Below are positions 1-46,151 of a stretch of 46,151 bases of DNA, one piece after another. Below the pieces are notes generated by a model that made no database searches, was not told where the DNA came from, and saw only the letters and a program-made list of their open reading frames with translations. The translations under genes and the position numbers were made by a program. Source of the DNA: an uncultured Pseudomonadota bacterium (GTDB taxonomy: Bacteria > Myxococcota_A > UBA796 > SXON01); the NCBI GenBank assembly GCA_903921785.1, contig CAIXRH010000091.1, positions 1 to 46,151 of the forward strand, written 5' to 3'. Positions within the stretch are counted from its first letter, which is position 1. Every line of letters starts with the position of its first letter.

Positions 1-801
1 CCCGGCGGCCGGGGCGGCACCGGGCGCGGGGGCCGGGGGGGCCGCGGCGGCCGCCGCCGTCGCGGCGGCGATCGCCTCCGGCGTGGCTGCCGTGACCTCG
101 AACTTCAGCGGATCGAGCAGGAACGCCCGCGATGCCGAGCAGTTGACCGCCCCGACACACTTGCTCACCGGCGGGGTGAACGCCGCCGTCCCGTAGAGCG
201 ATGCCGTGACCGGCCCGCTCAGCTCGACCGGCACCGTGAATTCCACGGACGCACCCGTCGCCTTCACCCCGGTGGCCGCGACGGACTCTGCGCCCTCCGC
301 TTGGATCTGCACGCTCACGGGGACCGTAGCGTCCACCGTGTCGCCGCCCGGCGTCCACGCCAGGCTGACCGCGCTGCCCGCCGCGACGGGCGCCGTCGGG
401 GCGCTCAGCGTGGGCTTCGTGAACAGCCCCCCCGCGGTGAGCGAGATCGTGGTGATCCCGTCGGTCACCGTGACGACGTTCTCCGCCTTGGCGGGCAGCT
501 TCGCGAGCACCGCGGCGTCGGCCACGAACTCGTAGACGTTGCAGTCGCGGTCGTAGGCGTACTTGCCATCGTCGAATTTGCCGTGGAGGCGCTTGAGCTC
601 CACTCCGTCGATGTCGGCCTTCAGCTCGGGGATCGCCCGGCAGACGCCAGAGAGCTCGGGGTGGACCAGCACCTGGAGGCGCTGCCCCTCTGGCGGAAGG
701 TCGCCCGCGTTGACCACCAGGGAGGGGTTCGCGACGTCGGCGAGGTGGACGTAGGGGTTCTCGGCGGTGCCGCAGGCCAGGAGGGAGAGCGCGAGGATCA
801 T
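1..801 (-). CDS. lipoprotein, C-terminus beyond window (partial)
   Basis: Open frame running off the left edge; 267 codons are visible without a stop. The start ATG (799-801) overlaps the fabZ stop in an ATGA, so the two are translationally coupled. The N-terminus is a very short lipoprotein signal peptide ending in the lipobox LLAC, with Cys about residue 10. The body looks beta-rich with scattered Cys (a Cys pair near residues 217-222 by eye), and the visible end turns into an Ala/Pro-rich linker (AAAPPAPAPGAAPAAG), suggesting a second domain or tail outside the window. In many proteobacteria lpxA follows fabZ; this is not lpxA. Function unknown. The open frame and lipobox are seen directly; the outer-membrane location is inferred. 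Confidence 0.8.
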   Translation of the reverse strand, partial: MILALSLLACGTAENPYVHLADVANPSLVVNAGDLPPEGQRLQVLVHPELSGVCRAIPELKADIDGVELKRLHGKFDDGKYAYDRDCNVYEFVADAAVLAKLPAKAENVVTVTDGITTISLTAGGLFTKPTLSAPTAPVAAGSAVSLAWTPGGDTVDATVPVSVQIQAEGAESVAATGVKATGASVEFTVPVELSGPVTASLYGTAAFTPPVSKCVGAVNCSASRAFLLDPLKFEVTAATPEAIAAATAAAAAAPPAPAPGAAPAAG

Positions 802-1244
802 GGGGGGGCTCCGGGTTTGTCCACCAGCACGGTGGCCATCACGTGACCATCGACAACGGTCCGGCCTTCGACGCTCACGTTCGCGTCGAAAAACCAGATG
901 CCGCGCTTCTCGTTGGTCTTCACCACGGTGATGCGCAGCTGGTCCCCCGGGGTGACGGGGGCGCGGAAGCGGATGCCGTCGAGCCCGAGGAGGTAGAGCG
1001 GGCGCTCGAGGAAGGTCGGGTTGGCGCTCATCGCCATCACCCCGCAGGCCTGGGCGATGGCCTCGACCATGTAGACCCCGGGCATCACCGGTTGCCCGGG
1101 GAAATGACCCTGGAACTGTGGCTCGTTGATGGTGACGTTCTTGATCGCCACCACCCGCTGGCCGGGCTCGAGCTCCACCACCCGGTCGAGCATCAGGAAG
1201 GGGTAACGATGCGGCAGCATCGCCATGATCGCGGAGATGTCCAT
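798..1244 (-). CDS. fabZ: 3-hydroxyacyl-[ACP] dehydratase FabZ
   Basis: Hot-dog-fold dehydratase of 148 aa, normal length for FabZ. It removes water from (3R)-hydroxyacyl-ACP in fatty-acid elongation and draws on the same hydroxyacyl pool as lipid A synthesis. The N-terminal substrate-tunnel motif HRYPFLMLDRV, the catalytic-His loop GHFPGQPVMPGV and the catalytic-Glu helix EAIAQACGVMA are intact. It is the sixth gene from lolC in the envelope operon (lolC-lolD-bamA-skp-lpxD-lipoprotein-fabZ). Its TGA overlaps the ATG of the following lipoprotein gene, and a 46-bp gap separates it from the preceding one. The start ATG is the only good one, since MDIS leads straight into the family N-terminus. 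Confidence 0.97.
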   Translation of the reverse strand: MDISAIMAMLPHRYPFLMLDRVVELEPGQRVVAIKNVTINEPQFQGHFPGQPVMPGVYMVEAIAQACGVMAMSANPTFLERPLYLLGLDGIRFRAPVTPGDQLRITVVKTNEKRGIWFFDANVSVEGRTVVDGHVMATVLVDKPGAPP

Positions 1245-1290
1245 CCGGGGCGACGGCTATCACCGAACCGCCCGCGGGACATCCGGCGGG

Positions 1291-2112
1291 CTACCGGACG
1301 AGGTCGGAGATCCCCCGCGGGCACACCTTCTCCTCCTCGTACGACCACCGCATCACGCCGGTGAGGGAGGTGTAGGTGATCGTGGGGTCGAGGTCCAGCG
1401 AGTAGTCCCAGAGGAAGTCGTCTACGTAGATGCCCCAGTCGGTGGCGACCTGGCCGTAGCTGTCGATGGTGCCGCCCAGCGCCACGCCCTGGAGCTTCAC
1501 CAGGACGCCTTCGTACGGCTCCCAATCGCTGGGCGGCGCGTTGAGCTTCAGCACGCTGACGCTCCCGCTCCCGGTGACCGTGATGGAGCTCGCGATCACC
1601 TCCGTCTCGTCGTAGTATTCCTGGGCGACGCCGATCACGGTCACCTTGTCTCCAGCCTCCACCGCCGGGAAGGTGCCGTTGGAGTACACGCGGACCCCGG
1701 CCCACTCGCCGCCACCGGCGTCCTGCACGAAGACCGAGCCGTCGGTGGCCGGGCCCGTGGTGACGACGACGCCCTTGAGCGTCACGTCGCCGGTGACGCC
1801 GCTGGCCTGCACGTCGTAGACGGTGGCCGTCGTGGAGGTGCCGGTGTCGGTCCCGGTGTCCTTGCCGGTGTCGGTTCCGGTGTCGGTTCCGGTGTCCTTT
1901 CCGGTGTCGTTCCCGGTGTCCTTGCCCGTGTCGTGGCTGTTCCCGGTGTCGTACGCCGAGCTGCTGTCGTCCGTGGAAGCGCTGTCGGCGGCCACACAGT
2001 CGCCGGCCGTGTTCATGACGCCGGTGTCACACGTGGGGGGCTCGCCGACGCAGGCGAACGACGCGGCGAGGGTGACGAGCGTGCTCAGGACGACGGGGGA
2101 GGTGACGCGCAT
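1291..2112 (-). CDS. DTG-linker lipoprotein with OB-fold-like domain
   Basis: A 273-aa secreted protein. ATG at 2110-2112 is chosen because it begins a signal peptide (MRVTSPVVLSTLVTLAASFAC); the frame is open far upstream but without sense. Cys at about residue 21 is a plausible lipidation site, although the -3 residue is not Leu. Residues about 45-90 are a low-complexity linker of Asp-Thr-Gly repeats. The C-terminal 170 residues (about 95-270) resemble the nuclease-associated OB-fold/DUF5689 type: VTLKGVVVTTG, then FVQDAGGGEWAGVRVY, then GDKVTVIGVAQEYYDETEV. No nuclease domain accompanies it. It sits between lpxD and fabZ, where these operons normally have no lipoprotein. The fold call is from pattern resemblance; the function is unknown. 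Confidence 0.8.
   Translation of the reverse strand: MRVTSPVVLSTLVTLAASFACVGEPPTCDTGVMNTAGDCVAADSASTDDSSSAYDTGNSHDTGKDTGNDTGKDTGTDTGTDTGKDTGTDTGTSTTATVYDVQASGVTGDVTLKGVVVTTGPATDGSVFVQDAGGGEWAGVRVYSNGTFPAVEAGDKVTVIGVAQEYYDETEVIASSITVTGSGSVSVLKLNAPPSDWEPYEGVLVKLQGVALGGTIDSYGQVATDWGIYVDDFLWDYSLDLDPTITYTSLTGVMRWSYEEEKVCPRGISDLVR
1841..1950 (-). repeat. tandem hexamer/12-mer repeat encoding Asp-Thr-Gly linker
   Basis: Imperfect tandem array of GGTGTC-type units on the plus strand (GACACC on the coding strand), encoding runs of D-T-G separated by K, N or T. It lies in frame within the lipoprotein gene. Because units are multiples of three, copy-number change would lengthen or shorten the linker without shifting the frame. 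Such linkers are common in myxobacterial lipoproteins and probably act as flexible spacers from the membrane. Confidence 0.8.
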
Positions 2113-2146
2113 GCGGAACGCGTAGCGCGTCGTCGACCTTTTCGCA

Positions 2147-2168
2147 GCCGCCGCGCCGCGACGGCGGC
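2147..2168 (-). terminator. GC hairpin between lpxD and the OB-fold lipoprotein gene
   Basis: Perfect 7-bp stem (GCCGCCG/CGGCGGC) with an 8-nt loop in the 155-bp gap after lpxD. No U-tract follows on the minus strand, so termination would be weak at best; it may attenuate the operon or stabilise the upstream mRNA. Confidence 0.3.
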
Positions 2169-2244
2169 CATGCGTGCGTCCCCTCCGGTTTCCCTCACGA
2201 TCGCGTCGCGATGCGCCGCGGACCGTGCCCGGGGAAGGCGGCGC

Positions 2245-2265
2245 GTGATCCGCGCATCGCCCAGA
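2245..2265. repeat. 21-bp intergenic repeat, copy A
   Basis: A 21-bp element starting GTGATCCGCG and ending ATCGCCCAGA, with 20/21 bases matching a second copy at 11178-11198. This copy ends 2 bp from the lpxD stop codon and carries an imperfect GATCCGCGCATC palindrome. Function unknown: possibly a regulator site or a small dispersed repeat. Confidence 0.5.
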
Positions 2266-2267
2266 CC

Positions 2268-3266
2268 CTACTTGTCTTCGAGCTTCTTCTCGATCGCGGC
2301 CACCCGCTTGAGCAGCTCGGGGAGCTCGCGGGAGGCGGCCGCGAACCGCAACCACTCCCGATGCTCCATCGCCGGCGAGCCCGTACGTTTCTCCCCTGCG
2401 GGCACGTCGCCGGTGACCATGCTGTTGGCACCCACCGTGACGCCATCGCCCACGTCCAGGTGGCCGAGCAGCAGCGTCCGCGCGGCCATCGTGACGCCGG
2501 TGCCGGTGCGCGTGCTCCCCGCGACCGCGCTGTACGCCACGAGCACGTTGTGGGCGCCGATCTCCGCGCCATGGCCGATCTGCACGAGGTTGTCGAACTT
2601 CGAGCCGGTGCCGACGGTCGTGTCGCCCATCGCGGCGCGGTCGACGCAGCTGTTCGCCCCGATCTCCACGTCGTCGCCGAGGACGGCGCGTCCGGTCTGG
2701 AGAATCTTCACCAGCCCCGCCTTCGTGGGGACGAAGCCGAAGCCTTCGCCGCCGATCACCGCGCCGGGGTTGAGCATCACCCGGTCGCCGACGACGCAGC
2801 CGTCCATGACCACGCTTCCCGCCATCAACAGACAGTCGCGGCCGACGCTTGCCCCGGGTCCCACGTAGACATGGGGCTGGAGAACCGAGCCTGCGCCGAC
2901 GCTCGCGCCCGCGCCGACGTAGGCGAAGGCCATCACCGTCGCGCCCGTGGCCTCCCCCTCCACGACCGCGAGCGGGTGGATGCCCGCGGATGGACGGGGC
3001 GCCGGGTTGAACAAGCTGAGGGCCTTGGCGAACGCCAGATAGGGGTCCACGCATCGCACGACCGTGCGGCCATGCGCGGGCTCGCTGGAGGAGACGAGTA
3101 CGGCGCCCGCACGGCTCTTCCGGAAGAGCGTGGCGTAACGCCGGTTCGCGAGGAACGAGAGCTGGTCGGGACCCGCCTCTTCGAGGCCGGCGAGCCCGCG
3201 TACCTCCAGCCCCGCGTCGCCCTCGACGACGCCCCCGACCGCGGCGGCGACCTCGCCGAGGCGCAT
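2268..3266 (-). CDS. lpxD: UDP-3-O-acylglucosamine N-acyltransferase LpxD
   Basis: A 332-aa left-handed beta-helix acyltransferase. It transfers a 3-hydroxyacyl chain from ACP to UDP-3-O-acyl-glucosamine, the third step of lipid A synthesis. The N-terminal uridine-binding domain (about 1-100, with DQLSFLANRRY) is followed by hexapeptide repeats (about 100-290) rich in [LIV]-G-x4 turns, then an alpha-helical C-terminus (KRVAAIEKKLEDK) as in the family. The catalytic-His segment DNLVQIGHGAEIG is present. The start is 3 bp from the skp stop, so the two are co-transcribed. The presence of lpxD and fabZ supports an LPS-bearing outer membrane. Confidence 0.97.
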   Translation of the reverse strand: MRLGEVAAAVGGVVEGDAGLEVRGLAGLEEAGPDQLSFLANRRYATLFRKSRAGAVLVSSSEPAHGRTVVRCVDPYLAFAKALSLFNPAPRPSAGIHPLAVVEGEATGATVMAFAYVGAGASVGAGSVLQPHVYVGPGASVGRDCLLMAGSVVMDGCVVGDRVMLNPGAVIGGEGFGFVPTKAGLVKILQTGRAVLGDDVEIGANSCVDRAAMGDTTVGTGSKFDNLVQIGHGAEIGAHNVLVAYSAVAGSTRTGTGVTMAARTLLLGHLDVGDGVTVGANSMVTGDVPAGEKRTGSPAMEHREWLRFAAASRELPELLKRVAAIEKKLEDK

Positions 3267-3269
3267 CGG

Positions 3270-3803
3270 CTACTTCTTCGGCGGAGTGGCTGGATTCGCG
3301 GCGTTGTAGCGCTTGATCAGCTCATCCGTGATGTCGATGCCGTCGCTCCAGTACACCACGCCGCCCTCGGTCGCCTCGAGCACCACGGTGTACCCCTTCT
3401 CCTGGCCGATCGCGACGGCGATCTTCTTCATCTTGTCGATGAAGTCCTGCATCGCGGCGTAGTACGCCTGCTGCATCTCCCCCTCGTAGCGGGAGTAGGT
3501 CTGCTGGAACTCCACCTGGGACTTCATGAAGTCCTCTTCCTTGGCCTTGCGGGCGGAGTCGCTGAGGATGGTGGACTGCTTCTCGAGCTCGGTCTTCTTG
3601 GTTTCGAGCGCCGTCTGCATCTTCTCGATCGCTGCCTTGCGATCTCCGTACATCGACTCGAGCTTCGCCCGCACCCCGGCGGCCTCGTTGACCTCGTTGA
3701 GCGCGCGCTGGAAGTCGACCACCGCGACCTTGACGTCGGCCGCCGCGGCGAGGCCGCTGAAGCCGAACATGAACGTGAGGAGGACGAAGAACCGCTTGAA
3801 CAT
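3270..3803 (-). CDS. skp: OmpH/Skp-family periplasmic chaperone
   Basis: A 177-aa protein with a clear Sec signal peptide (MFKRFFVLLTFMFGFSGLAAAA). The mature part begins with the family strand VKVAVVDFQRALNE, continues as a long charged alpha-helical tentacle (about 45-130, heptad-like with KKTELEKQ), and closes with the C-terminal beta segment GYTVVLEATEGGVVYWSDG. Skp trimers hold unfolded outer-membrane proteins on their way to BamA, which is encoded directly upstream in the same operon. The Lys-rich Pro-containing tail (ATPPKK) is typical of delta-lineage members. The start is chosen by the signal peptide. Confidence 0.94.
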   Translation of the reverse strand: MFKRFFVLLTFMFGFSGLAAAADVKVAVVDFQRALNEVNEAAGVRAKLESMYGDRKAAIEKMQTALETKKTELEKQSTILSDSARKAKEEDFMKSQVEFQQTYSRYEGEMQQAYYAAMQDFIDKMKKIAVAIGQEKGYTVVLEATEGGVVYWSDGIDITDELIKRYNAANPATPPKK

Positions 3804-3823
3804 GAAATGCTCCCGGAACGCGA

Positions 3824-6433
3824 CTAGAACGCGCTCCCGATGGTGAAGTCGAAGACGCCCTTACGCTCGTCCGGCAGCGGCTCCAGCGGGAACCCCCACT
3901 CGAAGCGCAGCGGGCCGATGGGGCTGAACCAACGTACGCCGAAGCCGACGGACGTGCGTAGATCGGTGAGGTCCATGTTGCCGTTGCCTTCGACGTCGCC
4001 GAAGGTGTTTCCGGCGTCGAAGAAGGTGACGAGCGAGATGCCCGCGGACTTGATGACCGGGGACTCGACCTCAAATTGGCTGATGAGGGTCTCGGTGCCG
4101 CCGACCACCAGGCGATCATCGGCCGCGGCGGGATCGTCGCTCCCGACAAACGAAGTGCGGGGGATCGTGTAGTCACGGTAGCCGGTGGCGCGCACCGAGG
4201 GGCCGAGGGAGTAGGGCTCGAACCCGCGGATACTGAGGATGCCACCCGCGCGATACCGGTGGATGTACGGGATGATGCTGCCGTCGGTGCTCTGCACGTG
4301 CCCCGCGGAGACGTTCACCTTGAAGACAAGCCAGTCGTCCTTCACCAGGGGCTGGTAGAAGCGGAAGTTGGCCTTCGTCTCCCAGTAGTTGAAGTCGCCG
4401 CCGAAGATCTCCAGGTTCTCCTTGTCGTTGAGCCGCAGGCCGCCGGCGAGCTCCGTGGACAGGGTGAACTTCACGCCGCGCGTGGCCTGGATGCGGTTGT
4501 TGCGCTTGTCGATGTCGAGCGAGATGCCGCCGGAGGAGGTGACGCCGTTGCGGTACAGCTCGCCGCCGTAGAGGCGCTCCTTGTACTCGTCCAGCGAGAG
4601 CAGGCCGTTGTCTTCGAGGGTGTAGGAGAGGGCGAGGCGGATGTCGTCCCGCTTGTCGAGGTACCGGCCGATCTCAAAGAGGCCGCCGCGCTGGTACTCG
4701 TTCTCGATGTAGTCGCGCTGGTTGTAGAACCCGCTCACGCGCATGGTCCAGCGGGAGTCGAGGAAGTAGGGGTCATAGAAGTCGATGTTGGCGGTCTGGG
4801 TGGGCTTGGAGATGTTGCCCGCGATGGACACCACCCAGCCGAGGCCGAAGAAGTTCGATTTCTGGATGTTGGCGGTCAAGAGGAAGCTGTCGACGGAGCT
4901 GAAACCAGCCCCGACCGTGAAGCTTCCCGTGGGGCGCTCGGACACGTCGACGTTCATGTCGAGCGTACGCTCCTCCGACGCCCGCGGCGTGGAGATGTTG
5001 ACGGTCTCGAAGAAGCCGAGCCGCTCGAGCCGCTCCCGGGCTTCCCGGATCCGGCTGCCCTGGTAGTCCTCGCCTTCGTTGATCGGGATCTCCCGGCGGA
5101 CCACCTTGTCGAACGTGGGGTCGTTGCCGGTGATGTTGATGTGCCCGATCTTCATCTTCTCGCCCTTCTCGATGTCGAACGTGAGGTCGACGACGCCGGA
5201 GTCGGGGTCCGGGGAGGGGAGGGGGACGATGTTGGCGAAGGCGTAGCCCTGGTCGCCGTAGAGGTCGCTCACCCGCTGGGTGACGCCCTGCATGGTGGTG
5301 ATCTTGAACCAGTCGCCGGTCTTGAGCGGCTGGTTCTGGCCGGAGAAGTCGAAGAGGCGACGCTCGACCTTGGGGGTCCACGCCTCATCGAGCTTCACGC
5401 CCGCCTTCTTGTCACGCTCGAAGGCCTCTTCCACGTCACGGAGGTCCTTGCCCTCGGCGAGCGCGCGCACGGCGCCTTCGGTGAGGCCCTCCTCGGGCTT
5501 GAAGTCGCCCTTGAGGATCAACTTCCCAATCTTGTACCGGGGGCCCTCGTTGACGTGGATGGTGATGAAGATGTGGCGCTTGTCGGGCGAGAGGAAGACC
5601 TTGGGCTCATCCACCTGGGCTTCCACGTAGCCCTCTTCCAGGAGCACCGACCGGACGACGTACACGTCGTTCTGGAGGTTCTCCTCGATGAAGTTGCCCG
5701 TGGAGGTGAGCCACGGGACGATGCCGCCTTCCTTGGTCTGGAGGTAGCGCTTGATCTTCGCGTCGGGCACGCCTTCGTTGCCCGTGATGTCGATCCGCTG
5801 GACGATGACCTTGCGGTTCTCCGTGATCTTGAATTCGAGGTCCACCATGCCGCCGCCGGCGGCGGTGAACACCGGCTCCACGTTCACCAGGTAGAAGCCC
5901 TTCTCCAGGTACTTGTCCCGGATCGTGCGCACGTTCTGCGCCACCTTCTGGTCCGACGGCACGCTCAGGGGGACGATGTCCAGCGCCTCCTTGAGGTCCT
6001 CTTCCTTGATCTTCTTGTTTCCCGAGAAGCGGACCTCGCGGATCGCGGGCTTCTCGGCGATGACGAAGGTGACCACCGTGCCGAGGTCGGTCGGGGTGTA
6101 GCGCACGACGACGTCGGAGACGTAGCCCGTGCGCCAGATGGCCTTGACGTCCCGCTGGACCTTCCAGGCTTCGAGGCGATCGCCGGTGTGGAGCCCCACG
6201 GCGTCGAGGATGGCGGCCTCCTCCACGTTGCGCAGGCCCTCCACCTTCACCTGGGAGACGGTGCCGACGGCGAAGAGCGGAGCGCCGGGTTCATCAATCC
6301 CGGAGGCGCCGAACGCGAGCGGGGCTGCGGTGGGCGCTGCGGCTGCCGGCGCCGGGCCCGGATCGGGGACCTCGCCCTCACCGGCAAACGCCACGGCGGG
6401 GAAGAGGGCCACGAGCGCCAGGAGCGACCTCAC
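3824..6433 (-). CDS. bamA: outer membrane assembly factor BamA
   Basis: An 869-aa Omp85 protein, the central insertase for outer-membrane beta-barrels. The start is GTG at 6431-6433, overlapping the lolD stop as GTGA and opening a signal peptide (to about residue 17). A Pro/Ala linker (18-50) precedes five POTRA domains at about 56-129, 130-206, 207-297, 298-426 and 427-502. The 16-strand barrel (about 503-869) carries the IRGFEPYSLGP loop-6 motif and ends in an aromatic (GSAF), as outer-membrane proteins do. POTRA4 is unusually long (about 125 residues) because of a charged insertion at about 318-370. Skp follows 20 bp downstream. Confidence 0.97.
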   Translation of the reverse strand: MRSLLALVALFPAVAFAGEGEVPDPGPAPAAAAPTAAPLAFGASGIDEPGAPLFAVGTVSQVKVEGLRNVEEAAILDAVGLHTGDRLEAWKVQRDVKAIWRTGYVSDVVVRYTPTDLGTVVTFVIAEKPAIREVRFSGNKKIKEEDLKEALDIVPLSVPSDQKVAQNVRTIRDKYLEKGFYLVNVEPVFTAAGGGMVDLEFKITENRKVIVQRIDITGNEGVPDAKIKRYLQTKEGGIVPWLTSTGNFIEENLQNDVYVVRSVLLEEGYVEAQVDEPKVFLSPDKRHIFITIHVNEGPRYKIGKLILKGDFKPEEGLTEGAVRALAEGKDLRDVEEAFERDKKAGVKLDEAWTPKVERRLFDFSGQNQPLKTGDWFKITTMQGVTQRVSDLYGDQGYAFANIVPLPSPDPDSGVVDLTFDIEKGEKMKIGHINITGNDPTFDKVVRREIPINEGEDYQGSRIREARERLERLGFFETVNISTPRASEERTLDMNVDVSERPTGSFTVGAGFSSVDSFLLTANIQKSNFFGLGWVVSIAGNISKPTQTANIDFYDPYFLDSRWTMRVSGFYNQRDYIENEYQRGGLFEIGRYLDKRDDIRLALSYTLEDNGLLSLDEYKERLYGGELYRNGVTSSGGISLDIDKRNNRIQATRGVKFTLSTELAGGLRLNDKENLEIFGGDFNYWETKANFRFYQPLVKDDWLVFKVNVSAGHVQSTDGSIIPYIHRYRAGGILSIRGFEPYSLGPSVRATGYRDYTIPRTSFVGSDDPAAADDRLVVGGTETLISQFEVESPVIKSAGISLVTFFDAGNTFGDVEGNGNMDLTDLRTSVGFGVRWFSPIGPLRFEWGFPLEPLPDERKGVFDFTIGSAF

Positions 6434-7116
6434 GCCGCCTCCTGGAAGGCGCCGTCGACCACGCGGAGGATCCGTGGGAAGCGGCGAGCGAGCTCCATGG
6501 AGTGCGTGACGACGACCAGGGTGGCGCCGCCCTCGTTGCGGTTGAGCTCGAGCAGGAGGGTCATCACCTCGTCCGCGGTGTGAGGGTCGAGGTTGCCGGT
6601 GGGCTCGTCCGCGAGGAGGAGGCCGGGCTTGAGGAGGAGGGCGCGCGCGATGGCGACGCGCTGCTGTTCGCCGCCGCTGAGCTCGCCGGGCTTGTGATCC
6701 AGGCGGTGGCCGAGGCCGACGCGCCGGAGCGCCTCGGTGGCCCGCTCGCGCGCTTCGCGCTTGGGCACCCGCGCGATGAGGGCGGGGATCGCCACATTGT
6801 CCACCGCCGAGTGATCGGGGAGGAGGTGGTGGAACTGGAAGATGAAGCCGACGGAGCGGTTGCGGAACGTGTCGAGCGCAGCCTGGGGGCGGCCGTAGAG
6901 CGGCGCGCCGTCGACGTGGACGGAGCCGCCGGTGGGCGCTTCGAGGCCGCCGAGGAGGTGCAGGAAGGTGGACTTCCCCGATCCGCTCTGGCCCACGATC
7001 GCGACGCACTCGCCGGCCGCAAGCGACAGATCGGCCCCGCGGAGCACCTCGATCGCCGCACCCCCCTTCCGGAAGGTACGACTGACGCCCCGAACTTCAA
7101 TGGCCACGCCCATCAT
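6430..7116 (-). CDS. lolD: lipoprotein-releasing ABC transporter ATPase LolD
   Basis: A 228-aa ABC ATPase that powers release of mature lipoproteins from the inner membrane to the LolA carrier. The Walker A (GQSGSGKST), signature ([15 protein letters not shown]), Walker B (LLLADEPTG) and H-loop (VVVTH) are all intact, and the [16 protein letters not shown]-loop region is the MacB/LolD type. Start ATG at 7114-7116 overlaps the lolC stop (ATGA); a second ATG follows immediately (7111-7113). It is followed by bamA with a GTGA overlap. The abundance of lipoprotein genes in this window fits the role. Confidence 0.95.
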
Positions 7117-8402
7117 TCGTACCGCAGCCCATCCACCGGCGGGAGGCGGGCCGCCCGGGTGGAGGGGTAGAGCGTGGCCAAAAAGCACACGAACGCCGCG
7201 CCCACGGCGACGACGGCCACCGTTTGGGGCACGATCACCACCGGGAGCGAGTCGAGGTAGTACACGTTGGTGTCGAGGGCGTAATGGTAGCCAGAGAGGA
7301 ACGCGCAGCCCGCTAACCCAAGGCCCACCCCGAGGCTGGTACCGACCAGCCCGACGACCGTTCCTTCGAGCACGAAGACCGAGGTGATCATCCGGGTGGT
7401 GGCGCCCATGGCGCGGAGAATGGAGATCTCGCGGGCTCGGGTGATGACCATCACGATGAGGTTGGTGACGATCCCCAACGCGGCGACGCTGACGATCTGG
7501 CCGAGGATGAGCCCCATCACCCACTTTTCCATCGCCAGGGCCTTGAACAGCGCCTCGTTCATCGTGAGCCAGTTCTTGGAGTAGTAGAGCGGCCCGGTGG
7601 CCTGCTCCACCCGCATGGAGACCTCGGGGACCTCCCAGATGAGGTCCTCCTGCACCCGCGCTTCGAGCCCGGTGGCGGCGTTGGGGAGCTGCATGAACTC
7701 CTGCGCATCGGCCAGGGCGATGTAGCTCCACTTGGTGTCGTACTCGAACATCCCGGTGTGGGTGAGCGCCGCCACCCGGTACGCACGCGAGGAAGGGATC
7801 GGCATCCCGAACGGGCCCATCCCGCCGCCGACCGGGTTGATGATGAGCAGTTGCTCGCCCGGGTGGACCTTCAGCTGGCCCGCCAGGGTGTCGCCCAGGA
7901 TGATGCCCGGGAGCGCCTCGGCGCCGGCCGGTACCGGCGGGGCGTGCAGCGTGGTGACCAGCGCGCGACGCGCTTCGGGGGTCGAGGGCGCGCTGTCGGG
8001 CCCGAGGCGGATGTCGCTGGCGATGTCGTTGACGTTGAGCGCCCGCGCGGGGTCGATGCCCTTGAGGATCGCGCCGGCGACCCCGCCCGGCGTCTTGAGC
8101 ATGACCTCGCTGTAGGTGAACGGCGTGACCGCCGTGATCCCGGGCACGGCCTCCACCTTCTGGACGAGCTCGTCGGGCTCTTCCACGGGACCGCCGTAGG
8201 AGAGCACCAGCAGGTGTGCCTGATTGCCGAGGATCTTCTTCCTCAGCTCGATCTCGAAGCCCTCCATCACCGACAGCACGATGATGAGCACCGCCACGCC
8301 CACGGTGACGCCCACCATGGACAAGAGCGCGATCAGCGAGATCCCGGCGTCCTGCCGCCGGGATCGCAGGTGGCTGAGCGCGATGAGGAGCTCGAGGTCC
8401 AT
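7113..8402 (-). CDS. lolC: lipoprotein-releasing permease LolC/LolE
   Basis: A 429-aa FtsX-type permease. TM1 is at about 24-46 (ISLIALLSMVGVTVGVAVLI), a large periplasmic domain spans about 47-300, and three C-terminal TMs follow (about 305-330, 345-375, 390-415). The ILRAMGAT coupling-helix motif that contacts LolD is present. Only one permease gene is seen, so the transporter is probably a homodimer of a combined LolC/E (LolF-like) subunit, as in many non-enteric bacteria. It is directly coupled to lolD. The protein ends in the usual [17 protein letters not shown]. Confidence 0.94.
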   Translation of the reverse strand: MDLELLIALSHLRSRRQDAGISLIALLSMVGVTVGVAVLIIVLSVMEGFEIELRKKILGNQAHLLVLSYGGPVEEPDELVQKVEAVPGITAVTPFTYSEVMLKTPGGVAGAILKGIDPARALNVNDIASDIRLGPDSAPSTPEARRALVTTLHAPPVPAGAEALPGIILGDTLAGQLKVHPGEQLLIINPVGGGMGPFGMPIPSSRAYRVAALTHTGMFEYDTKWSYIALADAQEFMQLPNAATGLEARVQEDLIWEVPEVSMRVEQATGPLYYSKNWLTMNEALFKALAMEKWVMGLILGQIVSVAALGIVTNLIVMVITRAREISILRAMGATTRMITSVFVLEGTVVGLVGTSLGVGLGLAGCAFLSGYHYALDTNVYYLDSLPVVIVPQTVAVVAVGAAFVCFLATLYPSTRAARLPPVDGLRYE

Positions 8403-8430
8403 GAGGAGCGGCCGGGCCTAACCCACCGTT

Positions 8431-8442
8431 CTCCGCGCGGAG
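8431..8442. other. 12-bp perfect palindrome between lysS and lolC
   Basis: CTCCGCGCGGAG lies in the 79-bp gap between the lysS stop and the lolC start. It could be a regulator half-site pair or a short hairpin. No recognisable promoter elements were found beside it. Confidence 0.25.
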
Positions 8443-8481
8443 TCGGCGCAGACGATCCGGGACAGGACGGCGTCGGGCGCC

Positions 8482-9942
<1,461 letters not shown>

Positions 9943-9954
9943 GGCGCGGCGGTG

Positions 9955-11070
9955 CTAACCCGGGTCCCGCGACTGGCGCCGCCGCCCGGCGACCGCGAGC
10001 ACCGCCCCGAGCGCGCCGACGCCGCCGACACCCAGGGGGGAGCCGCACGCGACCCGCGGCGGCGTCACGGCGAAGACCTCGCGGTGGCCGATCCGCTCGG
10101 TCTGCGACCAGAGCTCGTCGCGGTCCGGATCGTAGGTGAGCGCCTCGGGGGCGCGGGGCCAGGGGTGGAGGGTCGGCGGCCCGGCGTCGCGCGAGGCGAA
10201 GAGTGCGCCGTCCTTCCCCTGCTGGAGGCTCGCCGAACGCCACCAGTCGTCGCCGTTGCGGAGCACGCCCTGCAGGTCGGTCTGCTGGGCGATCCACGCG
10301 GAGACCGCTGGGGTCTCGGTCGCGAGGGTGCCGTCGGCGTCGAGGGGCCAGGCGAGGATCGGGGTGTCGGGGTCGGTGTCCGAGAAGGTGCCGGAGAGCA
10401 GCTCGCCGCGGCCGATGTCGTAGGAGAGGAAGGAGAAGCGGAGGTCGCAGCCCGAGGCCTCGGCCATGCCGGACTGCGGCACGACGAACCGGTGGCCGTA
10501 GGCGAGCGCAGGGTCGGCCTCGCGGAGGCCCGCGAGGTCGAAGGTGCGGAGGCCGCGGGTCGTGTCGGCCACATAGAGCGTGTCCGCCACCCACACGATC
10601 CCGCCTGCGTGGATGGGGATGGGCGCCGCAAGGCCGGAGGAGCCATCCACCAGGAGGACCTCGGTGTACGCGAGGCTCTCCAGGTCGACGACGGAGAGGC
10701 GAACCCCTGCCCCCTCGGCGGCTTCGCCATCGACGGCGTACCAGGCCACCAACATCCGGTCGGGCTGCCTCGCCGCTTCGAACCCTCCCGCGAGCCCCTG
10801 GGGCATCCAGGCCGGATCGTCGCGGTCGGCGTCCGCCCAGGTGAAGCCGCGGGCGAACGATTCGACCGCCGGATCTTCAGCCAGCGGGGCGCCTCGGGCG
10901 TCGGGGAGGGCGAGCACGTCGTCGAGCGTCATGCTGGCCCCGCCCAGCGCGCTCAACGTCGGCGTGACCTTGAGAACGGCGCTGCCCGGGTCCACCGGGA
11001 GGACGGGACCGTGCTGCACGCCGGTCCCGCCGGTGGGGCAGGCCAGGGCGAGGGCGACGGCGAGCAGCAC
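9955..11070 (-). CDS. secreted propeller-like protein with MYXO-CTERM-like tail
   Basis: A 371-aa protein beginning at GTG (11068-11070), with a short hydrophobic signal (VLLAVALALAC) that could be cut by signal peptidase I or II. The body (about 20-335) has repeating segments such as GGIVWVADTLYVADTTRGLRT and ALTYDPDRDELWSQTERI, suggesting a beta-propeller of LVIVD/SMP-30-like type; no catalytic residues were identified. The tail is Cys-Gly, a Gly/Ala/Val hydrophobic helix, then RRR (ACGSPLGVGG...AVAGRRRQ). This matches the layout of MYXO-CTERM sorting signals, though not the strict consensus. It is the first gene of the lysS operon by position, and divergent from the Flp pilin gene. Confidence 0.7.
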   Translation of the reverse strand: MLLAVALALACPTGGTGVQHGPVLPVDPGSAVLKVTPTLSALGGASMTLDDVLALPDARGAPLAEDPAVESFARGFTWADADRDDPAWMPQGLAGGFEAARQPDRMLVAWYAVDGEAAEGAGVRLSVVDLESLAYTEVLLVDGSSGLAAPIPIHAGGIVWVADTLYVADTTRGLRTFDLAGLREADPALAYGHRFVVPQSGMAEASGCDLRFSFLSYDIGRGELLSGTFSDTDPDTPILAWPLDADGTLATETPAVSAWIAQQTDLQGVLRNGDDWWRSASLQQGKDGALFASRDAGPPTLHPWPRAPEALTYDPDRDELWSQTERIGHREVFAVTPPRVACGSPLGVGGVGALGAVLAVAGRRRQSRDPG

Positions 11071-11142
11071 CGCCTCGGCCTACTCCGCGGTCGCCCCGGC
11101 GGCCAGGGCGGCGGCCCCGGGCAGAAAAGCGCCTGTGGCGCC

Positions 11143-11220
11143 GCGATCCGCACCCCGGATCGCCCGTCGAGCGGACCGTGATCCGCGGATCGCCCAGATG
11201 GTTGGAAAAATCCCGATCCG
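11143..11220. promoter_or_regulatory. cluster of GATCCG/CGGATC sites in divergent intergenic region
   Basis: Five copies of the hexamer or its complement lie within 78 bp. One is an 8-bp inverted repeat, GCGATCCG-5 nt-CGGATCGC (11143-11163). Another is a perfect palindrome, GATCCGCGGATC (11180-11191). A single GATCCG is at 11215-11220. They sit between the divergent starts at 11070 and 11288, where an operator would be expected. The regulator is unknown. Confidence 0.45.
11178..11198. repeat. 21-bp intergenic repeat, copy B
   Basis: Second copy of the element at 2245-2265, differing at one base. In this copy its central part is the perfect palindrome GATCCGCGGATC. Confidence 0.5.
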
Positions 11221-11238
11221 ACCCGGCGGCAAGTTCCC

Positions 11239-11265
11239 TCAAGCCCCGGCGCCCCCTGCCGATGA
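11239..11265 (+). promoter_or_regulatory. sigma-28-like promoter before Flp pilin
   Basis: TCAAGCCC, an 11-nt spacer, then GCCGATGA. The enterobacterial FliA consensus is TAAAGTTT-N11-GCCGATAA, so the -10 box matches 7/8 and the TCAAG-type -35 is common outside enterics. The predicted start would be near 11272, with a GGGGGAAGG ribosome-binding site and the ATG at 11288 following. This is a pattern match only. Confidence 0.4.
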
Positions 11266-11287
11266 TGCGGGCAACCGGGGGAAGGCC

Positions 11288-11452
11288 ATGCGCAACTTCA
11301 TCGAGGACGAGTCGGGAACCACCCTGATCGAGTACGCGCTGATCGCCAGCATGATGACGATGCTGCTGGCCGGGGCGCTCTCCACCCTGCAATCGGGGGT
11401 GAACGAGCTGTTCCGGCTGGTGTCCGTCTTCGCAGGGGACAGGGTCGGCTGA
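11288..11452 (+). CDS. Flp family type IVb pilin
   Basis: A 54-aa prepilin. A short charged leader (MRNFIEDESG) is followed by TTLIEYALIAS, placing the prepilin-peptidase cut between Gly and Thr with Glu at +5 and Tyr at +6, the Flp signature. A hydrophobic helix (LIEYALIASMMTMLLAGAL) and a short hydrophilic tail complete it. The start ATG is set by the leader and by a strong purine-rich ribosome-binding site (GGGGGAAGG) just upstream; the frame is open further upstream but without sense. No tad/cpa assembly genes are nearby, so it is an orphan whose machinery must be elsewhere. Confidence 0.92.
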   Translation: MRNFIEDESGTTLIEYALIASMMTMLLAGALSTLQSGVNELFRLVSVFAGDRVG

Positions 11453-11523
11453 CGGGGCCTGATCGGAGGGGACCGGAGCGCCGCTGAGGGTGTGGGAACG
11501 GCTGGGATCGCCGAACCCCGCCT

Positions 11524-11889
11524 TCAGCGGCGCTTCTTCTTCGTGCCCGCGGCGACGTCCGCAAGGCGGAACCGCACCACGCGGCGAACCAGTTCCAGCG
11601 GCAACTCGCGGTCGTGCGGGAATTGTACCGAGCCCTTGGCGTGGGTGTAGCTGGCGAATTCGTCGGCGAAGACCACCATCGCCTTCGCACCGGGGTAGAG
11701 CCCGACGTGCTTCGCGTAGCCAGCGAAATGTACGAGGTGCTTCCCCGATACATCGAACGTCGGGATGCCGTAGGAGATGCACTCGGTTGCCGCTGGCGCT
11801 TCTTCTCGGATCGCGGCGCGGACCCGATCGAGACGGGCGCGAACGGGATCGGGGACCGAGGCGAAGTGGTCGGCGAAGGGGTCGCTCAT
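11524..11889 (-). CDS. DUF1801 (YdhG/Fra-like) protein
   Basis: A 121-aa protein matching the DUF1801/COG5646 pattern throughout: ISYGIPTFDVSGKHLVHFAGY, then KHVGLYPGAKAM, then the conserved KGSVQFPHDRELP before LVRRVVRFRLAD. Bacillus Fra/YdhG, a frataxin-like iron chaperone, belongs to this fold family, but most members are uncharacterised. No signal peptide, so cytoplasmic. The C-terminus is a basic KKKRR tail. It stands alone between the Flp pilin gene, to which it is convergent, and the tRNA. Confidence 0.9.
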   Translation of the reverse strand: MSDPFADHFASVPDPVRARLDRVRAAIREEAPAATECISYGIPTFDVSGKHLVHFAGYAKHVGLYPGAKAMVVFADEFASYTHAKGSVQFPHDRELPLELVRRVVRFRLADVAAGTKKKRR

Positions 11890-11960
11890 GGTGCGTACGT
11901 AGCGCGGGGCGGGAGAGGGCGCTCCGGCGCACCGCCGCCGGGCGCACCCGCGCGAGATGG

Positions 11961-12034
11961 CGCCCCCGGCGCGGTTCGAACGCGCGACCCCCAGTTTAGG
12001 AAACTGGTGCTCTATCCAGCTGAGCTACGGGAGC
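11961..12034 (-). tRNA. tRNA-Arg (anticodon CCU)
   Basis: A full cloverleaf can be drawn on the minus strand. The acceptor is GCTCCCG/CGGGGGC with one G-T pair. The D-arm is GCTCAGCTGGATAGAGC. The anticodon stem CCAGT/ACTGG has loop TTCCTAA, so the anticodon is CCT, reading AGG. The variable loop is 5 nt, and the T-stem is GCGCG/CGCGC with loop TTCGAAC. Discriminator is G; no CCA is encoded. AGG is a rare Arg codon in such a GC-rich genome. Confidence 0.96.
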
Positions 12035-12068
12035 GGGAGGGCGCGGAGAAGCGCCACGATTCAGCCCT

Positions 12069-12102
12069 GGCGGGCACCGTCAGACGCGTGGACGGTGCCG
12101 CC
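12069..12102 (-). terminator. strong hairpin between small lipoprotein gene and tRNA-Arg
   Basis: Inverted repeat GGCGGGCACCGTC/GACGGTGCCGCC: 12 pairs with one bulged G and a 9-nt loop (AGACGCGTG), about 20 bp downstream of the lipoprotein stop at 12124. No U-tract follows, so it would be a Rho-dependent or factor-assisted terminator, or a processing structure ahead of the tRNA. Confidence 0.5.
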
Positions 12103-12123
12103 GAAGTTGGCCCGGAGGCCGAG

Positions 12124-12603
12124 CTACATCTTGGGCGAGATGGACAGCGACGAGGTGGCCGAGCCGCCCATGTCGGTGCAGGCGATGCTGAGCTGGGTGG
12201 CGTCCTTGGAGCCCATGATCGCGTAGCTGCCCATGGCGGCCACGTCGGTGTCGATGCTGTAGCCGGCGCCCTTCGCCCATTCCTTGAGGGCGGCGCAGTT
12301 GGCATCCGGCTTGCCGCCGCCGGTGAGCACCAGGCTGTCGGTATCGCCCGAGGTGGTGCAGGCCATCACCGAGGAGCCGGACGGGGCGGTGAGGCCGCTG
12401 AACCGACCGCAGGTGCCGGCCACGGCGACCGTGCCGCCCGCCGCGGCCGGGGCCGCGCCCCCACCCGCGTCCGCCACCGGGACGGCATCGGGGGACGGCC
12501 CGGTGCCGGAGCTCATCTGCTCGATCTGGGAGACGGTGTCGCCGCCACAGCAGCAGAAGCCAGCGGCGAAGACGAGCATCGTGACGGGGAGGAGGAGCTT
12601 CAC
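12124..12603 (-). CDS. small Cys-rich secreted/lipoprotein of unknown function
   Basis: A 159-aa product. The start is GTG at 12601-12603, preceded by an AGGTGG ribosome-binding site and opening a hydrophobic signal (VKLLLPVTMLVFAAGF) that ends in three consecutive Cys. Any of these could be the lipidated residue, although the -3/-1 context (AGF-C) is imperfect. A Ser/Pro/Ala/Gly-rich linker (about 35-70) precedes a compact domain with several Cys (CGRFSGL, VMACTTSG, ANCAALKEW, SIACTD) that probably form disulfides. It was not recognised as any family. Divergent from the PHP-domain lipoprotein gene at 12714. Confidence 0.75.
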   Translation of the reverse strand: MKLLLPVTMLVFAAGFCCCGGDTVSQIEQMSSGTGPSPDAVPVADAGGGAAPAAAGGTVAVAGTCGRFSGLTAPSGSSVMACTTSGDTDSLVLTGGGKPDANCAALKEWAKGAGYSIDTDVAAMGSYAIMGSKDATQLSIACTDMGGSATSSLSISPKM

Positions 12604-12713
12604 GGTTACCACCTGTTTCGCGAGCGAGGCTAAGCTGCCGCGTGCGCGGAGTCCAGCCCGGGCGTGGAGGGCCGAGAAGGGCGCCGGCAACGCCGCCCGG
12701 CTATGCCACGAGC

Positions 12714-14027
12714 ATGGTCCTCCTGCTCCTCGCGTGCGCCACTCCGACGGAGTCCGCCGCGCCCCCCGAGCCCGTGCCGTGGACGCACGAGCGCCCTGCG
12801 TTGCACGAGTCCACCGCGGACGGGCGTGCGCTCCGCCGCGCGATCATTCATCTGCACTCGCCGCTCTCGCACGACGCCTGCGACAACCACGAGATGGCGG
12901 ACGAGCCCTGCCTCGCGGACCTGCGCGCCCACCTCTGCGCGGCCGGGATCGACTACGCCTTCATGACCGATCACCCGTCCAACGCGGCGTACACCGCGTG
13001 GAACGACCTGTTCCAGCCCCAGGCGGGCGACGAGATGGTCGACGGGGTGGCCAGCCGCATCACCTGCGACGATGGCCACCCGGTGCTCTGGCTCGCCGGC
13101 ATCGAGGACGAGCTGATGCCCGTCGCGCTCGATCGGCACGTGAGCGAAGACAGCGCCGAGAACGACCGCATCTACAACGACTACGACCAGGAGGCCGTGG
13201 AGGCGGACATCGCGGCCGGCGGCGTGGTCCTCCAGGCCCACACGGAGGGGCAGACGATCGAGGACCTGCTCGCGCGGCAGTCGTGGGGCCAATCGGGGGT
13301 GGAGCTGTTCAACCTCCACGCAATGGTGGATCCCAACAAGCGTGAGGAGGACCTCGGGCTCGACGGCATGGGCTACATCGAGGACGCCGGGCCGTTCATC
13401 ACCGGCACCACCGACGCCGAGCCCGATCTCGTCTTCCTTAGCTTCTACCTGGAGCAGACCGTCTCCCTGGAACGATGGGACACGCTCAACGGCGTGGCCG
13501 CGTCGCTCGGCACCGCCGGCACGGACGCCCACGAGAACTCGCTCCCGATGCTCATGACCGACGGGGAGCGGGTGGACAGCTACCGGCGGATGATGTCCTG
13601 GTTCGCGAACTACCTTGTGGTCGACGGCGAGGGCCCCGCGGCCGCCGAAGCCGCCCTCCGCGCCCGCCAGAGCTTCGTGGTGTTCGACGTCCTCGGCGTT
13701 CCCACGGGCTTCGACGTGGCCTACGGCGACCTGCACTGGGCGGCCGACGGCGCCGCGGTCGGCAAGCGCTTCGCTGTCACGTGTCCGACGTTGGCCGCCG
13801 ACTCTCCGACGGACACCTCCGAGCCGACGATCACGGCCACCGTGTACAAGGACGGCGTGCCCTGGCAGACGGGCTGTGGGAGTTGGACCGTCACCGAGCC
13901 CGGCGTTTACCGGGTGCGCCTGGACATCGTGCCGGAGCACCTGCGCGGCTTCATGGATGATCAGGCCGAGGCCCTGGTTCACCCTTACCCGTGGATCTAC
14001 TCCCAGACGTTCCGCGTCACGGGGTGA
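12714..14027 (+). CDS. PHP-domain metal-dependent phosphoesterase-like lipoprotein
   Basis: A 437-aa product. ATG at 12714 gives a minimal lipoprotein signal, MVLLLLAC, with Cys8. The PHP superfamily metal motifs are recognisable in order: HLHSPLSHD (His46, His48, Asp54), MTDH (Asp86, His87), GIEDEL (metal-ligand Glu), QAHTEG, ELFNLHA and GTDAHEN (Asp-x-His). These are the ligands for a two- or three-metal centre in PHP phosphoesterases such as HisK and the DNA polymerase PHP domains. A C-terminal beta domain (about 335-437) with ITATVYKDG and YRVRLDI completes the protein. The substrate is unknown; a periplasmic or cell-surface location is inferred from the lipobox. Confidence 0.85.
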   Translation: MVLLLLACATPTESAAPPEPVPWTHERPALHESTADGRALRRAIIHLHSPLSHDACDNHEMADEPCLADLRAHLCAAGIDYAFMTDHPSNAAYTAWNDLFQPQAGDEMVDGVASRITCDDGHPVLWLAGIEDELMPVALDRHVSEDSAENDRIYNDYDQEAVEADIAAGGVVLQAHTEGQTIEDLLARQSWGQSGVELFNLHAMVDPNKREEDLGLDGMGYIEDAGPFITGTTDAEPDLVFLSFYLEQTVSLERWDTLNGVAASLGTAGTDAHENSLPMLMTDGERVDSYRRMMSWFANYLVVDGEGPAAAEAALRARQSFVVFDVLGVPTGFDVAYGDLHWAADGAAVGKRFAVTCPTLAADSPTDTSEPTITATVYKDGVPWQTGCGSWTVTEPGVYRVRLDIVPEHLRGFMDDQAEALVHPYPWIYSQTFRVTG

Positions 14028-14056
14028 TTGACGGGCGGCCGGGGGCCGAGTACCCT
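14028..14056 (+). promoter_or_regulatory. sigma-70-like promoter
   Basis: TTGACG, a 17-nt spacer, then TACCCT. The -35 box matches 5/6 and the -10 box 3/6. It starts one base after the PHP gene's stop codon and ends 23 bp before the ATG at 14080; a GGTGGAG ribosome-binding site lies between. Confidence 0.35.
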
Positions 14057-14079
14057 CGAACGGCACAGGTGGAGCTCTC

Positions 14080-15243
14080 ATGCGCGTGTCCGCGCTGACC
14101 CTGATCGGTACGATCGCCGCGTTGGCCACGCAGGGCTGCGAGGGCTGCAATGGCGCCACCGACGCCCCGAACGGCGACGAAGCGCCCGCATTCACCAACG
14201 ACGCCGGCTCCTGGCTCTCGATGGCGCTCACGCCCGAGGGCGCCCCCGCCATCGCCTACTACGACCGCACGAAAGACGCGCTCGGGTACGCCGTGGGCAC
14301 CGTGGCCAAGGATGGCAGCGCGGAGTGGAAGCGCGAGGAGGTCGACTCCTACCCCGACGAAAACGGCCTGAACCCCGGAGATTCTGGGCGTTACGCCTCG
14401 ATGAAGGTCGCGTCGAACGGGCAGGTGTGGATCGCCTACCAGGACACCACCAACGGCACCCTGAAGTACGCCCACAAGGGCGACGGGGTGTGGGACGTGG
14501 GCGTGGCCGAGGTCGGGAGCGGCCCGAAGAGCGATGCCGGCTATTGGGCCAGCCTCGCGCTCGACAGCTCGGGCAACCCCGTCGTCGCCCACTACGACGC
14601 CTACGCCGGCACCCTCCGCGTGGCCCACTGGAACGGCTCGGGCTTCACCGGGGAGGTCGCCGCCACGGGCGAAGCCTTCACCCCGGCCGACACCGGCGCC
14701 GGCGCCGAGACGATCGACGGCAGCGTCGGCGAGTACGCGAGGTTGTTCATCGGCTCCGACGGCACGGAGTACATCGCCCACTACGATCGCGCGCACACCG
14801 CGCTGCTCCTCACCTCGGGGCACGCTGGCGCCTACACCACCGTCACGGTGGACGACGATGGCGACGTCGGTCAGTGGCCCTCCATCGCGATGGACGGCTC
14901 CACCTTGTGGATCGCCTACCAGGACGTGAAGAACCAGGACCTCAAGGTCACGCATGGCAGCGGCGAGAGCTGGAGCGCCGAGGTGGTCGACGCGGGGGAT
15001 CACGTCGGGTCCGACAGCGAGATCTACGTCGACGGCGGGAGCCCCGGCATTGTCTACTTCGATGGCTTCAACAACGACATGAAGCTCGCCCGCCAGCGGG
15101 ACGGGGCCTGGAGCAGCGAGACCGTCACCGGATCGCAAGGCGCGCTGGGCTACCACAACGAAACGGTGAAGATCGGCAGCACCCGGTACGTGGCGTGCTA
15201 CGACTTCACCGCCCGGTCGGTGTTCTTCTCCGCGATGCCGTAG
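14080..15243 (+). CDS. propeller-like secreted protein or lipoprotein
   Basis: A 387-aa product. The signal peptide MRVSALTLIGTIAALATQGC ends in a Cys-containing stretch (GCEGC); the lipobox is imperfect, so lipidation is uncertain. The rest is repeated blade-like units with the shared pattern G-x-WIAYQD-x3-N-x2-LK (three clear instances: WIAYQDTTNGTLKYAH, WIAYQDVKNQDLKVTH, and a diverged YIAHYDRAHTALL), plus alternating SMALTPEGAPAIAYYD-type strands. This resembles BNR/sialidase-type or PQQ-like beta-propellers without obvious active-site residues. It has its own promoter-like sequence and is 5 bp from the MBL gene that follows. Confidence 0.8.
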   Translation: MRVSALTLIGTIAALATQGCEGCNGATDAPNGDEAPAFTNDAGSWLSMALTPEGAPAIAYYDRTKDALGYAVGTVAKDGSAEWKREEVDSYPDENGLNPGDSGRYASMKVASNGQVWIAYQDTTNGTLKYAHKGDGVWDVGVAEVGSGPKSDAGYWASLALDSSGNPVVAHYDAYAGTLRVAHWNGSGFTGEVAATGEAFTPADTGAGAETIDGSVGEYARLFIGSDGTEYIAHYDRAHTALLLTSGHAGAYTTVTVDDDGDVGQWPSIAMDGSTLWIAYQDVKNQDLKVTHGSGESWSAEVVDAGDHVGSDSEIYVDGGSPGIVYFDGFNNDMKLARQRDGAWSSETVTGSQGALGYHNETVKIGSTRYVACYDFTARSVFFSAMP

Positions 15244-15248
15244 GTCCG

Positions 15249-16331
15249 ATGTTCGCCCTGTTTGTCTTCCTCTTCTGCTCGCTCGCCCACGCCGGCGATG
15301 TGGTGGTGGACATGCTCGACATCGGGCAGGGAGACGCGATCCTCATCCGCACCCCCGCCAAGAAGGCCATCCTCATTGACGCGGGAGATCGCGGCGATGG
15401 CGTGGTGGAGAAGCTCTCGGCCCTGGGGGTCGACCACCTCGATCTGATCATCGCCACCCACCCCCACGCCGACCACGTGGGGTCGATGGAGCAGGTGGTC
15501 CGGGCGTTTCCGCCCAAGGTCTACATCGACAACGGGCTGCCCCACACCACGGCCACCTACACCTCCTTGATGAGCACGATCGAGGCGAACGCCGGGATCA
15601 GCTACAAGTCGGCCGCCAAGGGCATGGTCTTCAACCTGGACGACGGCGCGAAGCTCGAGGTGCTCCTCCCGGAGTCCCCCGCGTTCCACGACACCCGGTC
15701 CGATCTGAACGCCAACAGCGTGGTCACCCGGCTCACCCACGGGAAGGACTGCTTCCTCTTCGTGGGCGACTCCGAGGAGCCCACCGAGCGGCGGCTCATC
15801 GACGAGAAGGTCGGTCAGTGCGACGTGCTCAAGGTCGCCCACCATGGGAGCAAACACAGCACGATCCAGCCGTTTCTCGATGTGGTGAAGCCGAAGATCG
15901 CGCTCATCTCCGTGGGCGTGGCCAACCGCTACCACCACCCCGGGGAAGAGACGCTCGCGCGCCTGGAGGCGGCAAAGGCCACCATCTACCGCACGGATCG
16001 CGACGGCCGGATCACCGTGATCTCGGACGGAAACCACGTTGTGGTCTCCACGGAGAAGCACGACGGCGACGCCAAGCTGCTCCCGGTGGCCAGCGTGCCC
16101 GGTCACGACGCGGCGCCGCCGCCGGTGCTCCCGCCGGTGGATCCCGACATGGCCGCCGACGTGGTGGACGACGAAGCCTGCCCCTTCGCCGCGAGCAAGA
16201 GCAGCGAGGTCTTCCACAAGAACGGCTGCGGCAACGCTGCGAAGATCAACCCGGAGAACCTCGTGTGCTACGCGACCCGTGAAGCCGCGATCAAGGCCGG
16301 CAAGCGCGCCGCAGGCTGCTGTCACCCATGA
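15249..16331 (+). CDS. secreted ComEC-type MBL-fold hydrolase with Ada-like Zn-binding tail
   Basis: A 360-aa product with signal peptide MFALFVFLFCSLAHA. The metallo-beta-lactamase domain (about 17-270) has DMLDIGQGDAILI, LIDAGDRG, the metal motif HPHADHVG (His71, His73, Asp75, His76), FVGDSEEPTE and the second histidine set VAHHGSKHS, all as in the C-terminal hydrolase domain of ComEC. A Pro-rich linker leads to a 48-residue Ada-type metal-binding module: FAASKSSEVFHKNGC, then ENLVCYATREAAIKAG, then AGCC. Secreted MBL-Ada proteins of this kind are thought to be nucleases or DNA-binding hydrolases. The stop overlaps the DUF3006 gene (ATGA). Confidence 0.93.
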   Translation: MFALFVFLFCSLAHAGDVVVDMLDIGQGDAILIRTPAKKAILIDAGDRGDGVVEKLSALGVDHLDLIIATHPHADHVGSMEQVVRAFPPKVYIDNGLPHTTATYTSLMSTIEANAGISYKSAAKGMVFNLDDGAKLEVLLPESPAFHDTRSDLNANSVVTRLTHGKDCFLFVGDSEEPTERRLIDEKVGQCDVLKVAHHGSKHSTIQPFLDVVKPKIALISVGVANRYHHPGEETLARLEAAKATIYRTDRDGRITVISDGNHVVVSTEKHDGDAKLLPVASVPGHDAAPPPVLPPVDPDMAADVVDDEACPFAASKSSEVFHKNGCGNAAKINPENLVCYATREAAIKAGKRAAGCCHP

Positions 16332-16552
16332 TCGTCGTCGATCGGATCGAGGGCGAGCGGGCGGTGCTGAGCTTCGGCGGAGAGCTCATCGACGTGCCGC
16401 TGGCCGCGCTCCCCAAGGACCTCCGTGAGGGCGACGTGCTGGCGGTGAGCCGTGATGAAACGGCGCGTGCAGGGATTCTCACGGAAGGAGAAGCCCGACT
16501 GGAGCGTCTGCGCGCGCGATCCGAAAAGGGTCCCGACACCTTCGACCTCTGA
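16328..16552 (+). CDS. DUF3006 small protein
   Basis: A 74-aa protein with the DUF3006 pattern: IVVDRIEGERAVLSFGGE, then VPLAALPKDLREGDVL, then a charged helix (ILTEGEARLERLRARSEKG). It overlaps the MBL hydrolase gene by 4 bp. DUF3006 proteins are frequently encoded next to ComEC-like MBL hydrolases, so a joint function is likely though undefined. No signal peptide is seen. Confidence 0.9.
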   Translation: MIVVDRIEGERAVLSFGGELIDVPLAALPKDLREGDVLAVSRDETARAGILTEGEARLERLRARSEKGPDTFDL

Positions 16553-16560
16553 GGAGCCTC

Positions 16561-17121
16561 ATGCTCGCCTGGCTGTTCCTGATCGCCTCCGCCCTCGCCG
16601 CCGTGGACGTCAACACCGCCGACGCCACCGCGCTGGAGACCCTCCCGGGCATCGGCCCCAGCAAAGCGGAGGCGATCCTCGCGTATCGGCAGGAGCACGG
16701 CCCGTTCAAGTCGCTCGAAGACCTCGACGCGGTCAACGGGATCGGCCCGAGCACCCTGGCGAACATCAAGGACATGGTCAGCTTCGGAGCGGCGCCCGCG
16801 GCACAGGCGGGTACGCCCATCGCGCCGGTGAAGGGGGAGACGGCGCTCGCGCCGAAGTCGACCAAGGAAGCGGTGAAGGCGACGCCTGCGCCGGAGGCCG
16901 CTCCGGCCGCGTCATCCGCGGGCGGCTGCCCGGTGAACATCAACACGGCGGACGCCTCGGGGTTGCAGCACCTGCCGGGTGTCGGCGCCACCAAGGCCGC
17001 GGCGATCCTCGCGTATCGTACCGATCACGGCGCGTTCGCCGCGTGTTCGGGCCTCGATGCGGTCAACGGCATCGGCCCGGCTACGCTCGCGGGGCTCACC
17101 GACTGCTGCGTGGTGAAGTGA
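16561..17121 (+). CDS. secreted ComEA-like protein with two helix-hairpin-helix domains
   Basis: A 186-aa product. A short signal peptide (MLAWLFLIASALAA) is followed by HhH domain 1 (about 15-76; VDVNTADATALETLPGIG and AVNGIGPSTL), an Ala/Pro/Lys linker, and HhH domain 2 (about 122-186; VNINTADASGLQHLPGVG and AVNGIGPATL). Each copy holds the two GIG-type hairpins used for sequence-independent DNA binding by ComEA. Standard ComEA has a single such domain; here it is duplicated. Cys residues in the second copy (GGCPVN, AACSG, TDCC) may form disulfides. Located 8 bp after DUF3006, so it is part of the competence-like set. Confidence 0.93.
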   Translation: MLAWLFLIASALAAVDVNTADATALETLPGIGPSKAEAILAYRQEHGPFKSLEDLDAVNGIGPSTLANIKDMVSFGAAPAAQAGTPIAPVKGETALAPKSTKEAVKATPAPEAAPAASSAGGCPVNINTADASGLQHLPGVGATKAAAILAYRTDHGAFAACSGLDAVNGIGPATLAGLTDCCVVK

Positions 17122-18311
17122 CGGTCTTCGCGTTTCTCCTGGCCGGCTGCCCAGCCGAGGCGGACCTCGCGAAGGCAACCAACGATTCGGGGGGCTCGGC
17201 CGACTCCGCCGACTCTGGCGGTGCGGACACCGAGGTGATCCCTGGCGAGTGCCCGGCCGACGCCGGGTACGTGGGGGAGGCGCCCCACGACGCGCGTACG
17301 CTCGTCGGCGAGGGCACCTGGACGCTCGACTTCGACGCGGAGGCCGAGGCGCTCGGCTACGTGGATTGCAGGTACCACCGGCAGTACGCCGTCTCCACCG
17401 AGCGGGAGGGGCATCGGTGGCAGTGCCCGGAGTGCGACTGGTTCACGATGGGCGACGCCACGGTGGACGTCGGCTACGACGACTGCTTCCTGAGCATCTC
17501 CTCCGCTGACCAGACGCGCACGGAGCACCTCGGTTTTGCCACCGGCGACGACGGCCTGACCCACCTCTGGCGCACGGGCGCCGAGAACGTCACCCTCGCC
17601 GACATGGGCGCGGTGACCGGCGCCGGCTCCGAGGCCGATCCCTACGTGGGCGGTTGGACCGACGACGGCGCCTTCGACGCGGGCGGCGGGTTCACCCTCG
17701 TGGCGGAGCTTTCGCTGGTGCAGGGCGTCGATCCTGGCGTCTCGATCGCCGACGTGGACGTGCCCCGCGAGGAGCCGTACGCGTGCGGGTGGCCTACGTG
17801 TAATCCGGGAGGCCCCGCGCCGTCGTGGACGCTCACCACCGGCGGCGTGCTCCCCAACGGCCGCTTCTTCGACACCTGCGGCGACGAGGTCGATCTTTGG
17901 GACTTCTGGGGTCGCTACCTGGTGATCGACGCCTCCGCGCCCAACTGCGGCCCCTGCCAGGCGATGGCGCAGGACGAAGGCGCGTGGGTGGAGTCGATGG
18001 CGGCGCGTGGCATCGAAGTGCAGTGGATCACCCTGCTCAACAGCTCGCTCTCGGAGGTCAACGGCGCCGCCACGCCCGAGCAGCTGCAGACCTGGGTGGA
18101 CGCCTTCGGCTCCACCGGGCCAGTGCTCTCCGACGAAGGCTACGGCTATGACCTGTTCATGCCCTACCGCGGCGACGGCTCCAGCAGCTACCCGACCTTG
18201 ATCGTGGTTGATCCGGAGATGCGCGTACTCGGTTGGGACGCCGGCTACGCGACCGTGGAGAGCGGCGGCGACGGCTTCGGCCCCATCGAGGCGCTGATCG
18301 CGGGCGGGTGA
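17118..18311 (+). CDS. thioredoxin-fold lipoprotein with CGPC active site
   Basis: A 397-aa product. The start is GTG at 17118, overlapping the ComEA-like stop as GTGA and giving the lipobox LLAGC (Cys11). A Ser/Gly/Asp linker (about 20-40) leads to a Cys-rich domain of about 200 residues (WQCPEC at 101-106, a possible metal or disulfide site). The C-terminal TlpA/thioredoxin-like domain (about 235-397) has VDLWDFWGRYLVIDA and active-site C277-G-P-C280, then the YPTLIVVDP cis-Pro strand. It is probably a membrane-tethered disulfide oxidoreductase; its partner might be the Cys-bearing MBL-Ada and HhH proteins encoded upstream. Confidence 0.87.
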   Translation: MTVFAFLLAGCPAEADLAKATNDSGGSADSADSGGADTEVIPGECPADAGYVGEAPHDARTLVGEGTWTLDFDAEAEALGYVDCRYHRQYAVSTEREGHRWQCPECDWFTMGDATVDVGYDDCFLSISSADQTRTEHLGFATGDDGLTHLWRTGAENVTLADMGAVTGAGSEADPYVGGWTDDGAFDAGGGFTLVAELSLVQGVDPGVSIADVDVPREEPYACGWPTCNPGGPAPSWTLTTGGVLPNGRFFDTCGDEVDLWDFWGRYLVIDASAPNCGPCQAMAQDEGAWVESMAARGIEVQWITLLNSSLSEVNGAATPEQLQTWVDAFGSTGPVLSDEGYGYDLFMPYRGDGSSSYPTLIVVDPEMRVLGWDAGYATVESGGDGFGPIEALIAGG

Positions 18312-18681
18312 ACGGCGGTCCGGCCGGGGAGGGGAGGAGGACACAGGGGCGCCAGACCGGCGTCGGCGCGTCGAGGACCGGGGTCAGGCGCCGGCGGGCG
18401 GAGCCCGCCGTGAACCGTCGCGCTTCGAGACCGACGTCGGCGGCGCGGTCGGGGTGCGCCGGCGGGCGGCGCGGCCCGCTCCGCGAACGACCCCGCGGCG
18501 GCGCAGCGACGCCGGTCGTGGCTCGCGACGTTCCTGCCGAGGTGGGAGGGGGAACCCTCGTTGTTTCGACCGGCTACGCGGATCGTCGCGGGCCGGACGG
18601 GCTCCCCTTCCTCTCGCCCCGCTGCCGCCGACCGCCGGGCCGCCCCGCCAGACGTTAAGCCCCCGCGTCCCCCGGTAGCCC
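18312..18681. other. 370-bp intergenic region with one clear hairpin
   Basis: No credible gene on either strand. An 8-bp stem, CGGCGGGC/GCCCGCCG with a 3-nt GGA loop, lies at 18392-18410, about 80 bp after the thioredoxin lipoprotein stop, and could stop transcription although no T-tract follows. The remainder is very GC-rich with no recognisable promoter. Confidence 0.5.
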
Positions 18682-20304
18682 GTGCCCGACCCCGCCGTGC
18701 CCGCCCCGTCTCCCCGCCTGTTCACCCGGGCGAACCTCCCGGCGATCGCGGCGGCGATCTTCTCGGGCGTCGTGCTGCGGCTGGTGAGTCCGCCGATCGG
18801 GCTGCACTGGCTGCACTGGTTCAGCTTCGTTCCGCTGCTGGTGGCGGCCGCGGCCCCGGATGGTCGTCCGGTGAGCGCCCACCCGCTCGGGCAGTTTTGG
18901 GCGGCGCTCCGGGGCCGGGCGTTCAAGCTCGGGTACCTCACCGGCTTCTCCGGCGTCTTCGTCCTCTTCTTCTGGCTCGCCCAGACGATCGACCTGTTCA
19001 GCAACATCCCGCTGGTGCTCGCCGCGCTGCTCGTGGCGTTGTTCGCCGCGGTCTTCGGGCTGCCCTACGGGTTCCTCGCGTCGGCGGTGGCGCCGCTGCG
19101 CGCGCGCATGGGCGGCTGGTGGGTCGTGGCCTTCCCCACGGTGTGGGTGGCGGCGGAATTCGCCCAGCCCGCCTTGTTCCCGTACTATCAGGGAGTCGGG
19201 CAGTACCGGAACCCGTACACCTGGCAGCTCGCGAGCGTTTTTGGCGCCTACGGGGTGAGCTGGCTCCTCCTCTGCACCAACGCCGCGTTGGCCGAGGTGG
19301 TGCTGGCGCGGAAGGAAGGTCGCCCCTTCCCCGTCGCGCCGTTCGCCGCGGCCATCGGGCTCTTCGTGGCCAACCTCGGCTTCGGCTATTGGCGGTTCAA
19401 CGCGGTGGAGGCGGAGCTCGCGAAGGCGCCGGTGGTGCGGATCTCCGAGCTGCAGCAGGGCGTCAGCATGGTCAAGCGCATCGAGGACCGCGGCACAGAC
19501 GTGCTGCGCTCCTGGATGAAGTCGACCGCGAAGGTGACGGGCGACAAGCCCGACCTCGTGGTCTGGCCCGAAGGCTCGATCGGCTACAACCCGACGGAGA
19601 AGGAGCTCCAGCCGATCCTCGGCGGCATGGCCAAACGCGGCGACTTCGCGTTCCTCCTCGGCGGCGGCACCCACGGCCCCGACCCGGCGGACCCGAGCAA
19701 ACACGCCGCGTGGAACAGCGTGTACCTCTTCGGGCGAGATGGCGAGGTGAAAGCTCGCTATGACAAGATGGTGCCGATGCCGTTCGGCGAGTACCTGCCC
19801 TGGCCGGCCTCCTACCTCAAGCCCTACATCCAGGGCGTGGGGAGCTTCCGCGCGGGCACCGAGCCCACGGTGTTCTACACCGACAAGTTCAGCTTCACCG
19901 TTCCGATCTGCTACGAAGCGATCCTCGAGAAGCAGATGCGCACCCTCGCCATCGCCGACGCCTACGTGAGCGTGACCAACGACGGCTGGTTCGGGGACAC
20001 CGCGGCTCCCTGGCAGCACGCCATGCTCGCCGCCGCCTACGCGGTGGAGCTGGGGCGGCCGATGATCCGCATCGCCTACACCGGCGTGTCGATGGTCGTG
20101 GAGCCCCACGGGGTGATCAAGTACGAGACGCAGCCGTACACCGACGTGGCGAAGGTCGTGGAGCTCCGGGTGCCGAAGGGCGGCCTGGCCACGCCGTACC
20201 AGACCTGGGGTCGATGGTTCCCGCACCTGTGCGCGGCGGTCACCGTCCTGCTCGCGAGCCTGATCGCGGCGGGCCGTGTCACACCGCGCCGGTCGCGGGC
20301 GTAA
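18682..20304 (+). CDS. lnt: apolipoprotein N-acyltransferase Lnt
   Basis: A 540-aa product. It adds the third acyl chain to lipoproteins in the inner membrane, preparing them for Lol export. There are about six N-terminal TM helices (20-240) and a nitrilase-like periplasmic domain (245-505). The catalytic triad is visible: Glu297 in VVWPEGS, Lys362 in YDKMVPMPFGEYLP and Cys410 in PICYEAI. A last TM (about 510-532) and a basic tail follow. The start is GTG. Its position ahead of an ECF sigma gene is unusual: the stop is 17 bp before that gene, so the sigma operon can be read through from lnt. Confidence 0.95.
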   Translation: MPDPAVPAPSPRLFTRANLPAIAAAIFSGVVLRLVSPPIGLHWLHWFSFVPLLVAAAAPDGRPVSAHPLGQFWAALRGRAFKLGYLTGFSGVFVLFFWLAQTIDLFSNIPLVLAALLVALFAAVFGLPYGFLASAVAPLRARMGGWWVVAFPTVWVAAEFAQPALFPYYQGVGQYRNPYTWQLASVFGAYGVSWLLLCTNAALAEVVLARKEGRPFPVAPFAAAIGLFVANLGFGYWRFNAVEAELAKAPVVRISELQQGVSMVKRIEDRGTDVLRSWMKSTAKVTGDKPDLVVWPEGSIGYNPTEKELQPILGGMAKRGDFAFLLGGGTHGPDPADPSKHAAWNSVYLFGRDGEVKARYDKMVPMPFGEYLPWPASYLKPYIQGVGSFRAGTEPTVFYTDKFSFTVPICYEAILEKQMRTLAIADAYVSVTNDGWFGDTAAPWQHAMLAAAYAVELGRPMIRIAYTGVSMVVEPHGVIKYETQPYTDVAKVVELRVPKGGLATPYQTWGRWFPHLCAAVTVLLASLIAAGRVTPRRSRA

Positions 20305-20321
20305 GGAGCGTCGGAGATCGG

Positions 20322-20843
20322 GTGGCACGCCCGCAAACCGACGAGGAGCTGATGGACGCGGTCCGAGATGGCAACGACGCGGCGTACATGACGCTGTTCG
20401 AGCGTCATCGGGCTTCGCTCTACGGGTATGCCCTGAGGATGACCCGTCGCCCCGAGGTGGCGGACGACGTCTTCCAGGAGACGTTCCTGCGCGTGCACCG
20501 CGCCCGTACCACCTGGGCGAGCCACCAGGGCTCCTTCCGCTCGTGGTTGTTTCGCATCGCCACCAACACCATCCGGGACCGCGCTCGGCAGGCGGCCCGC
20601 CGGCCCGAGGTGCTCGACGACACGTTCGAGCCCAGCCGCAGCACGACCCCGAGCGACCGCATCATGCTCGAGCGGGCGCTGGCCCAGCTCCCCGAGAACC
20701 TGCGGGACGCCTTCGTGCTCACCGCGGTGATGGGCATGGACCACAACGAGGTCGCCGCGGCCCTCGACATCACCCCTGACAACGCCCGGGCCCGGGTCTC
20801 ACGCGCCCGCACGCGCTTGCGCGAACTGCTGGAGGTCTCGTGA
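20322..20843 (+). CDS. ECF-type RNA polymerase sigma factor
   Basis: A 173-aa product. GTG at 20322 is chosen because a GGAG ribosome-binding site lies 5 bases upstream and the family helix follows at once (VARPQTDEELMDAVRDG). Region 2 (about 15-85) has LFERHRASLYGYALRMT, ADDVFQETFLRVHRA and the FRSWLFRIATNTIRDRAR -10-recognition helix. Region 4 (about 110-170) has LPENLRDAFVLTAVMGM and an HTH (NEVAAALDITPDNARARVSR). No N-terminal region 1. It overlaps the next gene by 4 bp. ECF factors are normally silenced by a co-encoded membrane anti-sigma factor, matching that next gene. Confidence 0.94.
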   Translation: MARPQTDEELMDAVRDGNDAAYMTLFERHRASLYGYALRMTRRPEVADDVFQETFLRVHRARTTWASHQGSFRSWLFRIATNTIRDRARQAARRPEVLDDTFEPSRSTTPSDRIMLERALAQLPENLRDAFVLTAVMGMDHNEVAAALDITPDNARARVSRARTRLRELLEVS

Positions 20844-21376
20844 CCGACCAGGAGTTCGACGCCCGCTTCGGCGATCTCGGCCCGATCGAGCCGCCGGAGC
20901 TGGTCGTGCGCCGCACGGTCGCGGCGTACCAGACGGAGCGCCGCCGCGGCGCCGTCCGCGTGCGGATCTTCGCCGTCGGCGGGATGGCGCTGATGGCCGC
21001 CCTGTCGCTGATGGTGGTGTCGGGCCCGCCCGACCGCGGCGACCCCTCCACGCTCGTCGAGCGCGGCTCCGGCGCGGTGCTCCCGGGGGTCGACGTGAAG
21101 GTCGCCGTGCGTCACGCGGCCGGAACGACCGAGCGCTTCGCGACGAACCAGCGCTATGCTGCGGGAGACACCCTGATGTTCCGCGTCGCCGCCACCGCTC
21201 CCGCCGACCTGAAGCTCCTCCGCGAAGGCGTGGTTCTCTGGGCGGGCCACGTCAACGCCGGCGAGGTGGACCTGCCGGTGGGCTACACGCTCGAAGCGGG
21301 GGAGAGCGCGGCGCGCTTCGTGGTCGAGGGCGGCGCCGAGTCCATCACCGTGTACGTCCCCGCGGTGGCGCCATGA
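20840..21376 (+). CDS. probable single-pass membrane anti-sigma/sensor protein
   Basis: A 178-aa product. The start is GTG, overlapping the sigma factor stop (GTGA). A cytoplasmic N-terminus of about 40 residues ends in ERRRGAVRVR, followed by one TM helix (about 43-61, FAVGGMALMAALSLMVV) and a periplasmic beta domain (about 65-178) with RYAAGDTLMFRVAATAPADLK, reminiscent of DUF4384-type domains. The zinc anti-sigma motif (HxxxCxxC) is absent. The anti-sigma role is inferred from position and topology, not from a recognised domain. The stop overlaps the caspase gene (ATGA), so the three genes are translationally coupled. Confidence 0.75.
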   Translation: MTDQEFDARFGDLGPIEPPELVVRRTVAAYQTERRRGAVRVRIFAVGGMALMAALSLMVVSGPPDRGDPSTLVERGSGAVLPGVDVKVAVRHAAGTTERFATNQRYAAGDTLMFRVAATAPADLKLLREGVVLWAGHVNAGEVDLPVGYTLEAGESAARFVVEGGAESITVYVPAVAP

Positions 21377-22947
21377 TCCTCAGCCTCGTCGCTGGTGCGT
21401 TCGCGGGCGCGGTGGCGATCACGCCGGGCCCGGAGGATGCCTACAAACCCCGCCGGGTCGCCGTGCTCGTGGGCGTCGAGGACTACACCGATCCGCTGCT
21501 TCAGGGGCTCAAGTTCCCCGAGAAGGACGCGCGGGACCTCGGCGCCGTCCTCGGCTCGGTCGATGGGGGCGGGTTCGACCGGGTCTTCGTCATCTCCGGC
21601 CACGACGCCACCACGCGCGCCGGGCTGATGCACGCCCTGGAGGTCGCCACGGCGGACCTCCAGCGGGACGACACCTTCCTCCTCTACCTCTCCGGCCACG
21701 GCACCCTCGAGATCGACCCGGTGCAGGGCAGTGAGCTGTTCTTCCTCCCGTCCGACGGGCGTCTGGACGCGCCCGAGACCACCGGCCTGAAGGTGTCGGA
21801 CGTGGAGGAGCTCGTGCACGAGCTCCCAGCGCGCCGCCGGGTTTTGATCCTGGACACCTGCCACAACGGCCGGGCCGGGAGTCGCTCGGCCGTCAGCGCG
21901 CCCACCCAGCAGCTCATCAGCGGCTTCCGCGGCGAGCCCCCCGCGCCGCGCGGCGGGCACGACGTGAGCGAGTCCGAAGCCAGGCTGTACGCCGCCCAAT
22001 ATTGGCAGCCGGCGATGGAGGACCCCACCCTCCAGAACGGTGTCTACACCCACTTCCTCATCGATGCCCTCACCGGCGCGCGCAGCAAGGCCGACCTCGA
22101 CGAAGACGGCCTCGTCGACGTGATGGAGGCCCACCAGTACGCCCGCGACCGCACGATGACGTGGACCGGCGGGCTCCAGATGCCCCGCGCCGAGTACCGC
22201 ATCGTCGGCCGGGAAGAAATCTACCTCGGCGGCTCCTCCACCCTCCGCGGCGCGGCCGAGCGCGCGCTCATCGCCGCTTGCGATGCGGTGCTCGCCCGCG
22301 CCAGGCTGTTCGTGAACGGCACGGCACGCGGGGAGCTCCCCGGCGTCTACGCCCTGGACCCCGGCAGCTCCACCGTGGAGATCCAGGCCCCTGACGGGCG
22401 CACGCTTCTGAAGGAGCGGGTCACCGTCCGGGCCGGCGAGACCCTCCCCATCGAGCAGCTCCTCCGCCGTAAGGCGCCGTCCTTCGGGCTCCTCGGCGGG
22501 GTCGCGTACCACGGCGGCAACGAAGCGCTCCTCCCGCTCGGCGGCAGCCTCGAAGCGGTCTGGGGCAACCCGCTCCGGGTCGAAGGTCCCTGGCGCCCCG
22601 AGCTGCACGCCGCGGCGGACCTCTCGGCCGGCACCGACGCCGCCACCGCCGTCGACGAGACCACCGGCACCGTCAGCGCCGGCGTCGGCTTCGGGCCGAC
22701 GTTCGGTCCGGGCTGGCTCGCCGTCACTGCCGACGTCCACGACACCTGGCGCGCGAGCGAGTACGGCACCCAGGCCAACCTTGGGGCGGCCGGCGGGCTC
22801 ACCCTGGGCGTCGATCTCCAGCTCGACCCCCACCTCATGCTCAGCACCCGGCTCGAAGGGTGGGCGGGACCAGAGACCACCTGGTCGGGCCCCACCCTCG
22901 CGTACGGCGGCGCCTTGCGGGTCGGGATCTCCCGCTCGCTGAAGTAG
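21373..22947 (+). CDS. caspase-like (C14) protease fused to predicted outer-membrane barrel
   Basis: A 524-aa product with signal peptide MILSLVAGAFAGAVA. The caspase p20-like domain (about 25-285) has RRVAVLVGVEDYTD, catalytic His109 in YLSGHGT and catalytic Cys163 in LILDTCHNGR, followed by YAAQYWQPAMEDP and NGVYTHFLIDAL as in bacterial orthocaspases. An EF-hand-like DLDEDGLVDVMEAH (about 236-249) could bind calcium. A PEGA-like beta module (about 310-360) is followed by about 150 residues of alternating hydrophobic strands (GLLGGVAYHGG to YGGALRVGISRSLK), predicted to be a small beta-barrel. The protease would thus face the periplasm. Encoded with an ECF sigma and a probable anti-sigma factor. 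Confidence 0.88.
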   Translation: MILSLVAGAFAGAVAITPGPEDAYKPRRVAVLVGVEDYTDPLLQGLKFPEKDARDLGAVLGSVDGGGFDRVFVISGHDATTRAGLMHALEVATADLQRDDTFLLYLSGHGTLEIDPVQGSELFFLPSDGRLDAPETTGLKVSDVEELVHELPARRRVLILDTCHNGRAGSRSAVSAPTQQLISGFRGEPPAPRGGHDVSESEARLYAAQYWQPAMEDPTLQNGVYTHFLIDALTGARSKADLDEDGLVDVMEAHQYARDRTMTWTGGLQMPRAEYRIVGREEIYLGGSSTLRGAAERALIAACDAVLARARLFVNGTARGELPGVYALDPGSSTVEIQAPDGRTLLKERVTVRAGETLPIEQLLRRKAPSFGLLGGVAYHGGNEALLPLGGSLEAVWGNPLRVEGPWRPELHAAADLSAGTDAATAVDETTGTVSAGVGFGPTFGPGWLAVTADVHDTWRASEYGTQANLGAAGGLTLGVDLQLDPHLMLSTRLEGWAGPETTWSGPTLAYGGALRVGISRSLK

Positions 22948-22950
22948 GCG

Positions 22951-24489
22951 GTGCGGCAAGGCGCGTCAGGTTCGGCTACCATCGTGGTGGTGTCCCTGCT
23001 CCTCGCCCTCACCGCGTGCCACCCCCTCGCCCCCTGGCCGGTGGACGACGGCGGCGCGCCGCTCGACCAACGCATCACGGTCAGCCCGGGCACGGTGGAC
23101 TTCGGCTCGGTCTCGGTGAACGAGCAGGGGGAGGCGATCCGGATCTTGAAGGTGTACAACCTCGGGGAAGACACGGTCACCGTGACCGGGCAGGATGAGC
23201 CCATCGGTGACGACGGGGTCTTCCGGGTCGACGCCGGGCCGGTGCTCTCCCTGGAGCCGGGGGAGGAGCGCGAGCTCACGGTCACCTTCATCCCCGAGAC
23301 CGAGGGCGACTCGCTCGCGCGCCTGCGCTTCGATCCGGGATCGGAGGTGGTGGAGCTGCGCGGGTCGGGCACCGCGCCGGTCCTTCAGGTGCGCGACGTC
23401 GAGATCCCGGCGACTGTGCTCGGCTGTTCGGGGGTGGGGCAGGTCACCGTGGCCAATACCGGGAGCGAGCCGCTCTCGCTGGACGCCGGGATGTCCGGGG
23501 AGGGGTTCTCGGCGACCGGCTGGCCGCCGGAGGTGCCCGTGGGTGAAGAAGCCCAGATCGACGTCACCTTCACCCCGGGCGGCGGCGGCGAGTGGTCCGG
23601 GGTCCTCACCCTGACCACCAACGACCCCATGCAGCCCGAGGTTGCCGTCCAGGTGGACGCGCTGGGGTACGAAGGGGAGGGGGTGCGCGAGCGGTTCGTC
23701 TACGCGCCCGCGGCGCCGACCGACACCCTCGTGGTCGTGGAGGGGAACAGCTTCGCCGCCGACCCCCGGCTGGACGAGGCGCTGTCGGCCTACGCCGCGC
23801 GCGTCCACGACGCGTGGCTCGACGTCCAGCTCACGTCCCTGGGCAGCGGCAGCGCCTGTCCTGCTGATGTTCCGGCCTGGACGACCGCGGACGCGTCGGA
23901 GCTCGCCATCGCGAACGTGTTGAAACACGGGTTCGAAGCGCGCGGTGGCGCCTGGGACACCGACCTCGTCGGGCTGGTGGAGCGTGCCCTTTTTGAGACC
24001 GAGCCCGGCGGCTGCCTCGACGGGCTCCGCCGTGCGGGCGCGAGCCTCGACGTCGTGCTCGTCGCCGCGGACCCGCCCACCGAAGACGCCGTCGCGGCGT
24101 TCGCGGCCGTGGCTTCGGCGCTCCCCGACGGCACGCCGGTGCGGGTGAGCGCGCTGGTGCCCCGGTCCGGCGAGTGCGGCGACACCGACACCAGCTACGC
24201 CACGCTCGCCTCGACCTGGAGCGGCGTCGTCGGCGACCTCTGCGCCACCTCCTGGACCGCCGCCTTCGAGGCCTTCGCGGCGCTTCCGGTGATCCACGCG
24301 GAAGCCCGGTTCCCGCTCGCCGAGGTGCCGGTACCGTCGTCCATCGAGGTCTCCGCCGACGGCGCACCGTTCACGGGATGGAGCTGGGACGCCGCCGAGA
24401 ACACCATCGTGGTTCCCGCCGAGGACGCGCCCACCGTGGGCGCGGAGCTCACGGTCGACTACGTGTCCGCGGTGAGCTGCGGCGGATGA
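22951..24489 (+). CDS. lipoprotein with choice-of-anchor-D (ASH-like) domains and degenerate vWA-like half
   Basis: A 512-aa product, starting at GTG with lipobox ALTAC (Cys23). Two immunoglobulin-like repeats of the choice-of-anchor-D/ASH type occur at about 40-140 (TVDFGSVSVNEQGEAIRILKVYN) and 142-240 (PATVLGCSGVGQVTVANTG...LTLTTNDP). The second half (about 245-510) follows the layout of myxobacterial vWA lipoproteins, including the closing SIEVSADGAPFTGWSWDAAENTIVV and a final Cys. The expected MIDAS D-x-S-x-S is replaced by VVEGNSF, so metal-dependent binding is probably lost. It follows the caspase gene by 3 bp and may be in that operon. Confidence 0.82.
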   Translation: MRQGASGSATIVVVSLLLALTACHPLAPWPVDDGGAPLDQRITVSPGTVDFGSVSVNEQGEAIRILKVYNLGEDTVTVTGQDEPIGDDGVFRVDAGPVLSLEPGEERELTVTFIPETEGDSLARLRFDPGSEVVELRGSGTAPVLQVRDVEIPATVLGCSGVGQVTVANTGSEPLSLDAGMSGEGFSATGWPPEVPVGEEAQIDVTFTPGGGGEWSGVLTLTTNDPMQPEVAVQVDALGYEGEGVRERFVYAPAAPTDTLVVVEGNSFAADPRLDEALSAYAARVHDAWLDVQLTSLGSGSACPADVPAWTTADASELAIANVLKHGFEARGGAWDTDLVGLVERALFETEPGGCLDGLRRAGASLDVVLVAADPPTEDAVAAFAAVASALPDGTPVRVSALVPRSGECGDTDTSYATLASTWSGVVGDLCATSWTAAFEAFAALPVIHAEARFPLAEVPVPSSIEVSADGAPFTGWSWDAAENTIVVPAEDAPTVGAELTVDYVSAVSCGG

Positions 24490-25160
24490 AATTCGCGATG
24501 GTGTACCTGCTCGTGAGCTCGCTCACGCACAGTCCGTTGCTGGCCGGCGCGGCCCTTTTGGCGTTCTGGCTCGCCGGTGGCAGTTGGTGGGTGGGGCGGC
24601 TCCCCGACCTCTTCGGCCCCTGGCGGCGCTGGCAGCAGGAGCGCGCCCTGCGCGACCTCCTCGCCACCAACCCCCACGATCTCAACGCCCGCACCGACCT
24701 CGCCGGGCTCGTGGCGGAGCGCAACCCGGCCGAGGCGAAGGAGCTCCTCGGCGAGGTCCTCCGGCGTTACCCGGAGCAGGCGCTGCCCCACTACTGGCTC
24801 GGCGTCGCGTGCTTACGCTCGGGGGATCTTGCGGGTGGGCAGGCCGCGATCGACGCCGCGCTCGAACGGCGCCGCGACCTGAGGTGGGGCGAGCCCGGTC
24901 TGGTGCTCGGCGACGCATACGCGGCGGCGGGACGGCACGCGGAGGCCATCCGCGCGTACGAACGGGCACTCCACGTGCACGGCAGCTACGCCGAGGTGTG
25001 GTTCAAGGCGGGCCAGGCCGCCAAGGCCGGCGGGGACGCCGCCCGCGCCCGCCACTTCTGGCAGTCCACCCTGCGCACCACCCAGGGAGCGCCGCCGTTC
25101 AAGCGGCGCAAGGACCGGCTGTGGCGCTGGCGCGCGTGGTGGGCGCTGCGGGCATGGTGA
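24486..25160 (+). CDS. membrane-anchored TPR protein
   Basis: A 224-aa product. The start ATG overlaps the previous stop (ATGA). One N-terminal TM helix (about 18-37, PLLAGAALLAFWLAGGSWWV) is followed by a basic/aromatic stretch and then TPR units: NPHDLNARTDLAGLVAE, YPEQALPHYWLGVACLRSG, RWGEPGLVLGDAYAAAGRH and SYAEVWFKAGQAAKAGGD. The C-terminus is very basic and Trp-rich (KRRKDRLWRWRAWWALRAW). A scaffold role is likely; the partner is unknown. The coupling to the ASH/vWA-like gene suggests a shared complex. Confidence 0.87.
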   Translation: MKFAMVYLLVSSLTHSPLLAGAALLAFWLAGGSWWVGRLPDLFGPWRRWQQERALRDLLATNPHDLNARTDLAGLVAERNPAEAKELLGEVLRRYPEQALPHYWLGVACLRSGDLAGGQAAIDAALERRRDLRWGEPGLVLGDAYAAAGRHAEAIRAYERALHVHGSYAEVWFKAGQAAKAGGDAARARHFWQSTLRTTQGAPPFKRRKDRLWRWRAWWALRAW

Positions 25161-25162
25161 GG

Positions 25163-25234
25163 GGCGCCGCGCCCGCCGCGTCCGCCGCCGACCGAACCCC
25201 GCACTTCCGGGCGCCGCGTCTGGCGCGGCGAGCC
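25163..25234. repeat. 72-bp direct repeat, copy 1
   Basis: Matches copy 2 (25472-25543) at 71 of 72 positions, the only difference being at one base near the middle. It contains an internal hairpin, CGCCGCG-TCTGG-CGCGGCG (25212-25230), so the element looks like a REP/BIME-type extragenic palindromic repeat. It begins 3 bp after the TPR gene stop. Confidence 0.85.
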
Positions 25235-25306
25235 TCATCGGGCGTCCCGACACCTCCTGGTCCCCACCGGTGCCCGAGGTCACCCAAACGCGCGAGCCGC
25301 CGCAGC

Positions 25307-25322
25307 AAGCCCACGCGGGCTT
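25307..25322 (+). terminator. hairpin with short T-tract
   Basis: AAGCCC-ACGC-GGGCTT, a 6-bp stem with 4-nt loop, followed by T and G. It lies about 150 bp downstream of the TPR gene and could end the sigma/caspase/TPR transcript. Confidence 0.4.
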
Positions 25323-25471
25323 TGGCTCTCGGCGATGGGTCTTGTCGTTCGGCGCCGACGGTGGCGGGTGCGGTGACGTGGCGGGTGACGCCACTGGCGG
25401 CGGGCGGAGCGGAGCGACCGCCTGTGGGCGGTGGCGGCAGGACCCAGGGGTGACCTCGCTTCCTCGCCGAC

Positions 25472-25543
25472 GGCGCCGCGCCCGCCGCGTCCGCCGACGA
25501 CCGAACCCCGCACTTCCGGGCGCCGCGTCTGGCGCGGCGAGCC
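25472..25543. repeat. 72-bp direct repeat, copy 2
   Basis: Second copy of the element at 25163-25234 in the same orientation, with its internal hairpin at 25521-25539. It ends 34 bp before the MopE-like gene start and may influence its expression. Confidence 0.85.
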
Positions 25544-25577
25544 ACCGCCGCCCGATCCAGGATATCCTCCCCGTCAG

Positions 25578-28327
25578 ATGTGGTTGTTCCTCGCCGGGTG
25601 TACCTTCGTGACCGATGCGGAATGGGCCGCTCGTACGCCTGCGTGCTCCACCGACGGCCTGTTCCTCGACCTCGACGGCGACGGCTACGGCCGGCAGGCT
25701 GCTCGCACCTGTGAGGAAGCGGCCGACGCCATCCCCACCAACGGCGACTGCGACGACGGAAACCCGGCGATCAACCCAGCAGCAGCTGAGGTCTGGTACG
25801 ACGGTATCGACGAAGACTGCGACGACCTCGACGACTACGACGCGGACAAGGACGGCTACACCAGCGCGCTGCACTCCGACGGCCCCGACTGTATGGACCA
25901 GCCGACCGACCCGGTTCCGACGAAGTTGGGCGGCGACTGCGAGGATCCCTCCGGGGCGCCGTCGCCCGAGCAGGTGCACCCCGGCGCTGGGGATGTGGCG
26001 TACGACGGGGTCGACATGGACTGCAGTGGCGGCACCGACTTCGACGGGGACCACGACGGGTACGCCACCTGCGACGGCGACTGCGACGACGCCGTCTCAA
26101 CCGTGAATCCGGGGGTCCCGGAGGTCTGGTACGACGGGATCGACCAGGACTGCGACGGCAACGACGGTGACAAGGACGAGGACGGCTACGTCGCCGAGGG
26201 CTACACCGGCGGCCTCCCCGTCGGGGCCCTCTCCGGCGACTGCGACGATGCGGAGGACACTACGCATCCGGGCGCCACCGACCTCTTCTACGACGGGGTC
26301 GACGCCGACTGCGCCGGCAATGACGACTACGACAAGGACGACGACGGGGAGGAGGATCCGAGAGGCGGCGGCGACGACTGCGACGACGAAGACCCCACGA
26401 TCAGCCCGCTGGAGACCGAAGACTGCGCCACCGCGTGGGACGACGACTGCGACGGTGCCACGGATGCGCTCAACGCGGTGGGTTGCTCCGCCTGGTACCT
26501 TGACGCGGACGGCGACGGCCTTGGCAGCGCCGCCTCGGTCTGCACTTGCGCGTCGAGCGGGGACTACCGCGCCGCGTCCGCGACCGACTGCGACGATGGC
26601 GACGCCGCCGTGACCATCCCGGTCTGGTACCTCGACGCGGACGGTGACGGCGCGGGTGTCCCCGACACCACGGCCGCCGCGTGCGCCGTGCCCGCCGGCT
26701 ACGCCGCGACGGACGACGACTGCGACGACGCCGAGCGCGCGACCTACCCGGGCGCCACCGAAGCCTGCGACACCGTCGACAGCGACTGCGATGGGGAGCT
26801 CAACGACGCCGACGCGCTCACCGGCTGCACCGAGTTCTACGCCGACGACGACGGGGACGCCTACGCGGGCGCCCGGAGCGAGTGCCTCTGCGTGGCAGAG
26901 GGCGACTACCTGTTCGCCGCCGAGGACGACTGCGACGACGCCGACGCGGGCGTCAACCCCGGCGCGGCCGAGGTGTGCAACGACGGCGCCGACGACGACT
27001 GCGACGGCGCACCGGGCGCCTGTTCGTTCGGGGGAGCGGTCACCACGGCCGATGCGTGGGGCGCCTGGTACGGCACCGCCGCCGGGGACGAGGCCGGCGG
27101 CGTGCTCCTCGCGGGGGGGATCTCGATGGCGACGGCCTCGACGAGCTGCTCACCGCGCTGCCCGGCTACGCGGGCGCCTCGGCGGACGGCCTGGTGGCCG
27201 TCATCCGCCCCACCGACGACATGGGGGCGGCCCTCGACGGCGTCACGTTCACGGTCGGCGCGGGCTCCGCGAACCTCGACTTCGGCGCCACGCTTGGCGC
27301 GCCCGGCGACCTCGACGGCGACGGTCACGGCGATGTGCTGCTCGGCTCGCCGTCCCTGGTGGGCGGCAGCTACGGGGAGCTGCGTCGGTTCACGGCGCTC
27401 GGCTCGGGCTACGTCTCGGCCACGTCGGCAGACCTCCTGGTGGAAGGCTCGGATGTTAGTCACGAGGTGCGCACCGCGGGCGGCGGCGCGGATGGCGACG
27501 GCAACGGCGTGGTCGACCTGCTGGTCGGGGACCCGGACAGCGCGGGTGGGTACGTTCGAGGGGTTCCCGCGGACCTCTCGGGTACCTGGGCGCTGAGCTC
27601 GGCCACCGCCTGGACGATCCAGGGCGAAGCCTCGAGCGACGGCTTCGGCGCCTCCATCACCGTGGCCGACGTCGATGGCGACGGCCTCTCCGACGCCGTG
27701 ATCGGCGCCTCCGGGGTGGACGGCGGCTACGGGGACGATGGCGCGGTCTACGTGCTCCTCGCGAGCTCCGCGCGCTGGTCGAGCGCGGCGAGCGACGCCG
27801 ACCTGATGTACACCCTCGCCTGCCCCAGCTGCGCGGCCGGCTCCGTCCCCGCCGTGGTCGCCGACTTCGATGGCGACGGTGCCGCCGAGCTGGCGTTCTC
27901 CTCCTCTCGAGCCAGCTACGGGGGCGTCTGGATCGTCCCCGGTACGCTCTCCGGCACCTGGTACGACGCGAGCAGCCTCGCCGAGGTTCGGATCCCCGAG
28001 CCCGGAGAAGGTCTGGGCACCTCCCTGGCCGCCGGGGACCTCGACGGCGACGGCGCCGTGGAGCTGGTGGTCGGCGCCCCGAAGGCCAACTCCGACGCGG
28101 GCGTCGCCTACGTCTTCGCCGGTCCCCTGGCCAGCGGCACGTACGGCACGTCGGCGGCTTCGGCGACGATCTCCCCGGCGTCGGCGTCGGGCGTCGGCTC
28201 GGCGGTCGCGGTGCTCGGGGACACGGACGGCGACGGCTACGGCGACCTCGCGATCGGCGCGGCTGGCGACGACACGGCGGGGAGCGCCGCGGGGGCGGTG
28301 TGGTTGTTCAGCGGCGGCGGGTACTGA
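25578..28327 (+). CDS. MopE-repeat / FG-GAP-repeat lipoprotein, frame broken at a G7 run
   Basis: ATG at 25578 gives lipobox MWLFLAGC (Cys8). The N-terminal half (to about residue 490) has eight units of the MopE-type metal-binding pattern, DCDD-x-D-x4-PGA-x-E-x-(C/W)-x-DG-x-D-x-DCDG, with WYLDADGDG calcium-loop-like segments. The C-terminal half has about six FG-GAP/integrin-like units (GDLDGDGLDELLTA, APGDLDGDGHGDVLLG, VADVDGDGLSDAVIGA and so on). The halves are in different frames. The first frame reads through the run at 27113-27119 and would stop at 27596; the sensible continuation is the -1 frame to 28327. A single extra G, or a -1 slip on the run, joins them. Probably surface-exposed and Ca-binding. 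Confidence 0.85.
27113..27119 (+). other. G7 run at the frame break (possible slippery site)
   Basis: In the zero frame the run reads gcG GGG GGG atc. A -1 slip on this heptamer makes the next codon GAT, giving LLAGG-DLDGDGLDEL, which exactly rejoins the FG-GAP repeats. Competing explanations are a missing G in the assembly, phase-variable run length, transcriptional slippage, or true gene decay. Confidence 0.7.
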
Positions 28328-28447
28328 GCCCGCTCCGGCGCGCGGCGGCGAGCGGCGGAAGCGGAGCGCGGACGGTCGTTGCGCCTGACGCGGGTGGGGT
28401 CGGCTCCCAGGGTGTATGGCGCCCTGACGAGAACCCCCCGACCCGCG

Positions 28448-28476
28448 TTGTCTGCACGGGAAAAGTCGGGTATCGT
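28448..28476 (+). promoter_or_regulatory. sigma-70-like promoter for the sulfatase-like gene
   Basis: TTGTCT, 17-nt spacer, TATCGT (4/6 and 4/6 to consensus). It is followed by a GAGG ribosome-binding site at 28484-28487 and the GTG start at 28495. The same gap has an 8-bp inverted repeat, ACGCGGGT/ACCCGCGT (28388-28395 and 28441-28448), whose right arm touches the -35 box. Confidence 0.35.
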
Positions 28477-28494
28477 CGGGTCCGAGGTGTCCTG

Positions 28495-29844
28495 GTGTCC
28501 GATCTGCTCGGCTCGCTCTCGGTGTCGAGCCTGCTCCTCCTCGGGGGGTGTGGCGGGGGCCCGACGGGCGATCCGTCCGACCACTCCGGCACGAACTCCG
28601 CGGATTCCGGGGGAACGGGTGATTCCGAGGACACCGCCGACTCCGCGCCGGACACCGGTGACACCGGCACCGCCGTTCGCACCGCCCCGACCGTGGTCGT
28701 GGTCGTGCTTGACACCGCTCGTTACCAGCTTTTTGACGAAGGGACCATGCCGCGGCTGTACGCCCGACGTGGCGACGGGCTCTACGTGGAGGTCGTCGCC
28801 GGCGTGGAGGGCTGGACGCTGCCGACGACCACCGCGCTCATGTCCAGCGTGCGGATGGAGACGCTGGGCGTCAACCCCGACGACCACTCGCTCCCCGACG
28901 GCTCGGTCACCACCGTCGCGCAGGTGTTGGCAGACGAAGGTTGGGCGACCATCCTTGACTCTTCCAACGGTGTCGTCTCGACGAACCTCAAGGCCGGCTA
29001 CGCCGTGGAGGTCCCCCACGACTACTCCTGGGGCCTGGCCGAGGTCGGCGACGAGGTGCTCGGGCTGCTCGACGCCGTTCCCGTTGATCAGCCGCGATTC
29101 GCCTGGATCCAGGTGATGAATCTACACGTTCCCTACGACAAGCTCGACGCGAGCTGCGAGGCCGCGGCCGTGGCGGCGGACGACGCCTGCCCGGTGGACG
29201 TGATCCATCCCCCCAAGGACGATGGGTACGACGGCGGCGCCTTCGACGGGCTCTCCGACGTCGACCACGCGGCGTGTGCGTACGCCGTCGAGACCGCACA
29301 GCGTTGTGCGGCCACTCGCGCCGACGTGGAGCTCGACGAGCTCCTTGATCAGCTCCCTCCCGACGCCTTGGTCGTCGTCACCGCGGACCATGGGGAAGGC
29401 TGGCTCGACCCGAATGTCGAGCACAATTGGGGTGCGTCCGTGAAGCTGACCCGCAACTTCATGTTGCTGCTGCACCCCACCCTCGCGGGGCAGACGGTGC
29501 GGCTCGCTTCGGAGCTCGACCTCACGCCCACGATCCTCGACTTCCTCGGGATCCGTCGGTCGGATCTCCCGTTCGAGGGGGTCGTGCTCGGGCAGCCTCG
29601 GTCCGCGCCGCCTACCACCTGGCATTGCGACGGCCACGGTCACTCCGAGGTCGCCGCCTGGGACGAGTCCTACCAGGTGATCCGTACCTTTCGCGGGGCC
29701 GCGAAGCCGGTCACCTGGCAGGTCTACGAGCTGGCGACGGACGCCGGTGGCGACGTGGACCTCGGAGGAACGGTCGCGCCGCCGCAGCCGTTGATGGATG
29801 CTGCCGAGGCGTGGTACACGCAGAACGCGAGCCTGTGTCCGTAA
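28495..29844 (+). CDS. sulfatase/alkaline-phosphatase-superfamily lipoprotein
   Basis: A 449-aa product. GTG at 28495 has a GAGG ribosome-binding site and opens lipobox LLLLGGC (Cys19). A linker rich in Ser, Asp, Thr and Gly (about 20-60) precedes the hydrolase domain. VVVVVLDTAR supplies the first metal Asp (73). GWTLPTTTALMSS is the nucleophile segment, with Thr111 where sulfatases have Cys/Ser after the Pro. VVTADHGEGW (Asp298, His299) and VEHNWGASVK supply the remaining metal ligands. DLTPTILDFLGI is the usual C-terminal sulfatase helix. With no C-x-P-x-R sequence it is not a formylglycine sulfatase and is more likely a phosphatase or phosphotransferase. The substrate is unknown. Confidence 0.87.
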   Translation: MSDLLGSLSVSSLLLLGGCGGGPTGDPSDHSGTNSADSGGTGDSEDTADSAPDTGDTGTAVRTAPTVVVVVLDTARYQLFDEGTMPRLYARRGDGLYVEVVAGVEGWTLPTTTALMSSVRMETLGVNPDDHSLPDGSVTTVAQVLADEGWATILDSSNGVVSTNLKAGYAVEVPHDYSWGLAEVGDEVLGLLDAVPVDQPRFAWIQVMNLHVPYDKLDASCEAAAVAADDACPVDVIHPPKDDGYDGGAFDGLSDVDHAACAYAVETAQRCAATRADVELDELLDQLPPDALVVVTADHGEGWLDPNVEHNWGASVKLTRNFMLLLHPTLAGQTVRLASELDLTPTILDFLGIRRSDLPFEGVVLGQPRSAPPTTWHCDGHGHSEVAAWDESYQVIRTFRGAAKPVTWQVYELATDAGGDVDLGGTVAPPQPLMDAAEAWYTQNASLCP

Positions 29845-29861
29845 TAGGTATTCGTGCCTAT
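29844..29861. terminator. AT-rich hairpin between convergent genes
   Basis: ATAGGT-ATTCGT-GCCTAT, a 6-bp stem including one T-G pair and a 6-nt loop, starts on the last base of the sulfatase-like stop codon and is followed by CTAAATAATG. It lies in an unusually AT-rich patch (about 29842-29885) of an otherwise very GC-rich sequence. It could act as a terminator for the plus-strand gene; the minus-strand lipoprotein ends at 30000. Confidence 0.45.
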
Positions 29862-29999
29862 CTAAATAATGGAAGTATACCTCGGAACACGTAGGTGTCG
29901 AGGGGCTGGTGGGGCGACGTCGCCCTGCCCGTCGGCGGACGGCGGCGGTCGAGGTGCCGCGGTCGGCGAGCCTGGCGTCGCGGGCGCTCGGCCCGCGGG

Positions 30000-30380
30000 T
30001 CAGCCCCCTGCGGCCTTGGGAATCACCAGCACCGCCCCCGACAGCGGGATGGGCGGAACGTTCGCGTGGAACACGTCTACCCCGGCCACCGTGCCGTCGG
30101 CGTCGGCGTCGCAGCCCCACCGGATGCCAGCCGGCTCCTGGGGAATCGGCCCGATGAGGTAGGCGCCCTCGTGGGTTTCGCCGCGGGCGATGGGATCCCC
30201 GGCGCGCCCGACGAGCTCGATGCGGACAACGCCCGCGCACTCCCCGACGACGCGGCCCCGCGCGAGCGTGGCCCCGCCCGGCTCAGGGAGGCTGCCGCTG
30301 GTGACGATGGGCGCCGCGACCTCGCCGGGGGGAGGCTCGCGCTCCGGCTCGAGGCAGGCGGCGAGCAGGAGCAGGATCAG
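30000..30380 (-). CDS. small lipoprotein with probable CTG start
   Basis: A 126-aa product. The frame has no ATG, GTG or TTG near the N-terminus. A CTG at 30378-30380 overlaps the upstream stop codon as CTGA, has GGAG 5 bases upstream, and starts a perfect minimal lipoprotein signal: (M)ILLLLAAC. This mirrors the ATGA-coupled lipoproteins elsewhere in the window. The mature part (GEVAAPIVTSGSLP, ARGRVVGECAGVVRIELVG, ETHEGAYLIGPIPQEPAG) looks like a small beta-sandwich of carboxypeptidase-regulatory-like or transthyretin-like type, ending VLVIPKAAGG. Function unknown; it is coupled to the Mo oxidoreductase gene. Confidence 0.75.
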   Translation of the reverse strand: MILLLLAACLEPEREPPPGEVAAPIVTSGSLPEPGGATLARGRVVGECAGVVRIELVGRAGDPIARGETHEGAYLIGPIPQEPAGIRWGCDADADGTVAGVDVFHANVPPIPLSGAVLVIPKAAGG

Positions 30381-32410
30381 GCGCGCTCCACCCGGCAGGG
30401 CAGGCCCGCGAGCGGCGGAGTGCCGGTGAACGGATCGTAGCGATCGGTGGGCAACAGCGCCGCGACGTCCGCCGCGTAGCCGATCGGCAGGTCCACCACG
30501 TCGGGGCGAAGGGTCGCGTCGAGGTGGGCGACGGTCTCCACGACGCCGTGGGGCGTGCGGACGCGAATCCGCTCGCCTTCGGCGAAACCTGCGTCGGGGT
30601 GGAGGGTGGCGCCGGGGTCGGCGGCGTCGGGACGGTCGAAGGGACGGAGCGCGGCGTCGCGCGGGGCGGCGGCCTGGAGCCACCGGTCGAAGCCGGCGGG
30701 GGCCTCGGGCGGGGTGAGGCGCGCGAGGGCATCCGCGATCTCGGGCGGGAAAAGCGCGACCTTGCCGTCGGGCTTGGAGACGCGCCAGAGCGCACGGTCG
30801 TTGTCCGCGCCCTGCCAGGTGCCCTTCTCCTTCAGCTCCCCCAGGGTGGTCTTCCCGGAGAACTCGACGGCGCGAGCCTCCCAGGGAGCGAGGTCCGTGC
30901 GGGCGAGCCACGCGCCGAGCGTGCGCAGGTGCGGACCGTGCACGCCGCCGCGGATCGTGGGGCCGACCGCACCGAACAGATCGGCAAGAATCTCGGCCTC
31001 GTCGCGAGCCTCGCCCGGGGGGGCGGAGAGCGCAGGCGTCCACGCGGTTTCCCGGAAGGGGAGCAGGCTGGTGTCGTGGAGGTGGAGGTCCTCGCGTTCC
31101 CACGGGTGCGTGGCCGGGAGCACCCAGTGGGCGAGGGCGGTGGTGTCGTTCTCCGCCACGTCGATCGCCACCAGGAGGTCCAGCGAAGCGAGGGCCTCGC
31201 GGAGCTTCGGCCCGCCGGGGAGCTCGCGAGCCGGGTCGCCGTGGATGCTCACGAGGGCGCGGACCTGCCCGTCGCCGGGGGTGCGCACCTCGTCGGCGAG
31301 CAGCGCGCCGGGGGCCTGGAGCAGCAGGAGCGGCAGATCGCCGACGCGCGTGCGCGGGGCCTTCGCGGTGGGCAGTTGCGAGACGACGCCGTGCACGTCG
31401 AACACGCCCTTGTTGTCGTAGAGCCCGCCAGGGCGGAGCAGGTTGGCGGTGATGCCGTGCAGGGCGATGCACGCCCACGCCGCCAGCGTGCCGTGCTCGC
31501 TGGCGAGCATCTGCGCCGAACGGTGCGCGAGCGCCATCGGGGCGCGCGCGAACTTCAGCGCCACGCCCGCGATCTCCTCGGGGGTGACGCCGCAGATCGG
31601 GCCGACCCGCTCCGGCGACCACGGCTTCACCGCCGCAGCGAGGGCTTCCCAGCCGGTGGTGAAGTCCTGCACGTACTGCTTCTCGTGCCAGCCGTTGCGA
31701 ACGATGGTCTCCAGCAGGCCGAGCAGCAGGAAGACCTCGGTGCCGGGACGGATGCGGAGGTGGAGGTCCGCCCCGGTGCTCAGCGGGGTGCTTCGCGCGT
31801 CGGCGGCGATGACCTTGGTGCCCTTCGTCTTGCGTGAGAAGGTGAGGTCCCCCGCGTGGACCCGCCCCGCTTGGAGCGGCCCCCATCCCTGCGCCGCCTG
31901 GTTGGAACCAAGGAGGAGCACGTAGTGGGCGCGCCCAACGTCCCCTTGCAAGGCGACCGGGTGGCCAAGCATGAGCTCCCCAGCGCGCACCCAGGGGCCG
32001 CCGGTCGTGGAGAGCGGGGTGAAGAGGTTCGGCGAGCCGAGCCCGAGCGTCCACGCCAGGGTGCGGGTGAGCCCGCGGCTGTTGGGGCCGACGGGTGCGC
32101 CCGCATAGGTCGCCAGCGCGCGCGGACCCGACTGCCCGCGGATCTCCTTGAGCTTCGCGCCGATCTCCTTGATGGCCGTGGCCCAGTCGACCTCCTCCCA
32201 GCCGCTCGCGGTGCGCCGGCGGGGCCGCTTGAGCCGCCGCGGGTCGGCGGACGCCCCGACGCTCGCGGTGCAGAGCCCGCACGTGCCGCCGCGGCCGGAG
32301 GGCAGCGCGTCGTTCGCGGTGAGCGAGGTGAGGTGACCACCGGCCACCGTCGCCACCAGGGGCACCATGCACTCACCGTGCCGGCACCACGTCAACCGCG
32401 TCTCGCCCAT
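30377..32410 (-). CDS. molybdopterin-dependent oxidoreductase with atypical N-terminal cysteines
   Basis: A 677-aa product of the DMSO-reductase superfamily (bis-MGD cofactor). The family outline is clear: N-terminal cluster region, TAIKEIGAKLKEIRGQSGPRAL, HYVLLLGSNQAAQGWGP, AWACIALHGITANLLRPGG, the HWVLPATHPWEREDLHLHD segment and the C-terminal MopB-type barrel (ERIRVRTPHGVVETVAHLD). The usual C-x2-C-x3-C-x(about 27)-C ligand set is altered to Cys9-x4-Cys14 and Cys44-x2-Cys47. No Cys or Sec is evident at the usual Mo-ligand position (STTGGPWVR). There is no Tat signal, so it is cytoplasmic. Its substrate is not deducible. Confidence 0.87.
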   Translation of the reverse strand: MGETRLTWCRHGECMVPLVATVAGGHLTSLTANDALPSGRGGTCGLCTASVGASADPRRLKRPRRRTASGWEEVDWATAIKEIGAKLKEIRGQSGPRALATYAGAPVGPNSRGLTRTLAWTLGLGSPNLFTPLSTTGGPWVRAGELMLGHPVALQGDVGRAHYVLLLGSNQAAQGWGPLQAGRVHAGDLTFSRKTKGTKVIAADARSTPLSTGADLHLRIRPGTEVFLLLGLLETIVRNGWHEKQYVQDFTTGWEALAAAVKPWSPERVGPICGVTPEEIAGVALKFARAPMALAHRSAQMLASEHGTLAAWACIALHGITANLLRPGGLYDNKGVFDVHGVVSQLPTAKAPRTRVGDLPLLLLQAPGALLADEVRTPGDGQVRALVSIHGDPARELPGGPKLREALASLDLLVAIDVAENDTTALAHWVLPATHPWEREDLHLHDTSLLPFRETAWTPALSAPPGEARDEAEILADLFGAVGPTIRGGVHGPHLRTLGAWLARTDLAPWEARAVEFSGKTTLGELKEKGTWQGADNDRALWRVSKPDGKVALFPPEIADALARLTPPEAPAGFDRWLQAAAPRDAALRPFDRPDAADPGATLHPDAGFAEGERIRVRTPHGVVETVAHLDATLRPDVVDLPIGYAADVAALLPTDRYDPFTGTPPLAGLPCRVERA

Positions 32411-32428
32411 CTCGCCTCCGGGCCCGGT

Positions 32429-33349
32429 CTATCTCGCCATTCCCGGGATGACGGCGCGCAGCATCCGCAACGTGTGAGGCAGGTGACGCGACCAGGAGAG
32501 CAACGCCTCCGCAGCGGCCCGCGTACGCAGGTGCGGGACCACCCGCGCGACCAGCAGGTCGGGCTCGGGGCCCCACCCGGCCGCGAGCCAGGCGACCACG
32601 TTCGCGTTCGGGTTGGTGTTGAGCACGAGCCCCGCGGCCCGCGCGGCGACCGCGGGATCCACCGCGAGCAGCGCCCCGAGCGGCTCCGGGCGCCCCAAGG
32701 TGGCCGCCGCGGCCACCAGCCCCTCGATGTGCCCCGCCTCCGCGTGCGCGACGCAGGCCTGGGTGAAGGAGGGGTGCCCGGCGGCGGCGACCAGGTGGGT
32801 GACGCCCGCCTGTTGGCCCTCAATCTTCCTGGAGAGCTTGACGATCCACGTCGCCGCTGGGTGCCGACGTGCAGCCACGGCGAGCACCTCGGGTGCAGCT
32901 TCTCCGGCCAGCTCGGCGAGCCGGGGGTAGAAGCCGCGCGCGGTGAGCTGCTTCTCCAGCACCTCGGCGTGCAGCAGCGCGGCGCGCGCGTGGGTGGGAC
33001 CGCCGGGAGCCCGGGCCCCGCACGCCACCTCGGCCAGCGCGATCGGCGCGGTCTTCGCCAACATCGCATAGAGCTCTCGGGGGTCTTCGAGGGCACGGGC
33101 GGAGCGGAGGATGGTGTCGAGCTCATCCCGGGGAGAGCCGGAGCGAGGCGTCGCGGCCCCTGCGGCGGGGGCGGGCTCGGTCGGAGCGGCCGACCCACGC
33201 TCGGGGGCGGCGACGGTCGGCGCCCACGCGACGCCCGGCTCCCCGTGGGCGGGAGGCGCGCTCCGGTCGACCTCACCGAGCTCGGGCGGGACCCCGTCCG
33301 GCTGGGTCGGCTCGTCGTCGAAGGTGCCGGGGGGGAGCGTGGGGTTCAT
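32429..33349 (-). CDS. unknown protein: disordered N-terminus, helical-repeat C-terminus
   Basis: A 306-aa product. ATG at 33347-33349 overlaps the previous stop (ATGA). Residues 1-80 are Pro/Ala/acidic low complexity starting MNPTLPPGTFDDEPTQPD; the isolated DDEPT would suit Ser/Thr-kinase phosphorylation or FHA binding, but that is speculation. Residues about 80-306 look like alpha-helical repeats of HEAT/ankyrin-like character (AKTAPIALAEVACG, AAAGHPSFTQACVAHAEAG, AAGLVLNTNPNANVVAWLAAG, ARVVPHLRTRAAAEALLSW). No catalytic motif. It lies between the PP2C-like hypothetical gene and the Mo oxidoreductase gene, 18 bp from the latter. Confidence 0.75.
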   Translation of the reverse strand: MNPTLPPGTFDDEPTQPDGVPPELGEVDRSAPPAHGEPGVAWAPTVAAPERGSAAPTEPAPAAGAATPRSGSPRDELDTILRSARALEDPRELYAMLAKTAPIALAEVACGARAPGGPTHARAALLHAEVLEKQLTARGFYPRLAELAGEAAPEVLAVAARRHPAATWIVKLSRKIEGQQAGVTHLVAAAGHPSFTQACVAHAEAGHIEGLVAAAATLGRPEPLGALLAVDPAVAARAAGLVLNTNPNANVVAWLAAGWGPEPDLLVARVVPHLRTRAAAEALLSWSRHLPHTLRMLRAVIPGMAR

Positions 33350-33837
33350 GGGGTCCTCACGCCGCACGCGGCGGGCAGGGCGCCCGCGGGCCAGCGGCTG
33401 CCGACGGGGACGCCGACGTAGGCTTCGGCGGGCGACTCCGGATGGAGGTACCCCGGTCGCTCGCGGATTCCCGGCTCGTCGTACAGCGGGTGCCCCGGGG
33501 GCGCGACGGGCTGGCCGTCGGCGCGTACCTCGCAGAGCCCGCTGCCCGCGATCACCGTTCCCTCCCCATCTTTCGCCACGAGCAACACCGTGAGGTCGTC
33601 GTGGGCGACGGCCCGGAGGGCGACCCACGCGGCGTCGATCAGCGCGTAACGGTCGGCGCCGCTGACCTCCGCCAGCGCGTCGCGCATCGACTCCGCCGCT
33701 CCCCAGCCCTCCTCGGGCGTCCCGCCGCCGCGTACCCGCCCCGCCCACCGCAGCTCCGCGCCCTCACGCGCGACGCTCCCGCGAAAGTGCCCGGTGAACG
33801 GGGCGCGCCCCGGGGAGCCGACCAGGAGGACCCGCAT
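33346..33837 (-). CDS. hypothetical protein with PP2C-like trace
   Basis: A 163-aa product. ATG at 33835-33837 shares one base with the thiolase stop (TGATG). No signal or TM. The central part, AVAHDDLTVLLVAKDGEGTV followed by IAGSGLCEVRADG, recalls the core strand-GDS-strand of PP2C phosphatases, with GSG in place of GDS and the metal-binding Asp residues mostly missing. If related, it is a truncated, probably inactive remnant. That relation is an inference of low certainty. It overlaps the next gene by 4 bp. Confidence 0.7.
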   Translation of the reverse strand: MRVLLVGSPGRAPFTGHFRGSVAREGAELRWAGRVRGGGTPEEGWGAAESMRDALAEVSGADRYALIDAAWVALRAVAHDDLTVLLVAKDGEGTVIAGSGLCEVRADGQPVAPPGHPLYDEPGIRERPGYLHPESPAEAYVGVPVGSRWPAGALPAACGVRTP

Positions 33838-34982
33838 CAGTCGAGCCGCTCGATGACGGTGGTGATGCCCTGCCCGTAGCCGATACACATGGTGGAGAGC
33901 CCGATCCGGCCACCGCTTCGTTCGAGGACCCCGAGGAGCGTCGCGAAGAGCCGCGCGCCCGACGCGCCGAGCGGGTGACCGAGCGCGATCGCTCCGCCGT
34001 GTACGTTGGTCTTCGCGAAGTCCAGCCCGAGCTCGCGGCCGCAGCCGAGCGCGACGGTGGCGAACGCTTCGTTGATCTCCACGGCGTCCACGTCGCCGAT
34101 GGACAACCCGGCCTGGGCGAGGGCCTTTTTCGTGGCGGGGATGGGCGCGGTGAGCATGATCGTCGGGTCGCAGCCGGCGGTCGCCATCGCGAGGATCTTT
34201 GCCCGCGGCCGAAGGCCGTACTCCTTCACGGCGCGTTCGCTTGCGACGAGCACTGCGGCGGCGCCGTCGGTGATCTGTGAGCTCGACGCGGCGGTGACCA
34301 CGCCATCTTGTTTGAACGCTGGCTTGAGCCTCGCCAGGTCCTCGATGGTGGAGCCTCGACGGATGCCGTCGTCCCGGGTGACCTCGCCCACGGCGACGAT
34401 CTCGCGGTCGAACGCGCCACCGTCCTGCGCGGCGGCGGCGCGGCGGTGGGATTCTACGGAGTAGGCGTCGAGCTCCGGACGGGTGAGCCCGAAGCGCTCC
34501 GCCACCAGCTCGGCGCTGATCCCCTGGGGAACGATGGTGTACCGCCAGCTGAGCTCCGGCGCCGGAGTGACCGCGATGCCGTTGAGGAACATGTCGCTTC
34601 CCATCGGGACCCGGCTCATACACTCCACGCCAGCGGCGAGGACGAGGTCCTGGAATCCGCTCGCCACGCCCATCGCCGCGAAGTTCACCGCCTGCTGCGA
34701 GCTGCCGCACATGCGGTTGATGGTGACGCCGGTGACGTCCACCGGAAAGCCGGCGATGAGCGCCGCGTTCCGCCCGATGTTGAGCCCTTGTTCGCCCACC
34801 GGGGTGACGTTGCCCATCACCACGTCCTCCACCACCGCGGGGTCGATCCCCACCCGATCCACCAGGGCGCGGAGCACGTGGGCGGCGAGCTGGTCGGCCC
34901 GCAGGTGCGAGAGCGCGCTGCTTCCTTTGCTCACCCGCGCGAGCGGGGTGCGGACAGCGTCGACGATGTAGGCGGAACCCAT
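33837..34982 (-). CDS. thiolase (acetyl-CoA C-acyltransferase)
   Basis: A 381-aa product. It makes or cleaves 3-ketoacyl-CoA. Active-site Cys in NRMCGSSQQAV, the GGAIALGHPLGASGAR segment with catalytic His, and the second Cys in STMCIGYGQG are all in place, as is NEAFA. Whether it is a biosynthetic acetoacetyl-CoA thiolase or a FadA-type beta-oxidation enzyme cannot be decided from sequence alone; no fadB partner is adjacent. It lies 13 bp after the TPR gene in an accBC-led run of genes, consistent with fatty-acid metabolism. Confidence 0.95.
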   Translation of the reverse strand: MGSAYIVDAVRTPLARVSKGSSALSHLRADQLAAHVLRALVDRVGIDPAVVEDVVMGNVTPVGEQGLNIGRNAALIAGFPVDVTGVTINRMCGSSQQAVNFAAMGVASGFQDLVLAAGVECMSRVPMGSDMFLNGIAVTPAPELSWRYTIVPQGISAELVAERFGLTRPELDAYSVESHRRAAAAQDGGAFDREIVAVGEVTRDDGIRRGSTIEDLARLKPAFKQDGVVTAASSSQITDGAAAVLVASERAVKEYGLRPRAKILAMATAGCDPTIMLTAPIPATKKALAQAGLSIGDVDAVEINEAFATVALGCGRELGLDFAKTNVHGGAIALGHPLGASGARLFATLLGVLERSGGRIGLSTMCIGYGQGITTVIERLD

Positions 34983-34995
34983 GGGTCCCCCAGGG

Positions 34996-36924
34996 TTATC
35001 GGGCGATCATCTGGAGGCCGCGGATGCGCGCCTCCACGTCGACCCGGCGGTAGTCGGGCGCGAGGTCGCGCAGCTCTTCGAGCAGGCGCAACGCCGAGCG
35101 GTGCTTCTGGGTGGCGGTGTAGAGCCCGGCGAGCTCGAACAGCGCTTCCGCGTAGGCAGGGTCGTTCTCCGAGGCGTCGTTGGTCGCCTCGCGGAGCACC
35201 TCCAGCGCGCGCCCCACGTCGTTCTTGGCCTTGTGCGCCTGGGATTCGATCACCCTCGCTTCTAGTCCCTCGGCGCCCTGCGCCAGGGCGAGCGCGGCGT
35301 CGGCCTCGCCGACGGCCACCAGGGCGCGAGCTTCGTCGAGGTTCGGCGCTTCGGTCTCGTCCAGCGCGTCGGGCTCCACTTCGGCGAAGGTCCCGTCGTC
35401 GTGGCCGAACGTGGGCTCCGGAGCCGGAGGCGGCGGCGCCGATCGGGCGGCGCTGCGGAGGGCAGCGATCTTGGTGAGCACGCCTTCGTTGAGCGGATCT
35501 TCGGCCAGGGCTTCGCGCCAGGCCATCAACGCGCCCGCGAGGTCCCCCGCGGCGGAGAGCCGGTCGCCCCGCGTTTCGGCGGTTTCCGGGCCGGTGAACA
35601 CCGTGGAGGCCGCAGCGGCGGGGATGGCGACTGGCGTCGGAGTGAGCGGCGGTGCGGTCGGGTCGTCGATGAGCTCTTCGTCCTCGATCGTCGCTTCCGG
35701 GGAGCCCGCCACATCCACGCCACGGAGGAGGGCCATGCGGTCGAGCACCATGGCCCGCTCGTCCCCGGCGTGGGGGAGCAGCCGCTCCATCCAGCCGATG
35801 GCCTCGTCCACCCGGCCGTTGGCGACCAGCAGCTCGGCCATGGCCGCGCCGAGGGGCAGGGAGTCGCCCCGAGAGACCAGCGCGGCCTTCAACTCGATCT
35901 CGGCGCGGTCGAAGAGCCCAAACCGGACGAAGACCTCGGCGCGCACCGCGATGCGCATCACCTCTTCGGTCGTCGGCTCCAGGAAGGCGAGCGTGGTGAG
36001 CTTCCGCTCCAGGCGCCCAAGCCGATCTTCGGCGCGGGACTTCCGGGCCTGCACGTCCTCATCGTCGGGGGCGAGCGCGGACGCGCGGCGGAGTGCGTCG
36101 GCTTCGGCCGGCAGATCGTTGCGGTCGGACGCCACGCGGGCGAGCTCGAGGAGCACCTTGAGCGCGCGATCGGGTTGCCCGGCCCCTTCGAACGCCCGGG
36201 CGAGCAGATCGAGGGTGCGCGGTTCCTTCGGGCCGGCGAGGAAGGCAGTCTGAAGCGACTGAAGGGCCTTCTTGTGCTCGCCCTGGAGGATCTTCGCCGC
36301 GGCGGTGTCGAGCAGCAGGCCCACGTCGTCGGGGCGGGACTTCAGCGCCATCTCCGCGATGCGCCCCACCTCGTCGGTGCGGCCGCGCCGGCGGAATTCT
36401 TCGATGACTTCCTGGTAGCTCTTCCCCGCCCCAGCGATGTCTCCGCCGGCTTCGAGGAGCTCCCCGACCTTCAGCCGGAGCGTGAGGTCGGCCGGCGTGA
36501 CCTCGGCGAGTCGCCGGGCGGCCTTGGCGGCGAGCAGGGGCTTCCCGAGGGCGGTCCATCCGCGCAAGGCCGCGTCGAAACAGCCCTTTGCGTCAGTCTG
36601 GTAGGCGCCTTGGAGGTAACACTCTCCGAGATCAAGCTGCAGTTCCGGTTCATCGGGACGGATGGTCACCAGCTGCTTGAGCACGCTCGCCGCGGCGCGG
36701 TGGCTCCCTTCCTTGAGGAAGGAGTCCGCCACTTCGCGGAGGTGGCGCTCGGCGTCCTGGGTCTTTCCCGTTTTCAGATAGATCTCGCCCACCTTCTGGC
36801 GGACGCGACGATCCTTGGGGTCGAGACGGAGGATGCTGAGGTAGGCCTTCAGCGCGCCTTCCGTGCTTCCACGGTTGAGCGCGTCGAGGGCCTCTTGCTC
36901 ATGTCGTTGGCGTTCGTTGCTCAC
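34996..36924 (-). CDS. large cytoplasmic TPR protein
   Basis: A 642-aa product. GTG at 36922-36924 lies 7 bp after the accC stop. TPR-like helices run through residues about 8-380 (LNRGSTEGALKAYLSILRLDP, YLKTGKTQDAERHLREVAD, LEAGGDIAGAGKSYQEVIEEF, KILQGEHKKALQSLQTAF) and again at about 445-640. An acidic, Pro/Thr-rich linker (about 395-440, EDEELIDDPTAPPLTP) separates the blocks. No signal peptide, TM or enzymatic motif. It resembles the long TPR adaptors common in Myxococcota; the partner is unknown. Confidence 0.87.
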   Translation of the reverse strand: MSNERQRHEQEALDALNRGSTEGALKAYLSILRLDPKDRRVRQKVGEIYLKTGKTQDAERHLREVADSFLKEGSHRAAASVLKQLVTIRPDEPELQLDLGECYLQGAYQTDAKGCFDAALRGWTALGKPLLAAKAARRLAEVTPADLTLRLKVGELLEAGGDIAGAGKSYQEVIEEFRRRGRTDEVGRIAEMALKSRPDDVGLLLDTAAAKILQGEHKKALQSLQTAFLAGPKEPRTLDLLARAFEGAGQPDRALKVLLELARVASDRNDLPAEADALRRASALAPDDEDVQARKSRAEDRLGRLERKLTTLAFLEPTTEEVMRIAVRAEVFVRFGLFDRAEIELKAALVSRGDSLPLGAAMAELLVANGRVDEAIGWMERLLPHAGDERAMVLDRMALLRGVDVAGSPEATIEDEELIDDPTAPPLTPTPVAIPAAAASTVFTGPETAETRGDRLSAAGDLAGALMAWREALAEDPLNEGVLTKIAALRSAARSAPPPPAPEPTFGHDDGTFAEVEPDALDETEAPNLDEARALVAVGEADAALALAQGAEGLEARVIESQAHKAKNDVGRALEVLREATNDASENDPAYAEALFELAGLYTATQKHRSALRLLEELRDLAPDYRRVDVEARIRGLQMIAR

Positions 36925-36931
36925 GGCGGGC

Positions 36932-38278
36932 TCACCCGGGTCGGCTCTTCAGCCAGTCGTCGATGTAGCGGGTATGGAACTTGACTCCGGCGAAGGCCGG
37001 GTCAGCGAGGAGCAACTTCTGCAGGGGCAGCGAGGTGCGGATCCCTTCTACCACGACCTCGTCGAGCGCCCCGAGGAGCTTCCGCACCGCGGATTCCCGA
37101 TCGGGGGCGTACGCGATGATCTTGGCGACGAGCGAGTCGTAGTACGGCTGCACCATCGCCCCTTCGTGCACCGCGCTGTCGACCCGGATGCCCGGGCCGC
37201 CCGGCGCGTGGTACCCGATGATCTTCCCGGGAGACGGGGTGAACTTCCAGGGGTCCTCCGCGTTGACCCGCACCTCGATCGCGTGGCCGCGCAGGCGGAC
37301 CTCGCTCTGGTCGAACGGCATGGCCTCGCCCGCTGCGAGCTTGATCTGGAGCTGCACCAGGTCGATCCCGGTGACCAGCTCGGTGACCGGGTGCTCCACC
37401 TGGATGCGAGGGTTCACCTCCAGGAAGTAGAATTCGTCGTCCTGGACGAGGAACTCGCAGGTGCCCACCGTGACGTAGCCGGTGGAGGCGACGAGGCGCG
37501 CGGCCGCGGCGCGGATGCGGTCCCGCAAGTCGTCGGCGAGGCCCGGTGCGGGCGCCTCTTCGATGATCTTCTGGTGGCGGCGCTGCATGGAGCAGTCGCG
37601 CTCGCCGACATGTACGGCGGTGCCGAAACGGTCCCCTGCGAATTGCACTTCGACGTGACGCGGCGTGCGGAGGAACCGCTCCAGAAACACCGCGCCCGAG
37701 CCGAACGCGGCGAGCGCCTCGGCAGAGGTGACGGCGAAGACCTTGCGCAGGTTGTCCTCATCTTCCACCACGCGCATGCCCTTGCCGCCGCCACCGGCGG
37801 CAGCCTTGAGCATCAGGGGGAACCCGGTGAGCCGGGCGACCTCCACACACTCGTCGAGCGACTCGACGGCGCCGTGACTGCCCGGGAGCAGGGGGAGCCC
37901 CGCGGCGCGCGCGGCGGCCTTGGCCGAGAGCTTGTCGCCGAACTGCCGGAGATGTTCGGGCGAAGGGCCGATGAACGTCATCCCGTGGGCGTTGACCGCC
38001 TCGGCGAACGTGGCGTTCTCCGCGAGGAACCCGTAGCCAGGGTGCACGGCATCGGCGCGGGTGATGTCCGCAGCCGAGATCACCGCCGGGATGTTGAGGT
38101 AGCTCAGGCGCGCCTGGGGCGGCCCGATGCACACCGACTCGTCGGCGAAGCGGACGTGGAGCGCGTGACGATCCGCCTCGGAGTAGACGGCCACGGTGCG
38201 GATGCCGAGCTCTCGGCACGCGCGGATGACGCGCATCGCGATCTCGCCGCGATTGGCGATGAGGACCTTGCGGAACAC
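36932..38278 (-). CDS. accC: acetyl-CoA carboxylase, biotin carboxylase subunit
   Basis: A 448-aa product. It carboxylates the biotin on AccB using ATP and bicarbonate, the first step of fatty-acid synthesis. FRKVLIANRGEIAMRVIRAC, HPGYGFLAENATFA, the Gly-rich ATP lid AAAGGGGKGMRVV, EVNPRIQVEHPVTE and the C-terminal RVNAEDPWKFTPSPG are all family signatures. Located 6 bp after accB, the standard accBC pair. The length is typical. Confidence 0.97.
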   Translation of the reverse strand: MFRKVLIANRGEIAMRVIRACRELGIRTVAVYSEADRHALHVRFADESVCIGPPQARLSYLNIPAVISAADITRADAVHPGYGFLAENATFAEAVNAHGMTFIGPSPEHLRQFGDKLSAKAAARAAGLPLLPGSHGAVESLDECVEVARLTGFPLMLKAAAGGGGKGMRVVEDEDNLRKVFAVTSAEALAAFGSGAVFLERFLRTPRHVEVQFAGDRFGTAVHVGERDCSMQRRHQKIIEEAPAPGLADDLRDRIRAAAARLVASTGYVTVGTCEFLVQDDEFYFLEVNPRIQVEHPVTELVTGIDLVQLQIKLAAGEAMPFDQSEVRLRGHAIEVRVNAEDPWKFTPSPGKIIGYHAPGGPGIRVDSAVHEGAMVQPYYDSLVAKIIAYAPDRESAVRKLLGALDEVVVEGIRTSLPLQKLLLADPAFAGVKFHTRYIDDWLKSRPG

Positions 38279-38284
38279 GGCGGA

Positions 38285-38737
38285 CTAGCCCGCGGACAGG
38301 CGGAACAGTTCCTGACCGAACTGCACCGGCTGCGCGTTGTCGACGAGGATTTCGACGACGACGCCATCGACGTCGGACTCCACCTGGTTCATCAGCTTCA
38401 TCGCCTCGATGATGCAGACCACCTGCCCCTTGCGAACCTTGTCGCCGACGTTGACGTAGGACGGCGCGTCGGGGGACGGCGAACGGTAGAACGTGCCGAC
38501 GATGGGGGAGCGGATCGCCTTGCCGTCGGCGGCCGGCTTGGCAGCCGCCGCCGGCGCGGGAGCCGGAGCAGACGACGGCGCGGCGGCCACGGGGATCGGC
38601 GCGGCGACGTACGTCGCGGCGGGCGCTACGCCCGCGAACTTCACGCTGAGCTCGACGCCCTCTTGGCGCCAGGTGAATTCGGCCACGCCCTGGCCCTTCA
38701 TCAGCCGGACCAGCTGGCCCACATCTTTGTTGTTCAT
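38285..38737 (-). CDS. accB: acetyl-CoA carboxylase biotin carboxyl carrier protein
   Basis: A 150-aa product. Two adjacent ATGs (38738-38740 and 38735-38737) are possible; the second is preferred because GGAG lies 5 bases before it but only 2 before the first. The N-terminal segment is [21 protein letters not shown], followed by an Ala/Pro hinge (about 48-75) and the biotinyl domain ending in [13 protein letters not shown], with the biotinylated Lys in the AMK motif. The thumb loop [10 protein letters not shown], diagnostic of AccB, is present. Confidence 0.96.
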
Positions 38738-38770
38738 CATCGCTCCGAGGCGCGGGGAGGGTATCAAGAA

Positions 38771-38788
38771 ACGCGCCCTGCGGCGCGT
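38771..38788 (-). terminator. intrinsic terminator-like hairpin between aroQ and accB
   Basis: On the minus strand, ACGCGCC-GCAG-GGCGCGT forms a 7-bp stem with a 4-nt loop and is followed by TTCTTGA, a weak U-tract. It lies just after the aroQ stop in the direction of transcription (aroQ ends at 38810) and suggests that accBC begins a new transcript. Confidence 0.55.
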
Positions 38789-38809
38789 GGTCGTGAGGGC
38801 GTGCGGTGC

Positions 38810-39232
38810 TCAGCTCAACAGGGCGCGGAGCCCGAGCTCGTAGGACAGCGGGCCGAAGCCGGTGATCACGCCCCGGGCCACGTCGGAGAGCAACGAGATG
38901 CGTCGGAACGGCTCACGCGCGTGGACGTTGCTGAGGTGGACCTCCACGAACGGCAAGCCGACACCAAGGAGCGCGTCGCGGAGCACGACGGAGGTGTGCG
39001 TAAGCCCGCCGGGGTTGATCAGGATCGCGTCGTAGTGGCCGCGGGCGGCGTGGATCGTGTCCAGCAGCACACCCTCGTGGTTGCTCTGGAAGGAGGCGCA
39101 GCTTCCACCGAGCTCCACTGCCAACGTCGCGAGCCGGGCATCGATCTCGGGGAGGGTGCGGGTGCCGTAGGTGCCCGGCTCCCGCGTGCCGAGCAGGTTG
39201 AGGTTCGGACCGTGGAGGACCAGCACGCGCAT
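38810..39232 (-). CDS. aroQ: type II 3-dehydroquinate dehydratase
   Basis: A 140-aa product, the dodecameric type II enzyme converting 3-dehydroquinate to 3-dehydroshikimate. [17 protein letters not shown] carries the catalytic Tyr loop; [17 protein letters not shown] and [17 protein letters not shown] (catalytic His) complete the site. Its start shares one base with the stop of the upstream TPR gene (TGATG). Together with aroB and aroK a little upstream in the same run, three shikimate-pathway enzymes are clustered here. Confidence 0.97.
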
Positions 39233-39933
39233 CAGGGACTCCAGAATGAGCGGGCCCAGGTCCCGAGGGCGGTCTCGCCCTGGGGTGCGGGACCCTCGAA
39301 GCTCTCGAGGCGGGCGCGAAGCGCCTCGCCCTGGCCGGGGAGCGCGCGCGGCTCCGTCGGGTGGGGCAGCTCGCCCAGCACGTCGCCGAGCCCATCGAGG
39401 GCGCGGCTCAGCTCGATGAGCCGACTCCGGGCTCGCGGATCACGGCCGTTGGCGGCGTACATCCGCTGCCACGCCCGGGTCGCGCGAGGGTAGTCCGCGC
39501 GAGCCACGAGGCGCTCGGCCCAGTCCACCCGGTCGAAGGGGTCGTTGGGGTCGCCGTGGAGGGTGGGCAACGGTGGATCTGCGCGCCGCGCGAGCTCCGC
39601 GGTGACGGGATCGGCCGGGGCGATCAAGCGCAGCCGCTCGACCAGGCCCCGCGCCTCCCCGAGGCGCCCGTCCTCCACGAGGAGCTCGGCGAGCGTGGCG
39701 CAGGCGGCGACGTTCTCGGGGTCCGCGTGCACCGTCTCCTGGAGGATCGCGACGGCGAGCGGCCGGGCTCCATTCTCCAGGTGCACCCTGGCCAAGACCA
39801 CTCGAGCGGGCCCGTGGTCCGGGTGGTGCTTCAGCCCCGCGCGCAGCACGGCCATCGCGTCCGCGCGCTGCCCATGCTTCCGCAACGCATCGGCGAGCGG
39901 GACGAAGGCCAGCGAGCGGGGCTCCTCCCTCAC
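39232..39933 (-). CDS. TPR protein upstream of aroQ, start uncertain
   Basis: About 233 aa from GTG at 39931-39933. TPR helices: [61 protein letters not shown] and [21 protein letters not shown]. The helical sequence (DELAALRRR) continues 12 codons further upstream, to 39969, where the only in-frame candidate next to the preceding stop is a non-standard GTA with AGGA 6 bases ahead. The true start may therefore be upstream of 39933. No signal or TM was found. Co-transcribed with aroQ. Confidence 0.8.
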
Positions 39934-39965
39934 CCGGCGGCGGAGGGCAGCCAGCTCGTCCGTGG

Positions 39966-40556
39966 CTACTTCTCGTCCTGGGTGGCGGTGGACACGATGG
40001 TGCTCACCAGGTCGGCGTTGGTGCTCATCTCGATGCCAAAGTCCGTGGCCGGACCGGGCGTGCTGTCGATGAAGAGGTACCATTCCACGGCGCCCGTGTT
40101 GTCGGTCATGCCGCGGAGGTAGTTCGGGCGGAACCCGGGATCGCCGGCCGAGTCGTCGAGCGCGAGGGAGTACTCCCCGGTGAGCTCGTAGTAGTCGCTT
40201 CCGCCATTGACCTTGAAGAGGTCGCAGAGCGCCTGGTACTCTTCGTCTCCCGCGCCGGCCTCGCAGGCGGCGAGGAAGTCATCGACCGTCTTCACCGCCT
40301 TCTCCGGGAGCACATACGCGCCGGACCAGTAGGAGAACACGTTGACCTCGACGTTCTCGAGCGGGAGCTCGCGACCGTACCGGTCGGGGCGGGTGACGGT
40401 GGTCACGACGTGGAACACCGGACCGAACCCGTCGATCTCATCGATCGCGGCGTTGTCGACCAGGGTCACGCTCTCGAGGCTCGTGTGGACGGTAGAATCG
40501 TAGGGCGCCTGATAGGGGCCCTCCGCGCACGCGAGCAGGCCGAGCAGCAGAACCAT
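39966..40556 (-). CDS. lipoprotein of unknown function
   Basis: A 196-aa product with lipobox MVLLLGLLAC (Cys10). The mature region has an acidic, Tyr-rich, probably beta-rich fold (GFGPVFHVVTTVTRPDRYG, ENVEVNVFSYWSGAYVLPE), a Cys pair (AACEAGAGDEEYQALC) and a C-terminal beta segment (TGAVEWYLFIDSTPG). It resembles no family I can name. It follows another lipoprotein gene (40577-41062) by 20 bp within the pil-aro run. Confidence 0.82.
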   Translation of the reverse strand: MVLLLGLLACAEGPYQAPYDSTVHTSLESVTLVDNAAIDEIDGFGPVFHVVTTVTRPDRYGRELPLENVEVNVFSYWSGAYVLPEKAVKTVDDFLAACEAGAGDEEYQALCDLFKVNGGSDYYELTGEYSLALDDSAGDPGFRPNYLRGMTDNTGAVEWYLFIDSTPGPATDFGIEMSTNADLVSTIVSTATQDEK

Positions 40557-40576
40557 CCTTCACCTCGACGGGGCGA

Positions 40577-41062
40577 TCAGTGTACCACAAGCGGGTCGGT
40601 CAATTCGATCTCCACGGAGGCGACATCGTCGCCTGAGGAGATGAAGATCGGCACGCTGGCTCCAGAATCGGGCGCAACATCGACGAACACATCGAAGCGG
40701 ATGCGGCCCTCTTCATCGGTGACCAGCTGGAGCCAGGAACACGCGCTCGCGGAGACGCCGGCGGCGCAGCCCCCGAGGTCCTTCAGCTCGCCGGTGCGAA
40801 CATCCAGCCCGAGCGTGCCGCCCCGGGTGCCGGACTGGAGAACCACGGCACCATCCCAACCGGAGAGCACAGAGGCGCGCACCCCCGCGGCGGCCAGCCC
40901 GTCGGGGCCGAGCACCAAGGCCTCCATCGGGAAGGTGCCGCCGACATCATCGGCTTCGGCGTAGGCCACGTCCCAGCTCTCGGCCACATCGTCGGCCGGG
41001 AGCACGACGCTGCCGGGTTCGGCCTCCGGGGTGGCGCAGGCGGCGAGGAGCAACGGGATCAT
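40577..41062 (-). CDS. lipoprotein coupled to aroB
   Basis: A 161-aa product. ATG at 41060-41062 overlaps the aroB stop (ATGA) and starts the minimal signal MIPLLLAAC (Cys9). The body looks like one immunoglobulin-like beta-sandwich: FPMEALVLGPDGLAAAGV, SVLSGWDGAVVLQSG, LVTDEEGRIRFDVFVD and VEIELTDPLVV, with a Cys pair (GGCAAGVSASACSW). This is similar in layout to Big-type domains. Function unknown. Confidence 0.82.
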   Translation of the reverse strand: MIPLLLAACATPEAEPGSVVLPADDVAESWDVAYAEADDVGGTFPMEALVLGPDGLAAAGVRASVLSGWDGAVVLQSGTRGGTLGLDVRTGELKDLGGCAAGVSASACSWLQLVTDEEGRIRFDVFVDVAPDSGASVPIFISSGDDVASVEIELTDPLVVH

Positions 41063-42129
41063 GCCGAAGCCCCTGCTAGCTCGGCCAGGCGCACCAGCGC
41101 GGGCTCCTCGACGGAGCGTACCGACAACTGTCCTGGAGCGGCGGCGATCACCAGCCTGACCATACCACGCTCCCGCTTCTTGTCGAATCCCATCGAGCGG
41201 ACCAGCGAAGCAGACGACACTCCGGCGGGCAGGGCCGTCGGCAGCGAGAGCTGGCCGTAGAGCGTGCCGAGCCGTTCCGAGAAGCCAGCTTCGGCCCACC
41301 CGAGCTCCTCGGCGAGGCGGACCACGGCCAACAACCCGATGGCCACACACTCGCCATGGCGAAGCTCGCCGAAGCCCACCACGGCCTCGATCGCGTGCCC
41401 GAGCGTGTGGCCGAGGTTGAGGTGGGCGCGGCACCCACGCTCCCAGGGGTCGGTCTCGACGATGCGCGCCTTGGTCCGGATGGAGGCGGCGATCTGCTCC
41501 CCGATCTCCTCCTGACGCGCGAGCCCCGGCGCCACCGCTTCCAGCGCCGCCAGGGCGGCCTCGCCCTCGATCACGGCGTGCTTGACCAGCTCCCCCAGGC
41601 CGCCGACGATCTCGCGCTCTGGAAGGGTGGCCAGCGTGGACAGGGGGGCCCAAACCAACTTCGGCTGGTGGAACGCGCCTACCAGATTCTTCCCCTGAGG
41701 CACGTTCACCGCGGTCTTTCCACCCACCGAGGCGTCGATCATCGCCAGGAGCGTGGTGGGGACCTGAACCAGGGGCAGGCCGCGGAGCGCGGTTGCGGCG
41801 ACGAACCCCGCGAGATCGCCAACCACGCCGCCACCGAACGCGAGCACATGGGTGTCCCGGTCGGGACGGCCTTCGAGCACGGCGCCAAGCACCGTCGCCC
41901 ACTCGTCCAACGACTTGTAGGCTTCGCCGTCGGGCATCTCGTGCCAATGACTGATCAACGCCCCGAGCTCGCCGGCCAGCTCCGCCCCGTGCAGATCGCG
42001 CACGGTGGGGTTGGTGATCACCACCACGCGGCGCGCGCCGAGCGCAGCCAAGGCATGCCGCAGCCCCTCGAGGCGGGGTGCCACCTCGACGACGTACCCC
42101 AGGGTCAACGGGATCGTTCGCCGCGACAT
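41059..42129 (-). CDS. aroB: 3-dehydroquinate synthase
   Basis: A 356-aa product. It converts DAHP to 3-dehydroquinate using NAD and a metal ion, the second step of the shikimate pathway. FGGGVVGDLAGFVAATALRG (NAD-binding), PTTLLAMIDASVGGKTAVN, GLGELVKHAVI and the metal-binding LNLGHTLGHAIE and RHGECVAIG stretches are all intact. It overlaps aroK by 25 bp, a long coupling overlap. pilQ-aroK-aroB is a conserved order in many proteobacteria. Confidence 0.97.
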   Translation of the reverse strand: MSRRTIPLTLGYVVEVAPRLEGLRHALAALGARRVVVITNPTVRDLHGAELAGELGALISHWHEMPDGEAYKSLDEWATVLGAVLEGRPDRDTHVLAFGGGVVGDLAGFVAATALRGLPLVQVPTTLLAMIDASVGGKTAVNVPQGKNLVGAFHQPKLVWAPLSTLATLPEREIVGGLGELVKHAVIEGEAALAALEAVAPGLARQEEIGEQIAASIRTKARIVETDPWERGCRAHLNLGHTLGHAIEAVVGFGELRHGECVAIGLLAVVRLAEELGWAEAGFSERLGTLYGQLSLPTALPAGVSSASLVRSMGFDKKRERGMVRLVIAAAPGQLSVRSVEEPALVRLAELAGASA

Positions 42130-42608
42130 CGCCGCACCACTAGCTCCGCGACGGTTGTCGTGTCAAGCTGGTCAGTCCAAAGAGGCTGTCCAAACGCCGA
42201 CCATGTCGCCGCACGTTCGTGGAGCAGCTCACGCCAGCGTGGAGCGAGCGGGCGCTGGGTTTCCGCGGTGAGTCGCGCCTCCAGCGTGGCCTCCGTCGCC
42301 ATGAGGACCACGACGGTCCATTCCGCGAGCAGTTGGCGGTTTTCCCCGCGGATCAGGGCGCCGCCGCCGAGGGCGATCACGCCGGGAGCGTGCACACGAG
42401 CCCGCAGCGCCTCCGTCTCGGCGTCGCGGAACGAGGCCTCGCCTTGCTCGCGGAACCAACGGGGGATGTCCCCGAGGTCCCGGTCGAGGTCGACGAACGG
42501 AACGCCGACCATTCCGGCGACCAGCCGCCCGACGGTGGACTTGCCGACGCCCATCGGCCCGCCCAGGGCGATGCGGGGCGGACCGTCGGGGCGGGGAAGA
42601 CCGTTCAC
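42105..42608 (-). CDS. aroK: shikimate kinase
   Basis: A 167-aa product. GTG at 42606-42608 overlaps the pilQ stop (GTGA). P-loop GGPMGVGKSTVG, the shikimate-binding DLDRDLG and RDAETEAL, the GGGALIRGEN loop (with the conserved GGG) and the lid (RPLAPRW) are present. It phosphorylates shikimate. The length is slightly short but complete. The 3' end overlaps aroB by 25 bp. Confidence 0.95.
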   Translation of the reverse strand: MNGLPRPDGPPRIALGGPMGVGKSTVGRLVAGMVGVPFVDLDRDLGDIPRWFREQGEASFRDAETEALRARVHAPGVIALGGGALIRGENRQLLAEWTVVVLMATEATLEARLTAETQRPLAPRWRELLHERAATWSAFGQPLWTDQLDTTTVAELVVRRCRGERSR

Positions 42609-44887
42609 TCCAGCGTGATGATCCGCGGGGTGATGAAGACGAGCATCTCGTTCTGCTTGCTCGTCGACGCCGAGTTCTTGAACAGGTAGCCGAGCAGCGG
42701 GATCGAGCCGAGGCCCGGAACGCGCTCCTGCTGCCACGCTTCTTCGGTGGCGTACACGCCACCGAGCACCGCCGTGTCGCCATCGGCCACGAGCACCTTG
42801 GTCTCGAGCTCCTTCTTGGCGATCGCCGGGCGTCCTTGCACCGCTTGGGTGAAGTCCGGGCGATTGTTCTTGATCTTCACGTCCATCGACACGTTGCCGT
42901 CGGTGGTGATGTGCGGGGTGATCTCGAACTTCAGGGCGGCGTCCACCAGCTGCACCTGGGTGCCGCCGTTGCTCACCGTCTCAAAGGGGATCGCCGCGCC
43001 CTGGGTCACGACCGCGGTCGAATTGTCCATGACGTTCACGCGGGGGCTGGACACGATCTTGCCCCACCCTTCGCTCTCCAGCGCGCTCAGGCGCGCGTCG
43101 AGGTCGATGAGGCCCGGGATGCTCCCGAGGGAGAACGCCAGCGCGCCGCTCGCGGGAGCGGTGGTGCCGAGGTCGACCAGGAGACTGTCGTTGCCGGGCG
43201 AGTAGAACTGGGCCGCCCCGCTGTGCGTGAGGCCACCGGAGACGCCGACGGAGTTCGGGAAGAAGGCGCCGGTCTGGTACCCGGTGGCGCCGGAGGCATC
43301 CACGCCGCTGCCCCACTGGATGCCGAGCTGGTGCACGTGCGAGGAGTTGGCCTCGACGAACCTGGCCTCGATGCTCACCGACCGATTCTTCTGGTCGACC
43401 CGCTTGAGCAGCTCGCGAAGCATCGCGATGCTGGACTGCACATCCTTGATGATGAGCTGGTTGGAGCGGACGTCTACCTGGATGGAGCCGCGCTCGGTCA
43501 ACAGCGGCTTGAGCTGCGCCTCCACCTCTTCGGCGTTGGCGTAGTCCAGCGGGGCCACGAAGATCTGGAGCGGCTCCAGCTTCTTCTTGGCGTCCTGCGC
43601 CTCAAGCGCGGCCTGCTGCTCGGACTTGATCGTCTCGATCGGGGCGACGCGGATGATGTTGCCGAACCGCTGGGCCGAGAGGCCCTTGGACTGGAGGATC
43701 GCGGCGAGCGCCTGATCCCACGGGACGTCCTTCAGGCGCACGGTCACGTTGCCCTTGACGTCGTCGCTGGCGACGATGTTGAGCTCCGCGGTGTCGGCGA
43801 TGAAGCGGAAAACGGTGTGGATGTCGGCGTCCTGCAGGTCGATCGACATGCGGCGCCCGCGGTACTTCGTGCTACCAGAGCCCGGAGACTCTTCGGCGAA
43901 CGCCAGGGAGTTCGGGTCGTCGGCACCGGAACCCGAGCCAAAGGTGGTCTGGGGGTCGTCGGTGTGGCCGGTGGGGCCGATGAGGATCTCTCCGCCGCTC
44001 GCGTTGCCGAGGCCCTGGGTCTCGTTGTCACGCGGGCTGGAGGGAGCCGCCTCGGCGCCCTTCTGCACCCGATCGACGTGGGTCTTGACCATCTCCGCGG
44101 TGTTCGCGAATTCGATGGTGTAGAGCTCCCCGTCACGCTTGATCTGGTACTCGGCGGACTCGCGGAGGGTGATCTCCACGCGGGTACCGGCGCGCGTCGG
44201 GCGGGCCTTGACCCCAGCGACCGGGCTGAGGAAGTGGCTGCTGTCGATCTCGCGGCTCAGCGAGGCCGGCATCCGGGCGCCCGGCAGGTCCACCGCCACC
44301 ATGCGGCTGGACGGCTGAGAGACCGCCGGTTCCACGGACTGCAGGCTCAGCACAACCCGACTGACCTGCTCGTCGTACGCGAAGTCGAGCGTGGTGAGGG
44401 CAGGGCCGTCGATCGGGGCGGCGGGGCCGCTGAGGCGGCCGTTGCCCAGCGCGCTGGCGAGCGGGTCTTCCGCGGCGCCAGGGCTGAGGCTGACGATGAG
44501 GTCGGTGCCATCGCCGCGGAGCTCATGGGTGAACGGGCCGGACAGGTACAGCGTGAGGCGCACCACCTCCGAGCCGTCGTTGAGCGTGGCGAATTCGCCG
44601 CGCGTGACCAGGCCACCCGCCTGCACCGACGCACCCTCGGCGATCGCGCTCGCGGGGAAGTCGATGACCAGACGCTCGGGGTCGGCCGCCTTGAAGGCGC
44701 TGTACGCCGGCGCGGTTCCACTGAGCGGGATGCGGATCTCGGTCTTGTCGCCCGCGGCGGAGAACGAAGCGCTCCCCACGGTGGTGGGGGTGGCCGCGAG
44801 CGCGGGGGTCCCGGCGAGGGCGGCCCAGCAGAGCACGCCCAGGAGCACGCGTGGCGGCATCATCACTCCGTTGAGATTGTTCTTCAC
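42605..44887 (-). CDS. pilQ: type IV pilus secretin PilQ
   Basis: A 760-aa product, the outer-membrane gate through which type IV pili extend. The N-terminal signal ends at ALA (about 31). Two AMIN domains follow (about 37-130 and 160-270) for peptidoglycan binding, then a linker rich in Gly, Ser and Asp, an STN domain (about 350-415, ISIDLQDADIHTVFRFIAD-type), an N-terminal secretin repeat (about 440-515) and the secretin barrel (about 520-760; GWGKIVSSPRVNVMDNSTA, VPGLGSIPLLGYLFK, NEMLVFITPRII). The GTG at 44887 overlaps the pilP stop; an ATG pair at 44863/44860, with GGAG just ahead, is an equally good start and gives a cleaner signal peptide. Confidence 0.96.
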   Translation of the reverse strand: MKNNLNGVMMPPRVLLGVLCWAALAGTPALAATPTTVGSASFSAAGDKTEIRIPLSGTAPAYSAFKAADPERLVIDFPASAIAEGASVQAGGLVTRGEFATLNDGSEVVRLTLYLSGPFTHELRGDGTDLIVSLSPGAAEDPLASALGNGRLSGPAAPIDGPALTTLDFAYDEQVSRVVLSLQSVEPAVSQPSSRMVAVDLPGARMPASLSREIDSSHFLSPVAGVKARPTRAGTRVEITLRESAEYQIKRDGELYTIEFANTAEMVKTHVDRVQKGAEAAPSSPRDNETQGLGNASGGEILIGPTGHTDDPQTTFGSGSGADDPNSLAFAEESPGSGSTKYRGRRMSIDLQDADIHTVFRFIADTAELNIVASDDVKGNVTVRLKDVPWDQALAAILQSKGLSAQRFGNIIRVAPIETIKSEQQAALEAQDAKKKLEPLQIFVAPLDYANAEEVEAQLKPLLTERGSIQVDVRSNQLIIKDVQSSIAMLRELLKRVDQKNRSVSIEARFVEANSSHVHQLGIQWGSGVDASGATGYQTGAFFPNSVGVSGGLTHSGAAQFYSPGNDSLLVDLGTTAPASGALAFSLGSIPGLIDLDARLSALESEGWGKIVSSPRVNVMDNSTAVVTQGAAIPFETVSNGGTQVQLVDAALKFEITPHITTDGNVSMDVKIKNNRPDFTQAVQGRPAIAKKELETKVLVADGDTAVLGGVYATEEAWQQERVPGLGSIPLLGYLFKNSASTSKQNEMLVFITPRIITLE

Positions 44888-45372
44888 TTCTTCACCCCGG
44901 CCCCGCTGAACTTGATGGTGACGGGATTCACGACGAGCTCGCCGTCGATCATCCGGTATTCTTCGGTGACCACCACTCCGTCCGCGGAGATGGAGGTGAC
45001 CTTGCCCCAGTTGCGCCCGACGTAGGAGCCGTGTTTGACCACGGTCGCGAAGCCTTCGGGGTCAACGAGCATGGCGCGCGGGGCGTCCACTTCCCAGATG
45101 ACGCCGGTGAGCGAGTAACGGTCGGTGTCCCACCGCTGGATGGAGGGCAGATCCTTGTCGATCGCGCCCTTCTCGACGCGCGCGGTGAGGAAGCTGCCGA
45201 ACGGATCGCGCTTTCCCGCCGGGTTGTAGAACCACTCTTCGCCGGCGGGGGCAGCTTCCGCCCGCGGGAGCACCGGCTTCTTCGCCGGGGCCGCCTTGGT
45301 GGCGCCCGCGTCCGCGATGGGCTCGCCGCAGCCCGCCAGCACCAGGAGGGCGGGGAGAAGGAGGAACCTCAT
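44884..45372 (-). CDS. pilP: type IV pilus alignment lipoprotein PilP
   Basis: A 162-aa product. Lipobox LVLAGC gives Cys15. A disordered stretch (about 20-45) is followed by EEWFYNPAGKRDPFGSFL, the PilP hallmark linking to PilNO and PilQ. The C-terminal beta domain follows (LTGVIWEVDAPRAMLVDPEG, VKHGSYVGRNWGKVTSISAD). It bridges the inner-membrane PilNO complex and PilQ. It overlaps both neighbours by 4 bp. Confidence 0.95.
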   Translation of the reverse strand: MRFLLLPALLVLAGCGEPIADAGATKAAPAKKPVLPRAEAAPAGEEWFYNPAGKRDPFGSFLTARVEKGAIDKDLPSIQRWDTDRYSLTGVIWEVDAPRAMLVDPEGFATVVKHGSYVGRNWGKVTSISADGVVVTEEYRMIDGELVVNPVTIKFSGAGVKK

Positions 45373-46001
45373 TCCTCACCTCCCTTCTTCTTTCCCTTCT
45401 TGGTCTTCTCGGCTTCGCGACGCTTGATCTCGTCGTCGGTGAGGAAGCGGTAGGTCACCACCTTGCCTTCAACGGTGAGGGTGGTCTCGCTCCCGGAGTC
45501 CTTCGGCTCCTTCATCTCGATGTCCTCCACCGAGACGATGCGGCTCATCTTCCCGACGCGATCGAAGAAGATGGCGACCTCGTGGAAGCTGCCTTCCATG
45601 ATGATCTGCACCGGCACGTCGGCGTAATACTCGTGGCTGGACTCGGCGAGAGGCTGGAACTTCCGAACCTCAAGGCCGGACTTCCGTGCCAGGGCATCGA
45701 TCTCGCTGAGCAGGCCGGGGATCTCACGATCGTCGGGGAGCTCCTTCAGCGCCTGCTTGAGGTCCGCCTGAAGCTGTTCGACCTCGGCTTCGAACTCGCC
45801 CTTGTTGTCGGCGCGCGCCTTGGCTTCATCGCGCTTGACGCGCAGCGAGGCCTGCTTGGAGTGCGCGGAGGCGATGTCATCCCACGTCGGCCCGATGAGC
45901 GCGAAGTAGAGGAGCACCACCAGCACGAGGTAGCCGAGGCCGTAGATCAGGAGCCGCTGGGAGCGCGGCAGCTTGCCGAGCCGTTCGAGGAGCTGGCTCA
46001 T
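45369..46001 (-). CDS. pilO: type IV pilus inner-membrane protein PilO
   Basis: A 210-aa product. TM at about 18-36 (LLIYGLGYLVLVVLLYFAL), a coiled coil at about 45-85 (KRDEAKARADNKGEFEAEVEQL), and the ferredoxin-like periplasmic domain at about 90-185 (REIPGLLSEIDALARKSG, YADVPVQIIMEGSFHEVAIF). It forms heterodimers with PilN. A Lys-rich tail ends the protein (TKKGKKKGGEE). ATGA overlaps with both flanking genes. Confidence 0.94.
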   Translation of the reverse strand: MSQLLERLGKLPRSQRLLIYGLGYLVLVVLLYFALIGPTWDDIASAHSKQASLRVKRDEAKARADNKGEFEAEVEQLQADLKQALKELPDDREIPGLLSEIDALARKSGLEVRKFQPLAESSHEYYADVPVQIIMEGSFHEVAIFFDRVGKMSRIVSVEDIEMKEPKDSGSETTLTVEGKVVTYRFLTDDEIKRREAEKTKKGKKKGGEE

Positions 46002-46151
46002 GGCGTGCCTCCGGTCGCCGGGGCGGCGGGAGCGGCGCCCGAGGGGACGTCTGCGGTGGATGCGGGAGTCGCGTCGCCAGCGGCCGGGGGGGTGGCCTCC
46101 GCGCCAGCGGGGGCAGTGCCCGCGGCGGGCGCGGCACCCGCCGCGGGCGCG
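45998..46151 (-). CDS. pilN: probable PilN C-terminal tail (partial)
   Basis: An open frame enters from the right edge and ends at 45998, overlapping the pilO start (ATGA). The visible 50 codons encode only an Ala/Pro/Gly/Thr-rich disordered tail (ending SGAAPAAPATGGTP). The identification as pilN rests on the conserved pilM-N-O-P-Q order, not on this sequence. Confidence 0.6.
   Translation of the reverse strand, partial: APAAGAAPAAGTAPAGAEATPPAAGDATPASTADVPSGAAPAAPATGGTP

Follow-up and report, generated by a model that had tools for sequence, protein, structure and literature searches.

A sigma factor, anti-sigma factor and exported caspase operon with a shared basic-Gly motif: possible proteolytic control of an ECF sigma factor from the envelope

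The stretch of DNA analysed, referred to below as the window, comprises 46,151 nucleotides of a contig (CAIXRH010000091.1) of an uncultured lake bacterium. It includes genes for an ECF sigma factor, a protein with one TM helix and an exported caspase, situated between lnt and a gene for an ASH-domain protein, with the following features:

18682..20304, + strand: lnt (apolipoprotein N-acyltransferase), conserved upstream neighbour (PF20154, PF00795)
20277..20303, + strand: TGTCACAC-N15-CGTA, predicted to be an autoregulated ECF promoter; conserved in orthologous loci, and here overlaps lnt at its 3' end
20322..20843, + strand: ECF sigma factor gene, 173 aa, GTG start (PF04542 5.8e-19, PF08281 1.3e-12)
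20840..21376, + strand: one-TM protein gene, 178 aa, most likely an anti-sigma factor from its position and its homology to zinc-motif anti-sigma orthologs, with a helix on the cytoplasmic side ahead of the TM
20966..21022, + strand: predicted TM helix, anti-sigma residues about 43-61 (hydropathy maximum; AlphaFold2 helix 20-58 and its end)
21062..21067, + strand: Arg75-Gly76, candidate cleavage site in the anti-sigma periplasmic linker, [R/K]-G in 26 of 26 orthologs
21089..21358, + strand: anti-sigma periplasmic beta-sandwich, residues 84-173 (AlphaFold2; weak DUF4384 similarity in four orthologs)
21373..22947, + strand: exported caspase (Peptidase C14) gene with C-terminal barrel, 524 aa (PF00656 2.5e-12)
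21697..21699, + strand: catalytic His109, shared by all 27 orthologs and aligned in every trio paralog
21859..21861, + strand: catalytic Cys163, shared by all 27 orthologs and aligned in every trio paralog
21928..21933, + strand: Arg186-Gly187, invariant in 27 of 27 orthologs, in the loop that follows the catalytic Cys; candidate site of self-processing
22093..22128, + strand: EF-hand-like loop D241-E252 (DLDEDGLVDVME), from the sequence, with similar loops elsewhere
22480..22938, + strand: predicted 8-strand outer-membrane barrel, caspase residues 370-522 (AlphaFold2, Foldseek, amphipathic strand excess)
22984..24489 (start possibly 22951), + strand: ASH-domain putative lipoprotein, usual downstream neighbour (PF15780 1.5e-13)

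A preliminary description of this DNA had noted three genes at 20322-22947 overlapping by 4 bp each, and there are indeed two 4-bp overlaps, with all three genes on the + strand. The first gene was also correctly recognized as an ECF sigma factor, with sigma-70 regions 2 and 4 (Sigma70_r2, 5.8e-19; Sigma70_r4_2, 1.3e-12) both above the Pfam cut-off in this short 173-aa protein. There is an alternative start at the ATG at 20352, with GAGGAG just before it, from which the leader of a transcript from the predicted promoter would have a more usual length. The long antisense open reading frames listed for this region are typical of GC-rich DNA and were left out as genes.

The order lnt, sigma factor, one-TM protein, caspase is kept in every orthologous locus with enough contig, which argues that the arrangement is not due to chance and answers the earlier call to look for co-occurrence of the trio in relatives; the trio is conserved across several families of the order. 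With starts picked nearest to the junction, a 4-bp overlap between the sigma and one-TM genes fits 24 of 25 loci, and the remaining locus has a 1-bp overlap. The ASH-domain protein lies downstream of the caspase in most orthologous loci, and among those examined it was not found in L051 and L054-L057. Most genomes of the family have a caspase ortholog at 45-76% identity, as do members of several other families in the order, and the GenBank titles of the close matches are mostly those of lake 'Deltaproteobacteria' or 'Proteobacteria' MAGs. One contig titled as a Klebsiella pneumoniae MAG (L040, CAMBIK010000300.1) has a copy of the trio caspase at 72% identity, and this title is therefore probably wrong.

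Elsewhere in the window, at 798-8402 (-) and 42605-46001 (-), there are envelope genes encoding FabA/Z-like, LpxD, Skp/OmpH, BamA, LolD-like ABC, FtsX-type permease and PilQ-type secretin proteins. The nearness of bamA to the trio was considered as evidence and set aside because it is not conserved, bamA being absent from the caspase contig in 13 of 13 relatives. A long gene rich in D-x-D-x-D-G repeats, at about 25431-28327, seems to change frame near 27056-27110, where the D-rich frame stops making sense and another frame takes up a plausible continuation, pointing to a frameshift or an assembly error.

A predicted promoter of the form [TC]GTCACA...CGTA is found directly before the sigma gene in 24 of the 26 orthologous loci, with GTCACA and CGTA invariant there, and L058 and L059 have a near-match further upstream instead. 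In loci with a gap of 138-162 bp between lnt and the sigma gene this promoter falls outside lnt, whereas in the window it overlaps the lnt end. With TGTCACAC-N15-CGTA conserved before the sigma gene, the operon looks autoregulated. Read-through from lnt, for which RNA-seq had been proposed earlier, need not be invoked, because of this conserved ECF-type promoter at the lnt/sigma junction; no conserved promoter was evident upstream of lnt in the alignment.

The genome has only one other exact match to the promoter, located 55 bp before a gene for a putative lipoprotein with a weak CarboxypepD_reg-like match. This gene (L325 387-1445 (-), G000:C286) belongs to a family that spans the order and has several paralogs per genome. 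Upstream regions of 11 of the 27 readable family members, the L325 gene included, carry the promoter motif at at least 10 of 12 positions, a score reached by 2 of 300 shuffled sequences, and these members come from two genera. Other exact promoter matches in relatives are mostly near the control level, and two have no sensible gene behind them. These observations fit an autoregulated sigma/anti-sigma/caspase operon with at least one further target, as judged from sequence.

The one-TM protein lacks the H-x3-C-x2-C motif of zinc anti-sigma factors, as had been stated, and has no Pfam or NCBIfam match; Pfam shows no match to the RseA family. Orthologs at the same locus position in other families, L058 and L060, keep an N-terminal zinc-type motif (HLTGCDDC in L060 and a variant in L058), and about ten one-TM paralogs of sigma/one-TM/caspase trios have the canonical H-x3-C-x2-C. 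These orthologs and paralogs make it most likely that the window protein is an anti-sigma factor from which the zinc motif has been lost, in line with what was suggested previously. It also has traits of a membrane anti-sigma factor, namely the 4-bp overlap with the sigma gene and a single TM at 43-61, for which we infer an N-in topology. The AlphaFold2 model (mean pLDDT 89) consists of a short helix, a long helix running into the membrane, a linker (59-82) and a confident beta-sandwich (84-173), of which the linker has the lowest confidence and appears flexible. No significant Foldseek match was obtained with this model.

The product of the third gene had been proposed to be a caspase-like protease with His109 and Cys163 in its active site, and this is borne out by a PF00656 score of 47.4 bits against a cut-off of 21.4 and by the identity of both residues in 27 of 27 orthologs, the nearest caspase model in NCBIfam scoring below its own cut-off. 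Pfam assigns the domain to C14 and detects no CHAT or TPR, and the best Foldseek match of the caspase part is MALT1, with plant metacaspases matched too. The EF-hand-like segment previously pointed out, D241-E252, is real, yet similar loops are present in most of the caspases compared. In a subgroup of the caspases (L067-L070, L073, L074, L117) the Asp two residues before the catalytic Cys is replaced by Ala (LATCHSG); this subgroup still has the His-Cys pair and the trio context.

Short signal-peptide-like N-termini occur throughout the caspase orthologs. In the AlphaFold2 model of the window protein the caspase domain is followed by a small beta domain (PEGA-like by eye) and eight long antiparallel strands, which in blocks of 10 residues have pLDDT values of 76-96, mostly 84-96, and match NspA (TM 0.70 on target), Ail, OmpA, OmpW and OmpX by Foldseek. 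A structure prediction of the C-terminus had been recommended in the preliminary description, and the outcome is a fold like that of solved outer-membrane barrels, not the soluble C-terminus that would have counted against the first reading. A simple score of our own for amphipathic strands lies above the mean of shuffled sequences in the C-terminus of every ortholog and of nearly every paralog examined, often by a small margin, and shows no such excess in the catalytic domain. The C-terminal aromatic beta-signal is absent from the window caspase, which ends SRSLK; some paralogs end YRF. The first suggestion, that the caspase is exported, carries a barrel and is coupled to a sigma factor of its own, is supported.

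A basic residue followed by Gly is common to the anti-sigma linker and to the caspase loop. In the anti-sigma factor, Arg75-Gly76 lies about 13 residues from the membrane, on the flexible linker of low model confidence and away from the folded domain, and [R/K]-G is invariant here despite a mean column identity of 28%. Five different Arg codons are used at the Arg75 position, and Arg is exchanged for Lys twice among the 26 orthologs, which argues that the constraint acts on the protein. In the caspase, R186-G187 opens a low-confidence segment of the AlphaFold2 model.

The trio recurs as paralogs, with two more in the window genome (contigs C275 and C238). As an independent test of co-occurrence, the phylum was searched with an alignment of the paralog anti-sigma factors only, and 101 of the 237 phylum genomes sampled match a related anti-sigma factor. 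At the 90 anti-sigma loci read, which are the top of the hit list and not a random sample, a caspase lies directly downstream in 86 and a sigma factor upstream in 86. Among the 82 pairs whose caspase loop could be read, 61 linkers (6.3 expected by shuffling) and 72 loops (3.9 expected by shuffling) have R-x-[RK]-G, counts that come from related sequences and hence not from independent events. The consensus is similar in both, roughly [VT]-R-[LVT]-K-G, and the loop motif begins within about ten residues of the Cys. The P1 residue is Arg in both proteins of the window group and mostly Lys in both for the other two groups; pair by pair, covariation of P4-P2 between linker and caspase loop is not significant within the large group. 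The loop motif failed to extend to class families f7-f9: [RK]G stands in only about 4 of 14 caspase loops there, although all 14 readable linkers have [RK][GSA].

The linker motif is present in two anti-sigma homologs that have no caspase next to them; it is lacking in a lipoprotein of similar domain that stands with neither sigma factor nor caspase; and unrelated zinc anti-sigma factors without a caspase have [RK]G near the TM in 1 of 7, a small and non-homologous control. In L243 (2173-3654) the place of the caspase behind a sigma/anti-sigma pair of this type is taken by a protein-kinase-like gene, and VRTKG is retained in the anti-sigma factor.

On balance, and by a slight degree only, we think it probable that this autoregulated ECF sigma/anti-sigma/caspase operon signals from the envelope, the caspase cutting the anti-sigma linker and thereby freeing the sigma factor. 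In this model, a cut in the basic-Gly loop of the exported caspase itself (R186-G187), or a trigger acting on its barrel, would activate the enzyme, which would then cut the linker after R75 as a site-1 cut, much as DegS does on RseA. An M50 site-2 protease, of which the window genome encodes one (PF02163 1.8e-57, contig C221), would then free the sigma factor to transcribe its own operon and at least one lipoprotein gene. Support for this model as a whole comes from the conservation of the trio across the order, the zinc-type anti-sigma orthologs and paralogs, the conserved promoter and its occurrence at a lipoprotein gene, the motif shared by linker and loop, the flexibility of the linker, the 86 of 90 caspase neighbours, the presence of the M50 protease and the precedents described below. 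That the caspase might cleave the anti-sigma factor had been guessed at the outset, and the invariant linker site together with the same kind of motif in the caspase loop points the same way. The accompanying suggestion of an envelope-stress function is upheld in part: it fits the topology and the conserved lnt neighbour, while the role itself is something we infer.

Against the model stand the scarcity of the loop motif in f7-f9, the two motif-bearing homologs that lack a neighbouring caspase and the lack of significant pair-level covariation. In addition, a caspase anchored by its barrel may fail to reach a site close to the inner membrane, and D161, to which analogy assigns a part in binding a basic P1 residue, is Ala in one caspase paralog group. 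A more speculative proposal, which we regard as rather doubtful, is that the caspase is a sentinel of outer-membrane assembly, making the site-1 cut in a family of ECF envelope-stress pathways that spans the phylum. Insertion of the barrel would park the protease far from the inner membrane; should outer-membrane or lipoprotein assembly fail, the unassembled caspase would stay periplasmic, self-activate at the basic-Gly loop and cut the anti-sigma linker.

An alternative to cleavage by the caspase, which we consider unlikely but worth serious attention, is that the caspase is an output of the pathway, with another protease (for example of the DegS type) releasing the sigma factor and the caspase processing other envelope proteins; in that case [R/K]-G would have a structural role or be the target of that second enzyme. 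Being in the operon of an autoregulated promoter the caspase is made when the sigma factor is active, as expected of an output, and both the persistence of the motif in the two homologs without an adjacent caspase and the fact that the caspase-loop motif is not universal agree with this, although the position of [R/K]-G in a flexible linker outside the folded domain, the same R-x-K-G in the caspase loop of the large group and the almost constant association of this anti-sigma type with a caspase argue against it. Less probable still is that the linker acts as a pseudo-substrate that holds the caspase inactive at the membrane, such that the anti-sigma factor restrains both sigma factor and caspase and is normally uncut. 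A motif common to linker and loop fits competition for the active site as well as it fits cleavage, but substrate sites usually look like this one, with a conserved basic-Gly pair on a flexible linker, whereas inhibitors normally present a rigid loop. A module for regulated cell death or anti-phage defence, with the caspase killing the cell or serving as a defence effector under sigma control, is very improbable, for although a part in cell death is often proposed for prokaryotic caspases (PMC3501461) and PADLOC gives a generic caspase match (2.5e-8), the trio lies beside lnt in most genomes of the family, unlike patchy defence islands, its caspase is predicted to be exported to the envelope, and the conserved context has no toxin, nuclease, lysis or defence gene, so that the cell-death part of the preliminary description finds no support.

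The logic of cleavage by the caspase would be that of DegS, RseA and RseP in the E. coli sigma-E pathway, in which a periplasmic site-1 cut of a one-TM anti-sigma factor is followed by an M50 site-2 cut, but DegS is a serine PDZ protease of the inner membrane that senses the C-termini of outer-membrane proteins, whereas the protease proposed here is a caspase that would itself carry an outer-membrane barrel. In type III CRISPR, the SAVED-Lon protease CalpL, the anti-sigma factor CalpT and the sigma factor CalpS form a comparable set; CalpL differs from the window caspase in being a cytoplasmic Lon-type protease triggered by cyclic oligoadenylate. The three components take part together in a transcriptional response (PMC12751052). 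In Craspase (type III-E CRISPR), Csx29 cleaves Csx30, an inhibitor of an ECF sigma factor (PMC10028731), and the likeness lies in a caspase-fold protease directed against a protein that inhibits an ECF sigma factor (Csx29/Csx30/CASP-sigma). Csx29 is, however, a cytoplasmic TPR-CHAT protease on Cas7-11 with target RNA as the trigger, whereas the caspase of the window belongs to C14 and is, by prediction, exported and barrel-bearing, and its anti-sigma partner sits in the membrane. MALT1 cleaves at a hydrophobic-X-P/S-R consensus followed by G/A (PMC6125328), which LVPRG in the linkers of several anti-sigma orthologs fits, and it is the top Foldseek match of the caspase part; MALT1 is a eukaryotic cytosolic signalling protease, and this is a resemblance only, for which we claim no membership. 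An orthocaspase prefers sites after clusters of basic residues (PMC7935541).

Operons of a sigma-70 factor and a metacaspase were reported in 2012 from Myxococcus xanthus, Anaeromyxobacter, Haliangium, Sorangium, Ralstonia and Fibrobacter (Asplund-Samuelsson, PMC3501461) and resemble the window in having a sigma-70 factor and a caspase homolog in one operon. The accessible text of that report does not describe an intervening anti-sigma factor, a barrel, a promoter or a shared motif, and it puts forward no such mechanism; the anti-sigma factor, barrel, promoter and motif appear to be new. In the literature searched, which covers subscription journals only in part, we came across no account of a caspase with a barrel or of the motif common to linker and loop.

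For the roles and substrates of bacterial caspases, this trio family gives a named candidate substrate that can be tested with few mutants. R75-G76 is the candidate cleavage site and R186-G187 a likely place of self-processing, the promoter can serve as a reporter, and there is a conserved target gene. The pattern is widespread in the phylum, nearly all of the related anti-sigma copies examined adjoining a caspase, and if the proposed cleavage is true, proteolytic control of sigma factors would extend to envelope caspases, outside CRISPR.
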